A stretch of 64,000 bases of DNA from Sodiomyces alkalinus F11 (taxonomy: Eukaryota > Ascomycota > Sordariomycetes > Glomerellales > Plectosphaerellaceae). Numbering within the stretch: the stretch's first letter is position 1; each line of letters starts with the position of its first letter. Positions 1 to 64,000 of the stretch are shown one piece after another. The notes under the pieces were generated by a model that saw only the letters and a program-made list of their open reading frames with translations, did not search any database and was not told where the DNA came from. The position numbers and the translations under genes are program-made. The stretch covers positions 1,415,471 to 1,479,470 of the forward strand of contig NW_021167079.1 in assembly GCF_003711515.1 (NCBI RefSeq), read 5' to 3'.

Positions 1-113
1 CTGTGTGACGACTTGCTTTATTTATGCCTTAAGGGGCCTTAGACTAGGCACGCCTAGACCCCTATAGGTTTATACTGGGGACCTATTATAACTACTACTA
101 TAGGCACCTAATA
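1..113 (-). repeat. Element A 3' LTR, partial
   Basis: This stretch is near-identical to 8601-8713; the differences are mostly C/T and G/A changes (for example TGGACC against TAGACC). On the minus strand it is the first 113 bases of the LTR, beginning TATTAGG where the other copy has TGTTAGG. The rest lies left of the window. Confidence 0.9.
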
Positions 114-135
114 TAACGACCTCCCCCGGATACTC
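114..135 (-). other. Element A polypurine tract
   Basis: Directly upstream (minus strand) of the 3' LTR lies a purine-rich run, GGGGGAGG, within GGAGTATCCGGGGGAGG. This is the normal position of the plus-strand primer of a gypsy element and supports the minus orientation. Confidence 0.6.
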
Positions 136-920
136 CTATCCTTAGGAGCGCTCGACGCGTGCTAGCCTCTTAGCTCCTCCGAACCCTAGTCCCTAAGTCC
201 GTCCCTAAATCCCCCGATACCCCCCCGAACTAGAGCCTTCGATATCGGGACCTAACGGGTTCCCGCCTAGTGCCTACACGGAGCCTCTTTAGCCGTGGCT
301 CCGATCCGGGTATACCCCCTCTCCCTTTATTTATTAACTAAGATCTATTAACTAAGATCTATTAACTAAGACCACTAATAAGGGCCACTTCCTTTTATAC
401 TTCTAAATTCGGCGCCGTGTACGGGCGAGTCCTATTAATCCACCTATAGCCGTGCCCCTATTAGGAACCTAACGGGTTCTAGGGTAGTTCCTTCTTAGGC
501 TATCGACTCTGCCCCTTTATCCTCCTGGGTTATCCCTTCTATCTACCTATAAAGACTCCCGAAGCTAGTATTATATAGGGCCCGATATTACTCCTTCCCT
601 GAATTCGTAGCTTCCTTCTTTATACTAAAAATAGGTGCCTATATAACTGTTATTGGAGGGATATCTCGTAATCCTGCTATTATTCTCTTTTCCTATTCTT
701 TTCTTCCTCTTTTATACCTAATTTTTAATCGTGCGGCGCCTAGTAAGTTCTACCTAATCTACGGTATCGCGTATTAACGGTTTATAGTCTTAATTAATTA
801 ATTAATTAATTAACTAACTACTATCTTATAAATGCTTCTAAATCCATCTCTAGTCTATAACACTAGCTAACCACGCGATATAGTATAGTTATTATACCTT
901 CCTAGGAAGATAATAATAAT
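136..920. other. Element A 3' noncoding region with possible antisense promoter
   Basis: I see no reading frame here. A pyrimidine-rich run (TTCTCTTTTCCTATTCTTTT and onward, about 674-716) precedes the antisense frame; such tracts are common just before fungal transcription starts. A TTAA/TTAATTAA simple repeat lies at about 789-818. Confidence 0.35.
333..372. repeat. Tandem repeat, 14-bp unit, about 2.9 copies
   Basis: The unit ATTAACTAAGATCT occurs at 333-346 and 347-360, followed by a partial, diverged third copy. It lies in the noncoding 3' region of element A. Confidence 0.85.
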
Positions 921-2414
921 AATAATAAGTGCGTCGCCACTCCCGCGAGTATAACGCGGTCCTTTAAGAGGATTAAGATCGTGGTTATAGCGTCGACCTT
1001 ATAGTCTACTAGGTAGTCTGCCACGTAGCCTACTACGTTAAAGCCTCCTACTCTTACTACGGCTACGCCTTTAACGTTAACTACTACGCCGTTAGTCGCT
1101 CCCCGCTAAAAGGTGGTGGATATCAGTATAGGCGGGGATTTAAGGGCCCCTTATATACGTTATACGGGTAAGTTAGTAACGATTAACTTTAAGGAGAAAA
1201 CGTATACTATTAAGGCCGTGACGTGCCGTTATACCGATAATAGTCGGCGGACGAATAAGTGCCACTATTACTCTAAGCATAATAGCCTTAAGTGCCACGT
1301 AGTAAGTTATATATCTTTGTCGTCGTCCCGATACGCCCTTCTTCCCCTTTATATCTCTTTATTATCCCTATAGCTATAGTCTCTCCCTTTATGGACTACT
1401 CCGTAGGCCTGTTTCTGATATATATAATAGCTCCTTATTACCGGTAAGAACGCTGCCGAGTAGCTATAGAAGGTTTTAGTTATCGCTATCGAGAAAGGTG
1501 GCCTAAACGAGAGTCGCCGTGTAAGTGTTACTATATCCCTTTGTTAACCCTATATAGTACCCTTACTAATCCTCTATAGTGCTAGGCTATAGCAGTTCGA
1601 TACTAGGTTATCCTTAGAGAGGCTCTGGGTTAGGCGACGTTAGAGGTTAACCGGTCGTCTACCGAGGAAGCTATAACTACTCGGCGTTAAGCTAAGGAAG
1701 TTACCGACGCCCGCTAGAAAACGGCGGAAGATATCCATAAGAGGCTTAATAGTATAGAGTTAATCCTTAAGTAATTCGTCGGGCTATAGTAGTAGCGCCT
1801 TACCGTTAAGTAGTAGCGGCTTAATATCGAGTAGTAACGCTTAGCGTTATATTAGCGCGACCTTACGGCCTAGGAATATACGGCCACTGCTTTCGAGTAG
1901 ATAGCTACTCTTAACCTAGCCTAGGCTTAGGCCGTGGAAGGTGATATACTTATACCTTTAGGGTCCGCCTTAGCCCCCGCGGGGGTTAGCTTTATAGGCG
2001 ACGATATATTTAGTTATAGTGGCTTTGCGTAACCTTAAGGCTTCGTGCCGTAAGGTCCTTAGGGTCTCCCGGATCCTTATAAAGTGCCCGATAATAATAA
2101 TATAGTGCCGGCCTTATTAGTGAAGAAGGGGAAGAAGGCTTTAACGCCCTCGACTCCTTTATCGGGGAAGAAAAAGAAAAAGTAGTAGAAGGCGAAGACG
2201 CCGCTGTCTTTTTATCCTTCGACGCTATCCGCGGGTGGTAGGTAAGAGGGGGTAATAGCTACTACCGCGGGGTAGAGCCAGGTATATATAGAGGATAACG
2301 GCGAGGCGGTTAGGCGCGAGCCTACCCCTTTAGACGATAAGTTAGTAGGGTTTAAGGACGCCCTAAAAGGGCCATGATAGTATATATAGAGGAAACGGTT
2401 ATTTGTTTTTTAGG
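921..2414 (+). pseudogene. Element A antisense accessory frame (zinc cluster plus Gln-rich coiled coil)
   Basis: It lies between the chromodomain and the 3' LTR, on the strand opposite pol. The first part (921-1373) has a Thr/Pro-rich stretch and a Cys/His cluster of the form TCRY...NKCHYYSKHNSLKC, in which Tyr may be former Cys. From about 1580 another frame continues with a heptad-like, Gln-rich segment (QQQRLTVKQQRLNIEQQ when TAG is read as Gln), then a Lys-rich tail ending near 2414. The change of frame around 1373-1580 could be an intron or an indel. Function unknown. Almost all stops are TAG/TAA, as in the neighbouring genes, which argues that this was coding and not chance. The D antisense frame has a similar zinc-then-coiled-coil order. 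Confidence 0.5.
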
Positions 2415-2939
2415 TTTTTTACTAGCCTTCGGGTTAGGTTTTTCCTTTTTTTTTTTTAACTAGCTTTAGGGTATTCCTATTATAACCCTAACGGTCCCTA
2501 ACTATACTTTACTATAATATAATCATATCCTATTATAACGGTTAATTAAGGGAATAGTAAAGGGAAATAGACTTTAAGGGCGATAAGCTATTATACTAAA
2601 GGAAGAGGGACGGGAATTAGGGGCGTTATACCCGAAAAGGAATAAAGGTCGGAAACAGAACGCTTAAAAAGGAAGAAAATAGTAACTAACGCGATAACGC
2701 CTATATAGTTCCCGTCTAGATTAAGGGGGGGTCCTTATCCGAGAATTTATCTCCACGACCTACTAAAGGGTTTTACTAGGTTAATATAGCCGATTCGTGG
2801 ACCCTTACCTCTATTAGGTCCTTATCGGGAATAGTGTATAGTTCTATATAATTCCTAGTAAGTCTCGCTTATAATAATACCGTCCGTAGGGGGGGAATAT
2901 ATAATAACGACCTTACGTTATCTCTATTAGGTCCCCTAT

Positions 2940-5900
2940 AGAAATAGAGTAAGAACCCACTTAGTTCCCGGATAGTCTTACTCTAAAGTAGGCGTCGATG
3001 AGTTTATCGGGGATATTCCGTTTCGGCTCTTAGGTATTCTCCTCATCGCTATACCCTGCTTATTTAATTAGGTATTAACGTCGTTTACCCTAATATCGGT
3101 AGGCTAGGATAGCTTCGACCTCGTACTTATCCGAATCTAGTTCGACGTTAACTATAGGTGGCTCCGGCTATATCCTATCGCGGGACCTCTATAGTTTTAG
3201 TAGGGAAACCGGAAAGACGTTATAAATCCTTATACCCTTCGGTAGTTCTGATTAGTGGGCTAGGCTATACGTGCCGACGATTTTAATCACCTTATATAGT
3301 CTGATAAACTCATCGCTAAGCTTTTTTAACGGCCTTTTCTATCGGATATTCTTCGTGGATAATAGGATATACTCGTTTACCTTAAAGGAGCGCTAGGTAT
3401 AACCGTTATTATAGTACCGTTCGTAGAAAGCCTATGCCCTCTTAAGAAGGTCCGAAATAGAACGGCGCTAGGCTATAAGGTACTCCGCACGGCGCTCTGC
3501 TTTAGTAGCGCGGACCTTACCTACCCTAGGCAGTTATACTTTATTAGGACCTCAGGGGTTATAGCCTATTAGGGTATCGGATAGGGTATAATGTATCGCA
3601 GAGTGCTATGCTATATTATAGGTAAACTCTGCTAATAGTAGCCGGTTAACCTAGTTATCCTATTCCTGCGAGTAGAAGACGCGAAGATAGTACTCGAGGT
3701 TCTGGTTCTATCGCTCCGTTTATCTATCTATCTACGGGTGCCACGCTATAGATAGGCGCTTAACTATGCCTAAATATCGATATAATATTACCCAAAAACA
3801 GCTTATAAATAACAAGCCTTGGTCCGATATAATGCCGTTAGGTAGGCTAAAGGTGCGGAAAACGTGGTGCTATAGGGACTTAGTAAGTCCTTCTACTATC
3901 AGGCCACTACTTAAGGGGATATAAATCGAGTACTTTATTAGGCAGTATACTACTATAAGGATAGTATCCCGTTTCCTGTCTATAGTCGCGCTATAAACCG
4001 GCGGTAGGCCCGTGATAAAGTTAATAGATATCTCTATAAAGGGGCGCTAGGATATTAGGAGACTCGCTAGCTCGCTATAAGGCTTATAGTGCCGCGGCTT
4101 AGTGCGTTAATAAGCAGTATAGGTGGGTATAAACTGCCGGATATCCCTGGGTAAATAATCCTAGAAGTAGAAGTCCGAAATTCTCTTAATAGTCCTTATA
4201 ACCCTATAATAACCCACGCTAGGTCTATTATAGAAACCTTATAGGACCTTTTATCGGAGGCTAGAGTAGTCTAGCACGAAAACGCGATTCTTAAAACGAA
4301 GGATACCACTACTCCTAGACTAATATCCGTACGTGGTATCGTTACCGTGGACCTTACGCTACCTAGTGTAAAAAGGGTTATCCGCTTACGCCTCTACTAC
4401 CTCTTCTAGTAGTGTAGGGGAATTAAGAGCGGGAAAAACAGGGTTAGACTCAGGGGTAGTCCGGGAACCACGCTAGTTCCCGATGAGGCCTAAAACAAAA
4501 TGCCTCGAAAAAGGCTCCGAGATAAAGTCATCCGCTTACGTCTTAACTATCTTTTTCGGTAAGGTAGGAGGAGCGGGAATAGCGCGGGTACTATGCTAAG
4601 TCCTATATAGGCCTAAGGTAAAACGCTTCGAAATAGACTCTGTAGAGGAAGAAAGGTTATCCGCTTACGTCTTAACCACTAAGGTGGGAGGAGCGGGAAA
4701 ATCATAACCGGGGCTATTATAGGAACTACCCTGGTTCCCGATATAGCCTATAAAACGCTTAGAAAAAGACTCTGCCGCCTTAGCCCGGTTAGTAACCAGG
4801 GCGCGCTTATAAGGCGTATATTAGGGCTTCCTGGATAACCTATCCGCGGGGTTTAACGTCCCCGGGCGGTGCCGAATCTTAAAATTAAACGGGGCGAGCT
4901 CCTTAAGCCACCGTGCATACTATCCCTTAAGCTTAGGCTTATCTAGTAGGTGGCGATAGTTTAGGTGGTCTATTAGGACTACTATAGGGCTCTGACTATA
5001 GGCTATGTAGTAACGCTACGTACGGAAGGATTCGATAATAGCTATAAGCTTAGAATCGGGTATACTATAATTAAGCTTAGCCCTACGTAGTTTACGGGAT
5101 ATAAACGCTATAGGGCGCTATAAGCCTTCCTCGAGCTAGCTAATAACAGCGCTAATAGTAAAAGCAGAAGCATTGGGCTTAATACGTATTAGCAGAGCTG
5201 GGTTAAAATACCGTAGGACTAATGCCTTTTAAAATAGTAACTTTATTTCCTCAAACGTAGATTAGGCCTACTAGGAAAGTATAATGACCCTAGTATAGCC
5301 CCCTATAGGGCCCCTTTTAAGATAGTCTATAAGAGGGGCGGCTACCTTAGAGTAGTTCTTGATAAAACGCCTATAAAAACCCGTGAAGCCTAGGAAGACC
5401 TATATCTTCTTAATACTATTAGGGAGTTCCTAATCGCGGATAGCCTTAACGCGGGATAGGTCTATACGTACCCTATCTAGACTGCAGATAAAACTAAAGA
5501 ACTCCACGTCTCTAGTCTTAAATTCGCACTTATCGGGGTTAGTATACAGGGACTACTACCTAAGCCTTATAAGGACCTCGCGGACGTATATACGGTGGGT
5601 GGCTAGGTCTTTGCTATAGATAAGAATATTATCCAGATAGACTATATAGATAGTGTCGATAAGACCCGTTAGCGCCTAGTTAATATACCATTAGAAGCTT
5701 ACAGGCGCGTTAGTTAGCTCGAATAGTATAACGAGGTACTCGTAGTGGCCGTATTTTATATGGAACGCTGTCTTCCACTTATCCCTAGCTCGTATACGGA
5801 GCCGATAGTATATATCCTTAAGATCCAGCTTAGTATAGTACTACGCCGATAATAACCGATCTAGGATTTTATGGATCAGGGGCAGGGGGGTACGGTCCTT

Positions 5901-6879
5901 GACTATCACCTTATTTAATCTCCTGTAGTCGATATATAAACGTAGCTTACCACCTTTCTTAGGGATAAATAGGATAGGGGCGCCGGCCAGACTAGTAGAT
6001 AGTCTAATCCACCCTTTCGTAACGGTATCCTGTAGATACTAGCGTAGCACCTCGAGCTCTTATACGGCGAGGGGGTAAATAGGACTATAAGGGGGCTTTT
6101 TCCCTTCCTCGACCTTAATAGCGTGATCCTATTACTAATACGTCGGCAGCCTCCCGGCGTTCTTAACGTTAAAAACGTTAGCGAAATCTTAATACTATTC
6201 CGGTAGCATGCTAGCGGGTGTCCCGGCTTCTAAGAATTTATCTCTATATCCTACTAAAGAGTTTTCTATTAGGCTAACGTGGCCGATACGTGGGGCCCGC
6301 GTAGAACCTATAGAGGTTAGAGTAAGGATAGACTTAGCTTATCTAACTGCCCTACGCAGTTCTCTTAGTAACGTGACTATACTAAGCTCCGCGTAGGATA
6401 AGGGATAGGTCTATATACTATACTGCTGATTAACGTTAGGGTTAACGGCTATAAGCCACGGTCTTCCTAGAATTATACGGGCGCCCTAGGGATTAAGCCG
6501 TATAACGTGGAACTCGGCGCGCTATACTCTCTTCCGACCCTAGTAGTTGGTGGTAGTAATAATCCTATGGAAGGACCTAAGGGTTATCTTCGTTTATCCT
6601 TCCGTAATCCAGGATACCGGGATCGGGGACCCCTCAGGGACCTAACTAAGTCCTAGGAGGGACCGATCCAGTATATTAATATCGGCGCCTCCATTAAGGA
6701 GGGCCGATGTCTATACTTATTCCCTGCCTCGGCGAAAGGATACACGTGCCTTTACTAGTATAGTAGTAAGGGCTATCCGAGGCGGGTATAGTTCCTAGGG
6801 TACCTCGCCCGTGACACGGCCGACCGTGGGGCGGGATATAGACACCGGTTAGGTATTCGGGTTATTATTGCTTATACTT
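2940..6879 (-). pseudogene. pol: Element A pol: protease-RT-RNase H-integrase-chromodomain, RIP-inactivated
   Basis: The enzymatic polyprotein copies the RNA and integrates the DNA. Minus-strand order: retropepsin near 6660-6710, with NGGADINIL where DSGADINIL is expected; RT about 6000-5450, with [13 protein letters not shown] and the catalytic YLDD reading YLDN near 5630; RNase H to about 4830 (ADRLSRKP); integrase about 4350-3190, with SDQG and a conserved NFITGLP start; and a C-terminal chromodomain at about 3125-2975 (EVEAIL... EENT-stop-EPK, the stop being a former Trp). The chromodomain places it among chromoviruses and probably directed insertion to heterochromatin. Dozens of CAG/CAA/TGG codons read as stops, so it is dead. 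Confidence 0.9.
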
Positions 6880-8330
6880 AAACGCTGTATCCGAGGGCTA
6901 AGGCACGTAGTGGCGTAGTGTCCCTTTTAGTTATAATTATAGTAAGTAATAGAGTCGAGGTACGATAACAGTCTAGAGCGTATAGGGTAACTAGGAGCAG
7001 AGACTAGTATAGGTGTAAGGGCAGATATAGGGGTAGGCGTAGGGGTACTAGTAGAACCGTAGGTGGCCGTTTAGGTACCCTATCCTAGGGTACGCGAACG
7101 AAAACGACGTTATTAGATATTAGACTAGAAATCTGCTCGAGCGACGGCCAGCCCGTCGTTAACAGTTAAAGCCTTAGCCCTATAATAGGCTAGGGCTAGG
7201 TCCTAGTAGTCCTTAAGGACTCCTATAGATACTATATAGTCCCGAATAGGTGAGAGGACTCTTATTAGTACTATCTAAATCCTCTACTAGTCTAGGAGCT
7301 TACCCGGTAGTTCCGACTGTAGGGCTTCCCACCGTTATATGAATTTAGCGTAAGATTCCCCCTCTCTCTAGGAGGAGATAGACTCGCTCTGGATCTATAC
7401 TGCTACCTCCCGTAGGCGGGTGTCGTTATTATTAACCTGGCGGGATAGCCAGGCTTATAGGGCGGCCTAGCTAACCCTATTAGAGTCGTTATCGTTATAT
7501 CGTGCCTCCCCTATCACCTTAAGGAACGCTAGTAGGCTACACTATGATATAAGTACGATGTAGTTCTTTATAGCATCTATAGGGAAGGACTAGGAATCTA
7601 GGTTAAACCGCTAATTCGTCTCCTAAATAAATATACGATACTTAGCCTAGGATACACTATCCTACTTAGGCAGGGGAAAATTAAACTTAGCCTAGGTAGC
7701 GGATCCGTGTATAGAAGACGTTATAGATATATTATAGGTATACTAGGATCCTATTAGGGTTACGATAATACGATATGGAGGTTTAGCTATACGATAGTGG
7801 GTAATATCGGCCCGGTGGGAATCGATAATAGGATTAAAAAAGACGGTAGCGGTAGTAATAACGGTAGTAGTATCCGCCTTAAGCTTAGTAAGATAAGCGA
7901 GCTTACGCTTACGGTGGTTCTATACCTCTATCTATTTAACACGTTCGTTTAGTTATTTATCCGTTAATATAGCTAGGTTAACGTCTACGTGCGGGGGTAG
8001 ATTAGGATCCTATACGGGTCCCGTAATAACTATAGTCTAAGAAACGGGGATAGTGATAGGGGTAAAGGCGGTAGTAGAGGTAGTGCTAGCTATAGGAGTA
8101 GGTATAAGGGCAGGAACGGGAACGGGTATAGGGGTAAAGGCGGTGGCAGAAATAGGAGCCGTGTTAGTTCCCGGCGTATTCCCGTCGTATTCCTCGTTAG
8201 CGTCCTCTATACAGACGGGTTTGCTATTATGGAGCTATCGCTCGAATTAACTAGCAGCCTCGTTAAAATTAAAGGTAGGATCGTTTATTTCGTGATAGTT
8301 AGATATCTTAGTGACTCTCCTTAATAGTCT
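6880..8330 (-). pseudogene. gag: Element A gag (capsid/nucleocapsid), RIP-inactivated
   Basis: The structural polyprotein forms the virus-like particle and binds the element RNA. It is read on the minus strand upstream of pol. Near 6895-6945 the frame shows a retroviral zinc knuckle, C-x2-C-x4-H-x4-C, in which the first two Cys have become Tyr (YYNYN) while GHYATTC is kept. Upstream there are Pro/Ser/Thr-rich stretches and a capsid-like region. Several TAG/TAA replace Gln codons. Small plus-strand open frames inside it (such as 8053-8250) are shadows. The start codon cannot be fixed because ATG is itself a RIP target. Confidence 0.75.
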
Positions 8331-8349
8331 TCGCGCCCTTAGAGGGTAG

Positions 8350-8358
8350 AGCGATTAA
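8350..8358 (-). other. Element A candidate self-priming PBS
   Basis: AGCGATTAA at 8350-8358 is the exact complement of TTAATCGCT inside the LTR at 8470-8478. Elements of the Tf1/sushi type prime reverse transcription with the folded 5' end of their own RNA, and this pairing has that layout. Nine bases is short, so chance cannot be excluded; element D shows the same arrangement with eleven. Confidence 0.4.
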
Positions 8359-8360
8359 AA

Positions 8361-8713
8361 TATTACATAGGTTATCGTAAAGAGTGAAAAGGTAGGGTTA
8401 AGTAAGGAACCAGGTATAATTATAATAGAATCACGATAGGGAAAGTATAGAGGTAGCTAAAGAATCAGATTAATCGCTGGCCTCCCTCTTTAAAGGGGAG
8501 GCTCCTCCGCTCCTTAAGATTACGTTCCGCTGCTCCTCGAGGACTGCTTATTTGCTTCCTTAAGGGCTGCCTTATTTACTTCGAGGGACTATTCTGTTTA
8601 CTGTGTGACGACTTGCTTTATTTATACCTTAAGGGGCCTTAGACTAGGCACGCCTGGACCCCTATGGGTTTATACTGGGGACCCATTATGACTACTGCTA
8701 TAGACACCTAACA
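8361..8713 (-). repeat. Element A 5' LTR
   Basis: The right boundary (TG on the minus strand) is set by the repeat at 1-113. The left boundary is inferred from the last TpA (former CA) next to a candidate self-priming site at 8350-8358, so it is less certain. The length would be about 353 bp. Confidence 0.65.
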
Positions 8714-9790
8714 CCCTACTAGTGTGTTAGGTATAATAGTAATAAGAGTTTAACTAGTAGATATAGAGGCAGAATAAAGCTATCCTATAAAGGCTTATCG
8801 AACGCCCGGCGATAAAGCGCGAATATAAGAAGCCACTAGTCTATAACTATAAGACCCTAGCAGAGAACGCGACCGTTACTAAGATTAACGATTAGGTATC
8901 CGCGGTCGAGGCCGGAAACCATTTTCGGGTAAAGGCCCCCGTACTCTAGTTAATTAAATAGGCTTTAACTAAGCTAGAATAATCCTACTAGATATCGTGG
9001 CGGAGTTATAAACGGAAGCTCTTATCGCCTATATAGGACGACTTTAAGGCGTTTATTTGGCGAGAATACCTATCCCGCGACTTATAGTACTTTTATTACC
9101 GGGAGGAGCTATATAAGTCATTTATTATCGGCGAGATAACGCCGATAAAATTATTCGAATAATAGGATAACTACTATTACCTATTAGGGTAAAAGACGTA
9201 TAGTAGCGAAGAGCGTACGTACGACTATTTTTAATAACTACCCGCACGGTTCTGCGATAAGCTTTATAAGCGGCGGGTTAAGCTTAAAGAGGCCTATACG
9301 GTAGCGTAGGAGGCGTAATTACTTTAGGAGATATACTCCCCGAATAATAGGTCTAATAGCCGGAAAAGGTCCTACTCCTACTATTAGAAGGATAACCCGT
9401 CGTAGAGGGGACGGTATCCGTCCGCTAAATAGTCGAAAAGCACCTTAAAGGGGTAATAATAAGCGATAAAATCTTTATTATCGACGACTACCCTTAGCGC
9501 CTAAAAGACCTCTAGGTTAGATAAACCCTTTAATAGGGAGTGCTATAACTATAGTAAAAAGAGATACCGGTCTAAGGACTACTATAGTAAAGACTATAAA
9601 GACGGCGGTAAGGGCTCGGCGAAGAAAAGCGCTAACGTAAGTAATATTTAGATTTAGGGGGAATTAGCCCTTAACGATAATATACGGATTACTAAGATCC
9701 TTAATAGCCCGGGAAACGGATTAGCGTAGTATAAGGGGTAAGCACTACATCCATAAACGCCCCGAAATAGGTCCTAGTCGGTAAAGTCGC
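8714..9790 (+). pseudogene. gag: Element B gag, 5' end lost behind element A
   Basis: The plus-strand frame corresponds to 53570-54620 of element G. A zinc knuckle lies near 9540-9600 (CYNYSKKRYRSKDYYSKD), where the second Cys, the His and the last Cys have become Tyr or Arg. The capsid part includes FIWREYLSRDL-like and REELYKSFIIGE segments found in both copies. Gln codons read as TAG throughout. Confidence 0.75.
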
Positions 9791-12488
9791 GCGAGGAGTT
9801 ATATATATTATCCGAGAAGGGCGTAAGGTTAAGCTTAGCGTTAACCTCGATACGGGTATATAAGTCGATATTATTAGCCCGGTATTAGTAGAACGGTTAA
9901 AGTTATAGCCGTTAAGCGGAATCTAGGCCCCGGCTCTAAAAGGTTTTAATAGCCGAGCGGCGAGTAGCCGCGGAGTATATAGCTTAGCCTTCTATTTAGT
10001 AGACTCTAAGGGGAGGCTCTAACTCTTAGAGAGAGTATTTATATATATAGACCGGCCGAAGGGGTTAGGTGATTTACTATTATCGAATAATAGTATAGAT
10101 TAGGAGAGTATCCTAATTAATACGGCTAGCCGACTATTCGGCTTTAGACCGCTCTTTATCGCGGAACTCGAGGCCTAGGCCTAGGAGGTAGTAGAGTAAA
10201 GGGCGAAGGCATACGTTATATATATTACTATAGCTACCGCTATTACGAGTAGTACCCCGGATACAATAATTCTATTAGTGGACGGCGATAAACCACGGCC
10301 TAAAGGCGTGCGTTTACCTTTTAGTTTATAATAGTTCGAAGATATATTTTCGGAAGAAGCAGCGAAGGAACTACCTTTATTAGAGGACGCAGAATATTCT
10401 ATTAACCTATAAAAGGGGAAGGAGCCCCTATTCGGGCTTTTATACCCGCTATTACCTATATAGCTCAAGGAGCTAAAGAAGTATATCGCTAAAGGTATAG
10501 CGAGCGGTCGTATTCAGAAATCGACTAGCCTAATAGGGTTATTAGTCCAATTCGTGCTAAAAAAGGATAGTAGTCTTTACCTATATATCGACTATTATAG
10601 GCTAAACGCCGCTACGATTAAGAACGGGTACCCGCTCCTACTAATTTGGGAATTACTAGATCGCCTTTCGGGCACTTAGTACTTTTCGAAGGTTAATATC
10701 CGAGATACCTATTATAGGATCCGGATTAAGAAAGAGGACTGCTAGAAAACCGTATTTAGAACACGGTATAGGCACTTTAAGTACACGGTTATACTATTCG
10801 GGACAATAAACACGCCCGCGATATCTTAAATGTATATTTACTAAGTACTCGCCGGTTTACTTAATATCTACTATATCGTATACCTTAATAATATCCTAAT
10901 CTACTCCTATACTAAAGAGGAATACACGAAGCACCTATAATAAGTCCTTAAAAGGTTACGGCGTTATTAACTATATACTAAACTATTAAAATACGAATTT
11001 TATAGGGACCGGGTAGACTTTTTAGGGTTTATAGTAAGCTATAAGGGTATTATAATAGACTTAGAGAGAGTATAAGCGGTAGCCGACTAGCCGGCGTTAG
11101 AATCTTTTAGGGATATATAAGTCTTCCTAGGATTCGCGAATTTCTATAGGAGGTTTATTAAAGGGTACTTAAAGGTTATAATACCCCTATCCGCGCTACT
11201 AAAGGGTAGTAAGGCCGGCGTGAAGAAGGGATTATTCTATTTTCCGCCGGAGGCTTAAGAAGCTTTTAAAAGATTAAAGGTTACTTTTAGCTTAGCGCCT
11301 ATTCTACGCTATTAGAACCCCGTGCTAGACTCTAGAGTTAAGACGGACGCGTCGGATAAAGTAGTATCCGGAATTTTAAGTTAGAAGCACGATTTATAGT
11401 AGCGATTAATCGCTTACTATTCGCGAAAACTCACCGATACGGAATAATAGTAGGCTATAGGATAATAGGAGTTATTAGCTATTATAGAAAGCTTAGAGCA
11501 TTAAAGACACTACCTTAAAGGTATAGGGTAGGCGTTTACGGCCCTAATAGACTATAAAGCCCTAAAGGGCGTATTACGGGCGCTAGCGCGGGACCTTCGC
11601 GGAAGGCTTACTAAATAGGTGTATCGGCTTATATTTTTCGATTTCGAAGTATAATATCGCCCGGGAAAGATAAACCTAGCGGATAGTCCATCTAGGAGGC
11701 TAGACTATATAGGGGGGGAAATATCCTATAACGATATCCTCCCTACTCTCTTTAGTAAGCTAAGTCTAATTAATAATATATAGGCGAGTATTCGCTAATA
11801 GATTATATAAATCCACGTTACCCTAAAGAAGGCGGTTCTTTTCGTATACGTGTAGGCCGTTAGGAGGTTATTTTAGGAGAAGGACCTTAGACTTAAGAGA
11901 TAACGGGTCGCTCCGCTAAACGAAGACGTCGCGTAGCTAAGCTCTAGAGTAGGGCGATAAGGGTAATAGCCACCTCTAAGCCTAAAGGATAGCACCTCGC
12001 GTATTATCGTTATAGCGATTATACGGGCTAAGAAAACCCGCGGTAATAATATAATAGTCTAGCAGGCCTCCGCCGACTATACGCCGGAGGAGGAGACTAA
12101 GGCTAGGGTTACTATAATCCCGGATTAGTATATCCTACGCTCTATAGTATAGGAGCTTACTAGGGGCGAAACGGTAAATCGTCTTATATCTAGCGAAGAG
12201 TTTAAGTAATTAATTAGAGGACTATAGACTACTAACACCGACTATATATCTTTAACGGTAAATATTCGATAAGAGACCGGAAAAAGAGCGGGGTACTCTT
12301 TAGACGAAAATAGCACGCTATATTATAGGGGAAGACTAATAATCCCCGAAAAGGCGATAATTAGGATGGAGATACTACGCTAATATCACGATAACCCCTA
12401 TACGGGATATATAGATATAAATAAGATACTAAAGCTAGTATTAAGAAAGTTTTATTAGGTTAACCTAGCGAATAACGCTCGCGAATAT
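9791..12488 (+). pseudogene. pol: Element B pol, first part: PR-RT-RNase H-start of integrase
   Basis: This is the plus strand and collinear with G. Protease near 9838-9900 has NLDTGI where a DTG active site is expected. RT is about 10490-11010 and contains DYYRLNAATIKN and YLNNILIYS, with both catalytic Asp changed to Asn by G-to-A. RNase H is about 11270-11700, ending RPGKINLADSPSRRLD. The zinc-binding start of integrase is interrupted at 12488 by element C, and the rest follows at 26751. A minus-strand open frame at 10181-10468 is a shadow of this region. Confidence 0.85.
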
Positions 12489-12844
12489 TATAACTGTATA
12501 AAGACATAGTGGCACCAGATCGTCAAGACAAAGATCAGACAAAGAGGTCAGTCCAGTAAGACCACGATACATAACCAAAACATAACCAACACCGCTATAA
12601 CCTTTAGTGAAGAAGTAGATCGGTAGTCACTATTCTGATCAGGGCACGTAAGTTAAACTAGAAAGATACCTTAAACGTAGAACAAGTAATTATAAAAGAG
12701 GATAATAATTATATCTTAATCCCTCGATAGGGACGTCCCGAGCCTGTTCTTAATATATATATAGGTAGCGGATCCAGCGGCCTTAAAAGGGGGGTTATAT
12801 AACCGTCTGCCAAACCACTCTAACGCCGTATCTACGCGGTTATA
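12489..12844 (-). repeat. Element C 3' LTR
   Basis: It is about 90% identical to 26396-26750, with transitions dominating. In this copy many CA/TG survive that read TA in the other copy (for example GGCACCAG against AGTACTAG), so the two LTRs took RIP hits independently. Confidence 0.9.
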
Positions 12845-13063
12845 ATATGGCCCTAGTTATCTTAATTACGCCCTCGTAGCGTAGATAACTCCTAAAAATA
12901 AGCAGATATAAGTAAATAAACTAAGTAAAAAGCTATCGTATACCCTTATTCCTCTAATCACCCCGTCCTCCACGTATACCTAATTAAGGATCCTCTTAGT
13001 TCTAGTTTCTCCGTATATACTATTCTCTTACTATCTCCACCGACTATTTCCTTAAGATATCTC

Positions 13064-14983
13064 TTATCCAATCCTTTATATATACCTCTACTTACGCTTT
13101 CGTAAGGCTTTTTCTCCGACTCTATAGTCAGGCTTATTAGCCTTCCTAGCCTCTTAATTAGCGGTAGCCTTATCTGCCTCCTATTTAATCCCCGCGTTAT
13201 AATAAAGCTATCCTTCCTAAGGTATAGCCCGAGGCGGCGGTAGATATAGTGCGCTATTAGCCACTATATCACGGAGGCCTACTCGGTATAGGTTATTAAA
13301 GGACTTAACCTATTCTTCCTTAGTATACAGGCTCGGCCTAATAGGACTAACACGCTTAGCTAGAGGCCGTATATCTACGAGTTTATAATAAAGTAGGTAA
13401 TAAGATATCTCCGTGCCCTTAGCCTAGTACTTCGCCTCCTCTTCTTATTTATCTTAGATATCGTAACCCCTTTTCTTTAAAGCGGTAGAGGGTTTAGAGG
13501 CCTTTAGAGTCTTAAGCGTCTTAGGCATCTTTAGGGGCGGCGTTTTCATAATAGCCGGCGGCGTTTACTTCACGGCTTTCTTACCCTTAGGTGTCTAGAG
13601 CTCGAGACTACTAAGACCTATATCGTCGACGTTATTACTACTATCGGATAATACTAAGGGGTTCTAAAAACTCTGGCCGGACGAGTTAGTAAGGTCTATA
13701 ATCTTAGGATCAGGGGAACTAGTAAGGTTAATAGACTCTTCCTTAACTTTAGGCGTCTTAGGAGTCTTAGGACCCTTAGGCGGGTTAACCAGTATTTATT
13801 TCTTAGTCTTATTAATAGGCTAGAATCCAGTCGTCTTAAGGGCCTTGGGAAATAGCGTCGCGGGCTTTATAGCCAGTTCTATATAGTAACCGAAGCCAAA
13901 GAGTTCACTAATATAAATCACCTAGCCTTCTTTAATATACCGAGTATATTCCCCTATATTATTCCCGTAATAGCGATCTTAAGTAAACCTATAAATCTTA
14001 GAGCTCTAAGGGAACAGGTATCCCTCTTAGACTAAAGCTTTAATCCATTCTATAATAAAAGGACTATATAAGTAACCGTCTAGCTATATAGGGCTAGGGA
14101 TAATATAGAACTTATTAGCTATACTATTAACGGCTTTTTTAGGAGCTCCGATAGAAATTATCCACTATATCGTAAGATAGGCGACTTTAAGGAGGCGTTA
14201 TTCACCTTTACCGTTAGACTATATACTATTATACCTATATATAGTCTAAGTCTCCTAGTCGATAATTAGACTAATAAAATAGTTACCGTCGATATAGCAG
14301 ATTATAGGGATAAAGCGGCTAGTTTTAGTATATTACCGCGCCTTATCGGAGAGAGTTATAAACTCCGCCTTACCCTTAGTATCTATTCCCTAGCACGGAA
14401 TCTTATTAAGGAACACCGTAAGCCTCGAATCCCCTTACCTACGGCTAACCACCGCACTTATCACTTCTTCTATAGTACTCTTCTCTTACCACCTATTAGC
14501 CTTAATATCTTTACGTAGCCGGTAGACTAATATTAAGATAGAACGGACCTTAAGATATCCTTCGCTATATAAGATTATTAAAGGCGATTATAATACGGCG
14601 AGCCCTACGGCCTCTACGTCTAACCCGTTATTCTTATTTTTATCCAGGAGTCCCTAAACTATTTACTAGCCGTCCTTCGAGATAGCTCTAAGCCCAGTAT
14701 AAGGGGTATCGTTATCTACGGCCTTAAAGAGGCGGTGCGGTAAACCACTTACTAGGAACGCCCACCTACTCTTCTTAGGGTTATACTCCTTACGGGGCCT
14801 AGTACTCGATTCGATAGCGGTCCGTCCCTTAGGCTAAATACCTTTATTCAGGTCTAAGCCTTTAGGGGTAGTAGCCTAGTAGTCTATAGAGTTATTAGCG
14901 GCTATAGCATCGATATTCGCAGGATCTAGTATCTACGGTTACTCGCGTTACCCTAATTAGGGTCTTTAGCAACGATTCCTTAT
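13064..14983 (-). pseudogene. Element C accessory gene: Ulp1/SENP-like (C48) SUMO protease, RIP-inactivated
   Basis: It lies on the minus strand, in the same direction as pol, and is exactly 640 codons from ATA (former ATG, 14983) to TAA (13064), with one frame throughout. Residues about 215-315 carry the C48 layout. The GN-x-FISLIID stretch has Tyr235 at the His site. YRYNSI has Asn252 at the Asp site. PI-stop-LDGYLYSPF has TAG300 at the Gln site and Tyr306 at the Cys site. His-Asp spacing is 17 and Gln-Cys spacing is 6, identical to yeast Ulp1 (514/531, 574/580) and SENP1 (533/550, 597/603); Asp-Cys is 54 (49 and 53 there). Each catalytic change, and G-to-S at 307, is a single CA-to-TA or TG-to-TA step. 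C-terminal to this are a Pro/Thr/Lys-rich tail and INLTSS (418) and IIDLTNSS (428), which resemble SUMO-interacting motifs. The intact protein would cleave SUMO or a SUMO-like bond. Confidence 0.75.
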
Positions 14984-15717
14984 AAAACAAAAAGAGAAAA
15001 AGGGAAGAAGGGATATTCGGGGGGGGAGGAAATAAGGAGATCGATATAGCGGAAAAGAGGTAAAATATAATAGGGAAGAATAGGTAAGCCTAAGTCTATA
15101 AGGAAATATCGAAAGGGGGGAGATTAGGATTAATGCTAAGGAGGGTTTTATTTATTCTCTAAGGACCTCTTCTAAAGGCTTTTCCCTTTAAGCAGGAGTC
15201 CTTAGCTTATAACTATAGCTCGAATAGTCTTTTAGTCGTTAAAGGAGGTTATTTCCTAAGTCGTGATAAAGATAGCCTTTATAAAATCGGAAAGAAAGTG
15301 TTAAATTAGGAAATCGATATTAGAAACGCTTACTATAATTAGCTAACTAGCTTCGGCGCTTACTATAATTAGCTAGCAAATATCTAATAAGGCTCTTCGT
15401 TTATTATTAGGTAGTAAGCGGAGTCGTGATTCTATAATAAAGGAAAATAAAAGGAGGCAGCTATAAATAGCTATAAAAGCAGGTCGAATAGTCGTGATTA
15501 CTTCGTTAGAGACGGCTCCCTTAATTTATAAAAGCTATAAGCCGCTTAGTTAACGTCTCTACTTACCTATCTCTTAAATATAAAAGATATAGGATCCCCG
15601 GCTCTTCGTTCCTCTTCTTCTAAGTAATATCACCACTTCTATAATTATCCTTACCGATAGCACTATCACTATAATAACTTCTTAACTTCTCGAACGCACA
15701 CTATAGCTTCTAAGTAT
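14984..15717. promoter_or_regulatory. Divergent intergenic region between the two element C accessory genes
   Basis: I see no reading frame here. On the minus side, just before the Ulp1-like start, stands a pyrimidine run (TTCTTCCCTTTTTCTC). On the plus side there are TATA-like boxes (TTTATAAAAGC near 15522, AAATATAAAAGA near 15577), followed by a CT-rich run near 15605-15630. This is what a two-way fungal promoter would look like. The segment also has a repeated GCTTACTATAATTAGCTA pair at about 15329 and 15357. Confidence 0.4.
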
Positions 15718-16921
15718 ATAATTAGGGTATTAAATAAAGCGGAACCGTATAAACGTAAGAAGGCCGTTAGTAGACAGGAGTCCGTTAAGCCTATTCCGTG
15801 GTTTTAGTCTAAAACAGATCTAATAAGGGGCACTCCTAATAAGTATAATATTTAGGTAACGCCTATAAACATAACCATAAGTTTTCCTTCCTTATTTCTC
15901 GTGGTTACCCTAATCAGAGCGTGCTGACTTTAGTGCTAAGGTTAATACTTATATCGGTTAGTTTAAGATAGCTAGTAAGGGCGGCGTTTCGTATATCGAG
16001 CTCGACCTTTTCTCTTCTATCGTCGATTTAGATACTCGGCTTACCGTTACGAACCGGTTTTAGGATACTTTATTAAATATTACTAACCAGGACATAGAAT
16101 AGGCTCTATTCAGGGAAATACGTGACTTCTTTAAGACGCCCTTATTCCGTTATTGTATTTTCGTGGCTAAGGATCTCGCGGGCCCCTAAAGAGAGTATAT
16201 TATAAAGATCGTGATAAGGCCTTACGCCGCCAGGGCACTTATTATATAGGTATATAGCGTAGTTAATAAGGTACCCTACTAGTGCTATGAAGAATGCTAG
16301 ACAGCTATAACAGATCGGGTTAATAATAAGATTATATACCTATTCTATAAGTACGTCTCCTTATTATAGAATCCACGCTTCCCTAACTACGCTAACTATC
16401 TATTCTATAAGTCTGCTTATATATTCCGAGATAAGGGCCTCCGTAAGGAGTTCTAGTAGGCTAAGCATAAGATTAGCTAGCCCGATAATAATCACCCCGG
16501 CTTTAAACACTATAATCCCCTCCCTAAGGATAACTTAGTGCTACCGTAGTCTTTCTATAACGATAAATAATACCTAATCCACTCCCCTCGGACTAGCGTT
16601 TTCCTAATTAATATAACCGCTATAGGCTATAAGATTACTCGCTAAATACGCTAGGCCTATAGCGGTAAGACCTCTAAGGCTCACGATAGCTTACTTAGTC
16701 TTATCCTAGTGCTCTTAGCTCGGTATAGGAAGGAGGTGGATAGGTATTATAATATTATCCGTAAGGCTAAGGAGGTGCCTAACCGGGAGGAAATAGTTAT
16801 CTACTAGACTATTCTGCTTCCTAAGGAGGCTTAGGTCTAGCACCGGGTCTTTAAGAAGTACGGGCCTAAGGAAGGTAACTATAAAAGCGACCCTAACCCA
16901 GAAGCTAAGTTATTTACTTAA
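15718..16921 (+). pseudogene. Element C divergent accessory frame, about 380 codons, unknown
   Basis: It is read on the plus strand, opposite pol. The start is inferred at ATA 15718 (former ATG), giving a basic N-terminus (NKAEPYKRKKAVSRQES). This frame reaches about 15855. From about 15902 the reading continues in a different frame to TAA at 16919; GT at 15856 and TCAG at about 15914 could be intron ends, or there is an indel. The main part is a mixed globular sequence with VSYIELDLFSSIVDLD, FVAKDLAGP, ARYRKEVDRYYNIIRKAKEVP and a Lys-rich end. Internal stops are TAG/TAA only, at likely Gln positions. I do not recognise the family. It faces the Ulp1-like gene across a shared 0.7-kb intergenic region. 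Confidence 0.55.
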
Positions 16922-16933
16922 TAGGGTGCTTTA

Positions 16934-18290
16934 TAATCAGGGGAATAGGTAGTAAGGATAGGTACGCGGTTTATAGGGTGGCTTATAGGGAAAGGAATCA
17001 GATAGTTAATCATCTAAATAATATAACTCTAATAGATAAACGGGATTTCTATAAAGTAATATTCCCTAGTGCTTAGGGTATTGCTCTTTTCGCGAGAACT
17101 TTATAACAGGTCTAATCAGGGGAATAGGTAGTAAGGTTAGGGGAAATAAGGTATAAAAGGAGGTCTTCTTCGTGGCTTATCTTCTTCTCTTTTTCCTTCT
17201 CTTTATAATAATCCGTTTTCTACTCCACACGAGTAGACTCCACGAGCCTATCTACCGATAAAGCCCTTATAAAAAGAATAAGATTTATAGGCAGCGGCCG
17301 GCAATCGCTTAATCAGGCTAACGAAACTAAGGAATCCCCGGGTTTTCCGGTTTTTATTATTATTACCGCCGTCGTTATCGTGATATTACGTTTTTCTTTA
17401 TTAGGGTTTTTTCTGGCGGGGCTCTTAACGCCGTTGACTTAGTGTCTTAAACTTACTCTTCTAGTAATAGGTATAGTGTTAGTCTTTTCTTTCCGGACGA
17501 GGAACCTACGTATAGTAGGCTTAAGGGTAGTATATATAGGTATAATCAGGGGAATAGGAGTATAATATTAATTATAGGGAGAGCGATTAGTAATAGAGAT
17601 CAGGAAAAAGGGGCTTTAAGTAGTAGGAAGGGGGTGGCTCTTATACTTCTAAAATCGGCCTTTAAGATTAACGTAATAACCTAATAAGTTACTAGTACTA
17701 GGGTTAGTAAAGGAGAGATTTACGGTTTACGGCTTATAGCCTCTAACGGTATTTCTCTCGATTATATTATACCCTTAGTAACCGTCCCTATACTAGTTAT
17801 TCCCGACTATAACTCCCTTCCGCAAAATAGGCAGCTTATAATAAACCAGGTATAATTTAGCTTAGGTCCGATAAATTATACGGTAATCAGGGGAATAGAA
17901 GTAAAGAATTCAAGATTATAATAAAAGAAACCTATACTTATTACAGAAAAGAGAGTATATAGTGGTATATCTCTATAACGTCCACGTAGTTAGGCTTACT
18001 TATAAATATAATAAATAATAAATATAGGGAAAAGTCTTCTAATCGGGGAAATAAGTCTAGATAGGTTTATAGTGTCTCTAATCAGGGTAATAAAGGTAAA
18101 AGTTTAAAAAAGAAACGGACCAAGGTGATAGTTAGGAAGATTATTTATAGGTTTACGTCCTTTATACTAGTGTATATCGCGACTCTGGGTAGATAAGAGA
18201 CTTAGCTTTATTTACCCTCGGCCCTAAGACTATATACTAGCCTCCTAGCGAGTACAGGCTTTAAAAATAAAGGAAATCAGGGAAAATAAT
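16934..18290 (+). repeat. Dispersed short repeat TAATCAGGGGAATAG in element C spacer
   Basis: A 24-bp stretch (TAATCAGGGGAATAGG, continued GTAGTAAGG) is identical at 16934 and 17113. Shorter copies begin at 17543 and 17884, with weaker ones near 18039, 18067 and 18272. Related CTAATCAGGGG strings occur in gag-pol near 23409 and 25349. The spacer itself has no pol-strand frame. Most CA in this window reads TA, so the retained TCAGG is notable. Confidence 0.6.
17212..17565 (+). pseudogene. Element C small antisense frame, putative two-pass membrane protein
   Basis: This is a plus-strand frame of about 115 codons ending at TAA 17563-17565. Upstream are a TATA-like box (GGTATAAAAGG, about 17149) and a pyrimidine tract (CTTCTTCTCTTTTTCCTTCTC), as in front of a fungal gene. 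After a polar start come two hydrophobic stretches, FIIITAVVIVILRF with FLAGLL, and LTLLVIGIVLVF, then a basic tail. Only one internal stop (TAG at PLT-stop-CLK) interrupts the shown part. I recognise no family. An envelope-like role would be speculation, and a small chance frame cannot be ruled out. Confidence 0.3.
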
Positions 18291-21200
18291 AATAAGGAAT
18301 AAAATACAGCTTGCTAGTATAATCCTCGTACTTACTCGGGTTAAAATCTAGGCGCTATAGAATCTACACCTCGACGGTACTAGACTCCCTTACCTTTTTT
18401 AACTCTTCTTCCAACTTCTTATAATACTCCCCTAATAACTCTCTTAGTCTCTCGGAGCGGCGTAAAATATCGTTAATAGTATAATTAGGGGAACTAATAT
18501 TATCCTCGGCCCTAGTATCTTCTTTAAGGTCCTCGCTAGGTAAAAGGGGTGCTTCGGTGACTTTTTCGGTAATAGACGCTCCTCGGGCAGGGTATATGAT
18601 CTTAAGCTCTTCGCTATAGTCCCGTTTAAGTATAGTCTAGTCCTTAGGCTCTTAATGCCTATCGTCGTTTTTAATAAACTTCTTTAGGCGGTTAGCGGTA
18701 AAAGTAATCCCTTTTAGTTCTTCCCTAGTAAGAGTCTTAAGGATAAAGGACTTATTATCGTGATTAGCCTTTCGGATACGATATAGGCCGTTCTAGCGGT
18801 AGTCGAGCTTAGCCTTACGGCTTATATCGATAGCTTTCTCAGTATCGTAAACCAGTATAAGATCCTTAACTTATAGCCTTTACTTACGGAGTACCCGGGC
18901 ATGGCTAGCGTTAATATAGGCTATCCGTCGCCCTTATTATTTAGTGATGATAGTAATAGTAGCTTATTAGTTAGTATTAAGCTAGGCAAAAGCCCTTAAC
19001 CGAAGCATTATCTTATCCTTAGGGGTTTTAACGCGACCCTAGTCTAGTACTCTTTAGGTTAGGCAAGTCGTCTTAATCGGGGTAATAGCCTTATAGCTAT
19101 ACAGAAGGAAGAAAGGAGTGCAGCTAGTGGAAGCTCTTACTGTTATATAGTTAGTGAAAAGAATTATCGGGAGGATCTCGTGAAGGGCTCTAGGGTAAAG
19201 CTTCGACTAAATAGATAGAGCGTGGGTAATAGCCTTATACCTAACCTCGTTAAGGCTATTAGCGCGGGGGTAATAGGCCGAGGCGAGCTTTCGAGTAGTC
19301 CTATAATAACGGTTTAGCTCGATCACCTAACCCTTATTCTCTAGACCTCTATCTATAAGGAGGATTATATAAAGCCTATACCTATAGATTATATCTTCCT
19401 ATAGGAATAAGGTAATAGCCTTAGACGTATTCTTTTTTAGTAGTCGGGCCTTAACCTAACCTATAAATATATAGTAGGCCTCTATAAAATACTATCCTTA
19501 AAGATATTAAACGTCTAGGCAGACCCAGGTAAAAGGGAGGGCGGCCTCGGGTAGGCTTATTACGATTAGGGGGTCCTCCTAAGAACGGCTACGGCGGGCC
19601 TAGTATTTAGAACAGGACTCGATAAACCTCTAAACGCTCTTATAGATACTATCCTAGAAGTAGTTAGCGGCGAGGCGATAGTAGGTGCCTTACCTTCCTG
19701 GGTATCCGGATTCGTTATAGGCTCTCCTAATTAGGTTAACCTAGGTATTCTTATCGTTAATCTAGCGTTTAGGGGTCGAATCGGCTTTAGTCACTCGGGT
19801 CTATAGTAGTCCGTCCTTAAGGAATATATAGGTGGCTCTATCTTTAACTCTACGGGCTTCCTTAGGATCTATTCCTCTAACCACGCGAAAGGTTATTAAA
19901 AAGGTGGTTACTTATCGGGAAAACTGACTCTAGGTAAGGTCCTTATTAAGGATATCGTTAGCTAAGGCAGGGTCGTCGAACTGTTTCTCGGCTTCCGTGA
20001 GGAAGATTCTATCGTCCACGAAGTCGTTTAGGTCTCCTTCGGTATCATTATTAGTCTAATTAGAGGGTATTCCGGGTATCCGTAAGAGTTTATCGGCTAT
20101 AGTATTCTTAGATCCTTTAATATACTTAACGTCGAAGTCGAAGAGCCGGATCTAGGCGAGCTATTAAGTAATTAGGGCACTAGGGAGGTTAGTAGTAGAT
20201 CCTTTTAACTAGGATAGGAGGGCTTAGGTATCGGTTTTAAGGATAAAGTAAACCCTATAGAGGTAGTTATATAGGCGTCGAAGGGTTTTTAGGACTCCTT
20301 TTAGCTCTAGCTTACTAGTATTATAGACCCTCCCGTAGGAGACTAGCGTCCGCTTTCGTACCGTGCCACGGCTCTCTTATCCTTAACGTACTATCCGAGG
20401 ATTCTACCCTATCTATCTATACTAGCGTCGATAATAACGTAGATAACTCCCACGCCTTCGCCGTACTAAATAGTAATCAGGATAGGAGTAGTGGTAAGGG
20501 CTTTCTTAAGGGCGTTTATAGCGTATTATTAAGGCTCCTCCTACTTAAAGGCAGTATTCTTCCGTAGCAGGTCGGTTAGAGGTCTAGCGATAACGGCGAA
20601 CTTATAAATCTAGACTCGGTAAAAGGTAGCGAGACCGAGGAATAAACGAAGATTAGAAACCGTACTATACCTTTCCCACTATCGGACCTTCACGATCTTA
20701 GCCTACTTAGGGGAATAGCTATTAGTACCGTAGATATAGCCTATAATAATAGCTGCTTTCTAACACTACTAGCTCTTAATACCTACGATAATACCTTTAG
20801 CTAACTCCACGTTAAGAAGCACTTTATCGATATTAGCGATATACTCGGCTATAAAACGGCGAATTCCAGGTCTAATTAGGGTATCCTTATAGGTAGTTAT
20901 CGGTCCTTTTACTATAATATTATTAATAAAGAGTCTATAGTACTAGAGAATAAGGACGTAAAGAATACGGGTTATAATACGCATAAACTAGGCCACTAAA
21001 TTAATAGCCCCCTAAGGAAGGGTATATATCCTAAAGAGTCTAATAATAGTCGTAAAGGTAGTTAGGTCTTAAGACTCCTCGTTAAGGGTGACCTAATTAT
21101 AGCCGGAAAAGAGGTCTAAAAGGGATATAAGCTTATATATAGCGAAATCCTCGGAGAACTCGTTAGCCTTAGGCGGTATAAAGGTATCTTGAAGGGTTAC

Positions 21201-22899
21201 TACGTTAATCTTAGTAGCCGAGTTAATAAGCCGTATATTACCGTCCTTCTTCTTAACTAGGAACCAGGGGTTACGATAGGCTACGTGGCTCTCCTCGATC
21301 ACACCTTTCTTAAGGCGGTCCTTTATTATCTATACGACTATAGACTCTAGAGCCTTAGGGATAAGGATCCCCTTCGCCTACTACGCCTTATAAGGAACCG
21401 CTCGAATCTTCTATAAAGGGGCCACCCGTTCGTTAAAGCGGCCGTACTTAGTCTAATCCTATATAATAGCTACCTCTCGGTTTAGGAGGACCTTCGTTAG
21501 GAGCTCCTTTTCCTTAGGGGTTAAGTAGTCGACGGTCTTCAGGATAGCGTTAAGTCTTTCGGGTATAAGGCGCGAACGGGGTATAATTTTAGAAAACTTC
21601 GGTATAATCAGGCTAATAAACCGCTCGTCTTCTAGCTCCTAATCTTCCTCTTTAATTTCTACGAGGATATTCTTCTTCTAGTAGGGGTCTTTATCGGGGA
21701 CACTTCTATTAGACGGAACGTCGTTAAGAGGGTAAACCTTAAGAGCCTTAGGCTTCTATATAGTAAAGACGCCTTCGGGGTTAGGGGGATAGTATACTTC
21801 TTTAATAAGATCCTAGGACTTCCTCCTCTTCGGCTACTATAGCCTCCTCGTCGTAACCGCGGCTATATTAGTAATACTATCCTCCTCTTTCTTTAGAGCC
21901 TTGAGCGCTCTTATCTAGGAATTATCCCACGTCGTCCGGTCCTTTTAAAAATATAAGACTAAGAGGCTATTAGGGTGATTAGGCTAATAGTGGTGTGGAA
22001 AAGTCGAAAAAGATAAGTGGTTAGTATAAATTAGTTATTATTATATAGTCGTAGTTATTATATAGGGAGTCTCCGTAACACACCTCTTATATCCTCGGCC
22101 CTAATTTCGTAGCATCGCCCTTAAGGCTATATAAATTCTTTTCGCTAGGGGCTTTACCTCCTCTATAAATAGGAAGGCTACTAAAGCAGTAGCGTCCTTA
22201 TTATCTAAATAAAAGAAAACATCGTCGTTGCTCTTCTTCTTCTTCTTCTCCTCCTTCTCCTCCCTCGCCTCCTCCTTCTCTTTCGCCCCCTAATCGGGTA
22301 AACCGCTAGTCCTATTATTACTCGATATTAAGGTGGCGGCCCCGGACTAACTATAAAGGACGCTATCCTCCCCTTATTATCCGATACTCTAATCGATTAA
22401 ATCCTTCTCTTCTCGACGCTTCTCCTCCTCTTTAAACTTAGGCTAGCTCTATCTATAAGGGCAGTTATTAACCTATTCTCTACTAGCGATAGGGATAATA
22501 ATACGGGCGTCCCCGTAGGCGAAGTCTATATTAATCTATCCGTCCCTATAGGTAAAAGAGGCGTGACTATTAAGTAAGAACGGCAGGCTAAAAAGTATCC
22601 TAGGCCTTATTCCCTCGATCACGATAAAATAAACCTTCTTATACTAATCCCCGACCTAAAGGTACTCTTCTAGATATCCTACGTAGTTTACCCTATCTAT
22701 ATCGTTAATTCCCTTAATCGCGATATTACTTTTCCCTATATAGCTCCGTAATCCTAGCTTTTCAACGAGATCTAGCCGGATAGTATTAAAGACGGCTCCT
22801 ATATTAATAACTACGTAAAAATAATCCTCCGTAAGGCAGGCCTTAGCTATTCGCTTAGTTAGGCTAACCCGTATCGTTATATACTTAGCGTAAATAGTA
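18290..22899 (-). pseudogene. pol: Element C pol: protease-RT-RNase H-integrase, RIP-inactivated
   Basis: It continues the gag frame on the minus strand. Protease at about 22760-22830 reads VINIGAVFNTI, where the DTG active site has become NIG. RT at about 21330-20870 begins RNPWFLVKKKDGNIRLIN and contains LLDLFSGYN, the form seen in many fungal gypsy elements. RNase H (about 20700-20050) and integrase (about 19900-18950) follow. The C-terminus has the GLYRIRKANHD...RLKKF pattern, with no chromodomain, and then an acidic tail to about 18290. The final part is in another frame from the RT, so one indel or frameshift lies between. Many TAG stops make it dead. Confidence 0.8.
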
Positions 22900-25895
22900 G
22901 GAGGCTTTAGCTTATTAATTATCGGGGCGGGCGTAATAGACAGGGCATTATCAGGCGTAGGGGTAATAGTCGTGGTATTCGTAAATAATACAGGATATTC
23001 GGGTCCTAGGGGTAAGGAGTCCGTGTAAAAGGCTTTTTTAGGGGTTAAGCGGATAACTTTATAAGGCTTTACCTAGCTACCGATTAACCTTAGCGTCTCC
23101 TCGTAGTCCGCGAGGATAGCTCTATTAGTGGAGAGGAGGTAAACTATAGGAACCTTAACCTCTATCTCTAAAAGGTGCTTTAGGCTCTTTTCTCGGACCT
23201 TCTATATAATAGCCTCCTAATTAAATAAATTAAGGGTATCCTTCTAAGCCGAGGCTTATAAGGCAGGCCGGGTAGTAGTTAAGGTAGTAGTAAGTCCAGA
23301 TATAGGGGCTATCGAATTAGGGGTTAGACTATCGTCTATATCGGTATCGTTAACTATCTCTATAACCCTTTAGGAGCTTTCTGGAGTCGATAGGGTCTAT
23401 TAAACGGCCTAATCAGGGGAACCAGCTACTTTTAGCGTGGGTTTACTAATTCTACCGCTCCTAGTAGTGCGAAGAGGGTCCTAGGGGTCGGTCGAAGTGT
23501 GTCGAGATATAGACGCAGTATACACTCTAGCAGTAATAAAGTTAATAGATCCCGTAACCTTAGTAACCCTTAAGGCTTAAGTGGCTTAGGTAGCCTGACT
23601 ATTCTAACCGGTCTACTGCTTCTATGCCTGCTTAACTATATACTTAATTATAAGCCTATTAGTCTTATTAGTCTTATAGGGGAGGGTAACGGGCTAAAAG
23701 ATCTTAATATAGAGGTCTATAAGCTCCTTAAATCGGCTATAGAGCTTAGTAGCTAGCTAATATAGTATAAGGCATCGGTATAGCTAGTACTTATTAACTT
23801 ATAGCTCGCTCTTTAGGCAGGCTACCTAGGTACCGGTTTAATCTATAACTAAATACGCGGAGAACTCCTACTTAACTAGGTTATAGGCGCTATCGTGGAT
23901 TAGGATAGGGTAGTTATCTCTCCGATACCCTTCTTAGCCGTAGTAGTAGCAGCGAGCTAGCGGGGGCTGGCTATTACTCTAGGCATCTCTTTACTATCCT
24001 AGGCGGTTATCGTGTTATTAGGTCGGGCGGCTATCGTTACGCCGGTTATTATATTTAGAGCGGGGTCCTCCGTAGTAGATCTTCTCGGTATACTAGGCGT
24101 TATTAGGCTAGGAAGCCGTACCGTTAGCCTGATTAGGGGTGGCGAAGTGTACTAAAGCAGTTATCGTAGGCTAAGGGGCGTGTTTAAGGACGGTGTAGAA
24201 GGCGTTTTTTAGGTTAGACTTCGTGGCGAGGAGGGCTTAGACCTTCTCTATACCTATCCTCTTAGATAGGGCGAGTACTTAGGCGGTAATGCCCCTAACG
24301 CCTTTAGCTCTATTATAGATAAGGGAAATAGTATACTTCTCGAGGAGGTCGGCGAGCTTATCTATATCCGATTAAGAGGCTATAGACTCCTAGACTATAG
24401 TAGGCCGCCTTAAGATCGTGGGCTGGAAAGCGGTACTATTAGACTGATTAGACTTAGTTATACCTAATATAGCGTCCTTATCTATAAGCTTACCCTTTAC
24501 TTCCTAGATATCCGTAGACCACTCGCGTAGTAGGTCTAAAAGTAGCTTATAGCTCTTAACTATCTTTCTTAAGTCGGTGCCTCGAATCTTAAGCTTATTA
24601 GTAATAAATATATAGATATCCTTATATAGAATAGTAAGGACGATACCGTAGAGCTCGTAGTCCTTAATAAAAGTGCCTTAGACCCGCTCTGCCTTAGCCT
24701 TCTAGATAGTAATTTACTATAGTAAGTCCCTAACCTAATAAACGCTATTAATCTTATACGTCTTATACTTTACCCGAAGCTAATAAACCTCGTAAGAAAA
24801 GTTAAGTTAGTAGTCAGGATCTAGATAAGAGAACTCTTTAACGAGCTTCTTAACTAGATTAGACTAACCGCCCTTATCGGCTTAAACCACTTTAATTAGG
24901 CATTCGATAGCGGGACGAATAGCCGTGTCCGTGTATAGGTTAACGTAAATAATCTTATCGGCTTTACTAAGGCGGTTAAGCTTAGTATAGTTATTATACT
25001 GCTAAAGGAATATGGAGAGGGACTTACTACTAAAGCGGGGAGCTCTAGTAGCGAGGGGATTTAGGGGTACTCTTAACGTAGCGGTGGCAGGGGGCAGGGC
25101 TCTAATAACCTTAGCAATAATACTCTCTCGGTCATAGCTTATTAAGGCTTATAGCAGCTTAATCAGGTCTTTAGCGGTAGTAGGGGAAACGTTTAAAGCG
25201 GGCTAGGCAGTAAAGATAGGCTAGACAGGGGCAGTAATAGGGGTAGTGTCAGGGGCAGTTATCGAAATAGTAGCCGAAGCCGCAGCAGATATAGCAGTCG
25301 GCCTAGAAGCGGGCGGAGGCAAGGCCGTAGTCCTAATATCGTGGTTCCCCTAATCAGGGGCAGCAGAAATAGCAGGCGTAAGAATAAGGGGAATAGCCGG
25401 CGAGGGAGCCTTATCGTTAGAGTCGCTAACGACGATAACAGGGGTAGGCTCACGATACTAAGTCTAAGTATCTACAGTATTTTAGGTATAAGTACGAGGG
25501 GGTAGGCGAATAATAATAATAGGGTTAGGCCGCTTAGGGTATTCAGGGAAAGGTTCTTCGAACTAATCGTCTAGCGAGAAGATCCTATAGGTATTCTAGA
25601 TACTAGCTAGGTTATTATATATATTATCTCGTCTTAATAAGAGTAATAAGGTCTTTAACGAGAGGGCGGTCTTAGGTTTTACTCCTTAATACTTATCTTC
25701 GGGGTCTAGCTTTTCTAACTCACCTCGAAGGAAGAGGCCCCCTACGATTAGGAGATTATCTATTAGTAAAGGGGCTATACTCACGGCTATTAATATTAAA
25801 AGCACTACCCGCTAAGCCTCGTAAAGAAGTATCACGACCTACTCACGGGGTCTATAGAGGTCCTTACTAGACTATCGGGTCCTCTTATAAGGCAT
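22900..25895 (-). pseudogene. gag: Element C gag, long frame with zinc knuckle and SIM-like motif
   Basis: The start is chosen at an intact ATG (25895), followed by MPYKRTR. The frame stays in register with the zinc knuckle at residues 649-662, the protease and the RT, so no indel has occurred in about 4.6 kb. The knuckle C-x2-C-x4-H-x4-C reads C649, Y652, Y657, Y662: only the first ligand survives. Around residues 153-159 stands VIVVSDS followed by NDK, which matches a SUMO-interacting motif (hydrophobic core plus acidic/Ser tail). Ala/Pro/Thr-rich linkers surround it. At roughly 650 residues before the knuckle this Gag is long for the family. Gln/Trp codons read as stops. Confidence 0.8.
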
Positions 25896-26373
25896 TATTA
25901 TTTCGCTCCTATACTTAGTATTAGCTTTTTATTAGGTTTACTAGGGGTTAATTACCCTAATCCGGGCAAGCTACTCTTAGCGGTCTTATCTTTTCTTCGC
26001 CGTTATACGAGAATCTATTTTAATTAATAGTAGGGGTTATAAGCCCCCTATCGAGTCTATTCTATATCCGGAATCTAACTCTATCGCGATCTAATCGGTT
26101 TCTTCTATTTCTATAATTACCACCTCCGTGGCGGCGGGTCTTATAATTAAAAGTGTTAATACTTCTTTAACTCTTACCTAAGCAGTTATTTCTTTTCCTA
26201 ATCTTATTAGGGCAAATCTCCTTTCGGTCTTAAAGCGTTAAATCCTTCCTTAGTCGTTATCTTTATATTCTTCTTAGGGTTATTAACTAATAGTCCATTT
26301 AGGAGGGCCGGAACCTCCCTTAAACGCCTCTATTACTCTAATCAGGGTTAGAACACTTTAGGAACGCCGAATA
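25896..26373 (-). other. Element C leader between PBS and gag
   Basis: These 478 bases lie between the primer site and the gag ATG. I see no frame of their own; gag-like triplets upstream of the ATG are broken. It probably holds the packaging signal. Confidence 0.4.
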
Positions 26374-26392
26374 AATCCGCCTCCGAGCACTA
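26374..26392 (-). other. Element C tRNA primer-binding site
   Basis: Three bases inside the 5' LTR on the minus strand lies TAGTGCTCGGAGGCGGATT, where TAG is probably a mutated TGG. Its complement ends AGCACCA and can be cut into T-loop, T-stem, a 7-base acceptor strand, a discriminator base and CCA, so it fits a tRNA 3' end. I cannot name the tRNA. It supports the minus orientation. Confidence 0.6.
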
Positions 26393-26395
26393 TAT

Positions 26396-26750
26396 TATAA
26401 CTATATAAAGACGTAGTAGTACTAGATCGTTAAGATAAAGATCAGATAAAGAGGTTAGTCTATAAGACCACGATACATAACCAAAACATAACTAACACCG
26501 CTATAACCTTTAGCGAAGAAGTAGATCGGTAGTCACTATTCTAATCAGGGCACGTAAGTTAAACTAGAAAGATACCTTAAACGTAGAATAAGTAATTATA
26601 AAAGAGGATAATAATTATATCTTAATTCCTCGATAGGGACGTCCCGAGCCTGTCCTTAATATATATATAGGCAGTGGATCCAGCGGCCTTAAACGGGGGG
26701 TTATATAACCGTCTGCCGAACTACTCCAACGCCGTATCTGCGCGGTTATA
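26396..26750 (-). repeat. Element C 5' LTR
   Basis: This is the second copy of the LTR at 12489. On the minus strand it runs TATAAC to GTTATA and is followed by a tRNA-type primer site. The shared block CGATAGGGACGTCCCGAGCC is intact in both copies. Confidence 0.9.
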
Positions 26751-27718
26751 ATATATCGCCGTATACTCGGCTTATTAAGGCGCTTAGGTACTAAGGTATA
26801 AATGGCACGGATAACTATAATCGTTATTACTATTATTATACCCGTTTTAAGAAATCGCTATAGACTTTATTACGGGTTTCCTACCCGTAAAGGGCAGAGA
26901 TAGTTAAACTTATAACGCTATACTAATAATCATCGACCGCTTAACGAGGTATACGCTTTTTATACCGATCTATAAGACACTTATAGTACCCCGGTTAGCT
27001 ACTATCCTTTATAGCGAGGTTAAGTATTATTTCGGGCGCCTAAAGGGAATTATAAGCGATAGGGATAAGCTTATTATAAGTCTGTTTTAGGAGGAGTTCT
27101 ACCGCGAGAGGGTAACTACTTACCGATTATCTATTATATTTTACCCTTAGATGGACGGGTAGACTAAACGGACGTACTAGACACTATTTAAGTTCTTAAG
27201 AATAATAGGTACAGAGGCCGCTAATTACTAGCCGATCTGGTTATAAGAGGCTAAGTTTGCGTATAATAATAGCCTATATAGTTCTATTAGAGTATCCTTA
27301 TATAAGGCGTTTTACGGGTATTACCTAAGGATAGTAGAGTACGTTAAACCTAGAAACGATACCACAGTATAAGGCGTTAAGGAACGCGTTAAACGGTTAG
27401 CGGATATCCGCTAATAGATCTGCGCCTATTAAGAGGCAGCGGTTAAGACCTAGGCTAAGCACTATAATAAGAGGTATAAGCCTAGGAGTTTCGAAAAGGG
27501 AGAATTTATAGGGCTCGCTACTATTAATTTCTTATTTAAGGCCGGCTTAAAACTCGCGCCGCGGTATATCCGGGTAGAGATTTTAGAGCGGATCGGTAAG
27601 CTAGCGTATAGGGTTTGCCTGCTACCGTAGTACTTAAGGATATATAACGTGTTTTTAGTATCGCTATTAGAACCGTGGAAAGACGGGCTTATACCCGAGG
27701 GTTCGGCGAATAACCTAC
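26751..27718 (+). pseudogene. pol: Element B pol, second part: integrase core
   Basis: It continues the frame broken at 12488 and is collinear with 57350-58310. It shows IDFITGFLPVKG (first catalytic Asp kept), LIIIDRLTRYTLFI, an IISDRDKL-like second block, and the GVKERVKRLADIR and APRYIRVEILERIGKLAYRV regions of gypsy integrase C-termini. It is interrupted at 27718 by element D. A minus-strand open frame at 27462-27806 is a shadow that runs across the D boundary. Confidence 0.85.
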
Positions 27719-28016
27719 TGTTCAGAAGGAGATATAGGTCTACCCCGAAGGGACAAGGACCAGAGGGTAATAGAGAGTGACAGATAAGGATCGTAGTCTT
27801 ATACAAGGGGAGGCCAACTATAGGTTAACTAGTAGTTAATAGGAAGAATATCTTAAAGGTAGGTAGTAGTATAGAGGAGAGATAATCGCTAACCCCTTCC
27901 TTCCAGAATAGTCTAGCTCTCCGTCTTATATAATAAATATCCACTTATTAGTTAGTCGGTAATCCATTGCTATATTCTAGTACCTCCTAAGTCTTCCTTA
28001 TATCCTACACCTAATA
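27719..28016 (-). repeat. Element D 3' LTR
   Basis: This 298-bp copy matches 43011-43308 and keeps TGTTCAG at its left end where the other has TATTAAG. Both contain AGATAATCGCT (27880-27890 here), which can pair with the primer site next to the 5' LTR. Confidence 0.92.
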
Positions 28017-28697
28017 GGCTACCCCTTCCTAGAATAAGGCCTACCCTTAGGCTATAGCTAGTTACGGAGTACCCGTAGGGTGGGTAGTAGTTATCGGGTA
28101 AGGCGAGTGGGTTAATAGTACTATCGGTGATACGTGGGTCAGAGCTTAAAGAAAATAAAGCCGTAGGTAATCCACTGTTAAGTGACGGTAGAGCTAAAGG
28201 CTTAAAATATATCCTAACCTTAAATAGTGGTACTAGAGGATATTTTTAGGGGAAGAGAATAAAGAGAAAATTCCTTACGAAGTATGCTATGTTAGGTATA
28301 TATAAAGGCGTGGAAAGACCTACTATAGGTAGCTAACCGTTAATTAGACGGTGGTTTATAGTGATTTATTATAAAAAATAAGTCTATAAGAGATATATCT
28401 TTATATAATAATAGGTATAAAATAAAAGTTTAAAGTAGCTGTTTACCCACTATTAGATAGTAGTAGTATTATTAAACGGCTAATATCTCCCCGTTTATTA
28501 AACGCGTTCGTATTATTTATTCCGTGAATAGGGAAGTGCGTTACCAATAATAAAGGCGCGCCTGCCCTTCTATACGTAAATAGGAAAACGGTAGGTAAGA
28601 TAAGTAGGGCCTCCGTAATTATATAAAGGATCTTTTCGGCTATAAGCCTCTTTTCCTTTTCTTCTTCTTTTTCCTCTTTAGGTTCCCGAAGGAGGTT
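28017..28697. other. Element D 3' noncoding region with polypurine tract and possible antisense promoter
   Basis: On the minus strand the polypurine tract AGGAAGGGG lies at about 28022-28030, next to the 3' LTR. On the plus strand TATATAAAGGATC (about 28621) and a long pyrimidine run (TTTTCCTTTTCTTCTTCTTT, about 28653) look like a promoter pointing toward the antisense frame at 36124. Element E now separates them. I see no reading frame in this stretch. Confidence 0.45.
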
Positions 28698-28702
28698 ATA
28701 AG

Positions 28703-29138
28703 TTTTGGATATTAATATTATTACTAATAATATCCTTAATATCTTTCGAGTATATCCTTTGTACTCGAATAAAGGATATCTTCCCGGTAATCCTAGACCG
28801 TTCTCTTTCGAGTCAGTTCATCTATTACGAGTCAGACAAAGGATACAATGGATTACGATGTTACTACGATATCGATATATATTATAGTACTATTACGATA
28901 TCGATCCTTTACAAAGAATAAAGGATATTAACCCGTTCCCTCGGTTCGGTTCTTCCTTTCTTTATTCTTTATTCTTAATCCTTAATCCTTTATCTTAATC
29001 CCTTTTTCGATCCGAAGAAGAGATAATACGCGCATAGAGATCCTACCTTATAATCCCATTATTACCTTCTTATTTTTCCACTGCTTTTCGTGACTTTCGT
29101 CCCTTCCGTTTATCCGATATCGTTAGATATCTTTAAAA
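28703..29138 (+). repeat. Element E 5' LTR
   Basis: This is a 436-bp copy of 35338-35772 that differs mainly by transitions. It contains the palindrome-rich GATATTAATATTATTACTAA start and the repeated string GAATAAAGGATAT. The short open frame at 28705-28887 is not a gene. Confidence 0.95.
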
Positions 29139-29150
29139 GGTTATAAGCCC
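29139..29150 (+). other. Element E primer-binding site, initiator-Met half-tRNA type
   Basis: GGTTATAAGCCC directly follows the LTR. With one TG-to-TA change it equals GGTTATGAGCCC, the complement of the anticodon-loop strand of initiator tRNA-Met (GGGCTCATAACC). Copia-group elements use an internal fragment of that tRNA as primer. Confidence 0.65.
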
Positions 29151-29936
29151 GGAAAAGCTCGACTAAAGTCTCGAAATAACGTATTTCTTAATTACCTACG
29201 GTCGTAAGCTAAAAAGAGAATCCCCCGATTCTAAACAATAGTCCCTATTCCTATCCGATATTCCTCTTTACATACTACCGATACTACCTTCCTACCTTCC
29301 TACCGACCTATTTTCCTATATCTACGATTCTACGGTTCGATCGGTCGGTCGGCTTAGTCGTACGCTTATAAATCTATAAAATCAGAAAAATCACAAAAGC
29401 TACGATTACGTGAATTGAACAGGGGCACTATTCTTTACGTACGGATATAATAACCACTATACTACGAGGGCTGTTCTAGTTATTAATACTAGGATATCTT
29501 CGTTGCTTATAAGTCTTTAGTTCTACCTGAGATTTCCCCTATATGTTTTCCGACCGTGGAATCCTATATAAATATCGTGTTTTCTACGCGACCGTGAATC
29601 CCCTCGCTACGCGAAGACCTATTTTAGGATCCTCGCGAATAAAGGAATCATACCGGCCCCACTTTGGATCCGCCGGAATAAAGGAATACTGTCTTTGGAA
29701 ATAAAGGAATTCTGTTATTCGCACGTACGGGTATTGTTTTCTTTATTTACGAAGCTATTTTTCCTCTTTCAGAATAAAGAACTATATACCGGTTCCACTT
29801 TGGACCCGCACGAATAAAGGCATCGCTATAGTAACCACGTCTGTGCTCAGAATAAAGAAAATAATAAAGCAAAGGACTATTTTCCTTATTTATAGTATAA
29901 CTTCGTTAGTTCTTATCTAAAATAAACAAAAAAATA
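29151..29936 (+). other. Element E leader with repeated units
   Basis: This is a long noncoding leader of about 790 bp before gag. Two similar blocks around 29637-29690 and 29770-29825 share GAATAAAG, ACCGG, CCACTTTGGA and CGGAATAAAGG-like strings. A tRNA-like relic lies on the minus strand at 29400-29471. I see no protein frame. Confidence 0.5.
29400..29471 (-). other. tRNA-like relic in copia leader
   Basis: On the minus strand GCCCTCG is followed by TAGTATAGTGGTTATTA, which fits a tRNA D-arm and the Pol III A box (TRGYNNARNNG). About 35 bases on, GTTCAATTC fits the B box/T-loop. The acceptor 3' side and anticodon stem do not pair, so this is at most a decayed tRNA or tRNA-derived piece, and no anticodon can be named. 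Confidence 0.35.
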
Positions 29937-31095
29937 CCGTTCAGGAGCTCTAAAGATATCCGCGCAGGCTGAACTTAAGGAAATCAACGTGAAGAAGCTA
30001 AAGGGTAGTCATGACTACTAAATCTAGACGATAGCTATACGTGCTTACTTCGCACGTAAGGGAAAGCTTCTAAAAGAGCTTATAAAACCCCTGTCTAAAG
30101 ATACCTCTAATAAGGTAAAAGAAGAAGATTTAAAGACTACTAGAGATCTACTCTCCGCTCTATAAGACGGGCCCCTAATGCAGATTCAGGATCTTAATTT
30201 TGCTTCAGAAATCTGGGAAGAGCTAAAATCCCTATACGAGAAAAAGGGTTTTTAAGTAGACTACGACGTCCTTACGTCGTTTTTTAACCTAGATATCTTA
30301 GAATTCCCCACGCTTAAGGACTTTTTATATAAAGTCTAAGAAAGGTTGATTATCCTTCGAGGAAGGGATATTATTCTACTAGATAAGGTGGTTTTTGCCT
30401 GGACTCTAAACCGCCTCGATAAGCGTTACGACGTAATCACCTCGTAGATCACGTAGGCTCTTCGGTATGATATCGATAGCTATACGTTCGATAAAATCGT
30501 TACTAAATTAATAGACGCGTCGAGGAAAATCGACTCTTCCACCTCGAAGGCCTTGCTTATAAAAGTATAGAAAAATCAGAAAAAATAGTCGAATAGCAGC
30601 TAATAGCAGAAGAACCAGAAGACCCTTTTCTGTAGTAACTGTAAAAGGTCTAGATACCTATCGACGAACTGTTTCTTTTTACACCCTGAAAAAGCCCCTA
30701 CTGGCTGGGTAGTTAAGGGAAATTCAGGATCGAGGAAAAATACCTAAAATCGGGTAAATAAAAATAAAAAGCCTCCGAAGAAGACTAAGACGGCACCGTC
30801 GAAGCTATCATTACGAGAGACGGAAATACTGAATTTATTCCGTTAGTGCGAGTAACAGAAGCTCCTAGGGAAAATAAGTAATAACGAAACTATTAATTTA
30901 GTTTCTGATTTACCCCTTACGGAGGAGCCTTTTTCGGAAGCTGATGCCGACGATGAAGCCGAAGAAGAAGAAGAATCAGAAGAAGAAAAAGAAAAAGAAG
31001 AAGAAGATTAGGAAGAAGAAGAAGAAGACGTTCCTATTATGGCTAAGGCTACACGTCTTCCTGACCCCTACGCGGAAGACCTGATGGATATTGAA
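29937..31095 (+). pseudogene. gag: Element E gag
   Basis: This is a capsid and nucleocapsid frame on the plus strand. It has the UBN2-like copia Gag pattern (FASEIWEELKSLYEKKG, LDILEFPTLKDFL, ALRYDIDSYTFDKIV). A zinc knuckle at about 30631-30675 reads CSNCKRSRYLSTNC, with Tyr in place of His. It continues into a Glu-rich run coded by GAA repeats (about 30958-31030) before protease. TAA/TAG interrupt it at several Gln codons (such as HDY-stop-I-stop-T). Confidence 0.8.
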
Positions 31096-34000
31096 TAGGT
31101 ATTTATTCTTTAAAATAAACCCTAAATTAATAAAGATACTAATATAAATATAGGACGGGTAGTGGAAAAGATTAACAGGATTTCTTCTGATAGTTTAACT
31201 AAATTAGATTTGAATTTTTGTATTGATAGTGGTGCTACAGCACACGTTATAGTAAATAAAACGCTCTTTTCTACGTATAAAACTACCGAAAGTACTGCTA
31301 GTTAGGGTGATACAAATAAAATAAAAATAACAGGTACTAGTGACTATTATATTAAATTCAGAGATTCAGGAAGAATAATACTACTTCAGAACTATTTATA
31401 TATTCCCGAATTAGGTACTAATATCATCAGCCTTCCCGTCCTAGATAAGAAGAAAATCTACGGCCTTACAGGAAATAACCAGCTTATTCTATTCCAAAAT
31501 AACCAAAATAAAACCACCGACGTTTATACTACAGCTATTTTACATAACGGCCTTTACTAGGCTTCGGCACGGGCCCTAGCGTACGGGGGGGTAACGGGGT
31601 CGTCACGGTCCTCAAAGCCCCATAGTGCTATAAATATAACAGGAACAAAGAAGACTATTTCAGATAAAAGAAAAGGAATAAAGAAACAGATTGTAGGAAC
31701 AAAGGAACAGTCAGGCATAAAAAACACGGTCTCAGAAAATACCCACTTAAAGACCCACTCTTCAGGGGCATAAAGGAATAAACAGGTCGTAGAACAAAGC
31801 AAAGAATAACCAGTAAAGCCGGCAGAATAAAGAATAGAATAAAGAGACCGAAATAACCGTCGGAAAATAATAAACAACAAAGAAAACATAACGCTATAGC
31901 ACTACAGAATAGGTCATATTAATCCCACTACTTTAAAATATATAAATAAAGATACTATAAATATATCTAAAGAAGATATACTAGAAATACAGAGCTATGA
32001 AGCCTATAGAAAAAGCAAGTCAGCTACGCTTACGAATAAAGAATCCATTAATAAATATAAGGATTTTTCGTACCTTGAAAAGGTTTATATGGATTTATGC
32101 GGGCCTGTTAACCCTATAACCTATAATAGAAAGCGTTGGATTCTTTTCATAATAGACCGTTCCACACGGTATCTATGGGCAAAACTGCTTGTAGATAAAT
32201 CAGAAATAACTGTTATAAACGCAATAAAAGAGTGGAAGATTCCCGTTGAAAATAATAAATATAATATAAAAATAAAAGAAGTAGATACCGACGGCGGGAA
32301 AGAATTCACGAATGCCTTGTTTAAAAGACTGTTCGTCGGTGTAAATCATAATATAAAACCCCCGTATACCCACGAGACTTAAGGCTCGATAGAACGGGTT
32401 ATAAGGACTATAATGGAAAAAGTCCGTTATTTTCTTTTCTACTCAGGCCTACCTAAATACCTTTAGGGGGATACTGTTTATTCAGCAGTTTATACGTATA
32501 ATAGAATACCTAATTTAACAGTAGACTTTAAAACGCCCTACGAATTAGTAGAAAATCGTAAACCTATTATAAATAATATTCGGGTTTGGGGTTCCGTTGT
32601 ATATGATAAAAACAACGACCCGAAAACAAAGAAACTGGATCCACGAGCACTTCAGGGTGCTTTAGTAGGTTATAACGATTATAACTATAAACTATATAAC
32701 CCTCGATCTAGGAAGATAACCTGGTATCGTGACGTTTATATTCTAGAAAATCAGTTTCTGACTTCTTCTTCAGATACTAGAATTAATAAAAATGACCCTG
32801 TAACCTATATAAATAATAATAATAAGTCTCCTACTATACCGCAGGTAGAACCGGTTTCCGACCCCGAGTCTCATCTACTCGGCGAGTACTATAATAATAC
32901 TAAACATACGTTTAGGTCTATCTAAACTGAAGAAGAAGATAAGGATAAGAATAATAATAATAAAAGACGAAAGGGTCTTCGAGCAGCGGGCGGTATTATT
33001 CCAGCCGAAAATAATAATAAGGATAATATAACCGACCCGGTTAATAACGGCCTTAAATCCAGGTTAGAAATTCAAATCCCTTCTAAATCTTCGAAGGAAA
33101 AAGATAACGATTATATATCGTACGATAATAATAAGCGCTTATTATATATAACTGAAGATACTATACTCGGGAACCTATAGTTTTAAGAAGATTCCCACTT
33201 TCTTTTAACTGTAAATTCTTTATACGAACCAGCTACTTATAAACAGGCTATGAACTGCTCTGATAAAGATACGTGGATAGAAGCTATGGAAGCTGAAATA
33301 ACAGAACTTGAACATAGAAACACCTGGGATTTAATAAGTATGAAAGATACGCCTTAATATAATAATAATAATAATAATAATAATAAGCAGAAAAATACCT
33401 TAAACGTCTTAGGAGGCCGTTAGGTATATAAGATTAAATATAACGATAAAGGCGAGGCTATAAAATATAAAGCACGATGGTGTATACAAGGGTTTAATTA
33501 AGTCCTCGGTATTAATTATTTAGAAACCTTTTCTACCACCTGTAGACCTGAGAGCTATAGATTAGCTTTTATACTAGGCGTCTCCCTAGGCTGGAATTTT
33601 AGACAGTTCGACGTAAAGAACTCTTTCGTTCACGCCGATATAGATACCGAGATTTATACCATATAACCCACAGGCTTCGAGGAAAAAGAAGGCTTGAATA
33701 AACTAGTTTGTAAACTAAATAAAGCTTTATACGGTTTAAAATAAAGCCCCCGGCTTTGGTATAATTTCCTAGTAAAAATACTCCGCGATATCGGCTGCCT
33801 AGTCTCTGATTTCGACAACGGTATATTTACTTTTTATAAGAATAAAACAGACCGTGCTATACTACTATGCCATGTAGACGATATAGTAATACTAAGCCCT
33901 TCTACTATAACGATACAGTATTTATTTACTGAAATGTCGAAGAAGATTTCACTTAAAGAACTAGGTGAACTTTATACCTTTTTAGGCCACGAAATTACTA

Positions 34001-34652
34001 TAAATAAATCAAATAAGACCCTTTCTATAAATCAATTGCCTTATACGAATAAGATCCTTGATAAGTATAATAAACGAAGCCTCAAACGCGTTAATACCCC
34101 CTATATAAATAAAAAGGTCCTTATACTAAATCAAGAATAGGCGTCGAAAGCCGATATTAAAATATACTAACAAGAAATCGGTGCTTTATTATATTTAGCA
34201 CTACACTTAAGACCAGATATAACCTACGCTGTTAATAAGTGTGCTCGATATATGAGTAATCCATCTTTAGAGCATACTATAGCGTTAAATCGAGTCTAGG
34301 CTTATATAAATACTTTTCCTAATATCGGGCTTTTATATAACTATTCTAATAAAAAAGACCTTAATATATACGGTTATTCTGATGCTAGTTTTTCAGATAT
34401 AATCGAAGACAGGACTTCTACGTTAGGGTACATCTACTATATAGGTGTAAATAATTTAATAAGCTGGACTTCTACTAAACAGAAAGTCGTTGCTTTATCA
34501 ATAACAGAATCAGAATATATGGCTTTAACCGAAGCTTCTAAAGAAGGAATCTATATATATAATATATATACAGACCTAGTAGATAGCCTTAGGTTATTTA
34601 CTGATATAAATTTTGGTTTGTATAATAATAATAATAATAAGAATCATAATAA

Positions 34653-34717
<65 letters not shown>

Positions 34718-35022
34718 TACCGATTCCTACTATATTAATAGACAGCGAAAGCGTAAAGAAGCTTTATGAAAATCCTGAATTTCATAAACGTGTAAAGCAT
34801 ATAGACCGTCAGTATCACTACTGCCGACAATAGCTTCAAAATAATAAAATAAAGCTCGTTTATATAAATACTAAATTTAATATAGCCGATATAATGACTA
34901 AAGGTCTATCTAAAGACTTATATAATACAATATACGGTTATATGAATTTAGGCTATAAAGACGATACGTTGCCTGACTATGATATACCACCTTATACCCG
35001 AATTCAAGAATTAAAATACTAA
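31096..35022 (+). pseudogene. pol: Element E pol: protease-integrase-RT-RNase H
   Basis: Protease near 31213 keeps CIDSGATAHVI with its DSG intact. After a Lys-rich linker (31560-31880), integrase starts HYRIGHINPTTL and includes VYMDLCGPVN, FIIDRSTRYLWAKLL, VDTDGGKEFTN and SIERV (about 31890-32760). RT (about 33240-34000) has the WIEAMEAEI start, FRQFDVKNSFVHADI and CHVDDIVIL, where copia elements usually have YVDD. RNase H (about 34150-34930) contains YGYSDASF and WTSTKQKVVALSITESEYMAL. The frame ends near 35022. An (AAT)n run codes an Asn stretch at 34622-34717. Scattered TAA/TAG (former Gln) make it inactive, but it is the best-preserved pol here. Confidence 0.93.
34622..34717 (+). repeat. 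AAT microsatellite inside copia RNase H region
   Basis: There are about 32 triplets of AAT with three interruptions (AAG, CAT). In the pol frame they give a run of more than 20 Asn with a few Lys/His. A shorter AAT run lies at about 33358-33387 in the same frame. Confidence 0.95.
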
Positions 35023-35027
35023 GGTCT

Positions 35028-35140
35028 ATAACTAGGTTTTTTATCTTCGGATTTTCCTAGATATAAATACTTAGGTTTTTTACCCACGGGTTTTCCTAAA
35101 GATACTATAACTAGGTTCCTACCTACGGGTTTTCCTAGTA
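35028..35140 (+). repeat. Three imperfect direct repeats in copia 3' region
   Basis: The units share AGGTTTTTTAYCYWCGGRTTTT-like cores, beginning near 35034, 35081 and 35106, each ending TTTTCCTA. They lie just after the pol stop. They could be the end of a longer pol frame (LGFLPTGFPK-type repeats) or a 3' UTR repeat. Confidence 0.6.
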
Positions 35141-35330
35141 TTATAAAAAGAGTTTTCGAATTTTCCCTTTATAATAAATTAAGGGTTTTTAAAAATTTCC
35201 CTTAGAGGTTTTATTTCATTTTTTTCCTCTTATACTTAGTCCTAGTTGGTTAACTAGGGTTTCTGCGCTATACCTCTATAATATAAATACTCGTTTTAAG
35301 CTGCTCCTTCTTTTATAAGAACCAGCTTAC

Positions 35331-35337
35331 GGGGGGG
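35331..35337 (+). other. Element E polypurine tract
   Basis: ACGGGGGGG directly precedes the TTTTG start of the 3' LTR, the expected primer for plus-strand synthesis. Confidence 0.7.
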
Positions 35338-35772
35338 TTTTGATATTAATATTATTACTAATAATATCCTTAATATATTTCGAGTATATCCTTCGTACTC
35401 GAATAAAGGATATCTTCTCCGTAAGCCTAGACCGTTTTCTTTCGAGTCAGTTCATGTATTACGAGTTAGATAAAGGATATAATGGATTACGATATTACTA
35501 CGATATCGATATATATTATAATACTCTTACGATATCCATCCTTTATAAAGAATAAAGGATATTAACTCGTTCCCTCGGTTCGGTTCTTCCTTTCTTTGTT
35601 CTTTATTCTTAATCCTTAATCCTTTATCTTAATCCCTTTTTCGATCCGAAGAAGAGACAATACGCGCGCAGAGATCCTACCTTATAATCCCATTATTACC
35701 TTCTTATTTTTCCACTGCTTTTCGTGACTTTCGCCCCTTCCGTTTATCCGATATCGTCAGATATCTTCAAAA
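35338..35772 (+). repeat. Element E 3' LTR
   Basis: This is a 435-bp partner of 28703-29138. It keeps the CAAAA end that the other copy has lost to TAAAA. The open frame at 35340-35555 within it is not a gene. Confidence 0.95.
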
Positions 35773-35777
35773 ATAAG

Positions 35778-36123
35778 TATCCCCCCCGTTCCTCCCTTAA
35801 GGAGGCTATAGGCAGTATTACCATGCTAGAACTAAAGTAGAGGAGGGGGTAGTCTAGCAAAGGGGTAACGGGTGGCTAACGTGTATATAGTTTTCTTTTT
35901 AGTATACTCTCGTAATTTTTCTTTAGTATATATAGGTCTATTCTTCCGTTAGAATCTAAGTTCGAAGGAGAGTAATAGCTGAATAGCGGTTAGATAGAAA
36001 CTAATGTAGAATAGATTAATAGAGAAGATTTATAGTTATTATAGTTAGGTAAAGATTTACCGAGCGTTATAAGTACGTCCAGAGTTATAGTAGAAATATA
36101 GGTAATAGCTAATTAGCTATAGG
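35778..36123 (+). other. Element D, upstream of antisense frame
   Basis: This rejoins 28697 once element E is removed. It shows CCCCCCCGTTCCTCCC and CTTAAGGAGGCTATAGG and then degraded triplets (EGE-stop-stop-LNSG). It is probably the leader and possible first exon of the antisense gene, with no secure frame. Confidence 0.35.
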
Positions 36124-37110
36124 ATAACTATACCTCCTAAGGGTAGTCGTGGTAGCGGTACGGTAAACACTCCTAAAAAGCCTTATCCTACGAAAAGTAG
36201 TACCGCCGGCGTTTAATAGGAGATTAGCGGTAAGGGGTCCGGTACCTAGGGTACGGATATAGAGAATAATAATACCTCGGCGCCCCTAAGTCTAATTAGT
36301 AGAGAAATAGCTAGTAGTTAGTAGTAAACAGGCGATAAAGCTAGTAATAGGAATAATAATAGTGCCGGTAATTTAAATAATAGTTCTATAGCTAGAAATG
36401 ATAGAACGATCGAATTAGATAAGAGTGGACTCGCTAGTATATCTCGGGTATACACTTTATATCCTCTCGCAGAATAGGGATATAATCCGTTTCTAGTTCT
36501 ATACCTGCGGTGTATCGGTCAAATAACGAAATAGCACCCTAGTAGTGGTTAAATTCCCTTATATAGTTATAGAGATTATAAGTAAAGTGGTCGAGTAGGG
36601 TGTAATAGGTGATTAGCTACTAACTTAGTATAATAGCGGCCTCGCTTAAATATATATATTATATAGAATAGGGATCAAAACCCTATATAAAGGTATATTA
36701 GTTAGTGTATAGCTATTCCACCACTAATTAATTATAGATACTATATATATAGTTAGTAAAATTATACGTCTTCGTAACGTGATTACATAATACTAGTATA
36801 AGGCAGATATAAGTCTAAAGGTATATACTCGTGAGTTAACTATTAGGTAATAATTCTAAAAATAATATAGAACGAATTATAGTATTTATAGCGTCTAGGT
36901 AAACGTGTATTAAATTATAAGAAGATATAGCTATCAGGTTAAAAGTGCCTAGCGGCTAAACTTAAGGAGGAACGTTAAGAGTAAGTTTAGCAGTAGTTAA
37001 TTATAGCCGAGCGGCAGGCTAGTAGCAGCGTAGCAGTTACTAATATACTACGATAACTAGTAGTACTATAAGAAAAGCAAAATAAACATTCTAGCGCCTA
37101 AGTATCTTTT
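36124..37110 (+). pseudogene. Element D antisense accessory frame (basic/Ser-Asn-rich start, Cys cluster, coiled coil)
   Basis: It is antisense to pol and lies between the chromodomain and the 3' LTR. From ATA 36124 (former ATG) the frame reads TIPPKGSRGSGTVNTPKKPYP, then Asn/Ser-rich sequence, then an RCIG...GRVGCNR cluster (about 36510-36610). After frame changes it ends with a Gln-rich, Leu-spaced segment (LAAKLKEER, then AERQASSS, about 36955-37100). The order basic linker, C-x(11-12)-C-x2-C-like cluster and Gln-rich coiled coil is the same as in the antisense frame of A. Stops are mostly TAG/TAA. Function unknown; a nucleic-acid-binding role is only a guess. Confidence 0.45.
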
Positions 37111-37879
37111 ATCAGGGTATTTCGGGATAGCCAGAAATCTCTAACCGATAAAATCATTATAGGTTAACTAGTGGTTAACTTATAAAGATAAGGCTAATAA
37201 TTATATAGCAATTTAGAAATTAGCTAAAGGATCTAAGTAGTCAGGCACTTAATAATAGCAGAACCACTATTATTACTCTAGTACCTAGGCCACTCCCTCC
37301 TCCGGCAAATAATAACTATAGTGATATTATAGATAAGGAGGATAATAAGGGAGTCCCCACTAGTAACTAATAGGTGGGTAATTCCCCTTATTCTCCTGAC
37401 TTATAACCTATTACTAATTAGTTATTATAAGGGTGGGTATTATAATTTTAACGATATCGTGGATTAAGGGGTAATCCGTAATTAGTTAGGGTTAGGTTTA
37501 TTAGGTTTAGACTACTAAAAAGTACCGGGTTTAGACCGGTGCTAAAAGAGCAGATAATATACGAATATCTAGCACCTAGCAGGAGATTAGCATCTGGGTT
37601 TAGACTAGAACACGAATATTATCGCTAGGTTTAGACTGGCTAAAAGAAAATATAGTCTTTAGGTTTAGATTATTAGCTAATAGGCAAATAACTAGGACAT
37701 AGCAGTTATATATATTTTACTTTAATATAAAGTCCGTAAATAGCGGCTAGAGATTATTAGCTATAAAATAGTAATATAAAGGAATATAGTTAATTTAGTA
37801 AAATAGTAATATTACTACACCGCTAATAACTATAAATCAGCGGTTACCTAATTAAAGAGATACTCCGTAACTAAATCTT
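37111..37879. other. Element D spacer with GGTTTAGACT repeats
   Basis: I see no frame on either strand. The decamer GGTTTAGACY/T occurs five times, at 37504, 37528, 37597, 37628 and 37662, within 170 bp. The rest is AT-rich. Confidence 0.6.
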
Positions 37880-40800
37880 TATAGAGATATAACTTAGGTT
37901 CCTAAGTATTTTCTTCTATAGAATAACCTTCCTACTTAATAAGAAATTCGCGGTAACGGCGCTTAGAGTTCTAGCGTATATCTAAAATCCTTTTAACCTT
38001 AAACTTATTCTCCTCTTCCCCTTTAATATCTAATAGCTACTTAGCCGGCGCTCCACGGCTATCTTAGTTAAAAGGCTTAAGCAAACTAATAGGGAAAACG
38101 TTATAAATCCGAAGATACTTAGGAAGGTCGACCTTATAAGCTAACCGGTAATCACCTATCACCTTAATGATCTTAAAAGGCCCGATATATTTATATACTA
38201 CATTTCGACTCGGGCGTGTAATTTTTATATTTTTAGTAGATACTAAAACCTTATCGTGTAAATAAAACTCCTTTAGTATATGTTTACGGTTATAATAGTT
38301 AGCTATTACCCGATTACTGAGAGGCCTTAGCGGGTGAATAACGAGTAGCGGAATACTATAACATGTTATATATAAATTCGGTAAGGTCTAAAAGATTAAC
38401 CTAATTATCTTACTATTATATAGCGTAGGAGCGAAGGTAATACTGGAGAATTTAGTTAATACATTCGGTTTAGCTATTAGTCTACGGGTGGTATGTAGTG
38501 GAAAGGCGGCGTTTAACTTATAGTAAGCCGTATAGTATACGCTAAAAAGCACTTATAAAAAGACTTCCACGGTCGGAGATAATACTATTAGGCAGACTAT
38601 ATACCTTAAAAGTATAGTGCTATAAGGTAGTCGCTAACCCCTTAGCTATAAGCTTACTAGAGGTAGGAATAAAAAGGGAATATTTAGTTAGTCTATAGAT
38701 AACTATAAGAATAGTATCTTTCTACTTACCCCCCGGCCACTTAATAGGTAGTAGGCCGGTAATAAAATCTATTAAAAGTTACTAAAATAGCTGGGTCGGA
38801 ATAGGTAAAGGGGCTAGTTCGCTATAAGGAGTATAAGTGCGAGATTTAGTATATTAATAAAGAGGGTGGCTAAGTACCCACTAGTAAATATCCGTCGATA
38901 TTCTAGGCTAATAAAAAGATTATTAAATTCGTTTTAATATCTTTATAATTCCCTGGTAACCTATAGTCGGGTTATCGTGGTGTAATTAAAGAATTATTAA
39001 CTAAAGCTTAGAAGATCGGAGAATATAGACCTTACCGCGGAATCGAATAAGACTATCGGTACCACGGGTCTATAGATTAGGCTCTCGCTAATTAACTATT
39101 AACTCTATACCGGAAGTAAAAAAATTATCTTCTTTTTAAGCTTAGTGAATATCGTTAAGGATATTAGGTAGCTATTACTTATCCGGTACTTAGGCGGGGG
39201 CTACTCGAAATTTGGATATAAAATTATCTAGTACCTCCTAAATAGTAATACGACGTTTATTAGAAGTAGGAAGATAGAGAGGATTTCGTGAGAGATAATC
39301 GGTAGAGTTTTTATTACCCGGTTAGTAAATAATACGAATATTATAAGTGCCTAAGTTATTAAGCTAGCGCACGTACTTACTGCTAAGCTTAAGTTTATCT
39401 AGTAGCGTCTAATAATTAAGATAGTCCGTTAGAACGTTAATAGTAGAGGCGCTATAGAGTAAGTAGTAACGCTAATAACGACACGCCTCTATAATAGCTA
39501 TAAGCTCGGTATTAGAAGTAGTATACTTTGATTTAGCGCCTTTAAGCTTACGTGAAAGGAAAGTAACTAGGCGCTAGACGCGGTCCTTTAGTTAACTCAG
39601 GATAGCACTAATAGTAAAATTAGAAGTATTAGTTTTAAGGCGTGTTAGTAATAAGGGGTTAAAATACCGTAAAACGGGTATAGAAAGAAAAGTATCCTTA
39701 AGTTATTTAAAAGCACGATAAAAATCTTTTAGTGGTTCGGCTAGTATATAGCCGCTAATCCGTAATTAGTCCGTGAATAGTCGTATAATTTTAGAGTAGT
39801 TATAAATAAAACGCCGGTAAAACCCCGTAAATCCTAGAAAGACTTAAACTTCCCAAATAGTTATAGGCCGTGGCTAATTAATAATCGTATCTATATAATC
39901 GGGGTCTATCTTAATACCTACTAGGCTATAGCGGAACCCTAAAAAGTCTAACTTATTAATTTTAAATTTATATTTTTCGGCGTTTACGTATAAGTCCTAG
40001 TCGCGTAATCTGCGTAGGACCTATTTAATATATCGTCGATACTTAGTAAGGGAATAACTATAGATAAGAATATTATCTAAATAAACCACGTAAATAGTAT
40101 TAATAAGACCGGAGAGTGCCTAGTTAATATACCACTAGAACGTAGCGGGGGTATTAGTAAGTCTAAAAGGTATAATAAGGTATTTAAAGTAACTATATTT
40201 AGTGCGAAAAGCCGTTTTCTATTCGTTACCTTCCTTAATTCGAAGTCGATAGTAAGTATCCTTAAGATCTAATTTACTATAGATTTTCGATCTAATTAAA
40301 CGGTTAAGTATATCGCTAATTAATAGTAGGGGAGTACGATCCTTCCTAGTAATCTTATTAAGGGCGCGGTAGTCGATATATAAACGTAACTTACCGTTTT
40401 TCTTTAGAATAAATAACACAGGGGCGTTAGCTAGACTACTAGAGAGTCGTATCTACTAATTACCTAAAGTATTAGTAAGCTATTCGCGGAGGACTTATAG
40501 CTTAGTATTAGATAGAGAGTAAATTAGTCTAAATAGTAAGTACTTATTATCCTTTAGTTAAATAGTATAATTCTATTATTAGTGATTAGGAAGTAACGCT
40601 ACTTAATCGATATTAAAAATATCTTTAAACTCGTGATAAATAATAGGAATATTATATAAATAGGGAGGCATATTAGAATTAATAGTTAGATTACTAGGCT
40701 CCTCCTATTAAGTAGCCGATAATATAACTCTGCTAATCCGTGGTAAAGAAGAAATATATTCGTTTATAGATAAAATAATAGTATAACGCGCGTTACGTTT

Positions 40801-41470
40801 AGCTAAACGAATCTATTTCGGTGTAGAGATAAGAGAAAAATAATCGGGGGATAAAGGGTAAATCCACTTATTAGTCCGTTAATTAATAGCAGGGTTAACG
40901 GCATAGAGCTAAGTGCCGCCTAAAATAATTTTATATTTTATATTCGTATTAATATTAATAATTCGAAATTCCTCCTTTTACAGTTTAGTAACCGACTAAC
41001 TATCAATCGCTTTAAAAAGTATAATAGTAGTACCGTAAGTCCGAATCTGGATATCGGCTCTACCTAAAGTCTAAGAGAGATTTTATATTAGCCTAGCCGC
41101 TAAGCCGTTAATAGCTCCTAAAAGAGAATAATCGATTAGACTAAATTCTGCACCACTATTAAGTAAAGCTAGGATCTTAATTTATTCTTTACCCCGCCGT
41201 AGATTAACTTTAACCTTTATAGTAGAGCTAGTAATACTCGGCTATAACGGGGATAATTCCTAATTATTATTATTATATAACTCTATAATACAGGTAAGGA
41301 TACGGATAATATTAGAGCTAGTAGTAGGAGGAGGTTTAGTTAGATTATTAGTAGTCTGCTATTAGCTAGATAAAAAAGAATATCTTTACGGGTAAGTATT
41401 AGCGTAATAGCCCTTCGTATAATATTTAAAATAAGTAATCTTACTAATAGGATAACGAATTAAAGGCATA
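37880..41470 (-). pseudogene. pol: Element D pol: protease-RT-RNase H-integrase-chromodomain
   Basis: Minus strand. Protease near 41120-41150 reads LLNSGAEFSLIDY, with Asn for the active-site Asp. RT (about 40440-39900) has [23 protein letters not shown] and [22 protein letters not shown], with the YLDD site reading YLDN near 40060. RNase H (about 39750-39350) and integrase (about 39200-38050) follow. The C-terminal chromodomain, about 38010-37885, reads FKVKRILDIR, then EFLIK-stop-EGYSIEENT-stop-EPK; both stops are former Trp. The domain order is the same as in A. Confidence 0.88.
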
Positions 41471-41479
41471 GAAGTGGGC

Positions 41480-42900
41480 TAAGTACTCTGCTATTAGGTA
41501 GTGGTAATATTAGTAGCGTTAGTATAGGAACGCTTAGTTCCCCGGAAATCGTTATTATAACCATGACGTTAAGAACGATTATTACGCGATTAGTAGTTAA
41601 CTACGTATTTACTACATTTAGTAAGAACAAATTCGGCCTATCTAGCCCGTTAATCTAATTTACGATACGTTATAGGTAAGCCGCCTAATATAATTTAAGG
41701 GCGTAAATTATCTTATAAGTTTATAATTATAGAAGTGATACCGATAATCTCCGGCAGGGGAATAGGGAGCTCGGATTCGAGTAATCGCCACTTAGCTTTA
41801 AAATTATCGTAGGATTAACGGGGACCCTGCCGTGAGTCCTTATAGAATATACGTTAAACCGCCTGTAAAACTCGAGTATTACTATCTAGTATCTAATCGC
41901 GGAGCTAAGCTAAAAATTCGTCCTAAGATAGCTTACCGTTAGGCTACCGTTAATCGGCCTCTAAGTTATAATTCTAGTATAAGGAGGATATAAGGCACTA
42001 TATAGTAAAAATAATACGGTTAGTATTATCGTTAAGAGCAGGGTTAATAATACGAATCTACTATATCTATATAATAAAAGATTTATATTAAGCCTATAAG
42101 GCAGCGGAAAAATAGGGATCTAGTATATTAAGTTTCGAGAAAGCAGGGTTCTCCGAAGTAGTCGGCTATAGGGTAGCGGCTATCTAGACGGGAATAAGTT
42201 AATAATTTTAAATAGATTAGTAAGGCTATAGAACCTAACTAGATACTATAGGCGTTTTAGGCGGGAGTATAGCTAAATTACTAGGAGTTAGGGGTAAGAG
42301 ATATAAATGCATAGTCGCCTAACTTAAATCGTTAGTATTATCCGCCTACTACTAAGTAGCGGCTGTAGTATCGGCACGTTACTGCTAAACGTTCTTTAAC
42401 TAATCGTATAGCTATCGTTAACGCTAGCGCTCTTATTTATAAGCCTGCTATTCTTATTTCTCTTATTTAAGCTATATATTCTCTTTAGCTAATAGATCTT
42501 CTAGCTCCCTAAGGCTAGGTAACTACGGTTTAACTAGTAATTAGGGTCGGGAATATAAAATTAGAGGTAAACGATTCTCTTAATCTTATTAACCTTCCGC
42601 ACGTAGCTGCTTTAGATTAATACCTATTATAGTCTTATACGACGATAAGCTAGTCTACTGTTAATCTATATCTATATCTATAGCACCGGATATATAAGGT
42701 GGAATCGGGATATTCTCCGAGACTATAGGGCTAGGAGGAAAATTTAATTAAAACTCGGGTTAAAGACTAATAACGCTACTTATACTGCTAATTATCTATA
42801 GCCGAGTAGTGCTATTAGTGGTAGGGTTATAGTTAGTTAGCTATTCGGCCGCTGACGACGAAAATACTTAATTAGGCTAAGGATCGCTAGTATAAATACG
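41480..42900 (-). pseudogene. gag: Element D gag
   Basis: Minus-strand frame upstream of protease. The zinc knuckle near 41398-41450 reads TYFKYYTKGYYANTYP: all four ligands (Cys, Cys, His, Cys) have become Tyr by CA-to-TA or TG-to-TA changes, though the K-G-x-Y-A spacing shows what it was. Pro/Ser-rich segments precede it. The start is not definable. Confidence 0.65.
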
Positions 42901-42999
42901 AATACTATCGTCGGACTAAGCCTCTAATAGCCGATCGTTATTCGCCTATTAGGTCCTAGATATACCGAATCCTGCCTAACGGTCGCTATCCGCTTTTAG

Positions 43000-43010
43000 A
43001 GCGATTATCT
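43000..43010 (-). other. Element D self-priming PBS
   Basis: AGCGATTATCT directly adjoins the LTR and is an exact 11-base complement of the LTR block at 43172-43182. In Tf1-type self-priming the first bases of the transcript fold back on such a site, which would put the RNA start at about 43182 on the minus strand, 126 bases into the LTR. Confidence 0.6.
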
Positions 43011-43308
43011 TATTAAGAAGGAGATATAGGTCTACCCCGAAAGGATAAGGACTAAAGGGTAATAGAGAGTAATAGATAAGAATCGTAGTCTTATATGAGG
43101 GGAGGCTAACTATAGATTAACTAGTGGTTAATAAGAAGAATATCTTAAAGGTAGGTAGTAGTGTAAAGGAGAGATAATCGCTAACCCCTTCCTTCCGGAA
43201 TAGTCCAGCTCTCCGTCTTATATAATAAATATCCACTTATTAGTCAGCCGGTAGTCCACTGCTATATCCTAGTACCTCCTAAGTCTTCCTTATATCCTAC
43301 ACCTAATA
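43011..43308 (-). repeat. Element D 5' LTR
   Basis: This is the second 298-bp copy, with the AGATAATCGCT block at 43172-43182. The sequence right of it resumes element B after the 5-bp duplication. Confidence 0.92.
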
Positions 43309-43313
43309 CCTAC

Positions 43314-43620
43314 TACCTTTTATAGAAAAGCAGAATAAGTAGGAGGTTAAGGATATCATAGCCTATAAGGAGGAATAGGGATAGAAGTTCTACCTTATAA
43401 AGTGGGCGGGCTAGCTAGTAGAATATAATACCTAGGAGCCTAAAGACTACTTAGGGAACGCTTTAGCTATTATAAAACGTTACTAGAAGTAAAAGAAATA
43501 TATATATAAGAAGTAGGATAACTACTAGCGCCGAATAGCCGGTATAAAAATAGAACTATAACTAGGAAAATTAATACTATCTTATATAGCGTAATAGTGT
43601 ATAAGGTAAAAATAGGGGCT
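43314..43620 (+). pseudogene. pol: Element B pol, third part: chromodomain and C-terminus
   Basis: This resumes the frame left at 27718. The chromodomain (about 43350-43490) reads DIIAYKEE, then KFYLIKWAG, VEYNT-stop-EPKDYLGNALAIIKRY, matching 58340-58480 in G. The TAG before EP is a former Trp of the NTWEP motif. Confidence 0.85.
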
Positions 43621-44300
43621 ATATATATAGGAGAAACGCCAATAGGCGACTATAAAATAAATTAATTCGCCCTATAGTATAGCGCCCTACGGCCGCTAAT
43701 ACCCTACCTTTTAATTAGTAAAGCCCTCAAAGGAGTTATTATCACTACTAACGACAATAACCTCCTTTAAGGGATTAACACTCTTAGCCGAGTAAACGGT
43801 ATTAGCTATCTTAACGTTATCCTTAGACACGTTAGCCTACGCGACTTATAGCGACTACTCGGCGGCACTAATATTACTAGAGCTATTAGCGTTACTAGTG
43901 CTACTAGCGGTGGGCGAGGCGATAAGAGAGGCGATAGGGGAGGCGATAGGGGAGGTAATACTAATAATAGGGGAGGCGGCGATAGCGGTAAAGGAGATAG
44001 CGCTAGCGGTAGGGGAGGCGGCGCTAACGGTAATAAACGGCGACTACTCGATAAGACCGTCCTTATTATCCGATTAGATATAAACCTAAGGCCTTTAGGC
44101 GGCGGTATAATAGCCGGTAAAGGCGGCGGATATAAGAGGGCGGCGGGGTTTATTAAATACGAGTAAGGGTATCGGCTAGACCCTATAGACGAGGGAAAGA
44201 AGTTATGCTATACTAGTTATAGCCGGCGGCTTAAGCTATACGCTTATCGGGATACTCCTTAATATCCGCGCCACGGAGCTTACGGACGGTATACTATAGC
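43600..44300 (-). pseudogene. Element B antisense accessory frame (Ala/Ser/Pro-rich)
   Basis: Read on the minus strand, opposite pol of B. It shows KPRRPLISAAFTG, then SDNKDGLIE-stop-SPF, a long Ala/Ser/Thr/Pro-rich run (ASPTASAISFTAIAASP...), and then EVIVVSSDNNSFEGF. The copy in G has the same frame and key words in the same order, although the DNA between has changed much, so selection on protein is plausible. EVIVVSSDNN resembles a SUMO-interacting motif. Function unknown. Confidence 0.5.
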
Positions 44301-44699
44301 GTGATAAAAGTGATAAGACTATAGTCCTTAGGGGGCGCGACTATTCCTATAAGGGAATAGGCCTTATTAGCCTAAAGGTTATTAACCTAGAAGAGGTTAG
44401 CGTAAGCCGAGCGGACGGCGAATAATAAGTATAAACCCGTATTATTAGGTCGATAATTAAAAAAGACCGAATCGACGATAATTCGTCGAGTATAAGGCGG
44501 TTAGTATTAGCGGCGGCGGGGAGATAACCGGCCTTTTCTAGAGCTTTACGGAACTATTTATACACGGCCTAAAGCCGTAGATAAAAATAACGCCGACTAA
44601 TCGGTGTTAAATCCTCGTTAGCCTCCTTCTAAAGGACTATAATGGTGATATTCTAAATAGTCTAGGTAGTACCTAGGAGACTATCCGGGATCTAGACGT
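44301..44699. other. Element B 3' noncoding region
   Basis: It is collinear with G up to about 44510 (59497 in G) and then has no counterpart because the LINE interrupts G there. I see no secure frame. An antisense leader for the frame at 43600-44300 may lie here. Confidence 0.4.
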
Positions 44700-45525
44700 G
44701 TTAGGAGCCGAATATTCGGCGAGGGCAGAAAGAAACTTATAGATATACACTCCTAGTATAAATAAAGATAAACGACGCACCTATATACGTTAGAGTTAGA
44801 GTAGTTAATATGATCCATATAAATATCGGTGGCTAGGGAAGCTATATAGCGATTATAAGGCGGATTAGTAGAGTAGCTCCCTAGCCACCTATTATGAGTA
44901 TTATATAGTATACGATATAATTCTTAGGCGATACTGAGTAGGAGCGATATATAGGCGAACGTTCGATATTAAAGGAGAATAAGATAAGGATATAGTTATA
45001 GTTATAAATATATAATGAATTAAAATATAATATAAAGAATAAAGATTATGTGAGGAAAAGGAAGAAAAGAAGAATAATTACGGGGAGCCACGAGAACTTT
45101 TATTTATATGGCGAATAGTCGCCTTAATTACGAATCCGGCTAAAAAGGGAGTAAGTATAAAGAACAGTAAGAATAAATTTAGTAATACTATATACCACGA
45201 TAATAAAGGAAGGTATAGCGATAAGGGCGATATTATAAAACGCAGCGAGTAATCGCCGGCTATTACGCGGGACGCTAAAAAGGGAATAGTATTTAGTAAG
45301 CGAGTCGGCTATATAATTACCGTCGACGGTTTACCGATTACCTAACGATACGTGGAAAGAAGTTATAATATTTTAGAAGGAGGTATATAGCCTTACCGGG
45401 CCGACTAATTATAAACGCCGACCAGATAGCGGAGTTTATACGAGGCTAGAGTTATACGCATGTTCTGCCCAGTAGGGGGGGGATAGAATAGGCCTAAAGG
45501 ACTAGCCCTGTTAGAGAGGGGGTAG
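44700..45525 (+). other. Putative B/G LTR and leader of element G
   Basis: A TGTTAGGAGCCGAATATTCGG start at about 44700 resembles the LTR starts of A and D. No second copy is visible in the window, because the outer LTRs of B and G are cut off by A and the LINE, so the boundaries are inferred. The stretch separates the 3' end of B from the leader and gag of G and contains an inverted repeat at 44828-44889. It is AT-rich in the middle. G-rich runs at 45473-45482 and 45517-45521 lie near its end. Confidence 0.35.
44828..44889 (+). repeat. Inverted repeat, possible self-priming pair of the B/G family
   Basis: GGTGGCTAGGGAAGCTA (44828-44844) faces TAGCTCCCTAGCCACC (44874-44889), pairing perfectly except for one bulged A. 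The left arm is about 128 bases after the presumed LTR start, close to the 126 bases seen for the priming block of D. It may thus be the transcript start plus PBS, or just a hairpin. Confidence 0.5.
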
Positions 45526-45750
45526 TGTAAGGAACTAAGTGGCACTATAGATTAGCATTATAGAGGACCGGAGATACGCTCGGATCGCCGAGCGCTCGAC
45601 GAAACTAAATTACTATATTAGTATAAAGGGGGAAAAAGTCTCCTTTTTACTTCTTAAGTTAAAGTCTTAATAATATATAACTATTAAGTCCGAATAGTAT
45701 TTTCCGTTACGGTGTATCTTTTCCCTGGTATTATAGCCTATTCCTTAATA
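45526..45750 (+). repeat. Element F left LTR
   Basis: This 225-bp copy starts TGTAAGGAACTAAGTGGCAC and ends CCTTAATA, and matches 53014-53236. Conserved inner words are GATACGCTCGGATCGCCGAG and TTCCCTGGTATTATAGCC. Confidence 0.88.
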
Positions 45751-45839
45751 GGCCGAGGGACGCCTTATAGATAACTAAGTAGTTATACCCGAAGACCTTT
45801 ATACCCTTAGCTAGAAGTATATTAATACTAGACTTAAAG

Positions 45840-48300
45840 ACTAAGGAAAACATGGTAGCTACCGCGCTATAGTATTCCCTATACTATATACCGGAAGCGA
45901 AGAGGGTAAAGATACCTTAAAGGCTATAGCTAAGCCCCATAAGAAGGGCGGCCATGGGAAGAATAAAGCTAAGAATCCCACTACTGCGGTATCTATAGCT
46001 ATACCTTTAGCTGCTTTAGCTAACCGTTCCTCTTCTAAACGCTGTTAATCTACTCTATAGAGAGGTTAGATCTACCGCGTATACGCTATACCTGGCCACG
46101 ATATTAACGCCTGCTTCTATCTATTCCCGGATACGGTATACAACGATTAGATACCCTTTAAGAGCACTAAAATAACCGTCTAACGGATCCTTAAATACGA
46201 CCCCTCGCTGCGCGCGGAAGTGGAAGAACTACACGCCGTAAAGAAGGTAAAGAAAGATATAAGCCGGGACTTAGTATAGCTTAAAGAGGCGTGACTCGAC
46301 TATAGTAGCGTCCGTAGTATCCGTAGCGGTGTCTCTCACGCCGCTAGCTTTATAGCAGGAAGCGCTACTACTAGTTACCCTCTTCGAATCTCTACTATCC
46401 TTAATTCCGGCGCTACTATTTATATATTGAACGATTTTTCCTGTTTTTCTGATTTTATACCCGCTATATAGGGGGACTACGTGGTAGCCGGCAGTTTATC
46501 CCTACCTATTAAAGGTTATGGTAACGTGACCGTGAGATTAAACGGACTAATAGGAGGCCTTGACTTTAGGCTATTAAACGTCGTATACTACGAGGATTTT
46601 ACCTATAATTTAATCTCTAACTAACGCCTACGTCTTTAAGAATACTAGTGGGATTAGAAGCCACTAAATAACTATATTCGGCGTTTCGATAGATCTATAC
46701 TATACTAGCTAAGTTATTACTTCGATTAAACCGTTATTAAATATATACCCTCTAACCGATCTACGGCTGCTTTTCTAGGCTCTTCTTCTTCTACTACCCG
46801 AAAAGCTGTCTATAAATCGACGATACGATATCTAAGTATAGCAGAGGGTATCCTATAGTATCTACGGCTAGGGCACGTAGGCCCTAAACCACTTAGACAC
46901 CTAAAAGAGTAGACGTAGGGGGTTAAAATAAAGGGACTAATAATTATCGACTATAAGGCCTACGAACTTATAAAGATTAAACGGTATATTAGTAGGCGCC
47001 CTCGCACCGTTCCTGCTTATATAGGGGAGCAGTGGACGATTAATTTTATAGATTTTAACCGAATATCCGACGGGGACTCGCGGTTTATATTTTTCACCGA
47101 CTATTATAGTGCTTTTACGGCCACCTACGTTATAAAGAGTAAGCTAGTAGTAGATATCCTCGTAATAATTAAGGAATTCCTCGCTTAGATGGACCGCTAA
47201 TTAGGCTATAAGGTACGCGTTTTCGAATCTAATAACGAACTAACTTAATCCCACGATATCACCTAATTCCTGCGTAATAAGGGTATCCTTTTAGAGGTAT
47301 CTACTACGAATACTTAAGCGTAGAATAGGGGTACCGAACGCCCTGCTGCCGTGGTTATCTTAAAAGGTCGTGCAATAAATATCCACGTAAAACTACCGCC
47401 GTTTATATAGCCTAAGGCTATTTCGACGGCCGTATACATCTATAACCGGACGTCACGAAAGCAGTAAAAGGACTAGAAAACGCCCTATAAGGTCCTTTTT
47501 AAAAGGAAGCCGATTTTATTATACCTTCGAGCTTACGGCTATAAGGCGTACGCGATAATAAAGGATATCTAAAAGGCTGCTAATAAGTTATTAAATCGTA
47601 TCGCTACCTTTAAGGACGACCTCCGTTAATTATCCGAGGAGTAATTAAAAGACCTAATTAGTTAGATTAAGTAGCAGAGGGCTAGAGATTCACGGCCGTT
47701 TACAGATATATAAGCTAAGGACCCCCTCCTTTATATAACTGCTTATTTTAAATTATTAGATCCGGGGATAAACGACCCCGGATCCCCTTCCTCGATAGCT
47801 TTACCGTTAAGGTTATAGTCCGTAATACCTGGCCGTAAAGGGGTAGAGGAGGCTATCTTAAGTTAATTAGGATAAGATTTAGGTTATAAATAGTATGATT
47901 TAGCCGGTATAGCGCTTAATCACCGTCTATATCCGCCCGATCTATTACTTCCTACTCTATTAATAACCCCGCGATCGATTATAGCGCTAATAGTAGCCGT
48001 TATATTAGGAAACCGTGATACCCTTATAGTCGTAGGGTTTTAGGATAACTGTGAGGCCGTAAATACGGCTATAGCGCGAAGCATGTTAAGAAGATGTGAG
48101 AACTAAAGATGGATTGTAAGAGGAGTCGCGAGCTTAGAGAGCTCGCCTGTAGAGGTATACTAGATATACCTCGGTAGTCTCCTAACTAAGCTACTTATAA
48201 CTAAGCTAAGAAACTATAGCACTCCGTGCCGTTAATCTACGTACTGCCGAGCTAACGTATATAGCGTAGTAAATACCCTCCTCCGCGAAAGTAATTATCC
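45840..48300 (+). pseudogene. Element F copia gag-protease-integrase, truncated before RT
   Basis: Plus strand. A zinc knuckle near 46063-46110 reads YRVYAIPGHDINAC (first two Cys now Tyr). Protease near 46390-46440 reads STILNSGATIYI (DSGA...H expected). A pre-integrase zinc segment YLRLGHVGPKPLRHLKE lies at about 46860-46910. Integrase covers about 46980-47500, with FTDYYSAFTATYV, FESNNEL (former D-N-G-E-type site) and GTERPAAVVILKGRA. After 47500 a poorly conserved stretch runs to about 48300. The RT and RNase H that should follow are absent. Confidence 0.75.
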
Positions 48301-48449
48301 CGATTATATAAGTAAGCTCGGCTATGAAAAAGGGGATAAAGGTATAGCGAAAACTATAGGCCGGAGCGAAAACGAAAGAGAAAAACTCTCGGTAGCTTTT
48401 ATCCGGGGTAGCGAGAGCGTGGTTACCTTTAGTCTAAGTTATAGACCTA

Positions 48450-50400
48450 ATCAGGTATAGTTTACGTTAACGGCTTATTCTAAGGAATACCTATCTAAGT
48501 AGGTATATTTACTTAAGCTTATTTCTGTGCGTTTATTGCCTGCTTCGTCGGGTTTATCGGGGTTATCTATAGCTGCACTGGCTAGTACTATTTCTAAGTG
48601 CCTAGAGGAACCTATTTCTATACCGACGACGGGGTGGTTTTCTGGTATAGTTTAAGATATTATAGGATCGTATTAATATCGCGCCTAATATCTGCGATCT
48701 AGTTATCTATAACTGCTTCGTTTTATCCTAGGGTTTTAATATCGTTAATCACTATTTAGATATTATCTTCTATGCTTTAGATCTTACCTATTAGAGTCTG
48801 TATATATTTGCCTAGTATCTTTATCATGTTCTTAACTTTATCGCCGAAGTTTGTGAAATCTCCGAGTATTATAGCCTCCTAGTTATCGATTCGCTTCCTA
48901 AGCTGCCTATATTAGTCCTCTATCTTCCTGTCGAGTATATATAGTTCGGCCTTTATCGCCTATGGATACGTGTCGGTAGCGCTCTAGATTATCTTCTGCT
49001 TCTTACCGGGCCGGGTATTTATAAAATCGACCGATTCGCTTAGAGATACTAGTCCTTTACGATACTTATTAGCGATACCGTCTTATTTCTAGTTTATAAC
49101 GTCCTTAATAATACTATCTTAATTTAGAGTGTTAAGCTAGTTTAGCCCGATAACGACGTTATCCTTTAGAGCGAGAGTAATAATATAATACTTAATATAT
49201 TTATCTTTTACGGCCGCCTTTGCTTTTAGCCTGTCTGTTAGATCCGTGGGATCGAAAATCATTAATAATAGTACGTTATCGACCCTGGCTTTTAGGTGCT
49301 AGTCCACTATACCGCCGGATCCGGCGACTGCACACGCTTAGTCTATAAATATTTATCGGATTATACTTTCGTCTTATACGCTTACCGCGATTCGTCCTGA
49401 TATACTCTGGGTACCTAATAGTCTAGCGGTAGTAGTGTTATTAATCTATCTAGTTCCTGTCTTAGTGAATATAGGAAAGAATAGCGTTTATATAGCTATT
49501 ACTATATACGTTTTTTAGGCTTCGGATACTAGACCTGTTTACCCTTAGTTTACTGCTACGCGGTGACTATCTGCGTGTTTATTTACTAGGGTGCCTGGTG
49601 TATAGATACGGGCGTTTAGTTAGTTTCTGGTATGGCCTATAGCTAAGGCGTATTTATTACGGTTATCCCTTTACTCGGCCTAAAATTGTTATTTCTATAT
49701 ATCGTCCTTACCGGATCGTTTATAGCGTAACTCTTTATATCTATCCTCTATTTCCTATTAGGATCTAGATCCTTTTCCTTTTATTCCGTCGTGTAATATA
49801 TAGGATCCTCCTAATACCTAAACCTTACGGTTTCTGCCAGTGCCCTATTATATATTTCCAAACTACTCTTATCGTCTAGTAAGAATCTGCTATTCTTTAT
49901 TCGTCTAACGATTACCGTCCACTCCTCGTTCTATTCCTTCGTCTTACGTGTTATTCCCTTTATCTATATATAGTACGCCGTAGCCTATACTTCCCAGACC
50001 TATAGGCTAGCTTACGCTTTTTTAATATCTTTATATAAATTTCCTATTTTTACTGGGTTATCACCCTTAATTACTATCTAAGCCGGGTAGTATACAGCTA
50101 TAGCCTTTCGCTCCTATACTAAACTACGCTATTCTGCCGAGAGGAATAGTATAAGATCGTGGTGCTACTTATAGGCTCGGAATTCTTTATATAGATATCT
50201 GGCGACGTCTTAGTATATTTTAATGTATTGCTGTCCTTTTAAGTAGATGAAAATACGGTCGGATAGTTCTAGGGACTTTATATTATTAGTTTATGCTCTA
50301 TTTACTGCTAGTCGTTTATATAAGTGTCGAATATACGCTAAACTTTGCTAGCGGTCCTCCTGCTTATTATATAGATATCTGCTGCTCTCCTTAGTAGTCC
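48450..50400 (-). pseudogene. Long minus-strand frame of about 650 codons, gag/protease-like or accessory, unknown
   Basis: One frame can be followed on the minus strand through TAG/TAA only. The first part has KGQQYIKIY, ARYLYKEFRAYK, KAIAVYYPA and NEEWTVIVRRIKNSRFLLDD. The middle has ACAVAGSGGIVD and DNVVIGLN-stop-LNTLN, which may be a worn retropepsin (active site, then the IGLxWL end). The last 150 codons are strongly coiled-coil-like (AIKAELYILDRKIED-stop-YRQLRKRID, KVKNMIKILGKYIQTLIGKI). It sits downstream of the gypsy integrase at 51000-53013 in the same direction. It may be gag-PR of a second gypsy copy in tandem, or an extra gene. Confidence 0.4.
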
Positions 50401-50945
50401 TGGGAAATATAGAGGTGCTAATTAGAGTTCTATAGTAAAATAAGAGTAAGGGAAATACTGAGAATAAAAAGATATCGGGATTACCGAAAGAAAGGTAGTG
50501 TAAGTGATAAAGGGAGGTTTACGTAAAGAAATAACTCCCTGTATAAAAAAAGAATAAGTCGTGTAACCGTGTTTAAAGAGAAATTTTATCGGTAGGTTAT
50601 TTACCGTGGCGTAGTTCTGGCTAAAGGTAAGGTTATTTCCGGGAGACGTAAGGGTATACCCTATCCGTAGTAAGGGCGTGTATTCCGGAAATAGTAGTAG
50701 GGCGAAAAGTGGTCCTTCCGTCTTTTCCGAACGTTAGCTAAGAGCGGCTATACTTTTTTACCTTTATTATTTAGCTATAGGTGCGTGGCGTGAACTTCGG
50801 TATATTCCTTATTATCCGTTCGACGTCCGTGTAGTAACCTGACTTCGACTAGAGTTTGAAATTTTTATTTCGCTTTCCGCGCGATCTTATCTTCTATAGT
50901 GTCGGTGTTTATCGCTTTAGGAAATGGCTCGGCTATTATAACGGG
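50401..50945. other. Gap between gypsy chromodomain and the downstream frame in F
   Basis: I see no frame in these 545 bases. If the frame at 48450-50400 is a gag, an LTR shared by two tandem gypsy fragments should lie here, but no second copy is present to prove it. Minus-strand purine-rich CGCGGAAAGCGAAATAAAAA at about 50861-50880 could be a polypurine tract. Confidence 0.3.
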
Positions 50946-53013
50946 ATCTCTGCGTTCGAATATATATACTAGGTCGTTTACGTTTTCTATTAGTAAGTGT
51001 CGTGGATACTATTTATCGTACTAGGTTAGCTAGCCCTTCTATTTAACTAGGTATTCGACTATTAGCCTGCCTCCGAATCTAACTATACGCCTACGTTATA
51101 GTTTTTCGATCTTAAAAGACTGCTATTATCCGTCATCGCCATCCACGATTATAGGTCTTAGTTTTATCTTTTCCCTACGAAAAGGGTTATCCGTAGATAC
51201 TAGAACTAATTACGCGACGGATATAACCCTATAAATCTTTTAGAATCTGGGAAAATCCAGTTCGTATACGAGGGGATTAATAACCTTAACGATACTAAAA
51301 GGTCCGACTCGCTATTATAACTATTTTCTAGCGTTTTTCGCTTATCCTAGTAGTTTATATTCTCTATATAGGCGGAGATACACTATTTTATTTTTCTGGA
51401 AAGTGTAAGCACGTTTTATAGTATCGTATCGTCGTTTTATTTCGGTTATCGCAATAACTGCTAAATACTCGGCTTTCTGATAATATAAGTTCCGGATATA
51501 GTTATTCTATTCGCGATGGAAAGGTTAGGGTAGTCTAGTGCCCGCGGTGATATCTGCGATAGACTATAGGTGAAATCCGTATAGGAACTCGTTCGGTGAT
51601 ATCTTAAGGGTTATAGAGTAAGCCTGGTTAAGTGTATACTATAGGGCTAGTAAAACGTCTAGCTAGGAAATATCGCTGGTTAAGATATAATATCGAATAA
51701 CGATTTCGACTTATTAGTTCTTTTACTTAGAGGATCCGTTTATTTATAAATACTAAGCGGTAGAAACTACTAGTTTTACTCCGAGGGCCTTAAATAATTC
51801 CTACTAAAATTCGGATAGAAACTTTACGTCCCTATTAGAGATAATCTTAGTCGGGAGACCCTAGTCTATTAGTATAAGTATACGTAAAAAGACCTCGGCC
51901 TGTTCCTTAGCTATATATATTAAATACCCCGGGATTAGTAGCGTTCGTTTACTAGTCTTATAAGTGACTATAAGAAGTATATCGAACTTATCTATAGGTT
52001 TTGTCTTTACTCTTTAAAAGGAGTATATATAATCGGTGGGGGGAAGTCCGACGATAAAGTTAATTATAATTATAGTAAAAGGCAGGGATAGGTATTTAAT
52101 AGGTTATAACTCGCCTAGCGGTTTTTATCGGTCCGTGGCATTCTTAAGATATACCGGGTAGTGTCTCGCCTATTCTGTTACTACGTGGACCTTTCCTTAA
52201 AAACTAAAAGCGTCTAAAGCGTGTATTATACGTCGGGCCCCGAAGTAATAGTTATTATCGTGAATTATTTATAGCACCTTAGGGATTAGGATTGCCGGAA
52301 CCACTAGTCGTGTCTTATTAGCTTCTCCGACTATATAGAATAGGCCGTCCTGGCAGAGTATAGGTGGGGTCTTTTTATACCGTCCGCTTATATTCCTGAC
52401 GCTAGATTTCTGTGTGGATAAATATGCTATTATAGTCTTATACTTTGGATCCTCCTAGTATGCCCGGATAAAGTCCCGTTTTAAATCTTCGGGTATCTTA
52501 TAGTTAATTAATATATATATTAGGCTATAATCGGCGTCCGTGGCGTTAAGAGCGTGATTATAGTCTATCCAGATATCGTCTAGCTCGCTTATATAGGGTG
52601 GTTTAGCCTTATTAACGCGTTTGACTTTCTTAGTGCCTATTAAAGCCTACGAATCCGTGTTATCTGCTATCGGAAGTCTGGAGAGAGCGTCTAGGATAAT
52701 ATTCTATCTGCCTAGAATATAGCGAACGTTAAGACGGAATTAACTAAGGAATATAGAGATAGCGACTAGACGTGGATTTATCTTATTCACGTTAGTTATC
52801 TTTAACGACTTCTATTCGACTACTCCTTTAGTTAATTAATAGTCTATTAGAACGACGACAGGATATCGATATAATTAGAGGTATATACGAAGGGTCTTAT
52901 AGGCCTATACAAGTACGGCGACTTCTAGTTTTATAGCTTTATAACGGCGTTCCGTAGCGGTTAGCTTTCTAGATAAAAATATAACGGGTTAAAGAGAGTG
53001 CGCTAGGATTTTA
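50946..53013 (-). pseudogene. pol: Element F gypsy pol 3' half: RNase H-integrase-chromodomain-like
   Basis: Minus strand. RNase H (53013 to about 52650) shows SRKLTATERRYKAIKLE and NIILDALSRLP, but its start and all of RT are missing at the right LTR of F. Integrase (about 52300-51550) reads LILIDWGLPTKIISNRDVKFLSEF, ALGVKLVVSTA and LVALQYTLNQAYS-like segments with SPNEFLYGFHL. A chromodomain-like end lies at about 51100-50955 (RLIVEYLVK-stop-KG, then YPRHLLIENVNDLVYIF). All stops are TAG/TAA. Confidence 0.75.
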
Positions 53014-53236
53014 TATAAGAAACTAAGTGGCACGGTGGATTAGCACTGTGTATAATCGGGGATACGCTCGGATCGCCGAGTACTCGGCGAGACTAAATTA
53101 CTATATTAGCGTAAAGGGGGAAAAGTCCCCTTTTCCTCCTTAAGTTAAAGTCTTAATAATATATGACTGTTAAGTCCGAATAGTATTATCCGTTACGGTG
53201 TATCTTTTCCCTGGTATTATAGCCTATTCCTTGATA
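53014..53236 (+). repeat. Element F right LTR
   Basis: It is the partner of 45526-45750, starting TATAAGAAAC and ending CCTTGATA. No polypurine tract is evident before it; the preceding bases are gypsy RNase H. Confidence 0.88.
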
Positions 53237-53238
53237 AA

Positions 53239-54620
53239 TTCTTTAACTTCTATACCTATAAGGTTACCGGGCCGAAGATACTATTAAAGCGGACTTTACA
53301 AAGCACTGCCAACGCCGAGCGGGCGGATACGGGCGTGTAATAAGAAGAGCCTATTCGAGGTATTGAAGAGCGTTAGGACTAATAGGATAATAATAATAAT
53401 ACGGCCTCGGTATCGTCCCTTAGTTCGGTGTGAACGCGGACGTTATCCGTGGATAGTCGTCCATGGAGACTCGATATTAAATAAGCGAGGAGCGCTAAAT
53501 AGTCAGCGAGCTACGCGTCTTCCTACTATATAGGGCAACCATCCCCGATAACTACTAAGAACCTATTCGCCCTACTAACGCGTTAGGTATAGTAGTAATA
53601 AGAGTTTAATTAGTAGATATAAAGGCAGAACGAAGCTATCCTATAAAGGCTTATCGAATACCCGGCGATAAAGCGCGAATACAAGAAGCCACCGGTTTAT
53701 AACTATAAGACGCTAGGAGAGAACACGACTGTTACTAAGATTAACGATTAGGTATCCGCGGTTAAGGCCGGGAACCGTTTTCGGGCAGAGGCCCCCGTAC
53801 TCTAGCTAATTAAATAGGCTTTAACTAAGCTAGAACGCTCTTACTAGATATTATAGCGGAGCTACGAATAGAAGCTCTTATCGCCTATATAGGACGATTT
53901 TAAGGCGTTCGTTCGGCGAGAATACCTATCTCGCGACTTATAGCACTTCTACTACCGGGAGGAGCTATATAAGTTACGTATTATCGGCGAGATAACGCCG
54001 ATAAAGTTATTCGAATAATAGAATAACTACTATCGCCTATTAGGGCAAAAGACGTATAGTAGCGAAGAGCGTGCGTATAACTATTTTCGACGACTACTTA
54101 TACGGTTCCGCGATAAGCTTTGCGAATAACGGGTTAAGCTTAAAAAGGCTTATATAGTAGCGTAGGAGGCATAGTTACTTTAGGAGACGTGCTCCCCGAA
54201 TAATAGGTCCGATAGCCGGAAGAGGTCCTACTCTTACTATTAGAAGGATAACCCGTCGTAGAGGGGATAGTATCCGTCCGCTAAACGGTTATAAAGCACT
54301 TTAAAGGGGTAGTAATAAGCGATAAAATCTTTATCGTCGATAACTACGCCTAACGCCTAAAAGACTTTTAGGTTAGATAAACCCTTTAATAAGGAGTACT
54401 ATAACTATAGTCAAAAGGGATACCGGTCTAAGGATTATTATAGTAAAGACTGTAAAGACGGCGGTAAGGGCTTAGCGAAGAAAAGCGCTAATATAAGTAA
54501 TATTTAGGCCTAAGGGAATTTAGCCCTTAACGACGATATATGGATTACTAAGATTCTTAGTAGCCCGGGAAACGGATCGGTATAGTGTAAGGGGTAAGTA
54601 TTACGTCCGTAAAAGCCCCG
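53239..54620 (+). pseudogene. gag: Element G gag
   Basis: The plus-strand frame starts inside the coding region at the right LTR of F: KFFNFYTYKVTGPKILLKRT, an Asn/Ser-rich linker, then the capsid part shared with B (KREYKKPPVYNYKTLGENTTV, FRAEAPVL, RREYLSRDL). The zinc knuckle at about 54394-54441 reads YYNYSQKGYRSKDYY with all four ligands changed to Tyr. The true start lies left of F or was lost. Confidence 0.75.
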
Positions 54621-57600
54621 AAATAGGTCCTAGTTAGTAAAGTCGCGCGAGGAGTAGCGTATATTATCCGAGAAGGGCGCGAGGTTAAGCTTAGTATCGA
54701 CCTCGATATAGGTATATAAGTTGATATTATTAGCCCGATACTAGTAGAACGGTTAAAGTTATAGCCGTTAGATGGAATCTAGGCCCTGGCTCTAAAAAGC
54801 TTTAATAGCTAAGCGGCGAGTAGTCGCGGAGTATACGGCTTAGTTTTCTATTTAGTGGACTCTAAAAGGATGCCTCGACTCTTAAAGAGAGTGTTTATTT
54901 ATATAGACCGGCCGAAAGGGTTAGGTTACTTACTATTATCGAATAATAGTATAGGTTAAGAGAGTATCCTAATCGATACGGCTAGCCGAATATTTAGCTT
55001 TAGATCGCTCTTTATCGCGGAACCCGAGGCCTAGGCCCGGGAGGTAGTAGAGTAAAGGGCGAAGGCATATATTATATACGTTACTATAGCTACCGCTATC
55101 ACGGGTAGCACCCTGGATATAACGATTCTATTAGTGGACGACGATAAACCACGGCCTAAAGGCGTGCGTTTACCTTCTAGTCTACGATAGTTCGAGGATA
55201 TATTTTCGGAAGAAGCAGTAAAGGAACCACCTCTATTAAAGGACGCAGAATATTCTATTAACCTATAAAAGGGGAAGGAGCCTCTATTTAGGCCTTTATA
55301 CCCGCTATCGCCTATATAGCTTAAGGAGCTAAAAAAGTATATCGCCGAAGGTATAGTAAGTAGTCGTATTTAGAAATCGATTACCCTAACGGGGTTATTA
55401 GTCCTGTTTATACCGAAAAAGGATAATAGCCTCTACCTATATATTAACTATTATAGGCTAAACGCTATTATAATTAAGAACCGGTACCTACTCCTACTAA
55501 TTAGGGAACTACTAGATCGCCTCTCGGGCGCCTAGTACTTTTTAAAGGTCGATATCCGAGACGCCTATTATAGGATCCGGATTAAGAAAGAGGACCGCTA
55601 GAAAACTATATTTAGAACACGGTATAGACACTTTAAGTATACGGTTATACCGTTTAGGTTAACGAACGCGCCCGCGACGTTTTAGGCGTATATTTACCGA
55701 GTACTCGCCGGTTTACTTAATATCTACTATATCGTATACCTTGACGATATCCTAATTTACTCCTATACTAAGGAGGAATACACGAAGCACCTATAATAGG
55801 TCCTTAAAAGGTTATAGCGTTATTAATTATATATTAAACTATCGAAGTGCGAATTTTATAGGGACTAAGTAGATTTCTTAGGGTTTATAGTAAGCCGTAA
55901 GGGTATTACGATAGACCTAAAGAGGGTATAAGCGGTAGCCGACTAGCCGGCGCTAGAATCTTTTAAGGATATATAAGTCTTCCTAGTATTCGCGAATTTC
56001 TATAGGAGATTTATCGAGGAGTACTTAAAGGTTATAATACCCCTGTCCGCGCTGCTAAAGGGTAATAAGGCCGGCGTGAAGAAAGGGCTGTTCTATTTTC
56101 GGCCGGAGGCTCGAGAAGCTTTTAAAAGACTAAAGGTTACTTTTAGCTTAGCGCCTAGTCTATGCTATTAGAACCCTATACTGGATTCTAGAGTTGAGAT
56201 AGACGCGTTAGATAAAGTAGTATCCGGAATTTTAAGTTAGAAGCACGACTTATAATAGCGATTAATCGTCTATTATTCGCGGAAACTCACCGATACGCAA
56301 TAATAGTAGGCTATAGGATAATAGGAGTTATTAGCTATTATAGAAAGCTTAAAGTACTAAAGATATTACCTTAAAGGTATAGGACAGGCGTTTATAGTCG
56401 TAACGGACTATAAAGCCTTAAAGGGCGTGCTATAGGCGTTAGCGTAAGACTTTCGCGGAAAGCTCGCTAAATAGGTGTATCGGCTTATATCTTTTGATTT
56501 CGAAGTATAGTATCGCCCGGGAAAAAGAAACCCGGCGGATAGTCTATCTAGGAGGCTAGACTATATAGGGGGAAAATATCCTATAGCGATATCCTCCCTA
56601 CCCTCTTTAGTAAGCTAAGTCTAATTAATAATATATAGGCGAGTATTCGCCGATAGATCGTATAAATCCACGGTACCCTAAAAAAGGCGGTTCTTTTCAT
56701 ATATATATAGGCCGCTAGGAGGTTACTTTAGGAGAAGGACCTTAGACCTAAGAGATAACGGGTCGCTCCGCTAAGCGAAGATATCGTATAGCTAAGCTCT
56801 AGAGTAAGGCGATAAGGGTAATCGCCACCTTTAAGCCTAGAAGACGGTACCTCGCGTGTTATCGTTATAGTAATTATATAGGCTAAGAAAACCCGCGGTG
56901 ATAATATAATAGCCCGGCGGGCCTTTACTGATTATACGCCGGAGGAGGAGACTAAGGCTAGGGTTACTATAATCCCGGATTAGTATATCCTACGCTCTAT
57001 AGTACGGGAGCTTATTAGGGGTAAAATAGTAAATCGTCTTACGTTTAGCGAAGAGTTTAAGTGGTTAGTTAGAGGGCTATAGACTACTAACGCTAACTAT
57101 ATATCTTTAGCGGCGAATATTCGATAAGAGACCGGAAAGAGAGCGGGGTACTCTCTCGATAAAAACGGTATACTACGTTATAGGGGAAGACTAATAATCC
57201 CCGAGGAGGCGGTAATTCGGAAGGAGATTCTACGCTAACACTATAATAACCCCTATACGGGGTATATAAGTACGAATAAAATATTAAAGCTAGTATCGAG
57301 GAAATTTTATTAGGTTAACCTAGAGTACGACGTTCGCGAATACATTGCCGTATACTCGGCTTATTAAGGCGCTTAGGTACTAAGGTATAAACGGTACGGA
57401 TAACTATAATCGCTGCTATTACCGTTATACTCGTTTTAAGAGATCGTTATAGACTTTATTACGGGTTTCCTACCCGCGAAGGGCAGGGACGGTTAAACCT
57501 ATAACGCTATACTAATAATCGTCGACCGCCTAATAAAGTACGCACTTTTCGTACTAACCTATAAGACACTTATAGCACCCTAGTTAGCTACTATCCTCTA

Positions 57601-58600
57601 TAGCGAGGTTAAATATTATTTCGGGAGCCTAAAGGGAATTATAAACGATAGGGATAAGCTTATTATAAGTCGGTTTTAGGAGGAGTTCTGCCACGAAAGG
57701 GCGATTACTCGCCGACTATCCACTACGTTCTACCCTTAAACGGATAGGTAGACCGAACGGATATACTAGACGCTACTTAAGTTTCTAAGGATAATAGGAG
57801 CGGAGGCCGCCGAGTATTAGCCGATCTAGTTATAAGAGGCTAAGTTTATATATAATAATAGCCTGTATAGCTCTATTAGGGTATCCTTATATAAGGCACT
57901 CTACGAGTATTACCCGAGGATAGTAGAGTCCGTTAAACCTAGAGACGATACCACGGTATAAGGCGTTAGAGAACGCGTCGAACGGCAGCGGATATCCGCT
58001 AACGGGTCCGCGCCTATTAGGAGGCGGCGGTTAAGACTTAGGCTAAGTATTATAATAAGAGGTATAAGCCTCGGAGTTTCGAAAAGGGAGAATTCGTAGG
58101 GCTCGCTACTATTAATTTTTTATTTAAGTCCGGCTTAAAACTCATGCCGCGGTATATCCGGGTAAAGGTTTTAGAGTGGATTAACGAGCTAGCGTATAGG
58201 GTTCGCCTACTACTATAGTACTCGAGGATATATAATATATTTTCGGTATCGCTATTAGAACTATAGAGAGACGGGCTTATAGCCGAAGGTTTAGCGATCG
58301 ACCTACTACCGTTTACGGAGGAGTAGGACGAGTGGAAAGTCGAGGATATTGTGGCTTATAAGGAGGAATAAGGATAAAAGTTCTACCTTATAAAATGGGC
58401 GGGCTAGCCGGTGGAGTATAATACCTAGGAGCCCGAGGATTACTTAGGAAACGCTCCGGCTATCGTGAAGCGATACTAGAAGTAAAAGAAATATATATAT
58501 ATAAAGTAGGATAACTATTAGCGCCGAATAGCTGGTATATAATTAGAAAATATTAGAAGAATCGATACTATCTTATATAGCGGAATAGTATATAAGGTAA
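54621..58600 (+). pseudogene. pol: Element G pol: protease-RT-RNase H-integrase-chromodomain
   Basis: Plus strand. Protease near 54692-54760 reads SIDLDIGI, then VDIISPILVERLKL (DTG now DIG). RT (about 55330-55860) has NYYRLNAIIIKNRYLLLLI and an intact YLDDILIYS near 55738. RNase H (about 56100-56560) ends YRPGKRNPADSLSRRLDYIGG. Integrase (57200-58200) shows the IDFITGFLPAKG start, LIIVDRLIKYALFVL and IINDRDKLI. The chromodomain (58340-58480) reads VEDIVAYKEE, KFYLIKWAG, VEYNT-stop-EPEDYLGNAPAIVKRY. It is broken by many TAG/TAA, but no large indel is visible. Confidence 0.9.
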
Positions 58601-59200
58601 AAATATAGGCTATATATATAGAAGATAACGCTAAGAGGCGACTATAAAATAAATTAGATCCTAGCCTTATTAGTATAGCGTTTTACTGCCGCCAATACTA
58701 TACCTCTTAATTATTTAAACCCTTAAAGGAGTCTTTATCGCTATTAACGACGATAACCTCCTCCGAGGGATCGGTATCATCTATCTCGATATTATCGGAG
58801 TCGGGCTTAATACCCTCCTCCTCTATCTCCTCCTCCTCCCCCTTAGATAGGGCGGCCACGGGCGATAACTCGGCGATAGCCTCGGGGCAATTAGCGATTA
58901 TAGGCGAGGCGGTAAGGGAGATAACGCTAACGGCGCTAGTATCGCTAGCGGTACTAATAGCGGTATTAGCGGTATCGGCGGCGGGCGAAGCGGGAGAGGC
59001 GGCGTTAGCGGAAGTAAGCGGCGACTACTCGATAATACCCTCCTTATTATCCGAATAAACGTAAACCTAAGGTCTATAGGCGGCGGTACGGCGGCCGGCG
59101 AAGGCGGCGGATATAAGGGGGCGACGATAAGGCTCGCTAGCATTCGCGAGGGCGGCGGCTAGTCCTTATAGGCGAGGGAACGAATTTATACCGCGCTAGT
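58600..59200 (-). pseudogene. Element G antisense accessory frame (Ala/Pro-rich, acidic end)
   Basis: Minus-strand counterpart of 43600-44300. It reads GLAAALANASEPYRRPLISAAF, YSDNKEGIIE-stop-SPLTSANAASPASP, a Glu-rich stretch (KGEEEEIEEEG) and EVIVVNSDKDSFKG. The words match those of the B copy in order and frame. The acidic block is kept only here. The open frame 58898-59143 is in another frame of the same strand and is a shadow. Confidence 0.5.
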
Positions 59201-59497
59201 TAAGGCCGGCGGTTCGAGCCGTACACTTATCGGGGTATTCCTCGATATCCGCGCCCCGAAGCTTACGGACGACACGCTATAGCGTGGTAAAGGTAATAAG
59301 GCTACGGTCCTTAGGGGGCGTAACTATACCTATAAGGGAATAGGTCTTATCGGCCTAAAGGTTATCGACCTAGAAAAGGTTAGTATAAGCTAACTAAACG
59401 GTAAATAACAGGTATAAACCCGTATTATTAGGTCGATAGTTAATAGAGACCGAATCGACGATAGTTCGTTAAGTATAAGACGATTAGCGTTAGCGGT

Positions 59498-59865
59498 TAT
59501 CCTTCTTATAACTCTTTTAGGGGGACCCACGTTTTACGCGCAAACGCTCTAAACTACTTAAAAGCTATATTAATCGATAGCTCTTTTCGAGTTCTATACG
59601 CCTATTTATAGCCCTATATCGCGTAGGTGCTATTTAGGGCGTAAAATAAGTGCGAAAACGCCTGGAAACGCACCTACGGGTGCCCCGCGTGCGGGGGAAA
59701 AATCTGATATAGCCCGTGCGCCCACGCTGACAAAGCAGCCACGCAGAGCCGTAACCACTAACGCCTCGCGACCCCAGCACCCCACAAAAGACCCTAGCCA
59801 CAACAACAGCCATAACAGCCATAACACCAGCTATAAAAACGCCTAAACCCACCATAACGCCCCTG
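59498..59865 (+). other. LINE 5' UTR, CA-rich island
   Basis: No frame is secure. From about 59640 to 59860 CA and TG dinucleotides are common (CCACAACAACAGCCATAACA), in contrast to almost all other sequence here. The small minus-strand open frames at 59630-59855 exist only because RIP made no stops here. It includes the short palindromes GCACCTACGGGTGC and CCCCGCGTGCGGGG. Confidence 0.5.
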
Positions 59866-61100
59866 GACCTAACCCTAAGCTTCCTATAATTATAGAGGAC
59901 TTAGGGGAGGTAGAAATAGGGGAAACCCCTTTACTGCACCCTAGAAGTCGACTAGTTCGGCTAGTAAGACCTAGGCTAGGGGGCTTCTCCAGCAGGCTTT
60001 TTAGCTGCTCTAATAGGCCTACGATCTCGACCCTATCCCCCAGATTAAAGCCCTATCTGTAGGGCTTAAATCTGCTATCGACGGTACCCTATAAGGCTCC
60101 TAGCCCCCTACACTCGAATAGAAGGTCGATAAACTAGCCTAAGCAGTTCGTAGGCTTACAGAACAGCCTAAACCCCTTTATAGCAAGGCTTTAAAGGGAA
60201 AAACAGGCTCTATAGCACCCTAGGCCCCCTAGAAGGTCTTAGCACCTTCTGCCCCCCCCGGCCCCCCTCCCCACGGACCCTAAAAAGGTCCCTAAGGTTA
60301 TTTTACAGCCTACGGCAGGGGAAATAATCCCCCGGGAGAACTTTAATCCCCTTGAGCTCCGGAACAGGCTAAATAAGGCCCTAAAAATCCCTACTATTAC
60401 GGCTATTAGCCTATCAACTAATAGGTACCTTATTGTAACCCCGGGCCCGAAATACAGCGTTTAGCAGCTCCTAGACTCTTAGAATCAGTGGTTTAAGGAG
60501 CTAAACCTGCCTCTTCAGCCCCCCTAATCTATAGGCGACTGGTTTAAGCTCGTTATTAAACAGGTGCCTACTAGGGCTTTTAAAGAAGGAGGGGAAACCC
60601 TACTATCCGACCCTTCCGACACACCGTAAAAAGCCCTAAACCGCAGCCTATAACAGGGCCTAGGTTTAAAGGATCTAATCACTAAAATTAGCACCTTTAA
60701 CCCTATTAGGGTAGTAGGGAAGCCTCGGTGGCTAGGAACCCTAGACAGGCTTCACGGCATTATTATTATTTCAGTGCCTTCTACTAAAGAGCAGAAATAC
60801 TGCTTAAAACAGGGGCTCTATATAGCCGGCCAGCGGCTAAAGGTCTATAAATATAGGCCTATAACCCCTAGGACCCAGTACTCTAACTACTAGAAATTCG
60901 GGTATACCTAAGGGACCTATAAGAGCCTAACTATCTGCTCTATCTACGCTACGGAAGGCCACGGCAAAGAATACCACTACTATAACAAGTACGAGGAATA
61001 CGGCGACTACGAACATAAGACCTATAAGTGCTATAACTATAAGGGGGCATACTCCCCTTATAGTAAAAACTGCGAGGTCTTTCGAGCTATTAAACCCTAA
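59866..61100 (+). pseudogene. LINE ORF1 (nucleic-acid-binding, zinc knuckles)
   Basis: This Gag-like RNA-binding protein of LINEs begins near PNPKLPIIIEDLGEVEIGE. The clear part runs from about 60355 (PLELRNRLNKALKIPTITAISL, LIVTPGPKY) through GDWFKLVIKQVPT, RWLGTLDRLHGIIIISV and AGQRLKVYKYRPI to the zinc region (about 60900-61080). There ICSIYATEGHGKEYHYYNKY and KCYNYKGAYSPYSKNC are worn CCHC knuckles with several Cys/His now Tyr. The stop is TAA 61098-61100. At least one frame change lies between 60060 and 60350. Confidence 0.7.
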
Positions 61101-61114
61101 TAAATAAAGGGTCT

Positions 61115-63888
61115 TTTAGTTCGAAGGAAATCCGGTTTATTCAGTATAACATCGATAAACAGGGTCCGGCGCAGGAAGCTATCCTAGAACAGGCTTTAGA
61201 GGCTTCGGCTAATATAGTCCTTATTCAGGAACCCTCCTACGTCCCGAAGCCAGAAGGGTAGTATATTCGAAACCACCCAGCCTTCTATACCATCATACCT
61301 ACATCTCGAAAAACCCAGTTTTTTCCTATTAAACCTAGGGTCCTTACTTATATAAGAAAAGGCTCGGGTATCGACTTTTCACACCGCGAAGACCTTCTAG
61401 ATAATATAGACGCACAGCTTATAGAGGTCTATTATCCACAGACCTTCTATATCCTAAACGTCTATAATCAGACAGAGCAGGACCCCGAGACTACAGGTAA
61501 AAGGCCTATAAGGCCTTCTAGCCCTACCCCCTCTACCTCTTCGACTTCTTCTTCCTCTTCTTCTTCTTTTCCTTCTTTTTCAGGCTCTAGAAGCCGACCC
61601 TAGACTAAAGATCGCGTGCTATAGGGCCTTTAGATCCCTAAGCCGACCCTTATTATAGGGGACTTTAACAGGAACTACTAATATTGGAAGGTGGCTACTA
61701 CGAATCAGGCTTTTATTAAGGCCCAGGCCTTAATAGACTAGTTAAACGGCCTTAAAGCCACCTATTTAGTGGATCCTAAAGAAGTTAACCTAAACGGGGG
61801 GACCTTTTTTAGGTCTAATCTTCGTGAAGAGTCGGTTATAGACCTAGCATTTTACACGCCCGGCTTCGATCGTCTCCGCTTTTATAAGTAGGAATATATC
61901 GAAAACACTCCCTCTTTACACCGCGCTATCCTAATTTCAGCCTCTATTCTAGGCTCTAAAAGTCCTATAAATAGATCCCTTCCACCGGCCTATAATTATA
62001 GGCTAGCGGACTAGGGTCCATTTACTAGCACCCTAAAGAGCCTAGAACCTCGCCTCGACTAGCAGCTATAACAGGCTATCAAAGCCTCGGATTAAAACTC
62101 TATAGGCCGCCACCTATCGGATACTATCTCCCTAGCTCTTAAGGCCTCTATACCTAAGCTAAGGGTAGTAGAGCGTTCGAAACCGTGGTGGACCCTAGAG
62201 CTAAAGGCCCTGCGAAAATCAGCTAACAGGGCTTTTAGGGTTTTTAGAAAAGCTACAAAGGGAGCCTCGGCTACCCGGATAGCAGCTCTAGAAACCACCT
62301 AGAAAGAGGCTCGAAACGCCTACTATAGGGCAGTAAAAACGGTAAAAAAGAACCACTAAGAGGCCTTCCTAGCCAACGCTTAAGGCCCTAACGTCTTTAA
62401 GGCCTATAACTATACGAAAAGCGGCCTAAACGCGAAGATCCCACCGATTCAAACGCCTGTAAAGCAGAAGGCCTACGCCTTCGAAGAAAAATATAACGCC
62501 CTTCTTTAGACCCTTTTTCCTTCCGCCGCTACTAACGCCCCTAAAGCCCCTGTATTTACAGGCCCTTCGGGGGACCTAGGCCCCTCTAACCCTTCTAACG
62601 GCCCCCAGAGCCTAACTAGATCACGTAGTAAGGGCCTTAGAAGACCGTGGGAGTGGCCTAGCCTATAGGCTGCCGAACTGTAACGCGCTATCTTTAAAGC
62701 TGCTAAGGGGAAAGCCCTAGGGCCTAATAGGATAAGCTTATAGCCGATCTAATAGGCCTATAAGGCTATTCCCGGGCCCTTCTTAAAGGCCTACTTAGCT
62801 TTATTTTCAGCAGGCTACCACCCTACCTACTAGAAAGAGGCCCTAGGGGTCGTTCTACTAAAGCCGGGGAAGAAGGACTATTCTCATCCTAAGTCTTATA
62901 GGATTATAGCCCTTCTGAACTGCTTAGGTAAAGTCCTTAAGAGGGTTATAGCTGCTAGTCTAAGCTTTTTAGCTAATACCCGCGACGACCTTCTACACCC
63001 TAATCAGATAGAGGGTAGAAAATAACGATCCGCTATCGATACGGCCCTCCTTCTCCTCCACTATATCGAAAAACAGCGTAAATCACGGCAAAACGCCGTA
63101 ATTTCTACGCTATTTTTAGATATTAAAGCAGCCTTCGACTATATCGCCCGCCCTTAGCTACTAAGAACCCTTTAAAAGCTCTAATTACCCTCGAATCTAG
63201 TTAAATAGGTAGCCTCCTTTATAGAAAACAGGCGTATCTAATTAGCCTTTGAGGGTCAGGTTTAGCAGCCCACCCCCCTGAATATAGGGGTCCTATAAGG
63301 CTCCCCGGTTTCCCCTATCCTATTCCTAATTTATATTTGGAAGGTTATAGCGGGGCCGGATTTTAAAGGTCTTTAGTTATCCTATATAGACGATTTTCAG
63401 CTATCTATAGTATCCACGTCGGCTAGGAAAAACTATAAGATCCTAGAAAGAGCCGTAGCCTCCCTTTTCGAAGTAGCTCATAATAACCAAGTTCTTTTCG
63501 ACCCGGATAAAACAGAGCTTATTTACTTCCACCGAAGACGCTCTATCGAAGACGCCCCGGTTATTATAAGGGGGCACCTAGTTAGACCTACGATAGGTGC
63601 TATTAGGTGGCTAGGGGTCTAGTTTAACCCTAAGCTATCTTTTAAACCCCACGTCGAAAAACGCCTAAATTCAGCTACAGGGGCCTTAAGTAGACTCCAC
63701 AGGCTTGCTAGCTCGTAGAGGGGCCTTTCTTTTAAGGCCCTACGGCAGCTATATATAGCCTGTATAGCCTCGCTAGCTGACTTTGGCTCACAGCTATAGT
63801 AGGACCCTAAATCACTAAAAAAGCACCTAGTTAACCGCCTAGAACGCCTATAATATAGCGCTCTAGTTAGGGCTCTAGGGGCTTTTAG
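61115..63888 (+). pseudogene. LINE ORF2: endonuclease and reverse transcriptase
   Basis: One frame holds for 2.77 kb. The APE-type endonuclease starts KEIRFIQYNIDKQGPAQEAIL, with NIVLIQEPSY, LNVYNQTEQ and LIIGDFNRNY (about 61120-61900). After a Ser-rich low-complexity insert (61530-61580) the RT covers about 62690-63500: KGKALGPNRISL, PKSYRIIALLNCLGKVLKR, STLFLDIKAAFDYI, GSPVSPILFLIYI and the catalytic YIDDFQLS at 63383. FDPDKTELIYFHR and IRWLGV follow. Stops are TAG/TAA at Gln/Trp positions only, so the damage is point mutation. A minus-strand open frame at 62092-62298 is a shadow. Confidence 0.9.
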
Positions 63889-63903
63889 NNNNNNNNNNNN
63901 NNN
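63889..63903. other. Assembly gap (15 N)
   Basis: These are fifteen unknown bases inside LINE ORF2. The frames on the two sides do not match across exactly 15 bases, so the gap size is probably arbitrary. Confidence 0.95.
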
Positions 63904-64000
63904 CCTCCGGCTTCGATTCGGTTAACTAGGTCTAATAGGCTTTATGCCTTTAGGTCCTTAAAGTTCCTACCGAATCACCCTATTAGACGCCGGCTTCTAG
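63904..64000 (+). pseudogene. LINE ORF2 continuation after the gap
   Basis: The frame reads PPASIRLTRSNRLYAFRSLKFLPNHPIRRRLL, typical of the segment after the RT of Tad-like LINEs. It is in a different register from the part before the gap. Confidence 0.75.

Follow-up and report, generated by a model that had tools for sequence, protein, structure and literature searches.

What is encoded by a further reading frame in a retrotransposon family whose members are usually described as carrying gag and pol only? This question is raised by a long terminal repeat (LTR) element of Sodiomyces alkalinus F11, named here element C, in which the stretch from pol to the 3′ LTR contains a minus-strand frame (13064..14983) of 640 codons, 41 of them stops, in the same sense as pol. 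Coordinates refer to the window, i.e., the whole 64,000-nucleotide stretch of DNA analyzed, and genomic searches covered 43.4 Mb in 22 contigs. The initial annotation, made from the letters of the window, had proposed that this frame is a gene for a Ulp1/SENP-like SUMO protease whose catalytic residues can be recovered by undoing mutations, and that the element once manipulated host SUMO with it.

Element C occupies 12489-26749 on the minus strand (~14.3 kb) between two copies of a 5-bp target site duplication, AATAT, at 12484..12488 and 26750..26754. Its 5′ LTR (26396..26749, minus) and 3′ LTR (12489..12843, minus) are 93% identical, with 338 identical positions, 22 transitions, one transversion and three gap columns in the compared stretch; the earlier placement of the 3′ LTR at 12489-12844 agrees with this to about one base. 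The backbone, consisting of gag-pol and a spacer, is found at 17127..26390 (minus). Its pol is Ty3-like, with a match to the reverse transcriptase (RT)/RNase H of Ty3 at 20074-20352 (E = 9.9e-7) and, downstream of it, a match to Integrase_H2C2 at 19588-19740 (E = 1.5e-4; 22.2 bits, under the cut-off of 25.5). Paired LTRs, a short target duplication, and RT/RNase H followed by integrase are thus all present, as in Ty3/gypsy elements, and motifs resembling an aspartic protease and RT can be recognized by eye in one pol frame of the mutation-altered sequence. A primer-binding-site-like 13-mer adjoins the 5′ LTR (26377..26389, minus) and occurs 61 times in the genome, compared with two occurrences of its reversed control; no tRNA matching this site was found among the 10 of the 61 places examined.

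LTR-like repeats crowd the 64-kb window. Element C is nested inside an older repeat (8694-12487 and 26750-28307), which is itself probably an LTR element, and the empty insertion site is found in a relative within the window (53551-58307), with AATAC at 57339-57343. Three other pairs of direct repeats, 28702-29138/35337-35772 (6.6 kb apart), 45528-45750/53016-53236 (7.5 kb apart) and 1-111/8601-8711 (8.6 kb apart), are probably LTR pairs of other elements.

A search with the accessory gene gave 43 matches at no fewer than 40 genomic places, a copy number that is a lower bound because 40 of 109 candidates were scored. In 36 of the 40 loci, the alignment extends beyond the gene as far as the LTR end. 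All of these copies are decayed: at all 40 places, none of the three forward frames has fewer than 31 stops over the matched stretch, and the gene copies show TA/AT ratios of 1.75-2.15 and (CA+TG)/(AC+GT) ratios of 0.13-0.27. Element C has been inactivated by repeat-induced point mutation (RIP).

Nevertheless, traces of protein-level selection remain in the older variation. The alignment used here comprises 34 copies, six of the 40 having been set aside because they were truncated, carried an insertion or gave extra matches. Purine/pyrimidine splits common to three or more of these copies number 12/7/45 at codon positions 1/2/3, and those common to five or more 8/2/27. When splits from even a single copy are counted, most of them private, the distribution is 136/163/198. 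If the frame were non-coding, old variation would ignore codon position; a third-position excess is seen instead, and there is none in the flanks of the gene. Indels common to at least three copies are 9, 3, 3 and 3 bases long, and those common to two copies 9, 5, 1, 1 and 1 bases. The codon-position signal and the indel lengths together indicate that the gene still had a functional product as the family multiplied and that most of the decay came afterward. Accordingly, the accessory gene was under protein-level purifying selection during amplification of the family, the initial reading of the frame between pol and the 3′ LTR as coding holds, and a chance reading frame is ruled out by the 12/7/45 distribution.

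A wider protein search with the catalytic region, in which all 107 candidates were scored, returned 108 genomic matches, mostly in two classes: close copies of 64-100% identity, here called type A together with the window copy, and a second version of ~40-48% identity (typically ~46%), called type B, of which 16 copies were fetched. Stop-free matches were limited to two scraps of 25 residues. In type B, the catalytic residues can be read directly. This version is likewise coding, with splits of 22/24/55 by codon position.

The four positions named earlier, His235, Asp252, Gln300 and Cys306, correspond in the window to Tyr, Asn, a stop and Tyr, at 14279..14281, 14228..14230, 14084..14086 and 14066..14068 (all minus), respectively. 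The columns and their spacings of 17, 54 and 6 were chosen correctly, while the residues themselves are not those of the window, and the step of undoing mutations is borne out by the homologous type-B copies. In the 16 type-B copies, column 235 is His in 12 and Tyr in four, column 252 is Asp in 10 and Asn in six, column 300 is Gln in two and a stop in 14, and column 306 is Cys in 11 and Tyr in five. In 19 type-A copies, both columns 235 and 306 are Tyr in 18 and a stop in one, column 252 is Asn in 13, Asp in four and another residue in two, and column 300 is a stop in all 19. The catalytic order of Peptidase C48, His, Asp, Gln, Cys, is thus read in type B, and type A directly shows only Asp, with the same spacings in the two versions.

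Profile comparison points in the same direction. The type-A catalytic region (gene residues 140-385; 13829..14566, minus), represented by 24 copies, was aligned by hhalign with six C48 proteins at E = 1.3e-4, and the alignment matched the four catalytic columns unprompted. None of 200 column shuffles (maximum, 21.2) or 200 block shuffles (maximum, 25.6) reached its score of 37.5; with nine C48 proteins the score is 40.3 (E = 2.8e-5; best of 100 block shuffles, 28.0), and with four fungal C48 proteins alone 28.0 (best shuffle, 26.4). A full-length type-A profile performed much more weakly, with a probability of 5% and E = 0.0075. When 60 stretches from all six frames were scanned with stops as X, the top five (25.9-28.5) overlapped in the coding frame and contained the whole or part of the C48-like domain; outside that frame, no stretch scored above 16.7. 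Type B scored higher, 46.0 against the six C48 proteins (E = 6.5e-6; best shuffle, 29.1) and 48.3 against the nine (best shuffle, 32.2), and in its alignment the equivalent residues of C48 proteins fall opposite its Trp-Leu, His, Asp and Cys.

Domain databases are less responsive. C48 is the commonest Pfam family among type-B copies (five of 15), and the best match, in copy L059 with stops as X, reaches 20.6 bits, where the curated cut-off of PF02902 is 20.7. No copy of either type among those searched attained this cut-off, so the match above threshold by which the initial annotation had meant to verify its proposal was missed by a small step in type B; in type A, neither the window frame nor 19 full-length and 24 trimmed copies gave any C48 match in Pfam; the families hit instead were unrelated and the matches weak (best E, 0.011). 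No C48 chain appeared in PDB sequence searches with the element sequences or in PDB profile searches with A1, A2 and A6, and protein-database searches with the accessory gene found no homologue, though the database includes fungal proteins. AlphaFold models are of too low confidence to be used (pLDDT 38.1 and 37.9), their predicted order of elements being no more than compatible with clan CE, and Foldseek on a model of pLDDT ~38 had no C48 protein among the 50 of 667 matches listed. On balance, the type-B residues, the profile scores relative to shuffles and the Pfam tally uphold the proposed Ulp1/C48 identity, while a Pfam match at the cut-off is missing. A clan CE/Peptidase C48 (Ulp1-like) catalytic layout of the predicted protein has strong support, and there is good support for a putative C48/Ulp1-like protease gene being present in this fungal Ty3/gypsy element.

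The element protein shares with Ulp1/SENP proteins (PF02902; compared here were yeast Ulp1, 1euv, SENP2, 1tgz, 6dg4 and proteins of the host) the order His/Asp/Gln/Cys, the distances of 17 between His and Asp and of 6 between Gln and Cys, a Ser after the catalytic Asp and, in type B, a Trp-Leu motif preceding the catalytic residues. It differs from them in having His-Phe in place of His-Trp, a long linker rich in Lys and Pro, and a conserved C-terminal region, in being encoded by a retrotransposon, and in its Pfam score slightly below the cut-off. A degenerate host C48-like gene that is not RIP-mutated was also seen in the genome (L045, 4792-5842, on contig 11), and a protein search with it found six fungal proteins, the genera being Daldinia, Monosporascus, Lecanicillium, Seiridium and Fusarium. 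Motifs of the Asn-His-Phe and Asp-Gly-x-x-Cys-Gly-Pro styles are common to this family and the element gene; however, with four proteins of this family alone the hhalign score is 28.0, compared with 40.3 for the mixed set, so that the family stands no nearer to the element gene than C48 in general.

Other mobile elements with their own Ulp1-like protease domain are on record. According to the passages available, such domains occur in the DNA transposons Ginger1 and Mutator (PMC2836005) and in nematode NeSL and one Utopia non-LTR retrotransposon (PMC4640811). In these passages, the domain is C-terminal in the Ginger1 transposase and N-terminal in the RT protein of Utopia and NeSL, whereas element C, a Ty3/gypsy LTR element, encodes it in a gene of its own. 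As far as the available parts of their descriptions go, plant Retand and Grande elements resemble element C in having a long region from pol to the 3′ LTR and a frame antisense to gag-pol, and their extra frames carry TRP28 and a few other or unknown domains (PMC7264820; PMC11963269). Cassette exchange does not figure in these parts, the words “SUMO” and “Ulp” do not occur in those of PMC7264820, nor “Ulp1” and “SUMO” in those of PMC11963269. Likewise, words starting with Ulp are absent from the available text of a survey of LTR elements in fungi (PMC3248453), and Ulp1 and SUMO from that of a plant survey (PMC6317226). No Ulp1-like gene in an LTR element was recognized in the titles, abstract openings and passages searched, a body of literature in which subscription journals are under-covered.

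Beyond what the initial annotation had proposed, the accessory gene belongs to an exchangeable cassette together with an antisense frame. This frame, ORFB, runs antisense to pol at approximately 15905..16915 (plus) and is present in both cassette types with 48% amino acid identity between A and B. Between one A and one B copy, its transversions fall 62/45/93 on the codon positions, as is typical of coding sequence; within type A, too few splits are shared for a codon-position signal. The query 15905-16960 had 104 genomic matches, and ORFB gave no match in Pfam and no credible match in PDB. The cassette extends over ~3.9 kb (13190..17126), limits that are the blastn edges in one type-B copy, on contig 20, and are not base-exact; within it A and B are diverged, and the flanks are near-identical.

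The contrast between cassette and backbone is steep. Over 17127-20896, the part of the backbone covered by the comparison, the pol of the contig-20 type-B copy is 90.9% identical to the window, with 31 transversions in 3767 positions (0.8%) and without codon bias; the pol of a type-B copy on contig 1 has 6/997 transversions, and L074, from a second type-B copy, covers pol only. The LTR together with the last codons of the gene has 13/704 transversions between A and the contig-20 copy. In the accessory block, however, A and B differ by 21-24% transversions: 174/738 in the C48 region between the window and the contig-1 copy (79/246 at third positions), 171 in the same region relative to the contig-20 copy, and 200/972 in the antisense frame. 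In the pol survey, 40 of 100 candidates were scored; among the 40 matches listed, 20 have a type-A antisense frame no more than 3 kb away (88-100% identity of pol to the window), 16 have a type-B one (87-92%), and four have neither type within that distance.

The C48-like gene and the antisense frame therefore form one block, whose two versions are deeply diverged although joined to almost the same pol. Since pol does not separate A from B and the cassettes are diverged even at third positions, block and backbone have different histories; such divergence at third positions would not be produced by selection alone. The two have been recombined as modules, either by exchange of the cassette or by replacement of the backbone around an old cassette, which fit equally; template switching between co-packaged RNAs is the presumed route. 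The four pol copies without a nearby listed ORFB are C10:953769-955385 (96% identical over 1618 bases), C3:557429-559429, C8:2266357-2268357 and C2:859251-860943; in the C3 and C2 copies, an antisense frame is found 7.5-8 kb away. In these four, the cassette may have been lost, displaced by insertions, or be of a third type.

What the protein did is a separate matter. It might have been a processing protease for the Gag or particle protein of the element rather than a host de-SUMOylase. Clan CE includes virion proteases, related cysteine proteases process particle proteins in some DNA viruses, and a position after pol would be compatible with such a role. However, pol seems to carry its own aspartic protease motif in the usual place, a point made by eye that weighs little alone, and the A and B versions differ far more than the accompanying pol, which, with pol as the part of the backbone compared, fits poorly with an internal substrate. 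This role is considered rather unlikely. Another question is whether only type B was active, type A being a C48-fold protein for binding or scaffolding without protease activity, as might be suggested by the lack of any Cys at column 306 and of any His at column 235 in the 19 type-A copies. Yet the conversion of entire columns is common: 12 of the 43 majority-stop columns of type A are a stop in 19 of 19 copies, and stops cannot be ancestral. Codons for His and Cys always contain RIP-favored dinucleotides, and these residues are nearly gone from the whole type-A protein (0.23% and 0.32%). The missing His and Cys are thus no evidence of ancestral absence, and an inactive type A is unlikely.

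There are also explanations that concern the origin and identity of the gene. Genes for C48 proteins are found in other transposons and among host genes, and four C48 matches lie outside this element family in the host genome, so that a separate mobile element or a captured host gene could be imagined as a passive passenger. It is hardly credible for a passenger to be aligned at the same place up to the LTR end in 36 of 40 copies, to show codon-level selection during amplification, and to exist in two versions at the same place of the same backbone; a nested separate transposon was rejected on the shared place, the adjoining LTR and the two versions at one site. Finally, a real accessory gene might resemble C48 by chance, as the lack of a Pfam match above the cut-off, of a PDB match and of a usable fold would allow. 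Such a coincidence is very unlikely in view of the exact spacings of His, Asp, Gln and Cys in type B, of C48 being the commonest type-B Pfam family and of scores exceeding all shuffles run; chance likeness was rejected on the shuffles and the directly read catalytic residues.

Taken as a whole, a RIP-dead Ty3/gypsy element with a C48-type gene, exchange of modules and a putative de-SUMOylating product is the best explanation, and a quite probable one. C48 enzymes strip SUMO or related modifiers, as established for the family, and from this we infer de-SUMOylation by the accessory protein. The protein was likely an active cysteine protease. It would have taken SUMO or a related ubiquitin-like protein off host proteins, the chances of SUMO itself being the substrate standing about even, and this de-conjugation may plausibly have lifted SUMO-dependent repression of transcription or integration of the element. 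Swapping of cassettes would then have shifted the target range of the protease. More tentatively, the protease and the antisense gene may form an exchangeable counter-defense cassette, swapped as in viruses or phages during an arms race with SUMO-dependent silencing, a proposal that is possible but stays short of probable. In the passages available of a study in budding yeast, Ty1 expression rises on inactivation of Ubc9, or of Siz1 and Siz2 together, and its authors suggest that reduced SUMOylation activates Ty1, an effect that a protease carried by the element could likewise have on its own host; in the same study, ulp1 mutants also raise Ty1, for which release from the nuclear pore and lower SUMOylation are invoked (PMC8585004). 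Because Ulp1 is itself a C48 enzyme, the yeast evidence cuts both ways as to the direction of the effect.

Genes of this kind are hidden by RIP from domain searches because the codons for His, Cys and Gln hold RIP-favored dinucleotides. A ubiquitin-like-pathway protease that was selected and shuffled as part of a cassette suggests that retrotransposons carry and exchange dedicated anti-host enzymes, and it offers a testable link between SUMO and the control of retrotransposons in filamentous fungi. The history of the cassette hints at an old contest with the silencing machinery of the host.
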